In this document: piece after piece, positions 1-64,000 of the stretch
How positions within the stretch are numbered: position 1 is the first letter of the stretch
Layout: each line of letters starts with the position of its first letter
DNA from: Diphasiastrum complanatum
Lineage: Eukaryota; Streptophyta; Lycopodiopsida; Lycopodiales; Lycopodiaceae
Direction of reading: 5' to 3'
DNA: 64,000 nt
Assembly: GCA_029204225.1 (NCBI GenBank)
Contig: CM055100.1
Span: forward strand, 65,691,812 to 65,755,811
The notes under the pieces: model-generated
Seen by the model: only the letters and a program-made list of their open reading frames with translations
What the model was told of the DNA's origin: nothing
Databases searched by the model: none
Program-made: the position numbers and the translations under genes

Positions 1-1
1 A

Positions 2-236
2 ACTCGAATTTTTCCAATGAATCAACTTTTTTCAATGACTCGAATTTTTCCAAAGAATCGAATTTTTCAAATGACTCGAATTTTTCTGAAGACTCGAATT
101 TTTCCAATGACTCAAACTTTTTTAATTATCGAATTTGTCGAAAGATTCGAATTTTTTATAAGACTCAAATTTTTCCAAAGACTCGAATTTTTCAAATGAC
201 TCGAATTTTTCAAAGACTCGAATTTTTCAAAAGGAT
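2..236. repeat. Degenerate AT-rich minisatellite
   Basis: About a dozen imperfect copies of an 18-19 bp unit, roughly ACTCGAATTTTTCCAATG, run head to tail from the window edge. Copies differ by small substitutions and by T-run length. The array is probably cut by the window start, so its full length is unknown. Open frames through it are by-products of the repeat. Confidence 0.85.
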
Positions 237-239
237 CGA

Positions 240-3200
240 GGAGTTTATTGTTTTGAAGGTCATAGGACCAATAGGAACGCCCAAGACCACTATCTGATCT
301 AGGTACCCTACATCAGTATAGGTCGGGTGACGCACTAGCTGCAACCCGATGTTCCACACGATATCAATTAACAAGGCGAAGTAGTTGGCACCATCAAGCA
401 TCTATTCGTCACATATGTCGACCGAAGTGATCATCAAGGTGCGATGTGGCACAAGAGTGGTTGTCAATGATCAGTACACCTTTGATAATGTTGATCAAAG
501 AGCATCGACTAACAGTTTGGGCAACCATTGACGAACAATAGGTCGGCCCATGACCGAAAAGGCAAGTAGAGAGAGCTTCATCTTACATACTGACAATTTG
601 GAGAGACAAGCTCGAAGCTTGAGTCTATAACAAAAAGTCCATAAAGAAGGTTTAGAAAGAGATTATCGCTCGTACGGCCCGTACCCATGAGGGCCACACT
701 TGTTATCTCATGTTCTAGATTTGGTATGCACGACTAGAGTCACTATGCCCGATGGAATATGGGCTTTGTGTTGACAATTGAAATTGTTGGGAGTTTGGCC
801 TCAATAAAAATAGAGGTGTGTTACACCCTCCTATGCAAATGGCCTCATTGGTCATTGTACATTAACTACAAATGCCATTGCATGTGAATATGCTTAAAGT
901 ATACACATATCCATAGTCACCAATACATCGTAGCAAGTTATTGATTTCAAAATTTTTGAAGAAAAAGTGCAGCTCATAGAAATTCTTTAGCAATCAAAAT
1001 AGATATGCCTCACCATCCTTTAAACATAAGAAAGGAGGAACCATTGACTCTCACCATTGGTAGACAATAGGTACAGAGACTAGGAGAGGGGCTTTGATCA
1101 TTAACGGTAGTTGTTAATATTTTAAAACTACTTGCAACCACTCGAATCATGTTTAGTGGATACATCATGCAACTAAAATATGCGAGGAGCTCCAAAGGTG
1201 ATTGAACAAGGTAAAGTTTCCAAAGAGAGTAAGGCAACTTGTTTGTCTAAACATGTCATAGCTCACCTTATTTATGTGGTATGACACTCAAATAAATCAA
1301 TACAAAATTCTCAATTCTCAAGTCTAGAAATCCATTTTAATACTTTTGGACGTGCATTGGTACAGATCTTCCTATGGCTTTCAGAACTTCAAGCTTAGCA
1401 TTCTTGTAAAAGTGATGGTATAAAGTTGTTGTATGGACTGCAGAAAGACCATCTATAATATAAATACTAGAAAAGTGCTGACATTATCATGTTCTTAATG
1501 CTTGCAAGAGAAATTCAAGAGAGTTTGGAGGTAAGTAATATTCTTGCTCATAGAGGCACTGCCTGTCAAAACCAATAGGTGGTGTGTATGTAAATAGCTC
1601 CTCGAGGTTTGGAGTTTGACTCCACTTGGCTCCACAGAAAATAGAAATCCAAGAAAGACAAAAAGGTTCTATACTCGAATTACATGAACCGCTACATAGA
1701 TTTTGTTCAGCTCTTTTTGATCATGATAAGTTACTCATTACATTTGGTTACCACTTCCTTTTCCTCTTTGTTTAGTGTTAAAAAGGAAAACGATTCAATG
1801 TGGGAAATTGGAATCATTCGGTATCCCATTTTCTGTTAGTTGGTACTGCTGTTGAAATGAACTATTTAAGATAAGTCCATAGGATATTGAGTTGTAAGAT
1901 TTGATTCACCCCAGCCTTGGTTACATGGTTGTAATATACATGTAAGTGGCCACTCAACCTATAGATTCTGAAAAGACAACTCTAAGTACCTCGCCTAAGA
2001 CATGCCATGTCAGCCTTATATTGTATCAGAGAGCCCCATCTTGAGGTGATTTTGATTTTGGTTTCTGCACTCCAGACAGAACAACGATGATTTCTCAAAA
2101 TCTTTTAACAAAACTGACTGTAGCTATTGGGTAGAACACCAAACACAACTCGTCAAGTCCCTGATAAGGGCAAATACATGAGACATGCAAGTTATATTTC
2201 CAGTGGAACAAATAAAAGTAGACATTAAGGTTGTTACCTGCAGTAGCTGCCACCATTGTGCAAAACCCCTCTCTACTTCGTTTTTGACTGACCTCTCGAC
2301 TTCACCTTCGCCTTCGCCTTCTCAAGTTCGTCTAATCAGGCACATATTTCCATGCACAGAAAGAGATCAATTACGTAGAAAATTGTACTACTGAAGAGAT
2401 GATTCAAGGAGGTTAAATCACATTCATTATGCCACCAAACAAATGACTTACTTCTTTGAAAGTCCAATGCAGTTTTGACATCAGAGCGCATAAATATTCC
2501 TCCAGATTTTCTGTACACAGACTACAGAATATAATCAAGTATTTATGAGTATGCCTATAACAAAAATCAAAAGTTTCTCATGCTGTAAAAATAGGAGTGG
2601 AGACTACAAAATACCTATGCTATCACAAATCATCAATTATCCAGATATGTTTGCAATCTACGATGTTGTAAGCTTGAAATCTCAAAATTGGATAAGAAAA
2701 ATGTATCTGGGACAATATGTCTGACAACATAATGATTTATGCTATTAAACATCACGCACGACAAAGCATTACTTCTAAATCACACCTTTTTCTTATTACA
2801 GAAACAAATCACTTGTCCATCAATCCACAATTTCAGCAAATGGGAAAGTCAACTCAATCTACACGAACATGGAATCATAAACATGTACCCTTCCAGAAGG
2901 CAAACTCTTCAATTCAGCACAGGCAACCTCGAGCTCATGAATCTGCATTGCAACAACATTCATAATGATGGCACACACAACCACAGTATGGGTAAGCAAC
3001 TAAAAAAACACAAGATTTGAGCAAACTAAATTACACTCATAATTCACAGAAAAATGGTTGCATAAGTATTCACTAGTGTGATATTGATTACAAAAGTATA
3101 ACATGATTTTTCAAGTACACAAAAGACAGTAATTTGGGATTTCACGAATATTGCTTGTAGCAGATTATCTAGTGTTATGTGCTCTTGAATGGGCCATTTC

Positions 3201-6200
3201 ATATGAAAGGTTCTCTCTCCGCAACGTTGTTCTTTCAGAAGACGTTTGAAGAACATAATGCCGCAATTACTGTCAAAGAGGACGGAATGCAGTAGAGGCG
3301 CCTAGCCTTTTCTAACCTTTTCATGCATTGCATTCACAAGTTTGTGGGTATTCTTAGAATTTGGGGTGCCATGTAGATGTACTACGTACATTAAGCTAAT
3401 CACAGTCGTCATATATTGTTTGGAGATAAAAGGGTCACAAAGACACCTGCCACTCCAGGCCAAATCCTCTATGACAATCTAACAAACAGAAAGGGAACTA
3501 AAAAGGAATGGTCAGCAGAAAAATGCGATCTTGTCTAACACTGAGAACTAGAGGCAATGAAATTTCCTCTTCAAAGATCATCAAATGAAGATGATTCACA
3601 TATATACCTCTAATCAAACTTTTGGTATGATCTTCAGTAGGCACCTGATTATTGTGAAAACAAGCAAAAATAGAAATGATCTGTCGGTCATTCTAGCAGG
3701 CAGATAATTCCAGTTCCACATATAAGACATCCCCCCAAGTACCACAATGATTTGAGAGAAAGGCTAAGAGTAATCATCTATGTCCAAAAGACAGTCGTTG
3801 CAAAGTCGACTGACTTTTTCAAAAATAGATACCTGGAAGGCTTAAGAGTCCTCAAGCATTCCCACATTTTTACCCGAAACTTTTTTGTTTGTGATTTGAA
3901 TTGAGTTTTATCAATTGCATCAGTTTCCTATTAGTTGGACGCCCCTACAAGAGTGATTTAGTTTGCTGGCCGTTTTCTTAAAACCCAATTCCAGAAACTC
4001 TGATTTTTTACTTCTGAAAAAACTTGTCTTTTGCAACTTTTCCACAACAGAAGCTGGAGAGCCATATATATGAGGGCACTGGAAGCAAGACTATTGGCCC
4101 AAGTTTTGTTGCAACCTGTAGATCATCCTATCTAGCATCATAACTATGATAGATGACAATAAACACATCAATTGCATAACAAAAATCATTCAAGTGCATA
4201 GATAATCAAGACAGCTTAAGCTCCTTCACAAAGAGATCCAACAAGTGAATAATTAACTAGTAGGAACACACAGAAACCCCTCAAGTCTTTGTGGGCCATG
4301 TGTCCTACTTGCCCTACTTGTATAAATGCAATAAAGGGGTTCACATGTATTTATTTAGATAACCCCCATGACATATGCAACTTACAAGTTACACATATGC
4401 AAGGCCAAAAGGGGTAAAATAGGCATCTAATTCAAAAAGGTTCGCAACAAACGGAGTTCTAGATCAAAAGTTATTGCCAAGTCAAAAATTTTGGTCTGCC
4501 CTTTGTCTTGCTTATTTGAAAAAAGTATTATGGCATAGCTGAAGTGACGACAAGATTCCTCTCCTTCATAAAGTCAGCAGATACTCTTTTCAAATATATG
4601 AGAATCTACAGTTCATATCTGGAGGTTGGTGATTACCCATCAGCAATCTTGCATGGATTGTCTAGATTACCTCAATAATCTTCCTACAAGTCCCCACTTC
4701 TATTGCAAAGTCTTTTATTGACCTATATATATGGAGCAAATTACTAGTCTGCTAAAATAATTCAGCACAGTTTGTAGTAGCATCTTCGCCATATGTATTT
4801 TTTCAATCTTATATGTTGCAATATCTATAGTAGTTACATTTTGTGTCCCATAGTAGGAGAGTTAAGGAGACAATTGAGGACACCGTTGCCTATTTGGCCC
4901 CCTTGATTAGGCAATGGACAGGCAACCTTACCCTAAATCTGGTGGAAGGTTCAAATAGCATCCTCCAATATAGGATATATAGAAGCTAGAAAAACTCATC
5001 CATTAGCATAAAATCTGGTTTCTTCTTGAGTCTTAATTTGGAGATTCTTTGCTCTTCCTTGTAGCTAATCAGTGATTGATGTCCATCCAAGGTTCTCGGT
5101 TGGAGATAGCTATTGTTCGTTATTTACAATATTTTGTTCTTATGTGATGTGTTTATAATTAAAAGTCACTAAACACAAATTCAATTTTTCATGTATCAAT
5201 TCTTGGAAACCATCAACAATGATTTTATTAAGCTTCAAGACTACCTCCAGAATCCTCCAAATATATCATCTTGATTCTCACGAGTAATTTTGTACCGAAG
5301 AAGATATTATGCTTCTTATTGAAATGAATTAATTTCAAGTTACACCCCAGACAAAGAGAATTTACAATTTTTTGACAACTTTGGGTTGAATACAAAGAAG
5401 CAACAAGACTTCAAATATCTAGATTATTATTCTTCATTAAGCCTCTACCTCAAATTTTTGATGTCCTTTGATATTACATTGTCCACTAGCATGATGTGTT
5501 GCTTTGTTTTTTGACTCTAAGAAGAATCCTTTGTCAAGCAAAATGATCACTGCATCCAAGGGGATGCATGCCCTCCTCAATTATGCATATAGTTCGATGC
5601 AAATCCTCACAAAAGTCAACTTCCAAGCCTACACCCGCATGCAACCCTTAGCTCATTGACATTATGAGGTTTCCACATTCATACCCTCACAATAGTGCGA
5701 ACAAACACATCATTTCATCACCACATAATGGTTCAAACAAGCAAATATATATTCACTAAGATTTACCAATCCTAGGGAGTGGAGGCAACAACCAAACCTA
5801 AAATGATAAATCCATGTCTAAAGAATAAAAATAATTTGCCCTTGCTTTTGCTCACTTGACCATATGTAACAACATCCTAGCACTAATGAAAATATAGTAC
5901 TTACTACTAAGATTAACCTCGTACAAGAAAAATTGCCATACTAACATAAACCATCGTATCAAAACTTCTTGACTAAGGATCTCTACGAAATTTTGGGTTT
6001 CTTGTGCGACTACGCATCACATCGAAGTTGATTAAGCACCCTCTTGGCTGGATAAAGTTCAAAGCTCGGGTGCCTATAGGTGACAGTTGTCAACTTTTAT
6101 ATTAGTAAAAAAAACAAAGAGTAATCTTGCAACCTTAGTGAGTTCTAAGATGGAACTATAAAAAGCACAAGATCAATTTTGATGGTGGGTAATATGCTGA

Positions 6201-6768
6201 TAATGATCACAAATCCTAGGTGAAGTCAAAGACAAACTGCAATTATAAATTCCACCAATATGTCAAGAAAACACATCTTTCGTTTTCAGCAATTTCAGAG
6301 TAAATCCCCGACTAATAGATTCAAACATTTATACCAATAAATTGTTTTCTCTTGTGAAGGAGTGAAGGACTAAAGACTCAAAAGATAAAAGGCATCAACA
6401 ACCTACAACTAGATCAACTACGACTTTTATCTTTCACAAATCGTGGCTATCAATAGATCAAACTCATTGCCAAGAAGCCTGTTTTTGCCTCCATGCTCAA
6501 TGAAATTATTGTTACCCAGGTAAATGTTTCCCCTTTTGAGCTTAACATTCCAGCTCTCTTGAGCTTGTCCTCAGTGAACACTAGGACCTTTCATAAACCA
6601 AGTAGTTTCAAACTTAAATGCATTTAAAACTCCAAGCTCTTGAGCTACTTCACCAAATTGGAGCTAAGTGAGTCTGAATCTAAAAGGACCTTGAAATTAG
6701 GTAGTCCCATTACCTAGCTGGAAACATAAACTAAAAGCCCAAACCACCAAAAAATTGTCTCGAAAGAT
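240..6768. other. Long intergenic stretch, no gene recognised
   Basis: I see only short, non-overlapping open frames with no recognisable domain. Composition is AT-rich and stops occur in all frames. The stretch around 4850-5100 reads like a decayed LTR or leader, but I found no primer site or paired repeat to support this. Confidence 0.5.
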
Positions 6769-6828
6769 ACTTGACTACGACATTCAATACTTGACTACGA
6801 CATTCAACACTTGACTACGACATTCAAC
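6769..6828. repeat. Three tandem copies of a 20-bp unit
   Basis: ACTTGACTACGACATTCAAC is repeated three times with no spacer. The only difference is a T for the last C in the first copy. The near-identity suggests a recent local duplication. Confidence 0.9.
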
Positions 6829-7762
6829 AAAGTTAACTAGATAATTTCCTCATCCATCCACACCTTACAAACAATTTGAAGAACCTTGCATGCTTTAAAC
6901 CCCAGACAAAGGTCTTGTAAAAAACACTCCCAAACTTAAATTGTGCAAGATCATGTCTCGTAGTAAGCAACATTGTCTGCTTTGTGGCCATCACTAATTA
7001 TAGACTCAATACACTTCACTTCATTATCAAACTTAGGTTTCAACCAAAACTATGAGAATTATAAAGGGGCTAAAGAATGATGTCCTATGCCTAACCTCTT
7101 GACAAAATACAATAGTGAACAAAACCAGCCATAACATGCCTCAAGATAGCTTAAGCAAAGCTATTCAAGTAGCATTGTTCCGTGAAGGGAAGATGCCAAA
7201 AAATATGATGCACCTTTGAAAATTAGGAGATGCTTACTACTTCTATCAAATAAACACTAAACCATATAAACTTTAACGTAGTCGCATGGGTGTGTTGGCC
7301 ATCGCAAGGAAGAGGTTATAAAATTGAGTCCTAAAAATAAGTCATCTCAACCCATAAATGTATTGCATTTTGTGGTTTGGAGAAAATGGCCAATAGTGCT
7401 TTTCATTGTGCTTCGTAGCTACATTAGATCCATCTTGATGTCCAAAGTGCTGACAACCTACTTTTGAGATATGGTCAATTGCTTTCGTTGCTCGGTACCA
7501 ATAACTTTAACAGAACTTAGAAGAGACAAGTTTCATAAAGTCTCTTTAGTATATAATATGAGTAAGAACTGATTTAAAGAAGTCAATAACCTCAAGAATT
7601 TGCTCACTCCATTATGAAAATATAATGCTTCGATCAGTTGAAAAATGAATGCTTTCACTTTACAGGGGTAGTACTTTGTTGCATCTCAAATAGTATACCA
7701 CAAAAGCATGTCAAAAACTTGATAATGTATACACCAAATACGCCTACAAAAATTTATGAGCA
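6829..7762. other. Non-coding flank of the LINE
   Basis: No domain-bearing frame was found. The sequence is AT-rich up to about 7795, where GC content rises sharply at the LINE 5' region. Confidence 0.5.
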
Positions 7763-7795
7763 TTGAGACCTAAAACCGTCATAGAATCAAGAACT

Positions 7796-8053
7796 CTCTC
7801 TCTCGCCTGCTGGTGCGCTGCCCGCCTGCTAGTGCGCTGCCCGCCCTCGCTACCCCTGCCCCTCTCTCTCTCTCTCGCCGCTCTGCTGGTGCGCTGCCCG
7901 CTTGCTGGTGCGCTGCCCGCCTGCTGGTGCACTGCCCGCCCTGCTAGCGCTGCTGCCCTCTCTCTCTCTTGCGCGCCCACCCGCCCTGCTGGCGCTGCAG
8001 TGCTGACCTTCGCACCTGCCCTGCGCTGGTCCTCCATCTGCTTACCGCCTCCT
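7796..8053 (+). promoter_or_regulatory. GC-rich repeated 5' region of the LINE
   Basis: This C/G-rich block contains about six imperfect copies of a roughly 20-bp unit, CTGCTGGTGCGCTGCCCGC, mixed with CT runs. It differs strongly from the AT-rich flank and directly precedes LINE ORF1. LINEs carry an internal promoter in their 5' UTR, and tandem GC-rich monomers there are common in the class. A frame in phase with ORF1 stays open through it up to 7763. Its product would be low-complexity Leu/Ala/Cys repeats, so I treat the block as UTR. Confidence 0.55.
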
Positions 8054-8962
8054 ATGGCACCTAAGAAAAAGGAGGGTGTTCTTACACCCCCCTCCCTGTT
8101 GGACACCCCCCCATCACCGGTAGTGATGGAGGAGCCGTCTTCGGTGACAGAAACTATCAACATGGCTGCCATTGACTACACTCCTTCCAAACCTACCGAA
8201 AGTCTTTTTGCTTATGATCTTAGTTTTATCCGGCAAGAAATTCTTGGACTTAAGAAACAACTACACCTCTTTGAAGCTGAAAATAGCAAGTTAGCTAAGG
8301 ATCTTTTTGGTGTCACGGAACGTGTGGAGCAGCTTGAGCAAGAAAATATATATCTTAAGCAACGAATTGCAGAAAAAAGTGCCTTGGAGGAGACTTCCAA
8401 CAAGATCAATAGCTTGGAGAAACAAGTCGAGGAGACGAAAACGTGGGCAGCACTCTTCAAACCGGATGATATGGGCAGCAAACTCTCATCACTCGCAAAA
8501 CAGGTTGAAGAAACGACATCGATCCTTAAGCAAGGTAATCACTCTCAGATTTCATCTTTTCCGAAGGAAAACGATTTGGAGACAGTTTTGGGTGAACAAG
8601 CCAGAAGGGCCAAAAAAGCCTTTAACATTAGAGTAAGAGGCATTGCCAATGGTGGAAAACCGTTGGAAGAAGCTACGGATTTGCTCATTTCCAAGTTATC
8701 TCATGTGGCTGACGGTTTTGATACTGCTTGGCGCAGTAAATTTGATGACAATGTTTTGTTTATCAAGTTCCGCTCGCTTTCACAACGCAATGCTGCCCTT
8801 CGGCTTAGGGCAAAGCTTAAAGGTACTTTCATTTATATGGATGATGACTTAACAAATACTCAATGGTTGGCAAGAAAAAAGATTATCCTTGAAGCGAAAG
8901 AGAAAGGGCAAAGGGTTGTTTTTATTGACGGGAAACCGAGATTTTTCGACCTTCCACAATAG
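8054..8962 (+). CDS. LINE ORF1 protein (coiled coil, L1 ORF1p-like)
   Basis: About 302 residues if translation starts at the ATG whose product begins MAPKKKEG. Earlier in-frame codons are GC-rich repeat, so I chose this start. The N-terminus is short and Pro/Ser-rich. Residues about 55-170 form a long heptad-like region rich in L, E, K and Q, a probable coiled coil. After it come an RNA-binding-like segment (ARRAKKAFNIRVRGI) and a basic C-terminal part ending near GKPRFFDLPQ. This is the layout of L1-type ORF1 proteins, which coat the element RNA as trimers. The stop lies 48 bp before ORF2. No internal stop or frameshift is seen, so the copy looks young. Confidence 0.75.
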   Translation: MAPKKKEGVLTPPSLLDTPPSPVVMEEPSSVTETINMAAIDYTPSKPTESLFAYDLSFIRQEILGLKKQLHLFEAENSKLAKDLFGVTERVEQLEQENIYLKQRIAEKSALEETSNKINSLEKQVEETKTWAALFKPDDMGSKLSSLAKQVEETTSILKQGNHSQISSFPKENDLETVLGEQARRAKKAFNIRVRGIANGGKPLEEATDLLISKLSHVADGFDTAWRSKFDDNVLFIKFRSLSQRNAALRLRAKLKGTFIYMDDDLTNTQWLARKKIILEAKEKGQRVVFIDGKPRFFDLPQ

Positions 8963-9010
8963 GAACTAGGGGCCCCCGGATATAGAAGCTACCCGAGATC
9001 CCCTACCAAT

Positions 9011-12000
9011 TTGAGACTTGGCTTCTGGAATTGTAATGGTTTTTTATCTTCGTCATCAGCCGGAGACTTTGCTGATTTTATTAGAAAATGCGACATTTTG
9101 TTGTTGGCTGAAACTCATGAGTCCTTATATCATCCTCTTCCAAATATACAGGAGTACTCTTGGCATTCTGCTTTTCGTCCATTTGTTAGGGGAAAAACTT
9201 GTCGAGGATCTGGAGGAGTAGCTTGTTTATACAGAGACACCACAGTTCAGATGGTTAAACAAGATCCATACGCTCGCTATATTTGGTTACACATTATTGG
9301 CTCACTATTGGGATTACCTCAGGACATCTATATAGCTGTATGCTATTTTGCTCCACAGACCTCAGTGTTTGCTGAGTTTGGCGGGGACCCTTTTCAGGCT
9401 CTCTCAGATGATATTGCTATCTTTTCTCAGCAGGGTTCCATTTTACTAGCAGGTGATTTCAACGCCCGCACAAGCTCTAGACAAACCGAATTTCATGCAG
9501 CTACGGATCTTCTCAGGCTTTACCCTTTGGATATGGGGCTAGACCGGGTATCACAGGATGCAGACACTCCAGCTACATCTTTCGGGGAGCAGTTGATCAC
9601 TCTAGCAGAGACACACGCTCTTGCCATTTTGAATGGCCTCACACAGTGGCCTTCCTCATCAGCATATACATGCTATCCTCATGGTGGAGGACATAGTGTG
9701 GTCGACTACTTCATTGGATCACCTGCTTTGATCTCTCACATTTCTGATTTCTCCATCACACCCCCTACCATTTCCGATCACTCACTCTTACACATCTCAC
9801 TTGGTCACATAACCTCTTCTTTGCAAATTTCTTGCTCTCTTCCCACTCATAAACGTATTCCTTTCACCCAATCTGGATTCACTAATTACACCACAATCTT
9901 ATCCCAACTACTCGCTAACTTCCCGTTCATGGCACCAATTGACCAGCAAGCCACTTTTCTCTCTACATCCCTCTTAGCTGCTGCTTCCTCATCCTTCCCC
10001 ACCAAAACGACATCATCTCACAGAAGTGTTCACAACAGATGGTATGATGCAAGATGCCGCTCTCTTCACAATCATGTGACATATGCCAGGTCACACTCCC
10101 CTGCCACACTCAAACAATGCCAGAAAGAATATCATAGAACCACCAGAACAAAGAAGATCAAGTACCTACAATCACTCTGCCAAAAAATGATCAACTCTTT
10201 AGATTCACCCTCCTCCTCTTTTTTCTGGAAACATTTCACCAGACACTCTTCAACATTGGCCCCCATAACCATCGAATCCTGGATCGAGTATGCCACGGAG
10301 TTATATACCACGGACTCTCCTCCTACCTCACTCTCACCGAGACCTGACCACTGCTCACTTTTCACCCCTGACATGGTTGAAAACGCCATTAAACATGCCA
10401 AACTAAATAAAGCCACTGACTATGACTCCTTAAGTGTAGACTTCCTAAAGCCCGTAGCACATCTCATCTCCCCTTACATTGCTCATGTTTTTAACACAGC
10501 TGTTACTTCTGGTTTTCCTACGGCTTGGTGTACTAATATCCTTCACCCCATCCTCAAGGCAGGTGATCCCATGAATGTAGGAAACTACCGCACCATTATG
10601 ATTGGTCACACTCTAGCTAAGATATATGGCTCTATACTACAGACAGTCACTGGATCTTTTGCTGAAACTGAGGGTTTACACGCTATGGGTCAAGCTGGTT
10701 TCAGACCGGGATATTCTACTTCAGACCAGATCTTCATTTTGAGATGCATTATTGAGGAGGCTCGACATCGGAAACAGAGAATTTACTGTTGCTTTGTGGA
10801 TTTTCGCAAAGCTTTTGACTCTGTTCCACGACATCTTCTTTTCCAGAGACTGTCTTCACTTGGCTTTTCAGAGGATACTATTGCTGCGATCATTACTTTA
10901 TATGAGCGAGTCTTGGCACGTTTCAGAGATGGTAGTGGCTGGTCCTCACAGATACATTCTACCATTGGGGTGAAGCAGGGTTGCCCCTTATCACCCACTC
11001 TTTTTGCACTATATATAGATGACCTCGAGCGGATTATTCGCGAGGAAGGTGGAGAGGGCTGTCCCCTAGCAGACATTATTATCCCCATTCTCTTGTACGC
11101 TGATGATGTGGTTCTCCTCTCATCCTCTGCAGCTGGTTTACAGAGTCACCTTTCTGCTTTACATCACTTTTGCCAGCGTTGGGGATTGACGGTTAACCTT
11201 AAGAAGACTAAGATTATGGTGTTTAACACCAACAGACAGCATATGAGAGATGTGATTTTCTATTATGACGGGCTACCGATTGAGATCGTGACCTCCTACA
11301 CCTATTTGGGAGTTCTTTTCTCTGGTCCGCTACTCACTTTTCGACCAGCAGCCACCGCCAGGCTCCGCAAGGGGCATACCGCTCTTGTGCATATGGAGAG
11401 ATTTTGCTCTACTTATTATGTGCAGGATCCTGCTACCAGATGCCTACTATTTTCTGCTACTGTCTCCCCAGTTGTGCTATATTCGGCTGAGACTTGGTGC
11501 CCTGATTTATCACGCGATACATGGAGAGATCTTACTCGTATCCAGATTCTCATGCTCAGTAGGATAATTCGGGCTAAGCCCTCAGTACCACATGATATCA
11601 TACTAGCCGAGTTTGCTTCTCCTCCATTAGTTGTTGGTGCTATGTTTCAGATCATCAGCTTTCTTCACAGGGTATCAGATCTAGATACCTCCAGATACAT
11701 TGTTGCTGCTCTCACTTCATCTTGTACCCTTGCAGATCAGGGAGCCAAGCACTCTTGGTATCGCAGTGTCTCAGCCCTTCTTCAGACTTGGGGTTTATCT
11801 GCACTTGATCTTCCGAATGGAACCCATGCTTATATCAGACAGCAGATTTACCGGAGCTACATACGCACTATATGGTCACATCCTGATCCAGATAGGGTCA
11901 AGCTACATTATTATGGCACACATCTTTTACGGCTGGACGTTTCGGGCTTGCCTATTCTTCCAGTTTATCTTACACAGACGCTATCTTTTGGTCTGAGATA

Positions 12001-12514
12001 TCGTATAGGACAGCTTCGAGTCTCTTCTCATCAGCTTGCTATCGAGACAGGTAGATACACAGACACTCCCAGATTGCAGCGGATATGTCAGCTTTGTTCT
12101 CTTCAGGAGGTGGAAGATGAGTTTCATTTCATCTTTCGCTGCCCAGTATACTATGAGATTAGAGGACGATACCATTGTTTATACCGAGATATTCCCCTCA
12201 CGTTGAGCTCCTTCCTCGAGTATCCAGATGCTAGATGTGTGGGTCTTCTTTTGAGAGAGATGTATATTTTACGAGCTTCACTTCTACCTACGCTCTCAGA
12301 TATGGATTCCAGTCAGGCTCACATTACTCAGTTCTTCCAGAAGCGAGACAGAGTGGATATTTCGGTTGCGGATTTTGACGTCCCCGTCCGAAGATCGAAG
12401 ACACAGAGAGTTTCGGCTCGATCCAGTGCTACTAGATCTTCATACGCCTCCCACCAGCCTACATCACGACCCACTACTACCATCACTCATTACTTTCAGC
12501 TTGCTCCTGGCTAG
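9011..12514 (+). CDS. LINE ORF2: endonuclease and reverse transcriptase
   Basis: One uninterrupted frame of 1167 residues. The N-terminal endonuclease/exonuclease/phosphatase domain shows NCNG near residue 7, AETHES near 33, GDFNA near 148 and SDH near 255, the metal-binding and catalytic blocks of apurinic-type endonucleases. The reverse transcriptase domain has FRPGYSTSDQI near 563, VDFRKAFDSVPR near 595, GVKQGCPLSP near 655 and the catalytic YADD near 696. A cysteine/histidine motif, CQLC with a downstream HFIFRC, follows near 1025. I see no RNase H domain. The protein nicks target DNA and primes reverse transcription on it. The Asp-rich YSTSDQI/FRKAF style is unlike typical angiosperm L1. 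Intact blocks throughout suggest a possibly functional copy. Confidence 0.93.
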   Translation: MRLGFWNCNGFLSSSSAGDFADFIRKCDILLLAETHESLYHPLPNIQEYSWHSAFRPFVRGKTCRGSGGVACLYRDTTVQMVKQDPYARYIWLHIIGSLLGLPQDIYIAVCYFAPQTSVFAEFGGDPFQALSDDIAIFSQQGSILLAGDFNARTSSRQTEFHAATDLLRLYPLDMGLDRVSQDADTPATSFGEQLITLAETHALAILNGLTQWPSSSAYTCYPHGGGHSVVDYFIGSPALISHISDFSITPPTISDHSLLHISLGHITSSLQISCSLPTHKRIPFTQSGFTNYTTILSQLLANFPFMAPIDQQATFLSTSLLAAASSSFPTKTTSSHRSVHNRWYDARCRSLHNHVTYARSHSPATLKQCQKEYHRTTRTKKIKYLQSLCQKMINSLDSPSSSFFWKHFTRHSSTLAPITIESWIEYATELYTTDSPPTSLSPRPDHCSLFTPDMVENAIKHAKLNKATDYDSLSVDFLKPVAHLISPYIAHVFNTAVTSGFPTAWCTNILHPILKAGDPMNVGNYRTIMIGHTLAKIYGSILQTVTGSFAETEGLHAMGQAGFRPGYSTSDQIFILRCIIEEARHRKQRIYCCFVDFRKAFDSVPRHLLFQRLSSLGFSEDTIAAIITLYERVLARFRDGSGWSSQIHSTIGVKQGCPLSPTLFALYIDDLERIIREEGGEGCPLADIIIPILLYADDVVLLSSSAAGLQSHLSALHHFCQRWGLTVNLKKTKIMVFNTNRQHMRDVIFYYDGLPIEIVTSYTYLGVLFSGPLLTFRPAATARLRKGHTALVHMERFCSTYYVQDPATRCLLFSATVSPVVLYSAETWCPDLSRDTWRDLTRIQILMLSRIIRAKPSVPHDIILAEFASPPLVVGAMFQIISFLHRVSDLDTSRYIVAALTSSCTLADQGAKHSWYRSVSALLQTWGLSALDLPNGTHAYIRQQIYRSYIRTIWSHPDPDRVKLHYYGTHLLRLDVSGLPILPVYLTQTLSFGLRYRIGQLRVSSHQLAIETGRYTDTPRLQRICQLCSLQEVEDEFHFIFRCPVYYEIRGRYHCLYRDIPLTLSSFLEYPDARCVGLLLREMYILRASLLPTLSDMDSSQAHITQFFQKRDRVDISVADFDVPVRRSKTQRVSARSSATRSSYASHQPTSRPTTTITHYFQLAPG

Positions 12515-12748
12515 TTTCCTCCGCGGAGCAGGTGGTTAAGCTCTTGCTTTGTACCCTCACCAGCTGGTGGTCAAGCTTGGATACTTTTTCTCTTAGAGAC
12601 AGAGAGATCGATATTTTAGTTTTAGTTTTACTGTCTTTTCATTGGTAAATAAGTCCTTATGCGGACAATGCTTCTCACATTTTGTACTCTCTTTTGTCTT
12701 ATGTGCCCCTGGGCACCAAAAGACGTTAATAATAATAATTCTAATTCT

Positions 12749-12821
<73 letters not shown>
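12515..12821 (+). other. LINE 3' UTR with microsatellite tail
   Basis: About 210 bp of AT-rich 3' UTR follows ORF2. It passes through (TAA)n and TTCTAA repeats into a pure (TC)n tract at 12752-12821. Simple-repeat tails instead of poly-A are known in several LINE groups and probably mark the element's 3' end. I could not confirm a target-site duplication because the 5' end is not sharply defined. Confidence 0.6.
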
Positions 12822-12823
<2 letters not shown>

Positions 12824-13761
12824 CTTGCAATTAGCTCCACAATGATATTCAAACCCTTCTTTTGATTAGATTTTATGATGTACATACCTTAACAAGATCA
12901 TCATTGGTGGTAGACTTCATGTTTGTATTAGCAGCCACCATTGAACCAGATAATTCATGCGCCATAAAAATAAGGAAAATGAAGAAGTTACTCAAATAGC
13001 TTATCCACCCTTAGTATTCTCTTGGCATTTGCTACCTCCTCGTAGCTCTTAGACAATGTAAATCGAACACCTGCATGTGAATACAACTTGCTTTCAAGTT
13101 TTTCATGAAAAACAAGTATAGTTGTCCAAGCCACTCGTGCAATATCAAAGAAAACTTAAGCTTTGTACCTATAATGCTCCTACCCAATGCAAGACCTCTA
13201 AAATCTTGTAAGCTTTGAAATATCTTGGGTATTTAATGCTTATCTCTATACTTCTAGGGCAAGTTGCATCAAAAAACATGCAAAGTTTTGCTATGATTAG
13301 CAAGCTCAGAATGGCATCCCTAAACATCAAACATCATACACACTTTGGGTGCAAAACATAAGTAAGACCATTGATTTAATCATGATTGTTTGAATGCCAA
13401 AGAATAAAATGCAACATATCCTTAGCAAAGCATTGAGTAAGAGTAATCTAGTTTAAAAATAATTTCTCCTTGACAAGAATCAACAATGCTACCTCTATAA
13501 AAGCATGTTGGTGAATCTACCTTTGCCTATGCTACTTGCACCCTTGGTCTCATGTAAGAGTTCATGGATCATATCAAGGAGTCAATGCAACGTCCACTTT
13601 TAAAACCCTAATCTATATAAATTAACACGATTAGTCTCAATCTATAATATAGATTTCAGCCCATGTTCCTTGTTATTTATTTACATATTTGACATACATT
13701 ATCTTGATTTGAATCTAGGTATTACACACATTGCTAACATCTATAATCTATATAGATCTAT
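12822..13761. other. Intergenic, nothing recognised
   Basis: AT-rich sequence with stops in all frames and no domain. It separates the LINE tail from the hAT-type element. Confidence 0.5.
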
Positions 13762-14399
13762 ACACATACCATAGTTGCACTACGTTTCTGAAAACAAAAA
13801 AAATTAATTACTTATTTTTTTGTCGGCAATATGGGTATCAAATTAAAGCATTTATTAAGGGCAGTTCATTTATGTAGGTTGCCGAATGTTTCGGGCAAAG
13901 TTCCAAGTGCCGTACCACGACACCTGGTACGGCACGGATTCCGTAGGTGCCGTACAGGTGCTGTGGAACTTCAGTTTCACGGCACCCACTTCGCTCCTTT
14001 TTTTTAAAGTCTTTTTTTGTTAAAAAAAAAAAAAAAAAAAAAACAGGTGTCGTACCACGGCACGTGTGTTGTGGTACAGCACCTGGACCCCACAGCACCT
14101 AATGTCGTGGGGTAATTTGGTTTCGGGTACAATGTGGTCCAGTTTGGGGGCAACAATGCATGTTGGATTCTATCAAGGTTAAAAGTTTTCTATGGAAATG
14201 TGTTGTCAAATCACTGCATCGATAATGAGTAGTTACTATGCCAAGACCACCCTCCCCCCATCTATCCTCCTGCGTTTCTGAATATTTTTTTTTCTGCATT
14301 TCTGTCCCAAAAATGCGTTTATGAGAAACACGCCTCAGAAACACGTTCCTAGAAACATGTTTGCCCAAAAACGCGTTTCTGTGCAACTATGACACATAC
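13762..14399. mobile_element. Non-autonomous hAT-type element with 8-bp TSD
   Basis: An 11-bp perfect terminal inverted repeat, CATAGTTGCAC at 13770-13780 and GTGCAACTATG at 14381-14391, bounds a 622-bp element. It is flanked by a perfect 8-bp direct repeat, ACACATAC, at 13762-13769 and 14392-14399. An 8-bp duplication with CA...TG ends is the mark of hAT transposition. The interior has no transposase frame. It holds a perfect 11-bp-stem hairpin (13907-13935), a poly-A run (about 14022-14043), and at least seven subterminal GTTTCT/AGAAAC motifs near the ends, which could be transposase binding sites. The intact duplication means the insertion is structurally complete. Confidence 0.88.
13907..13935. 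repeat. Perfect hairpin inside the hAT-type element
   Basis: GTGCCGTACCA and its exact reverse complement TGGTACGGCAC flank a 7-base loop. Related GTGCCGTAC and GGTACAGCACC pieces recur up to about 14100, so this half of the element is highly foldable. Confidence 0.9.
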
Positions 14400-16954
14400 A
14401 TTAGATCCAACTTAGAATGAAATAATAAGTTACATATCTTGTATCTAATTGGACAAGGCAAAGACCGATAAAGTGCAAAGATAGTTGGACTCCTTATATA
14501 GAAACATCGAGATTATAAATGCTTGAGATAGGGACAAAAGTAGCCCAACTCTTGGAACTGGAGAAAAGCTACAATTCAAAGAGCTAAGCAAATCAATAGG
14601 GAGGTCAGCTGAGTGGGTTGACGAGTCACATGAATCAAGATATAGTGGATTGAAATAATACAAAAGTCATGTGAAGAACATCAAACAACCAATCGAGAAA
14701 GCATCAAGGTCTAAAAGGTCGTCATCACATTGTTACACTTGTTTTGAGATTTGTATGTAGAAATAGAGAGTGCTCAACATTAATGCTACTTAATTTCAAC
14801 CATTAAAATTGATCCATTGAACCAAATTCAACTTCTCTAGAACCTAACCCTTAGGGTTTTGTTGATGCCTTCATTTTCCAAAGCTTTAATGTTGAAACTT
14901 AAGTATATCCATGTGGAAATTCCCAAAAGATAAGTCAAGATCTAGTGCAACATGCAGATCACATCAGCTCTAAAGCATCCATAGCTCTCAAAGTGACACA
15001 ACAAAAGTTACTAAATTACAAGGAAACATTGTACAAATAGCGAAAGCCCCAAACTGCATGCACTAGACAAGTGTCGACTAACTAAATTACCATTTGTCCA
15101 ACTAACGGCCCAGTATAGGCCAAAACTACTGACGAACCCATAACATGCTCCTGAGCATCGCAAAAGCTATCAAAAACTACTATACAGGCTAATTTTTTTA
15201 TCCGTGTGGCTATTCGGCTAGTCCAAGTAGCCAATTACAGGACAAATGCCCGACAGATAAGTCAATAGGGGGTCAAGTCCCAGTCACTATAGAAAATACA
15301 TTTATCTAAATAAAATGTGCATCTAATTCAACTATACAGTCATATTTGAGCTTACAAAAAATTAACCTGATTTATGACACTTTGCCTTAAGCTCAAATGT
15401 GGTAAGAGTGTAAAACAATAACCTATAGCAATGTTTGGAGTGTCCAAAAGATGTTATGCATTGCTACTACGTACTTGACTCACACTCAAGCACACCAACG
15501 AACCTTATGACATACATGCTCAAGTTCAGGTTTGACAACACAAAGTATCATGCAAACACAATGCCCACCACACTCTTTGCCATCTGACTTGTTTCCAATC
15601 CGACTTGGACAGACATGGCTCAAACTAAGGGAATCTCACTGCTGACACGATAATATCATCCTCCATCTAGCTAGGCTAACACCCTATCAGACACTTACAA
15701 GCACAAACTTGTAAAACTGCCATCAATGAGCGACTAAGATTCAACTTGAGAAAATCTTACTGCCACCATAAGACTATACCCTCACCAAATAAAAAGCTAG
15801 TAGACATAATCAACAAGTCATTGAGCATTTCATATTACTACGACATAGCATTTGCATAATTACAAAACTTCGACTCTGATATAGACTCATGTGACAAGGT
15901 AACATGCAAGCACACACATCCATGAAAACCAACACGAATAATAAAGCATCAAATATATGACCACGGCCTTTCCAAAAATGGTCTGTTGTACCAACACCTA
16001 TGTCACCTATAGATCCACTACTACACCACTGGTCTCCAAATCAAGACCTTGATCATGGCACGCATATGTAACCAAGAAGCCCTCACATCCAAGCTTATTC
16101 AGCCGATGTCGCCATACATCATCCAAGATCTACCATCTCGATCGAATGAGTGCTCCAGCCTCATGCTGTCACTCCCTGAGTAACCATCTCTATCCCTCTT
16201 GGCTCACAAATACCAAGCAAAATGGATCATGATATACTCCATGCCATCAGGATTTGTATCATCCATGTCTCATGATAAAATCCATATCACCTGAGCAACC
16301 GTAGCATCTCCCTAAGTGCTATCCCCAATGGAGTCATCACTCAATCACCAAGCTCATCATCCCGCTATCCAAGCGGATCGCCAAAGCATCACCCACTTCT
16401 CCTAGCTCCGAGCATCTGCTTTCCTGCCTAACTATGTGCCAATGCACCACCTGCAAGCCCACCCATGAGTTCTACGCTCACAAGATCTTGAGATCCATGT
16501 CTCCCAACCTGATCGTACTAAGGTATATGGCTCCAAGTGACTTCCTTTCGGCTTCTTCCTAATCTCAATACCTAAGAATCAAGCCCAACCAGGTTCCAAC
16601 GCCTGTGCCAAGCCAAATGTCAAGCAAATTACAGCCAAATGCATAAAGGCGAATAAATAGCTCAACAATGCCCATAATGAAAGATGTCTCCCCATCAATG
16701 CCAATACAATAATTGGCCATGTTGTATCGCCATGCATGTACTCCTGATGAATACAATGTGAAGTCCTCACCAGCAATTCCCCTCCAGTAGATCTCCGCTC
16801 CAAAGCTGCCTCCATGAACGATATCAAACCATCCCTAAGAATACGCCTGAGATGTGAGCTCCAAAGCCACCATCACGTCCCCCCTCATTATGAGCATGCC
16901 AATATCTCCTCTAAGATCCTCCATGGCTGCATACAAGCGATCTGTACACTCCAT
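14400..16954. other. Intergenic, no gene recognised
   Basis: No domain-bearing frame was found. From about 16000 to 16950 the sequence is richer in C and reads differently from its neighbours, which may mark an old unidentified insertion. It abuts the point where the copia integrase homology stops. Confidence 0.45.
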
Positions 16955-17592
16955 ACTAGAACCAAAAACTATCAAATGACTTGCGTCAGGGTTTCTGACC
17001 CGTGTAAGCTTCCTCTGGAGTCCAATTCTCTACAACTTTTGTAGAACTCTTATTCAAAAGATAAAATCCGATGTCTAAACTGCTTCACCCCAAAACATAT
17101 TCGAAAGTTTCTTACTTTTAAGCATGCTCCTTGCAGTTTCCACAATAGACCGATTCTTCCTTTCCACAACTCCATTTTGTTGAGGCATTTCTGTACCTGC
17201 AAATTATCTCTTTATACCATGGTCCTTGCAAAACACCTGAAATTCTGTAGAAAGATACTCTCCCCCTTTATCCAAACGAAGTATCTTAATCTGTCTATCT
17301 GTTTGCTTCTCCACTTGTGTCTTAACCATGTGAAGTACTTGAACGCCTCACCCTTATTCTTGAGAAAATATACCCACATCTTCCAAGAATAATCATAAAC
17401 AAACAGCATAAAGTAATTTGTTCTCCAATAAAATTGAGTTTTCTTAGGACCACACAAATCTATATGAACAAGTTCTAGAACATTTCTCACCCTAAAAATA
17501 CTAGACGGAAATTTCTTCATATGATGTTTCGCTAAGACATGGCGCTCACAAAACTTGTGATTAGAAACAACATGAGGTAAACCAGTAACCAT
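16955..17592 (-). pseudogene. Copia integrase fragment
   Basis: Reading minus, an integrase-like segment starts with VHIDLCGP, typical of the copia integrase core. A second piece with QQNGVVERKNRSIVETAR follows near 17100-17180, the usual end of the core. A final piece resembling GQKPDxSHLRVFG ends near 16955. At least one frameshift and several stops separate them. Homology ends there, so reverse transcriptase, RNase H and the 3' LTR are missing. It belongs with the protease, gag and LTR at 17.65-19.54 kb as one 3'-truncated copy. Confidence 0.75.
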
Positions 17593-17653
17593 ATTATATT
17601 TCCTCGAGACTTGTAGACTAACTATTGAATTTCAGATGTCCAAACCTTTCATG

Positions 17654-18067
17654 TCATAACTTACTCACTGAACCAATATCTGCAACACCTACATGATGAC
17701 CCACCACTTGAGCCTGAAATTTGTACAACCTTCCTGAAAGAATGCCCTCAGCTACTACTTCATTGTCCTTCCTCTTGATGAGACACCATTTTTCATGAAA
17801 TTGTACAATCATATGTTGCTTCACAATAGCTAAAACTAAGAATAAGTTCTTTATTCCTGGTAAATAAAGCACATCCTTTATGTCTCCAATCTTTCCTGAA
17901 GGTAGTTGAAGTTGTACTTTTCCATCTACCTTTATATCATATGTGTGGTTATTTCCCAACTTCACATTTGATCCATCAGCTAGTTCTTGAAAACTAGATA
18001 ACCAATCTCGCCTAGGTCTCATATGTTTCGATGCACCTGAATCAATAAACCAACACTCCTCTTCCAT
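17654..18067 (-). pseudogene. Copia aspartic protease segment
   Basis: An open stretch of 137 residues beginning MEEECWFIDSGASKHM. DSGA is the catalytic motif of retroviral-type aspartic proteases, and the Trp-Phe before it with Ser-Lys-His-Met after it is the standard copia context. Later residues (VLYLPGIKNLFLV) match the second half of the domain. The segment is cut from gag upstream by a 63-bp tandem duplication and from integrase downstream by stops. Confidence 0.85.
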
Positions 18068-18166
18068 TGAGAAATCACTATTGATGCCGAAAACAACTCA
18101 TAAATCAATAAACCAACACTCCTCTTCCATGAACATAAAGATATTGATGCCGAAAACGACTCATGA
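18041..18166. repeat. 63-bp imperfect tandem duplication
   Basis: Two adjacent copies begin with ATCAATAAACCAACACTCC, at 18041 and 18104. They span the start of the protease and differ by small indels and substitutions. The duplication occurred inside the copia copy and disrupts its frame. Confidence 0.85.
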
Positions 18167-18167
18167 T

Positions 18168-19080
18168 CATCAAGATCCAAAGCACTCATCTTTGTATTAA
18201 GTACTTTTTCTTAAGCAAAATTTCTATCCTGCTTCTTCTTGAACTTGTTTTTTCAACACTCCTTTGTGCAATGCCCTGGCTTTCCACAAATAAAGCAATT
18301 TCCTTTTCGAATTGCTTTCAATCCATCTTCCGGTTGACTTGTTTGATTTTCTTCTTAATCCTGCTTCTTCTTCTTCCCTTTGTTCTTTTCCCTTTCTTGA
18401 AACTTTGCCCTTGCTTCTTTGCTAAGAATGCCTGCTCCTTGAAATCATCCTTGTTAATAAGATTTTGTCATCTCATTTCCTCCTATAGCAGTATTGCATT
18501 GAACTCACGAAAGAAGGCCTTGTCTCCCATAAAGACAACATCATAACAAAGTTTTGATAGGCCAAAGGTAAACTCTTAAGCATGATAAATACCAAAACTA
18601 AATCCAAAACATTTTCTCCAACTACAATAAGTTGCCCTCTTAGATCTTTCACTCGAGTAAAGGTTTTTGTTACCGATTCACTCTATACTCATATGTATGT
18701 TGCTTATTAGTTAAGAACAAAATTCGAAATTGATTTATGGTCTCATATAAATTCTTTAAAATATCCCAAGCCTCCTTGGGTCTAGCAGCATCCCTAATGT
18801 AAATAATCATATCTTTAACACACAAGTTATTAATATGATGAGCTTTTCTCCTCCGCTTCAGATACTCTCGCTACTCCCTGTTTGTAGTTGGAGGTATCCC
18901 AACACCTGTGATAATGTCCCAATATTCTTGATCCTGGAGAATATTGCCCTTGTCAAACAATAATATTGATTTGTAGCAACTTTTCTTTGATGATCCAATC
19001 TCCTCCTAGAAGATCCACGTTGTCCTCATGAGTCATAACAACGTTGACTCCACATGCAACTAATTCTCCTTCAATAATCC
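18168..19080 (-). pseudogene. Copia gag remnant with zinc knuckle
   Basis: The minus strand shows a CCHC knuckle, CFICGKPGHCTKEC, at about 18255-18300. Upstream is broken gag-like sequence with several stops, including a basic Lys-rich linker. It occupies the expected place between primer site and protease. No continuous frame remains. Confidence 0.65.
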
Positions 19081-19123
19081 GATTGCACACTTGCAAAAAC
19101 AATCTCTCTCCCTCATAAAGCCA

Positions 19124-19135
19124 GCTCTGATACCA
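19124..19135 (-). promoter_or_regulatory. Primer binding site, initiator tRNA-Met type
   Basis: The minus strand reads TGGTATCAGAGC, complementary to the 3' end of plant initiator tRNA-Met. It directly abuts the LTR end, as expected for copia minus-strand priming. Confidence 0.93.
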
Positions 19136-19539
19136 TGTTGGAATTTTATGCTCAAATTCAAGATAGGAGTGAACTAATCATATTAGCACTCACACACACC
19201 AATCAAGACATAAGAGATTAAAGAGAATCTAGATTAATTGAAGAATGAGCATAGCTCTATACAATGGAATGGATGGAGGGGGGCACCGGCCCTCCTTATA
19301 TACTTTCTATAATCCTTAGTAAAAGCTAAAAGCATAAAGCAAAAAGCTGATTATTATAGTTGCTCTTTATTTTGAGTAAAGACCTTTACTAAATATATAG
19401 GTTTAAATTCATGTTCAATGCTAGAACTAATGTACCCACCTAAATGCAAGACTAATTAACTTGACTTTAGGACTTTGACTTGATATACCAAAAATAGAGA
19501 TGGCCTCTAAAATAGCTGGCAGGCATGGCCAAACCAACA
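19136..19539 (-). repeat. 5' LTR of the truncated copia element
   Basis: On the plus strand the 404-bp block runs from TGTTGG, touching the primer site, to CCAACA. These form a 6-bp inverted terminal repeat with the TG...CA ends of LTRs. The matching 3' LTR is absent, consistent with loss of the 3' half. Confidence 0.75.
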
Positions 19540-20022
19540 TCAACAAAAGAACATCTCAAAAATTAGAGCCCTCTACACTAGAATCTTCTTCGTGAAAGCC
19601 AATAAAAAGCTCTTTCTTAAAGCGTGACTCTAACTACTCTAGTAAGGATATTTGCATCTACAAAAAACATAGCCATTGACCTTTCCAAATCCTACGTGAT
19701 CCCTCTTCGAGGTGGCTATGTTGCCAAAATAACTCCACAATCGCTCACAAGGAAACGAGCTTGCACCATGGTTGAGGACACAAAAAGCAAGCTTCTTGGT
19801 AGGAAGTACTGTGGAAAGAGTGCAAAGAGGCTTTTTGAGATCTAGCTTAAAACTATGGAACATACCATAACATTGTCGAAAAAGATCCCAAATCTAGTTC
19901 CAATATGTGTATGATTCTTCCAAAGTATCAAAGCATATCATTTGGCGTATTTGGGATGGCGAGACATCAAATAGTGTATAGCTAGGAGGTTTGTACTGGG
20001 AAGGTATTTCCACGAAAGGTCC

Positions 20023-20468
20023 ACACCTTGCATGGCTCATTGCTTGAATAATTTGGTTGGAGGAGATTGCTACTTTCATAGAGATTGAGAGAGAGATTGC
20101 CACTTTCATCGTTCTTCATCACTACTTCTTGCCATTTTTTGTAAGTTTTCAATTAAGGAGCTATTGAAGTATTATGAGATCCAATTTGCCTTGGTCTTTT
20201 TGATTGTTTGGATGATTCTGATTGGACCAATCTCTGGCTCCAAATCGATGTGGTAACCCCAATTATTACCATGATGAGGCTTGTAAATGGAGAAGAGCCT
20301 TCTGTTGATAAGGTGCATGATGGGATGAATCAAATTATAGAAAACATGATGAAGATGGACACAAATCTGGAGAGGTTTGCGGAACCAAAGGTTGTGGTTG
20401 TGACTTGTTGGGACCATTATTATGCCACACTTAATGCAATTGTCTATGTTATGGACTTTGAATTTTAG
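20023..20468 (+). pseudogene. hAT transposase fragment
   Basis: The sequence begins with TPCMAHCLNNL, matching the (W)TPCxAHCLxL block of DUF659/hAT transposases. In a shifted frame an 86-residue piece from 20208 continues with PIITMMRLVNGEEPSVDKVHD and later CWDHYYATLNAIVY, the region before the C-terminal dimerisation domain. A frameshift separates the blocks, and the C-terminal dimerisation motif is not seen. Sequence at 19790-19860 resembles 21970-22040 upstream of a second fragment, so the two come from related copies. Confidence 0.6.
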
Positions 20469-20469
20469 G

Positions 20470-21840
20470 GAAAGAATACAGAGGTGTCACTAGGGTGGGA
20501 GGATTACTTGAAGAAGTTGCTCATATATAGACCAAAGAATAGTGACTAGAAATCAAGTCGCTTTCTATAGAAAGGAGAGCTTGTTTGGCTTAGAGGATGC
20601 ACAGGTTCACAGATTCCTTTTTAGTTCAACTTTGAAGTGGGAGGATTATGGGGCAAATACACCCTAGTTACCACAAATAACCAAAAACACCCTAAAAGGA
20701 TTGAATCCTATTGTCACTCCAACCATCACCAACTAGGGACAAAGCATAACTCTCCTATAACTCACATATTCTCTCTAATCCTTAGTCCAATTTGGCCTTC
20801 TCAAATTGAAGCAACTTTTATCTTTTTGCTCCGTAGGTAGGAGGAAAATACACAAGGCCAATCTTTGCTATTCAATTTACCATCTCCTCAATGCATTTGT
20901 CCTAGCCCCATCAAAAAAAATTGCACAACGATAGAAGCATTGTGCAATAATAAGCCGATTGCGCAATCAACAATTGCTTTTCCCTGTGCAATGGCACCAC
21001 TATTGGATTATACACATTTTCTGATTTCTTTCTATAGTTGTTCCATTTATTCTCAATTTCAGATTTATTACCAATATTTAATATAGCATCATAAGCTAAA
21101 TGGCCTGACTAGAACTAAGTAACAATATTACCTATTAACTTCTTCCTTTCCTTAAACTTTTGAGCTGAAGTTTTTATTTCACCATTGAACTACTCAATCT
21201 TCAGTAGAGCATCAATTGTCTCCTTTTGCATTCTTGTTAAAAACTTTCCTTCATACTACTTTTGTTTACCCTTCAAGGTCTCACACCAAAATAGTTACTA
21301 GGAACTCCTAGGATTGGATTCTCTAAAGCATCTGGACATACTGGAGAATATTCAAATTTCACATGAGGCTCCAAGAACTTTAAAAGCTAACATTGTGGTT
21401 TGGAAAGAACTGGTGTTGCAAATCAAGGACATCACCATTTGCTTTGCTAGATAAGTCATGCCATTGCCATATGCCAATGGATTCCTTCTGTGAAGAATGT
21501 GAAGTATGAGGCACTTGCCCATTCAGAGCAACACAAAAGTATATCAACAGCAAGTGCACGTTTAGCTCTGATATCTGTCTCATCCTCATTCTGGAGCAGC
21601 AGGAAAAACGCCAAATGCAGATTTATTCATTGTGCTTTTTTGACATTAAGAGGAGATCTACATTTGAGACTTTACACTAAGAGCCGCAATCAAAATGTGT
21701 GGCATAAAGCAACTTGAAAAGTGCATGAGAACTATAGAGATGCAGCTATTGCATGATTCTTCTATCGTTGTGTGATCCGTTTCAACGCAGCTAGGGCAAA
21801 TGCATATCAGGAAATCTCGGATTGGATTGCATAGGATTAG
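20470..21840. other. Intergenic between two hAT fragments
   Basis: Short frames only, none with a recognised domain. This may be decayed hAT interior or unrelated DNA. Confidence 0.4.
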
Positions 21841-21979
21841 CTTTGAATATGGTACCTACAAAGCAATAAAAGAAAAGGCACTTCGACTTGAGAAGGCCAA
21901 ATGGACAAAAGATGAGAGAGAATCCATGACGAATGGATGAGAAAAGTTCAGTGTGTCCCTAATTGGTGATGGAAAAATC

Positions 21980-22170
21980 AAAATGTGGAAAAAGTGCAAG
22001 GAGACTTTTTGAGATTTGGATTGAAGCTGCCAAACAAGTTGGCATCAAAAAGGGCATCTAGGAGGCTTTTGATGGAAAGGTATCCCCACACCATCCATGG
22101 CTCATTGCTTGAATAATTTGCTAAAAGACATTGGCAAGTTGGACTGGATCACTCTCTCATACAGATGGGG
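21980..22170 (+). pseudogene. Second hAT transposase fragment
   Basis: It contains LFEIWIEAAKQVG followed, after a stop and frame change, by TPSMAHCLNNLLKDIGKLDWI at about 22088-22150. This is the same hAT block seen at 20023 but slightly better preserved. It is too short and broken to encode an enzyme. Confidence 0.6.
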
Positions 22171-22179
22171 TTGGACATT

Positions 22180-24770
22180 GTCAATTCCACTCTTCGTCAT
22201 CATTACAATACCTTAGCAAATAGTAGTATGTGCTTTCTTATCCCAATATCTTAGTATTAGATGAGGGTTGATCAGCATTTTGGGCCTGCCCTAGTAGACG
22301 TTTGCCAAGTGCCAACGAGACCTGCAACAACATGCTGTCTACCTGCTAAAAGAAAAATAGCCGGCCACGCCGCCACATAGCTGACTTTTTGGTATTATCT
22401 CATATGCAATTTTCCCTTTGAAAATGGCTCTAAATAAGAACTTTTTATACAGCCTTGGCTTATTGTGAATGGTCATAGGGACTGAGAAAGTTTGCGTACA
22501 ACAAATCCAAACTAAAGCATGAACCACGGGTCCGGCAATGAAGAACATATTCAAGAAATCCTAAGGTATGTGAATGAGCCTATAATGAGCACCCGGCCGT
22601 TTGCACATGCAAAACTGCCTGCGCAGCACGTAGAGTTGTGATCCTGACTACTCGAGGGCCTCTGGTTTGGAACGTTGTATTCTTCATGGTGACTGCAATG
22701 GCAGTTGCAGGCCCACCCTAATATAAGAGTAGTGAAGGCTTGGTGGATGGTAAAGAGATGCCGTTTCCATCCAACAAGCCCCCACAGATGAGGGCAAAAC
22801 CACGACCATCATGCAATCATGGTTGACAATACGCGGGCTGCTCCATCTTGGTTGGCTGCTTGCATGTGTGAACTTACACAAGGTTACATGCCTGGCCCTG
22901 CAATTGAGTCACAGAGTATATGGGCAGGGTTATAGAAGGCACCTGCAAAAGTATGTGGCATAAAGTGAACTCACTTTTCAATGCTTAGGAGACAATTTCA
23001 GCTCTTTAAGTACTACAACCTCAGCCATGGCAGAGTTGGATGAAGAGTGTTCCTATGGCATGGACAAGCCAAAAAGCAGAATCAAACTGAATGATGATTT
23101 AAAATTTCATACACCGAAAGCCCTAATCCAAATGAAACCCTACATCTAAGTCTAACTCCAGCCCTGAAACCTGCTATAATTGAAGTGCTTACCCTAGATC
23201 CAGCTCTGTTTTGTCGAAATAAGAGGAAGCAACAAAGCAGCAGATGCAGGAATACATCAATTTTTGTTGAATAGAAAAATCCCTCGTCATTAATTTGAAA
23301 GCCAGAACAAAACCAAGGATTTCAAATGCAGCAAGCTCTAACTTTGCGACCATCGTAGTGGTCTGTAGCTGTTTCCAGCAGATGCATTAGCGGCATAGAA
23401 TTACATACAAAACAGTTCAACGGTATATGAATCATAAACTTGAAGCATTTTTTATTCATCACAGGACAAATATCAACTGATTACAATGTTTTTCACAGCA
23501 TTGCTCCTCTCTCCTTGCCTTCAAAGCATGCAAACAAACAAATAATAGTTCGTCTCTCTTGCTCTTTCACTTTCTCTAGCAAGCATGCAAAGAAGCATAG
23601 AATCGATAAGCCTCCTCACCTCTCTCACTTTTTTCAATCCAATGTTGTCCCACCTGCCCTCCTTTTCCACGCTTCAACGATGCCCTTCACTCACACCCTT
23701 CACCTGCACCTCTCGTATGATGTTCAAACAAAATATAAATGCCTTTCAACCTTCCAACTAAACTTACTTTCGCATAAACTTTGTTGTGATTTACAAAATT
23801 GAATTGCATGTAATTAATTACACATTAATATGGCAGGCTACAATGCACAAATTTGATTTTATTAATTAATTGTCTAATAAAATGGGTTTAAAATCAATCA
23901 CAAATATTATTGTGAATACATACGGCTATTATACCATATACAACATACGTTCGCAATGGCACTAGCCCACTCATTAACCATGTGAACGTGTCAATAAGCG
24001 CCAACAAAACCGGTCGTCTCACGATCAATCTGTGTTCCTCAGATGGCTAATCGAAAAAAAAAAAACAGACGAACATTAAGGCCTAAGCCCGCGTTTATCG
24101 AGAGCTCTCAAGCGACAAATCCATGTTTCTTGCAGGCTCCGTAAACATTTTCCGTTTGAGAGTCATGGGATTATATTTCGCTCTGGAAAAACTTCGCATT
24201 ACTCTTGTAAAAGAAGCTGCGAGAAATCTCGTGCCTTACCATATTATGTGGCTTGCTTCTCACTATCCATTGTGTTTTTTTAACTGCCTTTTTATAGGGT
24301 ATATGTGCCATACAGTATGATCTCATTTTTACGAGGCAAGTTTGGCTACTTAGATTCTCATGCATGCAACATTCTAGAGGCTTAGTAGCACTCTTTCCAT
24401 ATGTGAAAAGTGACAATATTGACATTTTTTGTAACATTTGTAGGAACATCGAGCTTCATCAGATTGGCAAAAATTTACTAAAGACAATCGAAGAGCTAGT
24501 TGGAATTAATGGTATTGGACGGTAACTTAAATTTGAATAACGACGCTTACTGCAATGAATGTGCTATTATACAGTGTGCACTGCAGAATGTAAAATGGCA
24601 CGAAAAAAAAAAATTACCAATGCTTGTCATAAGATTATAGACGATGAGTATTACAAAGTTCCAAATGGTTTTTCAATAGCAATCACAAGCAGTTCCAGCA
24701 TCATCAAACTGATTCATGGGGCAAACAACCACTGGTATTATCAGTTTAGGGTTCAAAACAACATGCACCA
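22180..24770. other. Intergenic, no gene recognised
   Basis: Short frames with no identifiable domain. Composition is unremarkable apart from AT-rich stretches around 23800-23950. Confidence 0.5.
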
Positions 24771-24779
24771 ATACGTGGC

Positions 24780-24905
24780 TTCACTTACTAGAAATGCATT
24801 TAAAGGATGTGCAAGGACCATGCAAGGCTAATGGGGAATCGAACCCCAAGCAAAACCCAAATGTGGCATGCCCACCAGGCAGCCTCTATACCTGCATGCA
24901 AATAT
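24780..24905 (-). repeat. Possible tRNA-derived SINE
   Basis: The minus strand has a perfect RNA polymerase III B box, GGTTCGATTCC (24835-24845), within a T-arm-like stem. Upstream is an A-box-like stretch, GCTGCCTGGTGGG (about 24871-24883), at tRNA-like spacing. No complete cloverleaf was drawn and no target-site duplication found, so a SINE or tRNA relic is the most I can say. Confidence 0.35.
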
Positions 24906-24918
24906 TAGTGAGATCTGG

Positions 24919-25200
24919 CTAAAATGATAAACAATTGACTATCTCATGCAGAAAAAATCGATATCTGGTTTGGGGCTTGCGTACCGATGACAAATTGAAA
25001 TTAGATTTTGTCCTATCCAGCCATTCAAAGAAAAGTTTTCCATTGCGAATCGTATGCCATCCGCAACTAAAAAAGTCATTTTGTTGAGAACACTGCATCA
25101 ACACTCGAGGCACACACAATGAATTGAAAGTGAACATCATCATTTTGGCAATATAGGAGATACGTGAACAATAACCAAGAATTTTAAAGCCAACGAGCAA
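24919..25200 (-). pseudogene. ULP1-type cysteine peptidase, Cys block
   Basis: A 93-residue piece contains QQNDFFSCGWHTIRNGKLFFEWL (given here in parts: QQNDFFSCGW, then HTIRNGKLFFEWL). The Gln and Cys fit the oxyanion Gln and nucleophile of C48/ULP1 SUMO-protease folds; the Cys codon is at 25063-25065. The same block, QDDAFSCGW, occurs at 37.43 kb, so both belong to one family. It lies downstream, on the same strand, of a MULE transposase, the arrangement known for Kaonashi-type MULEs that carry ULP-like genes. Separation into short frames suggests exons or decay. Confidence 0.65.
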
Positions 25201-25576
25201 TGCAGCTCATATACATTCCAGCCTGGACGTTGATGATTTGAACAACGGATTTAGCAAGCTTCTCAACTGTGAACATATTAATGATGTTATTCACAATCCC
25301 TGCAATTTGCAAGCTTGGATTAGGCTTAGCATATCAAATCGTCGTGTTATTTTGATAGGTCTGGAGTAGTTAGCAAATCTTACCTGTCAATAGGATGTGG
25401 GTTGAGAACATCGAGTTGAGTTTCAAGCAAACCCAGGTAGGAAGTCCCTCGTTACTAATGCAAGGGCATAGAATTCCCAAGCTCCAATGCTCACTATAAA
25501 TAGACACACAATGCATTTCTCAATCTCAAGCAAATACTATCCTACAAAAATATTGTAGCTCCAAAGTCATCATGCA

Positions 25577-25795
25577 TTACTTACTTAGAGCAAAAATATT
25601 GTGCTTAACACACTTCTTTGCTCTTGTGTAGTCCTCTACTTCGACAAAATTGCAAAAATAATTTAACATCGCACACACCATGTCTTTGTAGCTGCCCAAA
25701 ATTTTCACTTGCCAATAACTTATACCCACCTCAACTATGGATTCAGTAATGTGGCCAATCTTCTTTTTTAGCGTCGCACAACACTGTGTGTGCAT
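25577..25795 (-). pseudogene. Possible His/Asp region of the same ULP protein
   Basis: A 72-residue piece includes SYWQVKILGSYKDMVCAML and later VEVEDYTRAKK. It resembles the second exon of the ULP gene at 37.56-37.75 kb and sits at the equivalent position. The expected His-Trp appears as Tyr-Trp and the catalytic Asp is not evident, so activity is doubtful. The assignment rests on position and weak similarity. Confidence 0.4.
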
Positions 25796-25797
25796 GT

Positions 25798-26265
25798 CTA
25801 TTTGTAAGTAGAGTCTGGAATTGAGAACTGGAAATTGTTTCCCATCGCTTCTATTTGTTGGAATAAGTAAATGTCATGGTCAAGGCCCTTCAATTCGAAC
25901 TTGCTTCTAACGTCACATGGCATCGCTATTTTTTCGTTTAGATCTGGAATTGATATGCTCAATTCTTCATTCAAATCAAGAACACTACACACATGAGTTG
26001 TCTTCACCTCCACCATGTTTTCTTCAAAAATAGCTTCTCTTGGATGGGCCTCATCATCACCATTAGCTTCCCTCATTTTTTCATCCCCCGTAGCCCCCGA
26101 GATATTTTCTTGACAAGTTACATTGTCGTTTTCAATTTTGTGTGCCCCCTTGTTTATTTCTATTTGTCTGGTCACAACTGCACTGCAGTTCTTGCACGTG
26201 GTGGTGTTCATACCTCCAACAAGCAGGTTATACACTCCACATTGGTCACATACAACCCTAGCCAT
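25798..26265 (-). CDS. Zinc-ribbon protein with DLN motifs, ULP N-terminal region
   Basis: 155 residues. The N-terminus has CDQCG and, 15 residues later, CKNC, a four-cysteine zinc ribbon. An acidic linker follows, then two motifs, LDLNEEL and PDLNEKIAMP, that fit the plant EAR repression consensus (LxLxL or DLNxxP). The end, DIYLFQQIEAMGNNFQF, resembles DFEMYRTKKIDYPGGEFMF in the ULP gene at 38.1 kb. I therefore read this as the N-terminal part of the ULP protein whose peptidase block lies at 25.0 kb. It may be an exon or a broken piece. A repressive role is inference from the motif only. Confidence 0.5.
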   Translation of the reverse strand: MARVVCDQCGVYNLLVGGMNTTTCKNCSAVVTRQIEINKGAHKIENDNVTCQENISGATGDEKMREANGDDEAHPREAIFEENMVEVKTTHVCSVLDLNEELSISIPDLNEKIAMPCDVRSKFELKGLDHDIYLFQQIEAMGNNFQFSIPDSTYK

Positions 26266-26658
26266 CTTTGGGTATAGAACGCGTGTTCGCTTTTTCGATA
26301 TGACTCGCTTGTAGATTGTGGAGCTTGCGGGCCTTCCTGGTATGGGACCATTGAGCCCAACTTTATAGAATTGATAAAACCCTTTTGTGTGGGAATCTTT
26401 TTTTTCCCATGTCCCATTCGTGTTCTAGTAACATTATGTTGAAGAGAACGTATGGATCCCCTCTTTGGCATAGATGTTTTTTGTCGGCACTACAGTAGTT
26501 CCGAAGGTGGTGTGTGCATCTTCTAAAGCCATTGTCATCCTTATCAGCTCGGATATTTCACTGTTGTACAATGTTTGGGTCTTTGAGCGCAAATTCATGA
26601 AGTTTGTTTCTAATGTTTGTCGAAGAGTATCGGTTTTCATTAATAGTGTCTCAACCAA
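26208..26658 (-). pseudogene. Unassigned frames upstream of the zinc ribbon
   Basis: Two overlapping frames of 74 and 87 residues lie between transposase and zinc ribbon on the same strand. One is basic at the start (MPKRGSIRS) and the other is helical with no recognised motif. They may be exons of the MULE-borne gene. I do not recognise a function. Confidence 0.3.
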
Positions 26659-27127
26659 CCAGGAATGCTCAAGATTATGGAGAGACTATTCAAAATATCT
26701 TGTGTGTCCCACCCCCCTCTTGGTCACATGCTAGATTGTGTTGAGTGTTAAATAGTGTATGTTTTTTCCAAAGAGTTGGGTAGAAACGTTCGGCCACTAG
26801 CTTGGTTGCAACAGGTGTTTGCATTGGGAAGAGTTATCAAAACAAGAGCATGTGTCATTGGGGATATCTACTGTGTACCAAACCTGAATGTTGTCTTCAC
26901 TCCTCATACTAAAAGCTAAAGCATCTTCATCTCCTTAGGGTACTTTTATCCTCCTTGTACCGCTCAAAAAAAAATTGCGTAGCCTTTGGGTGCTAGTTGT
27001 CGTTCTCTTTGCAAAGTGACCAGAATCATCTGCCAATAAACAACACACTTCTATGCAGCAATTACAAATATTGAATTAAAACAAGTACAACTAGTCTCAT
27101 AAATTCACATGTTTGGGGTTCAGAGTT

Positions 27128-28015
27128 TCACTCACCAATCACTTGCTTTAGTTTATAATGCTTTATTAGTGTTCCACCAAGGTGTGTTCCTGTCATCGAC
27201 GACCCAATCAATGAGTGGACAAGGTCTGTCACTTTGCGATTGACTTTTCCTCCAAGCACATTGTACTTAAGGTGGTGCCATGTCCTTTTAATTAAGCTAG
27301 TTGTTTCCACCTGTCCGTGTGGAAACAAACGTCTCCATTGTGGCCACATCTTTCTCCAAACAACTTCTCTTCCAGTCCAACCCTTACGGACATATTGTAA
27401 AACATCATTAGAATTTTTGTGTTTTAGTTCAAATTTTTCTACTAACTTATCAAAATCATTTTCGAATTGAGATTGCATCAAGTCACACATGTCTTTGTAT
27501 AAAGAGTCTCTATCATTTACTGGTACTTTAGGTAAGAGGTTCTCCACCCATGCTTTCTTGGCATGAAACGTGCATAACAGAATATCACATGCCACTTTAG
27601 TGCAACCTTTCCCAACTACCATCGAACATATGTCATCGATTGCAAGTACTTCTGTTATTACTTGTAATTCCACGATGGACTTGTCTATGACGATTGCATG
27701 TGGTCATATACATCCAAGACTATTGAAAACGACATGTAAAGTCAGCCGCAATGCAATGTTCTGATGTTGCATTCCTTTGTCGTCCGAACAGATCATGAAC
27801 CAGATTGGCATGGCGTGACCAAGCTGATTTGGGAGAACAGCCCCAAATAGAGGAAAATCAAATTGATTGGTCTTGAATGTTGAGTCAACAGCCCACGCTT
27901 TATTTTCAGAGAAGCATTGAGCAATACTCAATATCCATTGGTCCAGTATCACCAGTACAAATGGCCTCCTGGCTTCCTCTTCATGTGAAGGGTTGTATGG
28001 TTGAAAAAAGATTGT
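27128..28015 (-). pseudogene. MULE (Mutator-like) transposase
   Basis: A single reading frame holds the DDE transposase core: FFQPYNPS near the start, AWAVDSTFKTNQFDF (first Asp), VIDKSIVELQVI (second Asp), LLCTFHAKKAW (the C-x-F-H motif) and TTSLIKRTWHHLKY at the third catalytic position. One in-frame TGA at 27704-27706 interrupts it. The residue I expect to be the catalytic Glu reads as Lys. The frame ends at a good splice donor (G|GTGAGT at about 27130), so a further exon followed. The copy is very likely inactive. It lies upstream of the zinc-ribbon/ULP frames, which I take as cargo of the same element. Confidence 0.75.
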
Positions 28016-28178
28016 CTATTCAAAAAAATGCATCAAAGAGAGTAAATAGTATGCCTTGTAGGCAAACTTCCTAATTTATTTTGGCTAAATGTGATTTCTG
28101 AAATGGACAATCAATGTACCTTACGACACGAAAGCAATTGTTGTGCCTCCAGATTCAAGCTCCTCCAATCATCGAAGC

Positions 28179-28505
28179 TCAATGCATCTGATAATGGTGC
28201 ACTTCATTATTCACAAATGTACACAACAAAACATGGGATAAAATGTCGCACACTAAAACTTTCAAGACCCTAAACCCACACATCGAATTACCTTTTGTAC
28301 AAAGTCTGTAAGACAATTGGGATATCTCCTTTGGTATGAGAAAAAATCTAAAACATGTCTGGTCTGCCTCACCGACTTGTGCTTGGAGGAACAATGCACA
28401 CTGCACAGATGTGTTCGATATCTGTGCTGCTTCCTTATACGTTTGTAGATATTTTTCACACTCATGCACTATGAAGGATTTTAGATCATTCAAGATCCAA
28501 TCCAT
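28179..28505 (-). pseudogene. Possible upstream exon of the MULE gene
   Basis: 108 residues beginning MDWILNDLKSFIVHECEKY, with no recognised domain. It lies just upstream of the transposase core on the same strand and could be its N-terminal region. Low support. Confidence 0.25.
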
Positions 28506-28680
28506 GTCCCTAATCTTTGGTTACAATAAGGAGCAAGCCAACAATCTTGCCAATGTAAAAAAATCAGCATCTACATAAAAAATGAGATGCAAACTCTAAG
28601 AGATATTGATCAAACGTGAACCAAAACATAAAATATGTTTGCTGTCCGTACAATTACAGTACCCTATTGTATTTCACACG

Positions 28681-29123
28681 TGTGGAACCGAAAATAGCAA
28701 TAAATGATCATTCTACACACAAGATTGCAAGATAACAGCAAGATAGTGCACCAACGAGTAGTAGAATCCAAAGAGAACCATGTATAATGATGAAATGAGA
28801 GATAGAAGAGAGAAGATGTGTCTCTCCATGAGTTAGATCCTTTTATAGAGTTTCCAAACCATATTTGGCCACTTGGCTTTCCCTCCAAAATGTAAACCCT
28901 ACTATTTTTGGGTCTAGATTCAATGTACCCAAAGTTCAAATTTGAATCTCTCTCAAACTCGACTACCAACTTTCCCACACTTTCAAAAAGTGTTTATTGG
29001 ATGTATTTTAAACTAATATAACTTCAAAAAGTTTATCTCTAAGTCTAAAATGAGTTTTGGCCTCTTATTGACAATTTACCAAAATACAACTAAACTAGAC
29101 TAAACTTGTTGAAATCTCTCACA
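28681..29123 (-). repeat. 3' LTR of the copia deletion derivative
   Basis: On the minus strand the block begins TGTGAGAGATTTC right after a purine tract (GAAGAGGGAG, 29124-29133, the polypurine tract) and probably ends GGTTCCACA at 28681. It contains TATAAAA (minus, 28841-28847), a plausible promoter. The 5' LTR was not found, so the left boundary rests on the TG...CA rule only. Confidence 0.55.
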
Positions 29124-29504
29124 CTCCCTCTTCAACTAGTTTTGGCATAGTTTTCACAATAGAACTTTGATCCAACTTTAGAATGATCTCCATATTAAGT
29201 ATAGATCTCCTTTCTAAGGTTCTAAAGTATCTTTCATAATTGATATAGAGAATAGTGTCCAAATTGGATGCTTCACTATCTCTTACATCAATTTTACACA
29301 TCAAGATATAACTAGAACATGAAGAACCAAATAGAATGTGAATGAAATCATTCCTCCATGTTTCAAACTTTGAACTCTCTAAAAAATTACAGCAACCAAA
29401 CAATAAATGTGAGTGATGACCATTTGCTTGCTTGTCTCCTCCAACTTTGTCCTTTCTGATATGTCTCCACCATAAAACTCCATGAATGAGCCTCCATCTC
29501 CATC

Positions 29505-31532
29505 TTACCATAAGATGCCATCATACCTAGATGACTTGACCATGAATGAGTGACATAATGAACCTCCAATAGCTACATTTCCATCAGCAAAACCAGCCAA
29601 GAATGCTAGTACAACTCCAACAATAAGATATTGCAAGACAATGTAGCTAGTTTGTCCATATCTTGACAATTTGCACACATTCACATGAAATAGCTCAAAC
29701 ATGAGATAGAACAAGTAAAGTAAACTTGAACAACACTTCCTTGATGCTCCTTTGACCTTACTTGAGTCTTCAATAAGTTGCAGAAACAGATCCATAACAT
29801 CTTTGCCAAATAACCTTCCTTTGATGCTCTTGACTAGCTCCAAATTACCACATTTCCTTTTGTGTTGTTGAAGCTCTTTGAGACCAACCTCTTCATATTC
29901 CTCTTGACCATCAAAGTCATTGAAAGAACTTTGTTTTCCAGATTCATTACTTGCTTTTCCAGTATGAAAACCATGAGAACCAATATCCACTTGCATAGCA
30001 TCATATACACAAGAAAATTCTCCAAAACATGTGAGTAAAGCAAAGTGAGTCGCTTCCACTTGCTTACCTTTCTCTTGATCATCAAAGATATCAAAGATAT
30101 GAATATCTTCAGACCTGAACCTCTGGAAATACTCCCTCTCAAACATATGATCTAGATCCAACAAGATCTCATCAATGCTTGATCTCCAATTTCCACAAAG
30201 CTTAGTGAAAACAATGTCACCAATGTCACCATCATAAATCAAAAGATAGATTCCAAAATTTCCATCCAACAATAAGTAGAGTAGGTGAAGATGAGTATCA
30301 AACCTAATAAATCCAGCCCTCTTGAGTCCATAACAAACCTCAATAAGCTCACCAATGAGATATCCCTTGCCTTGAAGAAATTGCCTCTCGATTTGCTCCA
30401 TGTAGTCTTCTCCAACCAACCTTTTGCCATCTTGATCATGAGTGATCAATTCACAATCATAGGATCCTTTGAGTTGATGAAGAGATGTGAGATCCATGCC
30501 TTGGATCTTCCCAAGAACCAATCTTCCATTGCTCTTTCCTTCACAAGACTCCCTCTTAATAATTGCATCATAAGAAGTAGAAACCTCAATAACATTAGAA
30601 GCCATGAAAAAAATGATTAGTACCTTCAACATAAGAATGATTGAAGTACTCTCTTTTTTCAAACAAGAACTTCTACTCGATGTTTTAGGTAATGAATCAT
30701 ACGATAATGATTCTTCCTCACTATCATTCACAATGACATCATTCAAAGTAGATCCTACTTTGAACTCTTCACATACTTCTCTTCTTCTTGACTCGTGACT
30801 ATCTCCCTCACCAGGTCTCTTGATAGAACCATTTGATCTACTCTCTTTATGAAGACATGTGACTCCACTTGCTGGAAAAATGACTTTCTTGGACTCATCA
30901 CAAAAGAATGTAGAAGAACCACCTCCTTCATGCATGCACCTAGCAACATCTTTTGACATATGATCAAAGAAATCATTAACAACAATCTTTTCCAAGGAAG
31001 AACCTTCACCTTCATTGATGAAATTAGCTCTTTCCTTACCTTTTGCATGCTTGCACTTGCCATGAAGAACCATTGAAACACCATCATTATCCTCAAGACT
31101 AGCCAAGTTAGCACAAAGATGAATTTCTCCAAGAAGCACATTAAATCTCAACCTAGATCTAGCATAAGGAAGATTTTTAGACTTTGCATAAAATCCACCA
31201 ATCTTATTGATGCTAAAAGGTAACTTTGGAAAGTTGAGACCAATCTCCTTTTCCATTCCATCCTTTTTGTTATCCATAACAAAAGCATCAAGCTTGAAAA
31301 GTCTACCTTGTCTATTGCGCCTAGCAACCAAGATTTCTTCCTTTGTAATGAAATAAGCATCACCACCAAACTTTACCATGTATCCTTTCTCTATCATTTG
31401 ACCAACACTTAGCAAATTCTTTGAAAGTGAAGGAATGTAAAGAACACCATCAAACCTTGCCTTCCTATTAGTAGAGAGACAAATTGGAATTGAACCAATA
31501 CCTTCAATCACACACTCACCACCATTGGCCAT
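29505..31532 (-). CDS. Long ORF of a copia deletion derivative (integrase lost)
   Basis: 675 residues without a stop. The first 80 or so residues continue the protease and gag-pre-integrase (VLYIPSLSKNLLSVGQMIEKG). No HHCC or integrase core follows. Instead there is a Ser/Glu-rich linker, then vestiges of reverse transcriptase: YMEQIERQF, CYGLKRAGFIRFDTHL and YLLIYDGDIGDIVF where YVDD would be. The tail, LAFLAGFADGNVAIGG, recalls the RNase H start. Polymerase activity is not expected because YVDD is altered. Long openness despite loss of two enzymatic domains is unusual. It may reflect a non-autonomous family whose frame is kept, or in-frame deletions and chance. Confidence 0.55.
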   Translation of the reverse strand: MANGGECVIEGIGSIPICLSTNRKARFDGVLYIPSLSKNLLSVGQMIEKGYMVKFGGDAYFITKEEILVARRNRQGRLFKLDAFVMDNKKDGMEKEIGLNFPKLPFSINKIGGFYAKSKNLPYARSRLRFNVLLGEIHLCANLASLEDNDGVSMVLHGKCKHAKGKERANFINEGEGSSLEKIVVNDFFDHMSKDVARCMHEGGGSSTFFCDESKKVIFPASGVTCLHKESRSNGSIKRPGEGDSHESRRREVCEEFKVGSTLNDVIVNDSEEESLSYDSLPKTSSRSSCLKKESTSIILMLKVLIIFFMASNVIEVSTSYDAIIKRESCEGKSNGRLVLGKIQGMDLTSLHQLKGSYDCELITHDQDGKRLVGEDYMEQIERQFLQGKGYLIGELIEVCYGLKRAGFIRFDTHLHLLYLLLDGNFGIYLLIYDGDIGDIVFTKLCGNWRSSIDEILLDLDHMFEREYFQRFRSEDIHIFDIFDDQEKGKQVEATHFALLTCFGEFSCVYDAMQVDIGSHGFHTGKASNESGKQSSFNDFDGQEEYEEVGLKELQQHKRKCGNLELVKSIKGRLFGKDVMDLFLQLIEDSSKVKGASRKCCSSLLYLFYLMFELFHVNVCKLSRYGQTSYIVLQYLIVGVVLAFLAGFADGNVAIGGSLCHSFMVKSSRYDGILW

Positions 31533-31554
31533 GTGAATTGCTTTCTTGGCTCCA

Positions 31555-31980
31555 TCATAAGACCAAAGAAGTAAAGAGCTTCTTGTGACTAGTCATGTGT
31601 GAACTAGCTCCACTACCAATCCACCATGAATCTTTGTCATCTTCACTTGATATTGGACCTGAAGAACACATCAAAAGAGAATCACCACCACCTAGATTCT
31701 CATCATTAGTAGTAAAGTTGATTTGCTTGCTATCTTCATCTCTTTGCTTCTTCAAACATTCATTTGCAAAATGCCCTTTGATTCCACAATTAAAGCATTT
31801 CAACTTAGACTTATCTTTCTTTTTGCCAAAAACAGAAGTCTCACCTTGATCTTGCCCTTTAGACCACTTGCCTTTGCCTTTGCCCTTGAACTTGCCTTTG
31901 ATGAACATAGCATCCTCTTCATAATGAGATGTCGATGTAGATCCACCTCTTCTTGATTGAAGCCTATACTCCTCATTCAC
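31555..31980 (-). CDS. Copia gag C-terminus and protease start
   Basis: 141 residues. A basic linker rich in Lys and Gly is followed by the CCHC knuckle CFNCGIKGHFANEC and by WWIGSGASSHM, the protease active site. The catalytic Asp is Gly here (GSGA for DSGA), so the protease is predicted inactive. It lies between gag and the 675-residue frame. A short interruption separates it from each, so the element needs at least two frame changes to read through. Confidence 0.75.
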   Translation of the reverse strand: MNEEYRLQSRRGGSTSTSHYEEDAMFIKGKFKGKGKGKWSKGQDQGETSVFGKKKDKSKLKCFNCGIKGHFANECLKKQRDEDSKQINFTTNDENLGGGDSLLMCSSGPISSEDDKDSWWIGSGASSHMTSHKKLFTSLVL

Positions 31981-32425
31981 AAGATCTCTTGCAAATCCAC
32001 AATACTTGGCAAAGTCTTTTGAATAGCAAAACTTTGAACAAGATTAGCATGATTATATGAGTACTCTCTTCCTTCTTTTTCAAACTTTGAAAGATTTTCC
32101 TCCTAAGAGTAAGCACTCTTGATGTAGACTTGAATTCATAAATCTTCTTCAAAGCTTCCCAAGCCTCCAAAGATGATGTGCGCTTACCAACTTCCTTGAG
32201 AAACTCATTGGTAACATTCATCTTAATCATGTGTAGAGTCTTCTTTGCTCTCTTGTCATACCTCACTTGATCTTGAGGTGCTTGAGGCCTCTCCTCTACA
32301 CCTGCAACAATCTCCATCAACTCATTCATCTCCATTAAGGACTCCATCCTCACCTTCCAAGTAGAATAATTGATTGAGGTAAGCCTATCATTGCTCTCCA
32401 ACATAAAGCCTCCACTTGTAGCCAT
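31973..32425 (-). CDS. Copia gag N-terminal region
   Basis: 150 residues. The stretch RLTSINYSTWKVRMESLM and later MIKMNVTNEFLKEV, EAWEALKKIYE and LTLRRKIF follow the plant copia gag pattern (UBN2 family). The last 25 residues look out of frame, so one indel probably links it to the next frame. It shares NYxxWKxRME, MNVTNE and LTLR with the gag at 63.3 kb, so the two elements are related lineages. Confidence 0.75.
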   Translation of the reverse strand: MATSGGFMLESNDRLTSINYSTWKVRMESLMEMNELMEIVAGVEERPQAPQDQVRYDKRAKKTLHMIKMNVTNEFLKEVGKRTSSLEAWEALKKIYEFKSTSRVLTLRRKIFQSLKKKEESTHIIMLILFKVLLFKRLCQVLWICKRSCE

Positions 32426-33643
32426 GTTGAAGTGACCTGATCTTCTCTTTCAACCTGTTCCAAGGCACAAAGCACTCTCTTGAATGTCAACAAATGAACT
32501 CAACAAGATATCACAAAGATATGGAACCTCTCAAATCTCTTCTAGCACTTCTAACTAGAAAATCAACACATAGAATAGTGAAATCTTGATCAACCTATGA
32601 TCTATCCTCAATCTAATGATTCTTATCACTTCCTAAGATTGAAACACACTCAAATAAAGTTCAGTAACCTCACAAACTAGAGATCCAATCAAAATTAGGA
32701 TTTTGACAAAATGACAAAAAATTGAATATCTCAAATTCTACATGCAATTTCTAAAAACTTGATATATCTTTTTGTAGACTCCAATGAGACCTTCCTAACT
32801 AATTTGTAGTACTGTGCTTGCATGGATTGGTTGCATGCTGATTATCAGAGTGATTCTGACATGCATGATGGATTTACAATCGATTTGCGTGGTCATACGC
32901 ATGTGCTCTGACAGTTGGGTCACAAATCAGTGATATTGGTTGACAAATTCCGTAAAATTGAAGTTTACGTAAAAAATTTCGAAATGATGTTTTGTGACTG
33001 ATGTAGTGTGCTTTCCATGCCAATTTGACATCAGATTAGTAACATTAAAAATCGGACAATGTTTCAATTTTTTCGATTTCGATTGCCTTTTGTACTAACA
33101 ATATTTTCGTCATAATTTTTTAATTACGTAAAATTAAGCAAAAATTGAGTTTGTTTTAAAAAAAATCAAAATTTCAGTCATTTTTTCATTATCTATGGAA
33201 TCGGTTTAGATTAGTGAATTGATTAGATTGAGTTTATCAGTCAAAATTGGTCACAGTGTTTTCACTAAGTCTAAATTATTTCTCGAATAGATAAATTCAA
33301 ATTGACAAAAGAAACTGCAATGAAATTGTCGACAGGTTTTACTGTACTGTCACACCCAATGTTTCATGTAAATGCTTCACATGAAGGTGATGTTACTAAC
33401 TTGTGGTGAATGTAACCCAGATGAAAAATTTATCGCTTAGTATACTTTTCAAACCTGACTTGTACTCCAATGCAGAGACTATCACTTGGAAAATAAGATT
33501 ATCTCTGAGAACTTGTTTGATGTGAAAGTTTGGTTGAGGATAACGATTTTCTAGGTTGATATTTAAAGTTAAAAGGACTGTTCTTGTTATTCTTTTTTGT
33601 TTAGAGAGCTTCTAAGGATAGAAGCGATTTAAGGAGGGAAGAA
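32426..33643. other. Non-coding sequence, 5' LTR of the copia derivative not found
   Basis: I looked for a tRNA-Met primer site and for a copy of the LTR at 28.7-29.1 kb and saw neither. The end of this stretch (33630-33643) is a purine tract, AAGGAGGGAAGAA, directly before a new LTR. Confidence 0.45.
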
Positions 33644-34169
33644 TGTTATGTCCATGGCCAAAAAGTAGGATTCAGTATATTCCTAGTCTTGGATACATGG
33701 TACTCCAGTAAATCAAGCTGCTAGTTATGCCACGTCATACTGGATGTGACCTGAAAGTAGCTAATATCCTTGTGAGGCCCAAAACACACTAAATGGAGTT
33801 TAGACAAGGTATGAGATAGTGTATGCATGTGTAGAGTTATCAATAGCAATTCTATGAATAGTTGGTCCTTAGGACTCTATTTTAGGTGAATCTATGTATA
33901 GGGAACTTAGGGCTATGCATGGCTATGTGCCCAGATTGCTTTTGGCTCTATATATTGAGGCTAAACTCGCCCTACTCCTCATGGTGGTTATTGATTCATT
34001 GCCAGAGTTTCACTCTACATTTATGCTTCTTATTCCTTGGCTTGGGGGTGAAGCTTCTAGAGTTGATTGGTTGCTTCTACTTGGTTGGGTGGTTGCTCCA
34101 TGGTGTGTTTTCCATTGTGTTTTGTCAACAGGATCTTAGGGAGCTTCCCTTATAGAGGGTTTCTGAACA
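33644..34169 (+). repeat. Gypsy-like LTR, copy 1
   Basis: The block starts TGTTATGTCC after a polypurine tract and ends ...GAACA. It holds CTATATATTGAGG (TATA-like) near 33947 and a run of sequence related to 51.93-52.2 kb, including CTCGCCCT and TTGGTTGGGTGGTT. TG...CA ends and the purine tract fit a 3' LTR of a plus-strand element of which nothing else is recognisable. Superfamily is inferred from the tract and leader style only. Confidence 0.5.
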
Positions 34170-35408
34170 GTTTATAATTTTTTTAGTTTTACATGGGTTT
34201 TTTGAATTTTATGATTTTTTCGACTTTTCTGTAGTTTGGTTGCAAAGTAACATCCGCAACTTGTACAGTAGGTGTAAAATTCATTTTGAGCCTGCATGTA
34301 GTTGGGCGAATGCTAGTTCAAAAGGATAAAAAGTTATGAGTTCTGAAAACTATTTTGGGGTGTTTTTTCAATGGATCTTCTGATTGGCTAGAAACTTACC
34401 TTCGCTTGATGAACTATAGGTACAAAGTGCCATTACGATACTACTTGCAATTCGGTGAAGATTCCTACAAGAGGATTAAAAATTTATGGCCTCTGATGTC
34501 TTTTTTCAGTCTATTTCCCTCCAAAAAAAAACATAATACTAATGTTTTTGCAACTTTTTATGGATTTTTTCAATTATTTCATTGTCTGGATAAATGAACC
34601 AAACTGTCACTTCTACATAAATGAATCAAAACAGCCACAGACGACACTGTCGCAAAAATGCGACAGGGTTAGCTTTTTGCGAAAAACCTGACAGTGTCCT
34701 TGAAACTCATTTAGGGTAACTCCAAACATTGCCAGAGTCATTTCCTTAACATTTGAGGCACTTTTGAAAAAGCAAAAAATGTGACTCTGCATATTTACTT
34801 GCAAATCCTGACAGACAAAAAATGCAAAAAAGGTGACACTGCATTTTTCAATGAGATTCCTGACAGGCAAAAAATGTGAACTATTGTCAAACTCCATGTA
34901 ATTCTGTAAATTGTGTAAAAACACTTGTAAAACCTGCAAACTGTGAAAAGACCTGGGAAAATCCGTAGAACTAGATAAACAATGGATCATTAGAGGAGTT
35001 TTGGGCACCAAAAGGGCCTTTTGTCAAGATGTTGTTTTTGACTTTTCACCTATTTCATGTACACTTGGCCCAGTTATATATTTACACCTGTGAAAGACCG
35101 TAACGTTGTTTGTTGGTCGAATGTTTTTTTTGAAACATTCTGGTCATATTTTTATACAATTCAAAACTCCCAACGGGCAGGGTCTTGACTTGTGATTGGA
35201 CCGTAATTGCTGCTCGTGAGATTCCTGAGTGCTCGGGACCTAACACTTGTGGTTAAAGTAGGTCTATTTTGATCTAACCGTAGTTAGAGTAACATATATG
35301 ATTTAAGAAAGACCGCCAGCATTCATTACGAATTTGGTTTTTTATTTTCATACTGATTCATCTACATTTTGTTTCAGAATCTATTGTTCATCTTCTTTTA
35401 GCTTTACA
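34170..35408. other. Intergenic, nothing recognised
   Basis: T- and A-rich sequence with homopolymer runs and short frames, none with a domain. Repeated CTGACAG and AAAAATG words occur at 34660-34880 without a clear period. Confidence 0.4.
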
Positions 35409-36529
35409 ATGGCTTCTGAAAGCCATAGACCATGAAGCAATATTGTCTCAGTTTCTATTTGTAATGAAAAAGACTCTGATGGCTCTTGGATATCCCGCAT
35501 TATAGAAAATTTCACTGGGTTCTCATGCATCATTCATCAAGAGGTGTTTTTGGTAAAAAGAGAAAATCAAACATGGATTATAGGAATTTTTAGAAAGCTA
35601 GAATTTTAGACATCAAAGTTTCACCCGGTGGTCGATCCATTTCAGAGGTCTTGGTTCAACATGTCTACATGCACAAGGAAATTAGAGTGAAAGGCATAAG
35701 TTCAAATGACAGGTTCAAATGCAATTGTAAGTTCTAGAGAATTTTTTGCTTTGACCTTTGCATTGACATTTAGACGTGTATCTGAGTATTTAAATGACAT
35801 ATAGTTTTATGGGTTTGTGCATATTTGTATCCATCAAGCATAATCGAATGACAACCTATACAATCCCTTGTCGGCATCATGGATGTTATTTATTCAGATA
35901 TTGGTCTTCTGCAATACAAGAACCGCTCCACGAGATCACTTTTGGATTCTTGTATTTTCTTCTATGATTCATTTTACACACAATCCAGTTTAGGTGGAAA
36001 TTTAGAGGCGATATCATTACCCTCTTTCTCAAGCAAATAATGGATTCCTCCATATTCCACCATAGTAGAGAGCTTCCGATCAAGGTTTTTTATGGACATT
36101 CAAAATTGTATGAAATGTAGCACAGGTTCAAAAAACAATAGATTGCACTGGTTTCTGCCTTTTGCAATATTTGTAGATTTTTTTGCTGAATGTAATATTC
36201 GTAGAACAGTGACAATGTTTATTTGTAGTGATTTAACAGACGACATGTTATCAAGCCTCCTTGATGATCATTGGGATAAAAAGAGTAATGGCAATATTGA
36301 GTGCATAGTTAATAAATCATCAATGAAATTTAGGTATCTTATAAAAAAACAAGTGCTTTCTTTAACATTTTATTATAGAAGATGGTCCAAAGTTGGCAAT
36401 GAATGGAAAGCATTGGATCAGGATTTTATAGCGAATCATCAAGATCAAATAGAAATCCAAGTGAAGCAAAATAATTCTACTATTACAACAATTGAGGTGG
36501 AAGAAGATTGGACACTCGATCACATTTGA
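35409..36529 (+). pseudogene. Degenerate unrecognised gene
   Basis: The plus strand shows coding-like pieces: MASESHRP, then after a stop WISRIIENFTGFSCIIHQEVFL and KRENQTWIIGIF (35480-35610), and a 145-residue frame at 36092-36529 with FPLY-like and YYRRWSKVGNEW motifs ending VEEDWTLDHI. At least three stops interrupt the series. I do not recognise the family. It points towards the ULP/H3 locus and may be part of the same element. Confidence 0.3.
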
Positions 36530-37063
36530 TCAGAGCTTACCTTGCTGCAATATGAAATTCCTATACACTTTTGTTTTCGATTCAATGAGAGATTGGTATG
36601 TGTACGTGTGTTTATTTCAGTACACATTTGAAATGACTTTCAATGATTTTATCTAGAAATACTTCAGTGTTTTCGGTATTGCAATATTTCATTTAAAATA
36701 ATCTCAATGTTGATATTGTTTAGCAAATTTCTTTGATGTACAAGTAAGACCAAGACAAGAAAGTCACATACAGTGCAAGGATTTAAATAGAAATTGTCGA
36801 AACCGCATAAACATTGGGATGATAGACGTGCAACAACAATGTATCTTTCAAAAAAAAGGAATACAAAGAAGTCTCAAATGACTTCAAGATTTCATCAAAC
36901 AATTTGTATTTAGTATTTTGAAAAATGTACATTGTTTTTAAAATCAAAATAATATATTCGTGGCTTTCAGTAATAGCCCACTTTCTATTGCCTATCTGTT
37001 GTTCTATACATCATCATGTGATGATATATTTCTATGTGTCTGTCGGAACTTATGTGACAATAT
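36530..37063. other. Non-coding stretch before the ULP gene
   Basis: No domain-bearing frame. It lies between the end of the plus-strand relic and the 3' end of the minus-strand ULP gene. Confidence 0.45.
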
Positions 37064-38388
37064 TTACATTTCAATCATAGGTGCATGAGGCATATCCTCG
37101 AGCACTGCAACTTCATCCACAAAACCCCTGGCAGCTTCATCCGAGGCACCTTCATGCTTGTAGGGCCTTGCACACGATAGTAAAATTTCTAGCATTTCAT
37201 GCCGATACTGATGAATAGATTTATTGACACCTCAGGACACTGGAACTGCAAAATAAAACATCGAGTGTATGTATGTACTAGCCAATGTTTAAAAAAAATA
37301 AATACACAAAGTTAACATAATATCATCAAGATACTAGAACTTGAGAAAAATATCTCACGAATACTAGCATTTGGAGGTTGCACCATATACCAATCCAAAA
37401 AAGATTTAAAATTCCAGATGGAAAACCATCCGCAACTGAAAGCATCATCTTGCTGCAAAGACTTAGAAATCACAACGAAAAATTGTTAAATTATAATTCA
37501 ATATAATTCTAAATTCCATGCCATTATGCAAAAAAACAACGTGAAAAGATTCTTTTTACCTTTGCATCAACAATCTCTATGTTAGTATTTACAATCAGCC
37601 CATCCGGCCTAGGCAATAGCTCCACCATCCTCTTGTACATGGACTTAACCATGGAATGGGTAGCATGCAAGGAATTCATTGTCATGCACACAGGTCTGCA
37701 GCTTCCAATAGAATCCACTTTCATAGATATGATATGCACACTCCCGAATGTTTGCTGCCAGCAAATGACAAGCAATGAATTACTAGAATTTGTAAGAGTT
37801 TACAAAAAACAAATCTTACAGAAAACAAATATTATAAGAAAAAATTATCTTACTTTGAACAGTATGGGGATGATGGACATTGACGCCTCCTTGCTAGTGT
37901 GCCTGGAGAGCCTTCTGGCTTTCCTCTCTTTATTCAACAGATGCCCAAAAAATGGAGATACAACAAAAATCTCCTTCGTGACTGTATATGCGTATTTATG
38001 TACATAGTATGCACAAGCGGATTCAACTATTGTGTCTGAGATATAGGAGGTCTTCTCTTTTAGCTCCCTACAATGGGGGTTTTTGATATGCATTGCAAAA
38101 TTAATATCATCTATACAAAACATAAACTCTCCTCCGGGATAATCTATTTTCTTGGTTCTATACATTTCAAAATCAATGTACCTCTCAGAATCAAAGAATG
38201 TGTCTTTAGGGTCATTGGGAAGTCTGATGTGCAACTCTTTATCAGGTGCATCAACATCAGAAACAATTAGGTCCACCACTATATTTAGGTCATTTGCATG
38301 TATAGAGGGAGAATTGTGCATTTGAAGATCAGGGGTTAGGGGAGGACTCTCGACCCATGGAATTGTAGAAGTGCTAGCCAGATCTTTT
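37064..38388 (-). CDS. ULP1-type cysteine peptidase gene (multi-exon)
   Basis: Four exons can be read with consensus splice sites: 38388-37854 (donor GTAAGA), 37754-37560 (acceptor GCAG, donor GTAAAA), 37452-37359 (acceptor TTTGCAG, donor GTGAGA) and 37245-37064. Exon 1 carries an acidic region and YPGGEFMFCIDDINFAMH. Exon 3 carries QDDAFSCGW, the Gln/Cys block of C48 peptidases (Cys codon 37432-37434). In exon 2, TF stands where the catalytic His-Trp is expected and MNSLH where LDSL is expected, so the His and Asp may be lost. Exon 4 has an in-frame TGA at 37232-37234 before a 56-codon open tail. ULP enzymes cleave SUMO; a dead version could only bind. The frame is open upstream to 38414, with no obvious promoter between it and the H3-like ORF. 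Confidence 0.6.
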
Positions 38389-38469
38389 CTATGGGAGGAG
38401 GCGAGGGTGAAGAGCTAAGAGACCTGGGCTTGGGTTGTGAACGCTTGGGCTGTGCTTGCTTTCTCTTTT

Positions 38470-38922
38470 TCAGGGTGGGACAGGCCCCCTTTCAAGAGGA
38501 AATTGCCTCTGTGTGAAGCCAGACTTAAATGTGCTGTCATAGATATTTCGAAGCCTCATGACAAGAAGCATGTCCTTGGGCATCAGTGTCACCCTCTTGG
38601 CATGTATCGAGCACAACATCGAATCCTCAAACATTTTTTTTTGAAAGTCCTCGTATGCAGTATGGAGTGCCTCCAATGCAATGATATTCCACCTCACTGC
38701 ATAGGACAGATGAGTGGTCATATCTTGTGTAACCTCTCTCACAGCCCGGTAGAAGACTACTTTCGGGATCAGAAGTCTGGTGCTCCTCTGCAATGCCCTG
38801 ATGTTCCTCAACCATGGACGGCGGGGTCTTCCGTGTCTTTGCGGACGTACAAGTTCAGAAGTCTGCGGATGGGATGGTTGAACAAAGCTGGTAAGCCTAG
38901 CGGTTTGCTTCGTCTGAGCCAT
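38470..38922 (-). CDS. Divergent histone H3, centromeric-H3-like
   Basis: 150 residues from an ATG giving MAQTKQTAR, the H3 N-terminus with Gln for Arg2. The tail is short (about 31 residues) and lacks Lys9 and Lys27 contexts (ARLTS instead of ARKST). The histone fold aligns without gaps from RPRRPWLRNIRALQRSTRLL to the end except for one extra residue in loop 1. LLIP, RW in the longer loop 1 (AVRWN), and DSMLC/VTLM agree with plant CENH3 rather than canonical H3; HAKRVT and MPKD are shared H3 features. After MRLRN a 24-residue extension replaces the usual RGERA end. The frame is also open 37 codons upstream. No intron lies within the fold, unlike typical CENH3 genes, suggesting a retrocopy or captured copy. 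Confidence 0.75.
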   Translation of the reverse strand: MAQTKQTARLTSFVQPSHPQTSELVRPQRHGRPRRPWLRNIRALQRSTRLLIPKVVFYRAVREVTQDMTTHLSYAVRWNIIALEALHTAYEDFQKKMFEDSMLCSIHAKRVTLMPKDMLLVMRLRNIYDSTFKSGFTQRQFPLERGPVPP

Positions 38923-38930
38923 TGAGGCCA

Positions 38931-39176
38931 GATATCTATACCACGCGAGGACAAAGGTACAGCAGTAAAGAAAGTTAGATTCTCTCGCGTGATGGTGAAA
39001 CTGGGACTTCTGAGGATAATATCGCAATGACACGAGAGAGTGGCAGAGTCAAGCGAGGAGTAGAAAGCACTCGCGTGATGGTGATATCGGGCACATTCAG
39101 GCTGATATCACTACGACACGAGAGGGTATTAGGGACAAGCCTGTAGATGAAGTCGCTCGTGTGATGCGATATCAGG
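38931..39176. repeat. Three tandem palindromic units in the H3-like leader
   Basis: TATC...CACGCGAG and its inverse CTCGCGTGATGGTGATATC alternate three times, at about 38933-39000, 39017-39092 and 39096-39176. Each pair forms a hairpin with an 8-bp core stem (CACGCGAG/CTCGCGTG or a near match) and loops of about 25-45 bases. They fall within the transcribed leader if transcription starts downstream of the minus-strand TATA box at 39251. Confidence 0.75.
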
Positions 39177-39250
39177 TATGCAAGTCATATGGAAGCGATT
39201 GAAGGTGAAAGCAAATTACGCGAAAACCTGTACAATCTCTGAGAATGGAC

Positions 39251-39258
39251 TTATATAG
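39251..39258 (-). promoter_or_regulatory. TATA box for the H3/ULP unit
   Basis: The minus strand reads CTATATAA, about 330 bp upstream of the H3-like start codon. A transcription start near 39220 would give a leader of about 300 nt containing the palindromic units. It mirrors the plus-strand TATA box at 39725. Confidence 0.6.
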
Positions 39259-39272
39259 GCGAAAAACGTTTC

Positions 39273-39645
39273 CACGTGTGAATACTTGTGACACGTGGCC
39301 CAATCAGTAACTGACATGTGGAACTACACATCTGTATACACACGTGTGAAACTGCGCATCTAGAGCAACACGAGTGGGATTTCACATCTGGACACGTGGC
39401 CGAATGGTACAGTGTCTTGCACGTATAAGCTCGCACATGTGGGCATGTGGCCCAATCAGTACCTAACGTGTGGAACTACACGTCTGTATCCGCACGTGTG
39501 AAACTGCACGTGTGGGGATTGCCTGTGTGGCCACATGGTCGAATGGTTTAGTAACGTGTATTCTCGCATCTATAAGCTCGCACGTGTGGGCACGTGGCCG
39601 AATGGCAGATTTACGTGTATTGTAGCACGTGTGGTCTCGCACGTG
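39273..39645. promoter_or_regulatory. G-box array between divergent TATA boxes
   Basis: Ten perfect CACGTG hexamers start at 39273, 39292, 39341, 39393, 39493, 39507, 39581, 39591, 39626 and 39640, with several one-off variants (CACATG, CATGTG, AACGTG). They lie in a degenerate tandem repeat of about 150 bp, marked by GTGGCCCAATCAGTA at 39295 and 39446 and by GTGGCCGAATGG at 39396 and 39594. CACGTG is bound by plant bZIP and bHLH factors. The density and central position suggest a shared regulatory block. Confidence 0.75.
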
Positions 39646-39724
39646 TTGACGGTTACATTATGCATCATAGATCTGATCCGTTGTTGGATCGACGCGTGTA
39701 TAGCTTGAATTTTATTGGTTTTAG

Positions 39725-39733
39725 CTATATAAA
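39725..39733 (+). promoter_or_regulatory. TATA box of the divergent plus-strand unit
   Basis: CTATATAAA lies about 270 bp before the first ATG of the plus-strand frame at 39999. The facing arrangement with the minus-strand TATA box makes this a bidirectional promoter candidate. Confidence 0.6.
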
Positions 39734-39821
39734 TGTTGTTTGATCAGTTAAAACCTTTCGCTAAGTTTTTGACTTTCACTCTCTGTAGCTCTTGGTGTGT
39801 CAACACTACTAGTTCTTTGCA

Positions 39822-39970
39822 GTATCGCTACCACGCGAGAATCTACTTCAGATTCTAGACGATCTTGGATCCCTTGCGTCGTTCTGATATCTGGTCATTC
39901 ACCAATATCGCCATCACGCGAGGACTGCCATATAGTCTTCTAACTCCCTGCCACCCCGCATCGTAGCGAT
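39822..39970. repeat. Palindromic units in the plus-strand leader
   Basis: TATCGCTACCACGCGAG, then GATATCTGG...TATCGCCATCACGCGAGGAC, and an inverted CGCATCGTAGCGATAC occur here. They are the same words as in the H3-like leader on the opposite side, in mirror orientation. The two leaders therefore derive from one inverted duplication or were both shaped by the same repeat. Confidence 0.7.
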
Positions 39971-39998
39971 ACTTGGCCCTATTGTTCATACCTTCTAG

Positions 39999-41278
39999 AT
40001 GGCCGTCTCATCTTCTAATACTTTTGATTATGCGTTGCACGCCTTCCTCGTTGAATTCGATGTTGGTAACTACATAGGTCATATAAGACGTATTTCAATA
40101 TGTCTTTTGATATCGAGAGGTTTGGATCAGAACATAAATCCTAATTTCCAGCGTTGTATAAAGAGTATTATGATAGTTTGAATCAGTCTATGTTGATAAT
40201 GGATAATCTACGATTCATCCATTTCCATGCCCAACCATCTTTAAAGCAAGCCCACAATTGACGATTCACGAAAATAGTGAGTGATTTTAAACGTGTGGTC
40301 CATTGTGACCAGCACAATCGATCATGTCACTTTTTGCAAGAGGCCATGGGCTTTGTGTTTTAACTTTCTACTCTTGTTCCTGAAGAGGCAGGAACTTCGA
40401 GGCTAAGCATTGAGGGTGCCTCATCATCAACTGATTCTGTGATATCAGAGTCAGCTATTGTTGATGACGTCTTGGTGGGTATTGACGAGGAGGCAAGATT
40501 GACAACAATGTACGACCCAGCCGAGTCTCGTGCATTGTCCATTTTTTTCTTATATGACGTGAATCCATATGACAAAACCAAGTCGGTCCTCGACTTTCCG
40601 GTGTATTACATGAATAGTGTTGCATACCTCTCTCTGAATGATGTTGGAGATGTTCTTGATCTGAGGGAGGATCTTGTCTAATTTTATCAAAGAATTCAGG
40701 GACTTCATAGATCTTGAGGGTGATGATGATCTATGTGCTTCTATTGATTAAAAAGACGGAGATGAATGGCTAGACGGGACTGAAGCCCTACAGTCAAGTA
40801 TGTCTAAAAACAGGGCATACCAGGCAAATTTGCCCAGTGAGGAGGAATTTTTGAGAATTCGGAGCAAATATGTGTCATAGTCTTTGGAAACTAATCCATC
40901 CACTACTGTGATGACCATTGTTTTTGGTCATGATCTACATACTGCTACACTTATTCAAGCTTATGAGCGTGATCTGGTAGGTAAATCTGGTTTTATCTGA
41001 GTGAGATTTTTATTCTAATATAGTTATTTTGTTCTTCAAGATATGTGACCTTTGCTCGTATTTTACAAGCTACTGTGGAGGTGGATGCCTTTGCATTTGC
41101 AACAAGGCAAGGATATTTGAGGGAAGGCCAGAGATCACGACAAAGGGATTCATCCCTATCCCATTATTTGAAGTGCTTTGTAAATAAAGAAGTTTGCATT
41201 CATCATAGCAAATTTTCTTCAGATGCTACGACGATAATAATGGCAATTAAACCGTTCCTATTTCTCGAATGGGCATAA
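39999..41278 (+). pseudogene. Divergent partner gene, unrecognised and decayed
   Basis: Coding-like pieces in changing frames: MAVSSSNTFDYALHAFLVEF, SLNQSMLIMDNLRFIHFHAQP, RFTKIVSDFKRVVHCDQHNRS, an 80-residue acidic piece with DPAESRALSIFFLYDVNPYD (40439-40681), DGDEWLDGTEALQSSMSK, and GYLREGQRSRQRDSSLSHYLK (41045-41278). At least five stops or frameshifts separate them. I do not recognise the family. Its leader matches the mirrored H3/ULP leader. Confidence 0.35.
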
Positions 41279-41565
41279 ATACCCTCCGAATACATATAAA
41301 ATTATTTTTGCAAAGAGAGACATTGTCATAAAGGTATTTGGCTATGTGGCTAAGGAAGTTCCTAAAAGGTCTTCCTCCTTAGCTGTTTTCTCCGAATACA
41401 TTGACTTGAGCAAAAGAAGATCCATATGATAGAAAACAAAATTTCCTTGACCACACAACAAAGCTGATCATTAAGACAAAGAGAAACAATGATTTTGCCT
41501 TGCATTGTACTTGAAATGATGCGATATAATACATATACTTTTTTCGTTTGATATCATGAAAATTA

Positions 41566-42702
41566 TTATGAGTTGAGTCTTGCATCAATATTATTTTCAT
41601 CTATAAATTTGCACGCCTTTCTGAATTTTTGATAATTTGTTGATCTAGTTTTATATCGGATTTGAACACGCCTGTAGAACCATTGAAATAGCTGGATGAT
41701 GTAACTATTTTTTTGAGATGTTCCACCGTGTTGTGTATTTCGATGAAATGCTGCTCTGGCTTGCCAATGCGATTTCTCCATTCCTTGTGATGACCAAATA
41801 CTTAGACTACCGTAAGCTTTTGCAAAAAATGATGCATGATGTTGTAAAATGTGCTACAATATTAGAGATACAAATATTGTCATATTAATCATTTTAAATT
41901 TAGCATATGTGCAATGAGATTATAATTCAAAGAGTTAGTTACATTGAAAGGAGATTTACCATATAATTCGTAATATGACCTTCATCCCAGGTGTCTTTAA
42001 CTGCATCCACAAACTCAATTGTTGATTTCTCAATTAGTAGGACATCAGTATCAGACAATTTATCTTTTCTGAGCAATTTGACCATGTTGTCAAGCTTTGT
42101 CTAGACTTCAACTTTTTTAATCCTCGTTGTTCCTTTTTCTTTAAAATCCTTTGTGGCATTGAGTACATCTATCCAGATTGAGAACTGGATTTTAGTCGGT
42201 TTTTCGGAATGATTTGATAAGAAGCGACGAGCTTTGGATCCTACTATGCTTGGTTTGCAGGAGATGTTTCCTGTTTTCCCTGAAAGCTTCTCGTCCTTTT
42301 GTATTTTAACGTGTCCTTTATGAAGTCCCGCTTTTGATAAATATCTTCCAATCGAGCTATTGCTTTTTTGGCTAATGACTCTGACTTAGTATTCCAAACA
42401 AACCAAATATGAAGGTATATCATTTTTTTGATAATTCTAACCTCTCCATGTAGTGTACAAATGTGAACATTTTTAAGCGGAATCGGTAATACTTGTTTCT
42501 AAGTCGGATCTTCTATATCCCTTGAAACTCTCGTGCTCTTCGACATGTCTTGTGTAGTTTTCATGCAATAGAGGCATGGATGTTTTAAATTTGCTCCATG
42601 TGGGACATTGAACATGTACTTCAACGACTTTAGGTCTCCAGCCAAATGCCATTCCACATTAAAATCACATATTCCAGGAACATTGAGTGGTGTGTCGCTC
42701 AT
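41566..42702 (-). pseudogene. Decayed transposase-like gene, family not recognised
   Basis: On the minus strand a series runs FNVEWHLAGDLKSLKYMF and HPCLYCMK (42499-42702), VHICTLHGEVRIIKK (about 42440), IGSKARRFLSNHSEKPTK-like sequence (about 42220), LDNMVKLLRKDKLSDTD and FVDAVKDTWDEGHITNYM ending at a donor (GTAAAT, about 41960), then GMEKSHWQARAAFHRNTQHGG (41700-41781). Stops and frame changes interrupt it. The CxxC and repeated Trp/His/Asp blocks are transposase-like, but I cannot place the family. It is convergent with the pseudogene at 40-41.3 kb. Confidence 0.4.
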
Positions 42703-42929
42703 ATGATTCTTAATTATCTCTGAATATTCTGTTTTACTAAAAATCCAAAATAGTCATGATCTTCTTTTAAAACCTGTTTGAAATACACAATCACGAACTA
42801 TTTTAAGAGAATTGAACTTAGACCTATAATAACAAAACAATATTAGTTGAAAACACAAAACCATAAATTCTTGAAATGAATTAGTTGCTAGTACTCAATA
42901 GAATAGATTTAAACCTGGAAAGCTGCTAA

Positions 42930-44640
42930 CCACCAAATATTCTTCTTCGATAACTCCATTAAGATATGTTGTCTGTACATCCATTTGATGTATTTCCAAA
43001 TCTACTGCAGTGGCAAATGATAGCAAAAGTCTAATAGAAGAATGCTTGACTATTGGACTGAAGGTCTCAGTGTAATCGACATTGTATACCTGAGAAAATC
43101 CTCTGGCGACAAGTCGTGCCTTTCTACTATAGATGCTTCCATTTGCATTGTACTTGACTTTGAAAATCCATTTGCAATCAACTACGTTTATGCTAGCAGG
43201 CAATTCGACAATTGTCCATGTCTCGTTCTTGATAAGAGATGAATATTCTTTCCAAAGATCGGAATCAGGCTGACTGAGTGTCTCTTGGACGGACGTTGGT
43301 TTCCGAACAAGGTAGGCTGCAGCTCGTCGATATACCAGTTAGGTGGTCTGCTAGTTCTTTGAAGATCTTCTAGGTAATAGAGAAAATTGATTGTTTTGAT
43401 CATACTGTAATTGTTGAATTGCAACATCATCTTCTTCTGATTCGTTGTTGATTTGTTGTTTGTCAAAAGTAGAAGAGCTTGGACCTTCAATGGGAATAGT
43501 CGACTACGGAACTGGAAAGTTCAATGCGTCAAGAGAATCTGACAGGTCGGCTACATGGGGACTGCCCTTTCCTTTGAGGTCTTAAAACTTATCTTCGATG
43601 AAGATGACATCCCGGATAGTGAATATCTTCGACTCGATGAAATCGAACAACTTGTAGGCTTGATCTAAAGTAGTGTAGCTGATGAAAACACATTTGATAC
43701 TCCAGAAGTCGAGCTTCTTCCTGAGATCACAAGGTATCTGTGCAAATGCAGTACATCCAAAAACTCGTAAGTTTGATAAAGAAGGTTTGGTATCTGTCCA
43801 AACTTTGAAGGGTGTTTTGTTTGAGAGACCTTTAGTAGGACATCTATTCTGAATATAGGTTGATGTTGAAACAACTTCAATCCAGAAGGACTTCGGAAGT
43901 GTCACATGTGATAACAGCACTTTGCCGATTCAACTAAGGTTGTGTTCTTTCTCTCAACAAGACCATTTGACTGAGGCAAATAGAAGGTAATGTATTGTTG
44001 CTCAATGTCGTTGTTAAGACAATACGCCTTGAATTCGGTGGAGATGTATTCTCCCCCGTTATCTGACCTCAGTACTTTGATTCGTTTGCCAGTTTGATTC
44101 TCAGCATGTTCTTTGAATTGTCTGAATTTGATGAAAGCCTATGATTTCTGTTTAATAAAATAAACAACTGTTCTTTTGGAGAATTTGTCAATAAAGATAA
44201 TAAAATACTTTGCATCTACCAATGAAGGAGTTTGCATAGGTCCACATATATCTGTGTGAACAACATCTAATAGAACTTTTGCTGCATGCATATGGTTTGA
44301 TCTGAAAGGAATCCAAGCCTGCTTTCCAAAGTTGCAGTTATGACAGACAGGGAGATTGACCTTACCAGAAGGATAGTCGAGATCAAGAACCATGGATTGT
44401 CTGGACATGTTCAAAATAGATGCATGATTCAAGTGTCCTAAGCGATGAATGATGCCATAGTAATGCCTTATTGACTAGAACAGAGGTTTTCAAGGCTTGA
44501 CTAGACTCAGAATAACAATGTGCCAATCTACATAAGTAACCCTGCCTCTTACCGAGTGCAAGGATCAGATTCTTGTTACTCCTATGAATAATTTTGCGTT
44601 GATCATATTTGAATTCTACCTTATTTGTCTGAGAATTCAA
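42930..44640 (-). mobile_element. Copia fragment, integrase to early RT (minus)
   Basis: From the 5' side it shows gag-pre-integrase remnants (SSQALKTSVLVNKALLWHH), integrase (VHTDICGPMQTPSLVDAKYF, then SHVTLPKSFWIEVVST) and the start of reverse transcriptase ([37 protein letters not shown]), all broken by stops and frameshifts. Both ends are truncated and no LTR is seen. It is the same family as the plus-strand copy at 48.4-51.6 kb: SQALKTSVLVNKALLWH and TLPKSFWxEVVST are shared. The two copies lie in opposite orientation on either side of the H2A gene. Confidence 0.8.
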
Positions 44641-44733
44641 TACTTAATGTTTGGCTACGTAATCACTTAGTATCTAGCGATTTCAAAGTTAGTTGCTAAG
44701 GGGTAAGTGTGGAAAGGGAGTATCCTCAACTAT

Positions 44734-44771
44734 GGTAAGTGGGAGAGAGCCAAAATACTCTCCCACTTACC
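44734..44771. repeat. Perfect 14-bp-stem hairpin
   Basis: GGTAAGTGGGAGAG and its exact reverse complement flank a 10-base loop. It lies between the copia fragment and the H2A gene. A similar CTCCACTATGGTAAGG follows, hinting at the end of a small foldback element. No target-site duplication was established. Confidence 0.85.
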
Positions 44772-45137
44772 TACATCTCCACTATGGTAAGGCATCTATG
44801 TTTTAGGAGACTTTTAGATTTAAAAACAATTAGGCGAGACAACATCATGTAGGTAGTTATAGGATAGAGAATAGAAAATGAAGTTCCACTATGCACATAT
44901 GTGTGTGAAATCCAGATAAAAAAAGATGGAAAAATGGGGCTATGGACATGAAAAGGGTAATGAGAGAACCACTACGCCCAAGACATGTGGCATACACATT
45001 TCGGTAGGTAGGAAGGGCTATGCAGTGCCTAGAGATGATTTGCTTCTGTGACGGGTCAATTCTCACTAGCATTTTTTAGATTCGCACACGAATAACACAC
45101 GAAGATGAGACGATTGTTTGTAGGGCGCCCCAACAGC

Positions 45138-45159
45138 CACACACACACACACACACACA
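45138..45159. repeat. (CA)n microsatellite
   Basis: Eleven uninterrupted CA units lie in the upstream region of the H2A gene. Confidence 0.95.
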
Positions 45160-45496
45160 TGCCTAGAAGAGATGTTTCTATTTTGACATATATGCATAAG
45201 ATGCAATATTGAAGAAAACCTTATGGGTAAAAATGCACAATGCCACGTGGCAGGCAAGGATTGCAATTAACGTGCATGCGAGCAGGTATCAACCGGGTAG
45301 GCAAAGCAGGTAGCTGGTGTCAACAACGTAATTCCCTTGGGGCCACGTGACGTTCGGGAAACTCTACCACTGCTATGTGTATCTACATTCAGGAACTCTA
45401 CTGCTGCTATGTGTATTGTGCTCACAAGAGACAAGGGAGGGTAAGTGTGACTATGAGTCATTATCCTCACATAAAAAGAGTGCAATGCTTATGGGA

Positions 45497-45504
45497 TATA
45501 TAAA
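45497..45504 (+). promoter_or_regulatory. TATA box of the H2A-like gene
   Basis: TATATAAA lies about 330 bp before the chosen ATG. A CCACGTGACG motif, related to the plant histone hexamer and G-box, lies at 45342-45351. The leader between is CT-rich and ends with a GA run. Confidence 0.55.
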
Positions 45505-45831
45505 CCTCCCACAACATTGCTCTCAACTGAAAATAACATAGCACACCACATGGCAACGAGGGATTTGCTAGGTTCAAATGGGGCAATGCAATGCTCATTG
45601 AAAATAACATAACAACCACGGATTTGCCAGCTTCAAATGGGTAGTGTGATAAGAGAGAGGTCCTGTTCCCCAAAATCAACTCATCGTCTCCCTCTCTCTC
45701 CTTTTATCGCTTTCTTTTTGTTCCTCACCTTTCTCTCTTCCGCCGCCTCTTCCTCTACCTTCCTCAATTTACTTAGAGAGAGAGACAGAGAGATAGAGAT
45801 CCTGTGTGGGTTTGTTTTGATGCTAGTAGCC

Positions 45832-46892
45832 ATGTCAGAAACACCCACCAAAGAAACATTACTGACTGCTTTCGAAGGGCTCGAGATATCCACATTGATT
45901 CCTGTCCAACATACTGAAGAGCAACAACAGCCTTCAAACACGCCTAAGAAGGCAAGACAGAAACCAGTGTCTAAGTCCCTCAGATCTTGCCTGATGTTAC
46001 CTGTGGGGCGGATCTTCAGATACCTCAAAACTGGAAGATATGCCAAGCGTATCAGCGCCACAGCTCCCATATATTTGACAGCAGTACTAGAGTACCTCGT
46101 CGCTGAGGTCTAATTTCAGCAAATTTCGCAGTTTCTCTGTGCCTCTAGTGCATGTTTAATCCACGAAAAAATCAGTCTAGAAGAATATAGCAAAACAGGA
46201 GTAAATGTGTTATGTCTATACAATACTATTGTCGAACACTACACTTGGTCCAGCATGGAAGAATATAGCAACACAGGAATAATGTATGAAAAAACAGTAC
46301 AATCTTATTGAACATGATCGACGATTATTACCAAATGTAACAGAAGTATATAGCAACACGGGAAGAAAAGATTATACGTCTAGTAAAATATGATTCTATC
46401 TGTCATTGAATACTATGTCGTCGACATGATATCAGTCCTTCGGATGCATAAGATAATGAGTGAGCTTTGTAATAAGAATTCTGTGGATAGTTGATGAGGA
46501 TCTCTCTCATGATAACTGTTAAATTTATCTGTAAGAATAGATAATAGAGCCGCTTGTATAGATCTTACCCTTATATTGAAAGCAGAACCGTACTGTTCCG
46601 CGGATTATTATGAGCAATTGATTGATTACTTCAAAATATTGTTAATTATCTGCAGATGCTAGAGGTCGCAGGATACGCTTGCATAGATCACAAAAGAAAG
46701 CGGATAATTACGAGACACATAATGCTTGGTGTAAGGTGCGATGACGAGCTGGGAAATTTGCTGGCCAGGGTAACATTTGCTCAAAGCGGGGTGCAACCAA
46801 AGATACATAGGGAGCTCTTGCCAAAGAGGCTTCAAAACTTAGAAGGATTAGATGCAGAGAACCAAACCAAGCTCTTCATACCCATTCTTTAG
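45832..46892 (+). CDS. Divergent histone H2A variant, two exons
   Basis: Exons 45832-46107 and 46656-46892 give 170 residues. The 548-bp phase-0 intron (GAG|GTCTAA ... CTGCAG|ATG) falls where plant H2A genes carry theirs. The start MSETPTKE follows a CT/GA-rich leader. The fold is clear: [29 protein letters not shown], then [22 protein letters not shown] and LLPKR. Acidic-patch equivalents are kept (E87, E92, E95, D121, D122 for Glu, E123). The N-terminus is about 31 residues longer than canonical H2A and has an acidic, hydrophobic start. NAARDNKK becomes YACIDHKR. The C-terminus ends FIPIL without SPKK or SQEF motifs. It is neither typical H2A.Z, H2A.X nor H2A.W; a specialised variant is likely. 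Confidence 0.82.
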
Positions 46893-48110
46893 CAAAGAAA
46901 GCTTCTGAAGTATAAACTTTCTACTCACGATGCGTCAATTTTTCAGATAATTTTTTTGATCAATTGAAAGATTGAGACTTGAGTTTGGCAACTAAACTGG
47001 CAAGTTATCATATGAACTTTTTATGCTTAAACATCATTCTTATATGACTTGGAAAATGTTTTGGCACTAAAGATCTTGCCACTGGACATTTACACCAACG
47101 GGTGGAATAAAATTTGGTTGAATAAACATTTTGCCAATGAACATTTAAAAATTTAGATGGTAGATGATAAGGGCTCCCTATTCACCTATGATGAATGCAC
47201 TAGAATTCAAAAGCATTATTATGAATCTAACATATATAGGAGATGGATTAAACTTTTACCTTGGAGCCAACATAACAAGTTAGTCACCAAAATTTGCAAA
47301 AAATATCATAGTTGCATCGTATAATACAAGCGTATAATACGGTGCCATAAATTATGCGTATTATACATTTTTGGCTGAAAAATAAGTAGGGCTAGTTCAA
47401 AATAATAGATACGCCTACCTTTACCTTATGACGATTCACAAGTTTTTATCAAATACTTCATGTGAGATCCACACTTTTCCACGAAATCTTGTTCTTATGT
47501 TTATGTTTGAAGGGATGAACACTAAGATAATATAATCTAAATGTGAAAATAGCACTCTTAGATCTAAATGCCACTCCAAAAAAGCTACTTGTTCCTTTTT
47601 GGCGTATTTATTTGTATGGTGTGAGATCTTCTCGAGATTGCCATGCAACCCAAGCTCCAATATAGTCTTCCAAATGAGTATATTCATCTTGTTAGAGTCA
47701 TGTTGGGCTCCCTTCACATAATTTTCTTGGTGAATTTATCTCCAAGAAACTATTGTCATCCTAAAAAGGACTTGAAAAGTACCTTCACTCATGTTTCAAG
47801 AAAATCCTAGCTAGTCCAAGCCCTCCATATATTAACTTGTATTGGTATTATCCAGTCTACTTATGAGATTTCAATATGTATTTGATGTTCATATAATGTG
47901 GATTGTTTGCACTATTTTTGGCAACAAGATTTACCAAGTTAACTATCGGATGACTCCCATAAATTTATCAGCCACCACACATACTAGATAGTTAAAAGGA
48001 TTCTATTTTTTGTATTATAGATATTTGAATTAGCTCATCAGAACATTTGTATGCTGCCAATATTACTCAGATTTTAAGTTTATCTCCTCTTACCAAAATT
48101 GCTTGATTAT

Positions 48111-48113
<3 letters not shown>
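46893..48113. other. Intergenic, nothing recognised
   Basis: AT-rich sequence with short frames only. It separates the H2A gene from a (TC)n tract and the copia copy. Confidence 0.5.

Positions 48114-48174
<61 letters not shown>
48114..48174. repeat. (TC)n microsatellite
   Basis: About 30 uninterrupted TC units, followed by short ATGTACACACATGCACACACAT repeats. Confidence 0.97.
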
Positions 48175-48176
<2 letters not shown>

Positions 48177-48417
48177 ATATGTACACACATGCACACACAT
48201 TTGGATTTGAATGATGACAATAAGTTTTAGTATTTATGAGTCATAATGATAATCAAGAGGAGGAAGAAACACCTACAACTCTTAAGTGAATAACTTTATC
48301 ATAGATCATGCATTTAGTTGTTGCTTTGGACATGAAGAAGGAATTCGGCTATTGATGTTTACTTGTTGAAATTCATAAAGTTCAATGAATTGACTATGAT
48401 ATTGTAGGGTTTGATAT

Positions 48418-51400
48418 ATGCCATATAACTTTGTTTTGAAAGTATGGGACAACCTGAGCTCACTATATGATGTGAGGGACATGACTTCCAAGTTGCATCT
48501 CAAAAGGAAATTCTTCAAACTCAAGATGTTGAAGGGTGATTCACTTCAAAATCATGTTAACCAATTTAAGAATCTCTTGCAACAGATGGCAATTGTCGGA
48601 TCGATCATCGACAATCAAGATGAAATCATGACATTGCTTTCAAGATTGCCTCCTACATATGAAAACTGGGTGATGATCATATCGACACCACTCAGATTTA
48701 ACTCTTACTAGAGTTATCACTATGTTGCTGCAAGAAGACAATCGAAGAAGTCAAGACACCACTTTGACTTCATCATCTTATGCTCTATATGTCAACAATG
48801 GCAAAGCAATAGAAGAAGAAAAGCTCTAAGCAATCCGCGTCAATTCAGAAGCCAACAAAGTCAAGAGCAATTATCAAATCCACAATCGAAGAAGAAGATG
48901 TTCTGTAAGTATTGCAAACACACTAATCATGAGATCCAAAATTGCATGGTACTAAAAGCAAAGAATTCGAACAAGCAACCATATCAACAGGCGAATACAG
49001 TCGCAGTATCATCTCTATCTCCCAAACTTGACATGGACGAAGGAGCATTTATGGTCAAAGACCAAAAGGCATGATTCGATAATTCTTGGTTTCTAGATTC
49101 CGGAGCTACTAAACATATGACCAGTCATCGTGAGCATTTTCACTCCTATATGCCTTACATTACAAAGATATTCGTTCATCTTGGCAACTATAATATACAC
49201 ACTATCGAAGGTGAAGGCATTGTAAGATTGAAGTTCCAACATGATCAATTCAAGCTACTATTAAATGTTTTCTATGTACCTGAACTCTCTATGAATCTGT
49301 TATCAGTAAGTAGAATCATTGATCTAGGTCATAGGGTAGAGTTTGAGTCCGATCAATGCCGAATTATCGATAGGACAAATAAGATCCTTGCATTGGCGCA
49401 TGGTTATTCTGACACTAGCCAAGCCTTGAAAACCTCTGTTCTTGTCAATAAAGCATTGCTTTGGCATTATAGATTATGACACTTGAATCATATATATGTG
49501 TTGAACATATCCAGACAATCCGTAGTACTTGATCTCAACTATCAAGCTAACAAAGTCGACCTCACTTTTAGTCACAGGTACATCCTTGGAAAACAGACTA
49601 GGATGTTTTTTAGATTGAGTCATAGGCATGCAACAAAATATGTTCTAGATGTTGTTCATTCAGATATATGTAGTCCAACGCAAACTCCGTCATTGCTTGA
49701 TGCAAAGTATTTCATTACCTTCATTGACGAATATTCGAGAAAAACATCTGTTTATTTTACTAAGCAGAATTTGGAGGCTTTCAAAATCTTTCGACAATTG
49801 AAAGAGTGTGTAGAAATGGAAATTGGTAAAATAATCAAAGCGCTTAGGTCCGACAACTAGGGAGAGTACATCTCTACCGAATTCAAGGAATATTGCCTTA
49901 AAAACGGCATTGAGGAACAATTCATTACCTCCTATTCACCTCAGTCAAATGGACTTGTTGAGAGAAATAACAGAACCTTAGTCGAATCGACTAAGTGTAT
50001 GCTTGCTCATGTGACACTTCCGAAATCCTTTTGGGCTGAAGTTGTTTCCACTACAGCTTATATTCAAAACAGATGTCTGACTAAAGGTCTCTCAAACAAA
50101 ACACCTTATGAAGTTTGGACAGGCTCCAAAGCATCATTATCAAACGTACAAGTTTTTGGATGTATCGCTTATGAGCAAACACCGTCAGACCTCAAGAAGA
50201 AACTTGACTTCCAGAGTATCAAATCTATTTTCATTAGCTACATTGTGTCAGATAAAGCTTTTAAGTTGTATGATCCTGTCGAGTCAGAGGTATTCACCAT
50301 TTGGGCCATCGTCTTCATCAAAGATCAGTTTATCGACCTCAAAGGCAAGGGCAAAGGTCATATAGTCGAACTATCAACCTCTCTTAAAATATCGAACACT
50401 TATGTTCCTGAGTCGACTATTCCTATTGAAGGTCCTAGCTCTTCTACTTCAGACAAACAACTTATCAATAGTGAATCCGAAGATGATGATGTTGCATCTC
50501 AACAACTACAACATGATGAAAATAATCAACTTTGCTCATTTTCCAGAAGATCGACAAGAGAACTCTCTTATCAAGAAATAGACTTGGACTATTGTTGAAC
50601 TACTTGCCATCAAAAATGTAGTTGATTGCAAATGGATATTTAAAATCAAATAAATGGCAGATGGAAGTATCGATCATACAAAAGCTCGACTTGTCGCAAG
50701 AGGATCCTCTCAGGTACATAATGTCGACTACACTGAGACTTTCAGTCCAGTAGTTAAACATTCTTCAATCAGACTTCTATTGTGATTTGCTGCTGCAGCA
50801 TATCTAGAGGTTCATCAAATGGATGTACAAATAGCATATCTTAATGGAGTTATCGAAGAAGACATTTAAATGATGCAATCCCAAGGTTATAATATTGAAA
50901 GCAAATAGAATCATGTATGTAAACTCCACAACACACTTTATGGCTTGAAGCAATCTGCTAGAGCATGGTTTCAAAGGATCAACACTTTTCTTATCGATCA
51001 TGGCTATAAACCAAACACTTCAGATTCTAATGTCTAATTCAAGTTAGTGCAGCATTCCTTTCTTATTATCACTTTGTATGTGGACGACACACTGCTTTTC
51101 AGCAACAATATCGATCTAATAAAAGAAAGCTAAATCAATGTTGTCTTCAGAATTTGACATGATCGATCTGGGCGAAGCTCATTACTGTCTAAGTATTCAA
51201 ACCCAAAGAGACAAAAAGCAAAAGTTGATTTACATTACTCAACAAGGATACATTCACAATATGTTGATTATCAGATATAATCTGACGAATTGCAAGTTAG
51301 CTCACTCACCAATGGACCCATGACTCAAATTGTCGAAGGACCAATGTCCTCGGATGATCGAAGAGGAGCAGATGTGTGAGTATTCTTATCATTCGATAAT

Positions 51401-51560
51401 AGGATCTCTTATGTACGCGATGATCAGTACCAGCTTAAGTCAGTTCCTTAAGTCAGTTTATGACTAATCCTGGTATCACACATTGGAAGGCTTTGATGCA
51501 AGTGTTGTAGACACTTCAATTAATTTGACATCCTTTATTTTAGAGGCTCAAATGGAAAAC
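48418..51560 (+). mobile_element. Degenerate copia element (plus), gag to RNase H edge
   Basis: In order: gag (VWDNLSSLYDVRD, GDSLQNHVNQF; 48418-48711), CCHC knuckle CKYCKHTNHEIQNC (48898-48948), protease WFLDSGATKHM with intact Asp (about 49087-49120), gag-pre-integrase (to 49479), integrase (VVHSDICSPTQTPSL, YSPQSNGLVERNNRTLVES, TLPKSFWAEVV; 49483-50110), a 199-residue linker frame (49999-50598), reverse transcriptase pieces ([25 protein letters not shown] at about 51075) and HWKALMQV near 51480. Multiple TAG/TGA/TAA interruptions make it inactive. LTRs were not identified. It shares a family with 42.93-44.64 kb. Confidence 0.85.
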
Positions 51561-51929
51561 TCTTCAAATCTGCTTGTATTATGAGTTGACCGATCTTTTG
51601 AAAACGTGGTACTCAGCATGTAGGATTGGGTAGCAATTTTTGTTGTACTAAGTTTCGCCTATAATTTCTTGCATATTTCTTCTAACTTAGCACATTTCTT
51701 TCACAACTCTACGATTTCATCATGGACTCGTGGCTTTAAGCAGGAAATGTTTAATGACATGGATTCCTTTTTTATCTTTGAGTCCGTTTCATCCTCATAT
51801 TCACTTGAATCATCAACTTCTACTTCTCTAGATGTAGCAGCATTCAGAGCCTCATTTTCTTTCTTAAAGGCTCCAGGAATTTCGATCTTAAAATTTTGAT
51901 AATATCATTTCGATACTTCTTGAGCTCCT

Positions 51930-52205
51930 CTTCTTTTGGGGATTTACCTAGCTTGCATGGACACATGCACAAGAGAGGTTGGGGCCTATATATTCTAGTT
52001 GGAACTCGCCCTCCTACCATTCTATAGTGTGGTTTTTATTACCAATTTTCTCTCTCTACACTTGCATCCTATCATGGCTCATGGGTGATTCTACTGGAGA
52101 TTGATCAATGGCTTCCTATTGGTTGGGTGGTTTTACTCCACTGTGTTTTCTTTGTATTTGTCTTGTAAGCAGGATTTCAGGAGCTTTCCCTTCGATAGGT
52201 ATAGT
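51930..52205 (+). repeat. Gypsy-like LTR, copy 2 (partial)
   Basis: CCTATATATTCTAGTTGGAACTCGCCCT and later TTGGTTGGGTGGTTTTACTCC and AGCTTTCCCTTCGATAGG (each quoted in part) match the order of words in 33.94-34.16 kb. This is a diverged second copy, truncated at its 5' side. No internal region was found. Confidence 0.5.
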
Positions 52206-54392
52206 CAAAAGTAAGGTAGAGAGAAATACTAGATTTATTGAGTGTTCCAAAGCAATGCAAAGATTTTAGAGCTAGATTGGATAACATCTTTATCGTCCCT
52301 TAATGAAAAATGCATGTTTTCAAGAATACATGTCCTAAGTTCAATAATCTAAACAAGATTTGCCTTGTGCACTCACCAACAAATGTAAAATGTCATTATA
52401 GCATTTGTATTCATTTAAAACACATCTTCCCTTGTTGATTTGGATTCCAAACTTGGTGTGTGTGCCTCATTATTCTATGGCAATAAGAAAAAATTAGTCC
52501 AAACACTTAGGTCCACAACAACATTTTCTTCCCTACGAAGTAGTTGCACAAGTCACCACCATGAATGGTTAGTTTTAAGAGAGTGAACCACTGGTGCTAA
52601 TTTTGTAACTAGCTAGTGGAATGGTTTTTTTTTTTGTGATAATTTCTTTGGACATCAACTAAGTTTCTCAACTTGGCAGCCATTAATGCATGGAAGATTT
52701 CTTTGGCTTAGCTGTAACACGTCAACTTTTGTCTCTTGATCTGTTTTGCATATGTTTGATCTATCAAATGTCTTGACCTTTTGTATAAGTTGTTGAATAT
52801 AACAAAAAAATTCTTCTCTCAACTTGGGAGTTGTTAATGCGAAAACATTTATTTGGCATCAACCATTGGCCATAATATAATTTTTTGGTTTTTACTTTGT
52901 AATCACTCATGTTTTTAGTTGGATATGATCTAGAATTAATCTCTAATTATAATTCTTGTGGCTATTGAAGTTCTACGTGGAGTTTTGGGCATTTGTTCTT
53001 GATGTATCTTTTGTATAATTGTCTTCACGTATGTTCATGTTGCTATTTCTTCTATTGTTCACATTGTTTTTATTGTTGCATGAAATTCGATTTGTGCGCA
53101 AACATCTATTGTAGATAGATTTATGAATTGATGATATTGTGCACATATACATCTTAAAAAAAAATTTAATCAAATTAAAAGCTTGGTCCTTTACGTCAAT
53201 TTTTGAATTGAGAGTGGCCACAACGCATAAGTAAGTATACTAGCTGAACCTAGGAAATTGGGGCTAAAGTAATAAAGATCGAATGAAATATTGTGATATC
53301 ATGCATGTTGTCTTCTTTATAATTGTAGATTCAAAATGTTCCCCTTCAATTGACACCACCATCATTTTCACAATTTTATCCTAAAGATGTTCTTTGTTAC
53401 TCTAGACCAATGGCAAGGCTTTTGGTAAAAAAAATTAGCTTGCAGCTCTAACACTCTCTATTTGTTGAGTCTTAGTGTTCAAAATGCAACATGATTATGG
53501 CAAGTAGAGACTTAGCCTTTCAAGGAAAAACTTTGCAATAAATGGGGACAAAGCATAGCATGAAAAAAAATCAATAAAATGGATCTTGAGATTGATGGCA
53601 TTGTTTGCAAATTGCTTCTTTCAAAGAACTTAGTTAGCGCAATTTTCAATGTGATTACAATGATCCATAGTCCACCTTCCATCAAAGGTGTCAACTAAAT
53701 TGGAATATGGGAAACTTTTTAGATCATAGATTTCACAAAAATAATAATAATCAAAAAGCCTAAAGGAATAAAGGGATCAATTACATCACATCCACTTGGC
53801 TACATAAATAGTAAAACATTGCGCCTATTACACATGATGTGAGATATGGTTGGGTCATGAAAATCATACTTTATAATGTCAAGTGTGTGAGCAAGCACGC
53901 ACTCAATTTGTAGTGCTATGGACTTGGTAGAGTACAAAGTTGAACTAAGTGTCTAGTACCCAAGTTGAATTTACATAATCTACAAAATCTTTATTACCTA
54001 ATGTTTCACATTTACTAACTAATTAGGTTGTGTCATGAAATAAAATTGTATATGAGAAGGTTTAACTACTTCATTTGCCAAGCTTTCCATCATCATGGTT
54101 TAAAATTAGCTTTTGATTTATGGGTTTGAGTTCTTAAAATACAAGATGATATGTACAAATCTTATTCATCACTGCAAATAGCAAATGACACTAGGGTGCA
54201 ATATTAGAGTAAACTAACCCAGAGAAACAGAATTGCGCAGGCAAATCTTTACAGAGAAGTATGTACAATTGATCGTTTGCATCTTGAGTTCCTCAATATC
54301 TCTGCTGTGTCTGTACATATCAAGCATACAACATGATTACCTGCTGCATCGATCTCTTGTAGAAAGATTGCTGGGCGTTGCCATAGAGAACA
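52206..54392. other. Intergenic 3' of the GDSL gene
   Basis: AT-rich, short frames, no domain. Probably includes the 3' UTR of the lipase gene near its right edge. Confidence 0.5.
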
Positions 54393-55484
54393 TTAGAGTG
54401 TAGCTAGCTGCTGAACACTCATCGGAGAGCAGATTGCATGATCTGTATCCCACCACATTGAATTTGCGAGAACATAGTTTGTCATTTCTGTTGGGTGAAA
54501 TTCATCCCACCATAAATATGTGCTTGCGTTCTTGCATGCCATTTCAGGAAAGATACACATCATCCAACCACCATATACTTGTGAACCGCAGCATGCATCG
54601 CTCACAGTCTCAAAACCTGCACTTGAAAATATTAGTAATATATCTCGGTATTGATGAATAACCAACTACAAAATCAAGGTTGAGAAGACAACTTCAAGGC
54701 ATTATCAGAAACACCTTAGGATTGAAAATTTTGACCACAAAATGTATCTTCTAGTGCATGATACCTATTGCAGATCAATTTGGATCCGTAGAAATTTCTA
54801 ATCCTTGCAGTTTAAAGAATAAAGGATGGACAAGTTTAGGCTCAAATGATACCATAAGTGCGCGGGCTTTCGATAATCCGCTGCAAGACAGCATATATAT
54901 CACAGAAGATGATGTTCATCCCTGGAAGCCTTCTATTGAGATCTTCGACTGCAACATTCACTGCGCTGTTGTAGTCATTAACCATGATGTTCAGATCATC
55001 AACGCATCTGCCTGCCGCGCTTGCGGCCTCCTGGAAGAGATAATGTGGCGCACACCCCAATGGTCCCACGCCAACCACTACCATCTTCCGAACGCCACCA
55101 TTGTACAGAGCCTGCAAGAGAGAAGAGATGCTTTTTTTATAGGTCCATCAACCAGACTGCAAGCCTGAAAGAAGAAGCTTGAGGTGATGAAAACAAAAGC
55201 TGAATTGAGAAGAACTTTAACCGTTATCTGCTCAGATAATCTGGACACAAGTATCTGACTGAAATCATCTGGGGCGAACTTGTGCTGAACTCCTGAAACA
55301 TTCCTCAGGTAATAATGGATGTAGTCATTGCTACCAATTGAGATGTAGGCTATGGATCGTGAAACTAGCGTCTTAGCAGTTTCTTCTCCCAGAAGCAAAA
55401 CGAATTCGTCTATGGTATCAAGCATGTCTTTGATTTGCTCAACGAAGGGAATATGTTGACCCTACAAGGATGAAACAAAACCCA

Positions 55485-55573
<89 letters not shown>

Positions 55574-56552
55574 CCAAATCAGCTCCACTGGATAAGAGAA
55601 TGCCTGCGCCCCCGGATGCAAAATTTACCCCGTGCTGCATGGTAGAAGCATTTTGCTGGGTTAGATACGCCGGTACCAATGGTAGCCCAAGGAATGATGC
55701 TGCAAACAAACAAATATTTGCGTCAGGAGAGCTTATACGCGTCAGTAACTTTGAAAGCATCATCAAATAAAGCAAGGATGTATTGTGGTTACCAATATAA
55801 TCCACAGTTAAACGACCATTGCTGAATCTTCCAGTTGGTCTATGAGTATCAAAATCTCGTCCGTATGGTGGAAGATTTGCTCTAGCCAGTGTGATTAGGT
55901 AATTGTTGTTCCCAGAGTCGACAGTGGAGTCACCAAATATAAAGAATGCAGGCACACTCGTTCGTTTCAGTTCTTCAAATCCATTTAAAATTTCCCAGGC
56001 ACCGTATACTGAAGATTTGCTAGTTAACACTGGACTCGATGCATTCTCAGAATCGGATGTATCCAACAAATCAGACGTGATCTTTGTGCCGTCTTCAGTG
56101 GCTATCATCTCTAGATCGAGGAGGGAATCAGGCGGAGATTCTAGTCTGTTACTGCGTATCAGTAAGCTCGATTTAGCATCCTCTGTTCGATCTTCGGAGT
56201 CACAAGAATCTTCTAATACGTACGCATTTTCTGTGCTAGCAAAAATTTCGAGTTCAGAACCGGAAACAACATTCTTCTTTTCGGCAGAGTCACCGCTTGC
56301 GACTATAGAAGTTTCCTGATGTACAGCGGCACTCACAAACCGATCATCATCCGATCTGATGGATGCCTTGTCCGCAGCAATGCCAATCATTCTTGAATTC
56401 ACACCCGGAATCTGATGAAAAATTGTTCCCAAACAAACTATCACGAGGAGCAAGCAATCAAGAAACACACAGGCAAATACAACAACCGTAAGCAGTTTCA
56501 TCATTAAATTTCTGCTCAGCTCCAAAGACGCCTGCAGACGATTAATCCTCAA
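54393..56552 (-). CDS. GDSL-type esterase/lipase with membrane anchor
   Basis: Five exons on the minus strand: 56552-55793, 55699-55575, 55461-55222, 55111-54853 and 54616-54393, all GT-AG, giving about 535 residues. SGNH blocks are complete: [14 protein letters not shown] (Ser near 209), [16 protein letters not shown] and WWDEFHPTE (Asp/His). Plant GDSL proteins hydrolyse acyl esters, often in the wall or surface lipids. Unusually, about 200 residues precede the catalytic domain: a hydrophobic segment at about 18-45 that may be a signal anchor, then an acidic Ser/Asp/Glu-rich linker. Most family members have only a signal peptide and about 350-380 residues. Splice sites and catalytic residues are intact, so I consider it functional. 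Confidence 0.92.
55489..55568. repeat. (GA)40 microsatellite within GDSL intron 2
   Basis: Forty GA units on the plus strand, (CT)40 in the sense of the gene. Intron 2 is only 113 bp (55574-55462), so about 70% of it is this tract. It directly follows the donor site. Confidence 0.95.
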
Positions 56553-56980
56553 AGCGATTCAACCCTTCTGATCGTCTCTCGCTTGCAGATCCCGTTTATC
56601 GGAGTCGCTCCCTTTCAGATCAGATCTTCTTTGTCAGACATTATGCAGCAATGATGCATTCAAGCAATTTTACGAACGATCTTCTGCATTAACTTTTGGC
56701 TATGGCGGAACAAAGGTGACACACAGGAGAGCCCTAAACCTAAGCCAGAACTAGGGCAATTAGGGCTTCGAACTGGAGAATGAACGGGAAAATGGCAGAT
56801 ACAAAAACCCTAATCCGATGGTTTTAACCCTAAAACCTGTGGGAAGAAAAATATCGAAAGCCGCTCAGGTTCTACTCTGTGATTACGTTTTTTAGTTTAA
56901 GTTTTGAGGTTTGGGTTCTCGGGAGAGCAATGATGAGGTGATGTGAGAGAGAGAGGTATTTAGGGTTTGCATTGGGGCTG
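56553..56980 (-). promoter_or_regulatory. GDSL upstream region with telo-box motifs
   Basis: AAACCCTAA-type words occur at 56805-56813 and at 56960-56968 (minus), with related CCCTAAA words at about 56735, 56760 and 56828. Telo-boxes mark many plant promoters and leaders of actively transcribed genes. No clear TATA box was seen. Confidence 0.45.
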
Positions 56981-57193
56981 ACGCGCCAAGGTTGCCGTTT
57001 AGTCTAAAAGTTATTATTCTTCAAATTAACACAAAGTAATGGGGACTCATGCACAAAAGGATTTCTTTATAAGGCCATCTAATACCCATTTTACATTTTT
57101 TTAAATGGAGAAAATTACACGTCATCATTAAAAGAATAAAAATCCATGTCATCAAATTTTGAGGGCTATCTACCTTGGGATGTAACCGTTTGG

Positions 57194-57194
<1 letters not shown>

Positions 57195-57248
<54 letters not shown>

Positions 57249-57253
57249 CTCTC
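57195..57253. repeat. (CT)n microsatellite
   Basis: About 27 CT units with one CG interruption near the end. Flanking frames are by-products of the tract. Confidence 0.95.
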
Positions 57254-57589
57254 CTGCAATAGCGTCATGTTTTGGCATTTCTGCCCTAGATCTATCCTTC
57301 GACACCCTCCATATCAACGCAAAGCTCGAAACCTGCCAATATGATGTGTTTCTCATATTTTCATGGTTAATGAAGTTGAGATTGTCCTTGGACACTTCAA
57401 TGCGATGTTGCTTCTCCAACAGACCATTGTAAGCTTTGTCATGCTTTGCAAAGATGCTTCATACAGATCCGACAGCTGCTCTTCTAAAGATAGATCCTTA
57501 GGAGCATATCCAACTACGAAACATTCCCTATAGGAAATAACCAGAGTAAGCTTGGAATAGAAGCAAAAGCAGAACAAAAATTTAGACAT
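57254..57589 (-). other. Coding-like stretch, not recognised
   Basis: Two minus-strand frames overlap: CFVVGYAPKDLSLEEQLSDLYEAS (in two pieces, CFVVGYAPKD and LSLEEQLSDLYEAS) and AKHDKAYNGLLEKQHRIEVSK. A single indel would join them, so this may be a gene relic. I do not recognise the family, and no splice sites were established. Confidence 0.25.
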
Positions 57590-60466
<2,877 letters not shown>

Positions 60467-60494
60467 CCACCAATCATCTCGCAGTCAGTGAGTC

Positions 60495-60538
60495 CCTTAG
60501 GGGGCAGTTAGCTCCCCCTAAGGAAAAACTAACTGCCC
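60495..60538. repeat. Two overlapping, mutually exclusive hairpins
   Basis: CCTTAGGGGG/CCCCCTAAGG (60495-60504 and 60514-60523) and GGGCAGTTAG/CTAACTGCCC (60502-60511 and 60529-60538) are two perfect 10-bp stems. They share bases 60502-60504, and each occupies the other's loop. They may be the end of a small foldback element. Confidence 0.85.
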
Positions 60539-62204
60539 ATTATCATTATTACTGGGTAATTCAAAAGATAGGCTTAGAACCGCTTTTTGTACCAGAACAC
60601 TATTCATGATGTAGCACAATCTGTCCCTCATAAAACCATTTCTTGGAAGGCATCAACCATGGTTTTGACTTCCTTGATAAAGGTATCTTGTTTGTGACAA
60701 TAATACATAGCTTCAATGACTTGTGAAATAATAACTTTGTCGAATTTGGAAAGCTGTACCAAGCTTGTAATAGGATCAATAGTAGTCGTATTGTTCAGAA
60801 AGTTGGCACTCTTGCTATCATTGTTCAAGAAATTCCAAGGAAAGAATTACCCAAAGATCTAACCTGTGACTTATCCAAAAAGTGTTCCACTCCATGATTG
60901 TTAATAAAACAAATATCATTAATGTATATAAAAGAATGTAAAAAAATCATTCTTAAAAGCCACTAAACTGAGCTTAGCAAGCCTTTTAATAAATTACATT
61001 TCAGAATCGGATAGGTACCAATTAGACCACATGGGCGAGCATGAAAATAGTTATATCCCGAGTCCATTGCCAAGTCTAACAATGCAATTATCTATTAAGA
61101 AAGTATTCCATAAACAAGGTATATCCATATCAACAGAGTTCCATTCACTGGATAATTGTTAAGACCATGACCATTTGGGGTTGTTTGATCATTGAACGCC
61201 CTTGTAGTTGAGTTGGGTATTAGACCATGAACATTGAATGTATAAAAATTGAGACAATCAATTTATTCATTACAATTTTAAGTCTTCTTGGACCATCCAA
61301 AGGTATATTCTCATAGCATTTAGATAGATCAGCCACCCACATAGAATAGATAGTTTTGGGTATGTTCAGATAGAAATCCATAGAAGAGTCACATTGCTAG
61401 AATAAGTTCACATTAAGGATACTCTTGTATGTCCTTCATCCTCCACTAGGAACGGAGGCAACATACTAAGAGCTCTTGTTAGGAACAAAGCAAGTATGGA
61501 TAAACAACAATCATGAGCATTGGTTATCCATCTAAAAGATTCCTTATGAGCTTTATAAGTGTAGAGCGGGTACGGTAGTGTTTAATTACACATAAAAATT
61601 TCAAGTAGTGCAAAATTGATCATGTTTATGGCAAGTTGCAAAGAATGGAAAATGAAGTTGTTTGTATTAGTAAAGAAAGGAGTAAAATTAGGTCCGGTTA
61701 GTCTATCAATAGCTAGTTTTCTAGCAAACTAGATACACAAAAGACAAGGATTATGATGTGCCTTATCCATACCATTTACAAAAAGATGCTTTGTAAGCCA
61801 TTGTAGTTCGTTGTTAGCATATTTCACTCTTGTGACAAAGGGGTAGCCTTTGTGAAGAATGGTAAAAAATGTCTTCTTATGTTGATCATGGGGGCTATGC
61901 TCATGTTGTTTCTTTGTATATTTTATTGTACATTAAGGAATGTGAACTGAGCACATATCCTTCTAAAATAGGTTGAGTTTGAGTTAGGTAGATCTACTTT
62001 TGTTGGCATGCACAAAGTTTGGTAGCATGCAAAGGTAGGTAGAATGTTACTAGGAGAATTCTACATTTGTCTAGGAAGTAGATATGCAACTTTTGTCACC
62101 TCATGCATGTACTTTGAGATGTGGATCTATGATAGTAGAGTTAACTAAAACATGTGGATCAAGCATTGTACACTTGGAAATCCACCTAGGAATTCCAGCC
62201 TCAT
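60539..62204. other. Intergenic, nothing recognised
   Basis: AT-rich, no domain-bearing frame. It borders the 5' LTR of the last copia element. Confidence 0.45.
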
Positions 62205-62536
62205 TGATGTAGGGAATTTTTGGCTTGTTTGGTTATATTGTGAATATTGAGATTTTGGTGATTTTGGCTCATTCTCTTTCTACCCTAGTGTTTGGACTCC
62301 ATATTCTCTCTCTACCCGAGAGCAGGCTATTTTTCCCATTATGAGCACTTAGAATTATTTCTGACATCTATCTCTCATAGTGACGACTTAGTTTTTTGAG
62401 TCTGTGGTATGCCATTGTGCTCTTGCCTTTGGAAGTTTCATGTAATCTGTTCATTGATCATTCATGTGCAATCACAACACCTCAGTAAGATCCTATAAGG
62501 TGTGTGGTGAAGTTCACACATGCTAAAACCTTCACG
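62205..62536 (+). repeat. Probable 5' LTR of the last copia element
   Basis: The right edge is set by the adjacent primer site; CA at 62533-62534 fits the LTR end. The left edge is uncertain, and a TG at 62205 or 62209 is the likely start. The 3' LTR lies beyond the window, so the pair cannot be compared. Confidence 0.5.
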
Positions 62537-62548
62537 TGGTATCAGAGC
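62537..62548 (+). promoter_or_regulatory. Primer binding site, initiator tRNA-Met type
   Basis: TGGTATCAGAGC, identical to the site of the truncated copia element at 19.12 kb but in plus orientation. Confidence 0.93.
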
Positions 62549-63311
62549 TTTGTGCTTTGTAGAGGTGAGGGTGCATACATCATAACTTGAGAGAAATTGC
62601 TTGCAGGAACTCAAATATGGGAGAGGAATACAATCTCGATTTCAATCAGAACAATTTTGGATCATAGATTGATCAAAACAAAATTGATTTGCATTAAATG
62701 AGACCTATATGGACCTGTAATTCTGCACGTGTGAGATCATCCTATTTCAAATAGGTGGTATATCTCAAGTATTGATCCATTTGTTGTGTTTGATAGCTTG
62801 TTAGAGAGGTATTAAAGAGTTGATTGTGTTGCTCAACTTTCTAAATCAATTTGATTTGTCTTTAGAAGATTTTTAGGCAATCAGAGAGATAGGAAGAGTA
62901 CTCATCTTGAGTGATATGCAAAGTGAGCACACATCAGTTCTTTTCATCAATATTTTCAATCTTCATTATCAATCAAGTAGAATTGGATTAAGTCAAGTTT
63001 TGTGAGGTCATAGACATTTCATTTCATTGGAAAGTGTTGTGTTTGAGCTGAATGTGAGTTCCTAGAGAGTTTTTCAGTTCTTTGAAACTCGTGGGAGAGA
63101 TAGACTTCATACTTGCATGTGCTTCATCATCTGATAGAGGCTAGATCCAAATTCAAGATAGATTGATTTTTCTATTGTGAGCTAGATCTCACATATTGTT
63201 GCTAGATTTCATAGGTTGGATCAACACTATAAGTGTTAGATCCTAGGTTGAGATAGCAAGCAACATATTCAATTCCATCTTTTGTCATTACTAGAATTTC
63301 TCAAAGAAAAC

Positions 63312-64000
63312 ATGTCCTCTACTGGTTCACATTTTTTTGGAGCATGCAGAGAGATTAACATCTTCCAATTATGCTATGTGGAAGATAAGAATGGAATATT
63401 TATTGATTCTACAAGATGTAATGGACATTGCGAGTGGAGCTGAAGAAGAACCTACAGCTCCTAATGAAGCTACAACATTCAAGAAGAGAACTAGAATTGC
63501 TCTTCATTTCATAAAAATGAATGTAACCAATGAAGTGCTAAGGGAAATCAGTACTTGCACTATTGCCAAGGAATCTTGGGACGCTCTTAAAACAATCTAT
63601 GAAATTAAGAATACATCAAGATTGCTAACACTTAGAAACCAAATATTTCTAAGTTATCAGAGAGTAGTTGAGAGTGCTTCAACTTATGTTATGAGAGTTA
63701 AAGATCTTCATTAAGAGTTAGCTGGTATTGGAGATGCTCTAAAGAACACTGAGTTGGAGACTCTTCAAGGAGTTCTCATTGCTGAAGAAAGCAGGCAAGA
63801 GAACAAGATGCTGAGGATCAATAGACTTTCATTGAAGGATGATGGAGATGACAAAGTACTCTTCACCAAAGACAAGTCAAGAGGCAAGGGAAAAGGACAA
63901 CCACACTTCAAGAAGGACAAGGACAAAACCAAAGAAGGTGGTGAGGATCAATCCTCACAAGCTACAACATCCAGTGACAAGAAGAAGCTGTCAAAGATCA
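63312..64000 (+). pseudogene. Copia gag, interrupted and cut by the window end
   Basis: A start at 63312 gives MSSTGSHFF; the gag frame proper (ERLTSSNYAMWKIRMEYLL, MNVTNEVLREI, ESWDALKTIYE, LLTLRNQIF) begins one base out of phase after a run of seven T at about 63330. A six-T run would keep one frame, so a one-base indel is likely. A TAA at 63712-63714 interrupts it, and the same frame stays open afterwards with a Lys-rich linker (KSRGKGKGQ) to the window edge. The zinc knuckle and pol are outside. It is related to the gag at 32.4 kb. Confidence 0.75.

Follow-up and report, generated by a model that had tools for sequence, protein, structure and literature searches.

Proteins of the VANC and KIU (Kaonashi) type, which are encoded by accessory genes of VANDAL Mutator-like elements, bind to arrays of motifs in the elements that encode them and reverse silencing (PMC13317346, PMC5735166, PMC10398659). 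Some of these proteins carry an Ulp1 domain, the use of which is described as unexplained (PMC13317346), and the portions of the three texts available to us make no mention of a histone fold. In fungal hAT elements of Pyrenophora and Pseudocercospora, an H3-like sequence has multiplied within a DNA transposon, reaching tens or hundreds of copies (PMC6710886). The occurrence of H3 in transposons (fungal hAT, PMC6710886) and of Ulp1 in transposons (MULEs, PMC13317346) is already known. A transposon protein that fuses H3 with Ulp1 and is kept by selection was not found in the literature searched.

Here, we describe gene C of an approximately 10-kb element with terminal inverted repeats, which encodes an H3-like tail and fold joined through a basic linker to a ULP1/C48-like region extending over exons 1-3. 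A decayed copy of this gene lies in the window, a stretch of 64,000 nucleotides from the lycophyte Diphasiastrum complanatum. Comparison of copies shows that the layout is common to a second, diverged family (family II, as opposed to family I of the window) and that the gene bears the marks of purifying selection. As the best explanation of the whole, to which we give a probability of about one half, we propose that gene C encodes a DNA-transposon accessory protein with an anti-silencing action. Like the VANC/KIU genes, some of which include a Ulp1 domain, gene C is a putative accessory gene carried by a plant DNA transposon, has a Ulp1-like part, and stands in an element whose non-coding DNA holds a dense array of a short motif (for VANC/KIU, PMC13317346 and PMC5735166). 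It differs from them in that the ULP-like part stands behind an H3 fold, the element ends in inverted repeats, a Mutator transposase was not recognised, and the arrayed motif, CACGTG, occupies a single upstream block. The likeness to the fungal hAT elements lies in the multiplication of an H3-like sequence inside a DNA transposon; the portion of that study at hand mentions no fusion and reports the Pseudocercospora fijiensis copies as mostly truncated (PMC6710886), whereas gene C is a fused, intron-bearing gene that selection has apparently preserved in two diverged families, in an element for which no 8-bp duplication was seen.

Layout and decay of the window copy

On the minus strand of the window, a histone-fold ORF starts at the ATG at 38922 and ends at a stop codon at 38470-38472, giving 150 residues from the ATG, and it matched the Pfam family Histone (PF00125) with E=1.3e-24. 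A separate frame on the same strand is open from 38414 to 37845 and is followed by short exons to a stop codon at 37064-37066; taken singly, these later exons matched no Pfam family over the cut-off. Both the H3 frame stop at 38470 and the ULP frame open from 38414 had been pointed out in the original prediction, and both were seen in our analysis. The features of the element copy are as follows.

34988-42941, minus strand: copy of the element, shortened at the 5' end compared with c9 and equivalent to c9 positions 2033-9979 at 88% identity
34988-35000, no strand: 3' terminal inverted repeat CATTAGAGGAGTT
37064-38922, minus strand: decayed H3-like/ULP1-like fusion gene, from homology to other copies
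38922-37854, 37754-37560, 37461-37354 and 37245-37064, minus strand: fusion-gene exons 1-4, from homology
38473-38922, minus strand: H3-like module, with tail MAQTKQTARLTSF, fold and start of the C-terminal extension; open in the window
38389-38472, minus strand: basic linker, framed by the intron-mimicking 1-bp deletions 38471 and 38392
37854-38388, minus strand: N-terminal half of the ULP1-like region (YISD and PFF motifs)
37560-37754, minus strand: exon 2, ULP1-like HW...NSL; HW destroyed in the window by two inserted bases
37354-37461, minus strand: exon 3, ULP1-like QQDDAFSCGW
39251-39732, no strand: promoter-like divergent block, with TATATAA at both ends and ten CACGTG
39999-41429, plus strand: gene B, degenerate ORFs, divergently transcribed
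41566-42941, minus strand: gene A exon remnant, candidate transposase (SQGMEK in this copy, GDLK and CLYC in further ones)

The two open frames had been taken for parts of a single host plant gene joined by a 136-bp intron at 38524-38389, and GT and AG are present at the borders of this putative intron. We found, however, that the window carries 1-bp deletions at 38471 and 38392, and that the base lost at each position is present in all of the 15 copies compared. This count covers c1-c10, L002-L005 and L007, that is, 15 of the 23 other aligned sequences; c1b, L006 and L031-L036 were left out of the count and the display. Both stretches are free of frameshifts in 13 of the 15 copies; in L002 and L005, separate 1-bp deletions occur there. 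The stop at 38470, the second open frame and the apparent intron borders are thus due to the two 1-bp deletions in the window, and what looked like an intron is their scar. Its removal as an intron would delete protein sequence that is conserved among the copies (FKSGFTQRQVPLERGPVPPRKKRKQ...) and is partly recognisable in the second family. Since the gene is, moreover, repeated at least 150-fold, it is a gene of a repeated element, and the reading as a host gene with a joining intron is practically untenable.

Further lesions were found along the gene. Exon 1 contains three 1-bp indels in the window, namely the deletions at 38471 and 38392 and an insertion at 37869 near the exon end, and exon 2 contains the two inserted bases, at 37745-37746, inside the HW motif. 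An additional 1-bp deletion is located at 37341, just past exon 3. The later introns had been predicted to have consensus sites and to stay in frame; the splice junctions of exons 2-4 are traceable in other copies, in agreement with this, but the exon-3 donor is altered in the window (GAGATA, as compared with GAGGTA in most other copies). We take the window copy to be a dead, decayed copy of the element, as its lesions suggest.

A repeated element in two families

The H3-like ORF and the ULP exon served as queries against the genome from which the window derives (1.745 Gb in 5,176 contigs). The H3-like search gave 6,775 first-look candidates, of which 150 were scored and all 150 matched, at 73-100% identity; the ULP search gave 4,301 first-look candidates, and again all of the 150 scored were matches, at 67-100% identity. 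Both copy counts are lower bounds. Given the Pfam E-value and the 150/150 scored genome matches, the signal in the window is more than chance. Ten of the best 150 H3 matches have no internal stop and an open frame longer than 350 residues, as compared with 150 residues in the window.

Ten copies (c1-c10), picked for long frames, were fetched. In 10/10 of these, a single open exon holds the fold, the basic linker and the beginning of the ULP part, which bears out the prediction that an H3 fold and a ULP1-like region are combined in one gene, and the frame remains open to the exon-1 donor in seven of them. Decay is common elsewhere: among the other copies, the six with the best scores that were translated (L002-L007) all reach a stop codon by residue 161, and an additional copy in the fetched DNA (c1b) stops at residue 22. 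Three copies (c3, c6 and c7) were followed exon by exon. Copy c7 (contig C2, 51.67 Mb) is open in all four exons, the phases of which match; in c6 the open stretch covers exons 1-3, and in c3 exon 2 is disrupted.

Linkage of the two parts was also assessed outside the long-frame copies. Finding relatives in which the parts are unlinked would have spoken against a fusion; in a partial check of this kind, H3-like sequence was present upstream in 6/6 diverged copies with 67-72% identity in the ULP exon, though only partially in L033-L035. For 71 of the best 150 ULP matches, one of the best 150 H3 matches lies upstream in the same orientation, at a distance of 200-1200 bp; the other 79 are unpaired within the two best-150 lists, which make up a small part of all candidates. 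Overall, the H3-like and ULP1-like parts very probably belong to one protein, and we have little doubt that the fusion gene is part of a mobile element.

Copy c9 is 9,979 bp long and runs from CATTATAGGAGTTCCAAGGCCCAAAAGGG to ...CCTTTTGGTGCTCAAAACTCCTCTAATG. The terminal inverted repeats bound the element and also two short derivatives; these MITE-like sequences, at L019:6390-6699 (~310 bp) and L023:3341-3719 (~380 bp), are situated close to two other copies and have the element ends and no visible target-site duplication. Elements of the hAT type generate an 8-bp target-site duplication. Inspection by eye revealed no target-site duplication, including one of 8 bp, in any of three complete insertions. 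Gene A shares its strand with the fusion gene, contains GDLK, CLYC (CxxC) and SQGMEK motifs, and is conserved across copies, with diverged relatives at 29-60% identity. Neither its exons nor their join gave a Pfam match over the cut-off, including any to a Mutator-type transposase; we infer that gene A is a candidate transposase. An assignment of the element to hAT or CACTA was considered and is unsupported. Other features of the window include an ORF of 1,183 residues at 8963-12514 (plus strand) that looks by eye like a non-LTR retrotransposon polyprotein, Copia-type pieces with Pol_BBD and SH3_retrovirus domains at 29505-31592 and 49861-50598, and an ORF at 55410-56558 with a GDSL lipase match barely over the cut-off (24.2 vs 23.6 bits), possibly a host gene fragment.

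Gene B is transcribed divergently from the fusion gene, and the CACGTG block lies between the two. In the window, the block is delimited by TATATAA at 39251-39257 (minus strand) and 39726-39732 (plus strand), with ten CACGTG between them at 39273-39645, so that 10 of the window's 17 CACGTG fall within 373 bp. Two TATATAA in that stretch were reached in 34 of 200 shuffles and are not unusual by chance. In the nine copies counted (c1 was not counted) and the window, the 1.1 kb preceding the ATG contain 2-14 CACGTG and the following 3.9 kb contain none, in 10/10 sequences, and GCGATAT and TCGCGTG recur in the block of most of these sequences. By eye, a CTCGCGTCGTAGCGATATC-like motif is present in inverted orientation on either side of the block (window 38940-39950), within what we presume to be the 5' leaders of the divergent genes. 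The block constitutes a dense array of a short motif in the non-coding DNA of the element, as in the VANC/KIU systems. As CACGTG is also widespread in plants as a site for transcription factors, the array may simply represent a normal promoter.

Low-stringency searches of the fetched DNA revealed relatives at 38-46% identity, which we term family II. One of them, L041, encodes MARTKSTAH... and a histone fold 45% identical to that of the window when a TAG is read as Q, followed by a post-fold extension resembling that of family I and a basic linker. Downstream of these, the motifs SDAIVE, VSPFF, IPYEN, HWS and QQNDAFSC were found, with frame changes between them. A relative of gene A adjoins another family-II copy. 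Because the H3-linker-ULP layout is common to both families, it seems to be older than the divergence of families I and II. The TAG occupies an identical codon of the histone fold (S*FFED) in 3/3 family-II copies, namely L041 (nt 745 onward), L040 and the left end of c6 (L019); it may be an amplified stop, or it may be read through.

Relationships of the histone-like and ULP1-like parts

The histone-like ORF of the window scored 87.2 bits against PF00125 (cut-off 26.4) and barely exceeded the cut-off for CENP-T_C (30.9 vs 28.1 bits), and its best PDB matches were histone H3 chains, with E-values down to 7.7e-23. In AlphaFold2 predictions, the mean pLDDT was 32 for the exon-1 product and 47 for the histone module, with helices placed, at low confidence, where the H3 fold has them. 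The tail is like MARTKQTARLTSFV and varies between copies: in the alignment, the K4 context is mostly kept, K9 is replaced and the K27 region is gapped, so that the modifiable lysines K9 and K27 are absent from it. A giant-virus origin was also considered; a scan of viral contigs with two short peptide patterns, a weak approach, revealed no relative, as none of its 102 pattern matches was confirmed.

CENH3-like traits had been predicted for this part, and they are present in family I: loop 1 has a four-residue insertion relative to H3.3, RW stands at the start of helix 2, and SMLC and VTLM are present, as in an Arabidopsis CENH3 sequence. Plant CENH3 (CENP-A) resembles the family I protein in the longer loop 1, the Trp at the start of helix 2 and SMLC/VTLM, but gene C differs in its C-terminal fusion, in the lack of the loop-1 insertion in family II (L041) and in its about equal identity to H3. 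The histone part is 48-53% identical to H3 and 45-50% identical to that CENH3 and, given this near equality, may descend from either. One might suppose from the CENH3-like traits that the fold enters nucleosomes with host H4, that the ULP-like part shields the product from SUMO-dependent removal, and that the element thereby inserts into or exploits CENH3 chromatin. A retrotransposon is said to integrate via CENH3 chromatin (Tsukahara 2025), which would count for such centromere targeting. We nevertheless consider it unlikely, as the identities to H3 and CENH3 are so similar, family II does without the insertion, and the best 150 H3 matches are spread over 36 contigs.

The relationship of the C-terminal part is more remote. 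The joined ULP part did not match Pfam C48 (PF02902), and a PDB search with it returned one irrelevant match (E=0.37). In a genome search with PF02902, in which 150 of 520 candidates were scored, three matches were listed, all at other places; the best of them, L037 on contig C5, is a host C48 gene that appears NEDP1/SENP8-like by eye. On alignment to yeast Ulp1, the identity was 21%, with YISD/WLND, FF, HW, NSL/DSL and QQ-x5-CG in register. The ordered motif pattern occurred in 0 of 400,000 shuffles, with the Asp relaxed to Asn after the sequence had been seen; the strict C48 pattern gave no match, as the copies read have Asn (NSL) in place of the catalytic Asp. When profiles were aligned with hhalign, the similarity to Ulp1 together with the host C48 gene was weak with family I alone (E=0.044, 2/60 shuffled controls scoring higher), for which 5 of the 13 joined copies were used and copies with stops were left out, and was still weak after family II had been added (E=0.015, 1/200 controls scoring as high). 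The part thus shares with Ulp1/SENP (peptidase C48) the order of WLND-like, FF, IP-HW, (D/N)SL and Q-x5-CG motifs, and differs from it in lying below Pfam detection and in the replacement of Asp by Asn. We call it C48-like and not a member of the family, on the basis of motif order, and consider it probable that the part is C48-related.

The replacement of Asp by Asn in the would-be triad, the missing Pfam match and the weak hhalign score would also be expected if the C-terminal part were a catalytically dead SUMO- or DNA-binding domain that keeps C48-like motifs, and the would-be catalytic cysteine is Tyr in 3 of the 13 joined copies. We regard this as possible though doubtful, since HW and QQ are both kept in 11 of the 13 joined copies (c5 lacks W and c10 lacks QQ) and the cysteine in 10; moreover, the diverged copies L031 and L032 retain HW, QQ and C, and family II retains HW and QQNDAFSC.

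Selection on gene C and its possible role

The pooled dN/dS for the ten open copies, a sample from which copies with stops were left out, was 0.395 (tail 0.49, fold 0.36, linker 0.33, ULP exon 0.45). The ratio of replacement to silent changes (N:S) was 139:73 for changes found in a single copy and 30:32 for changes shared by two or more copies (Fisher p=0.018), as compared with a neutral expectation of 2.3-2.5, to which the single-copy changes are near. Picking open frames lowers stop counts and should not lower replacement counts. The shared changes are poor in amino-acid replacements, suggesting that the fusion was maintained; we read this as a protein kept during the spread of the element, with decay after insertion. 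For the exons of gene A, the shared-change N:S values were 15.5:13.5, 25.5:16.5, 15:13 and 9:12. Those of the gene B pieces were 20:17, 36:15 and 30:8, which indicates that gene B is less clearly constrained, and the depletion is not uniform across the ORFs of the element.

These data bear on the idea that histone and ULP-like fragments were merely captured and then amplified without function, like the H3 pieces of fungal hAT elements. There, transduplicated H3 is reported to be mostly truncated and inactive in one species (PMC6710886). Stops in many copies of gene C, and single-copy changes near neutrality, would be in line with such a passenger. Nevertheless, we consider this origin quite unlikely, as the shared changes are poor in replacements, the layout is kept in two families that are 45% identical in the H3 part, and the introns and ULP motifs have been retained.

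Our preferred explanation remains that gene C encodes an accessory protein acting against silencing. Through its histone fold, the protein would be located in chromatin, possibly together with host H4 or on the CACGTG array of the element, where its ULP1-like part would act on SUMO by removing or binding it. By analogy with VANC/KIU of the VANDAL elements, removal or binding of SUMO would loosen silencing, so that the element would be expressed and move. The anti-silencing role taken by itself, resting on this analogy, is put forward tentatively. A bolder proposal holds that a plant DNA transposon superfamily encodes a centromere-type H3 fused to a SUMO-protease domain, as a chromatin-entering anti-silencing protein or a centromere-exploiting selfish histone variant that deSUMOylates its nucleosomes; in this strong form, we judge it unlikely to hold.

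If gene C is functional, it would represent a histone variant evolved by a parasite. It would also offer a direct test of how a plant transposon may counter silencing through histone exchange plus SUMO removal, and it would help to explain the role of the Ulp1 domain in KIU elements.
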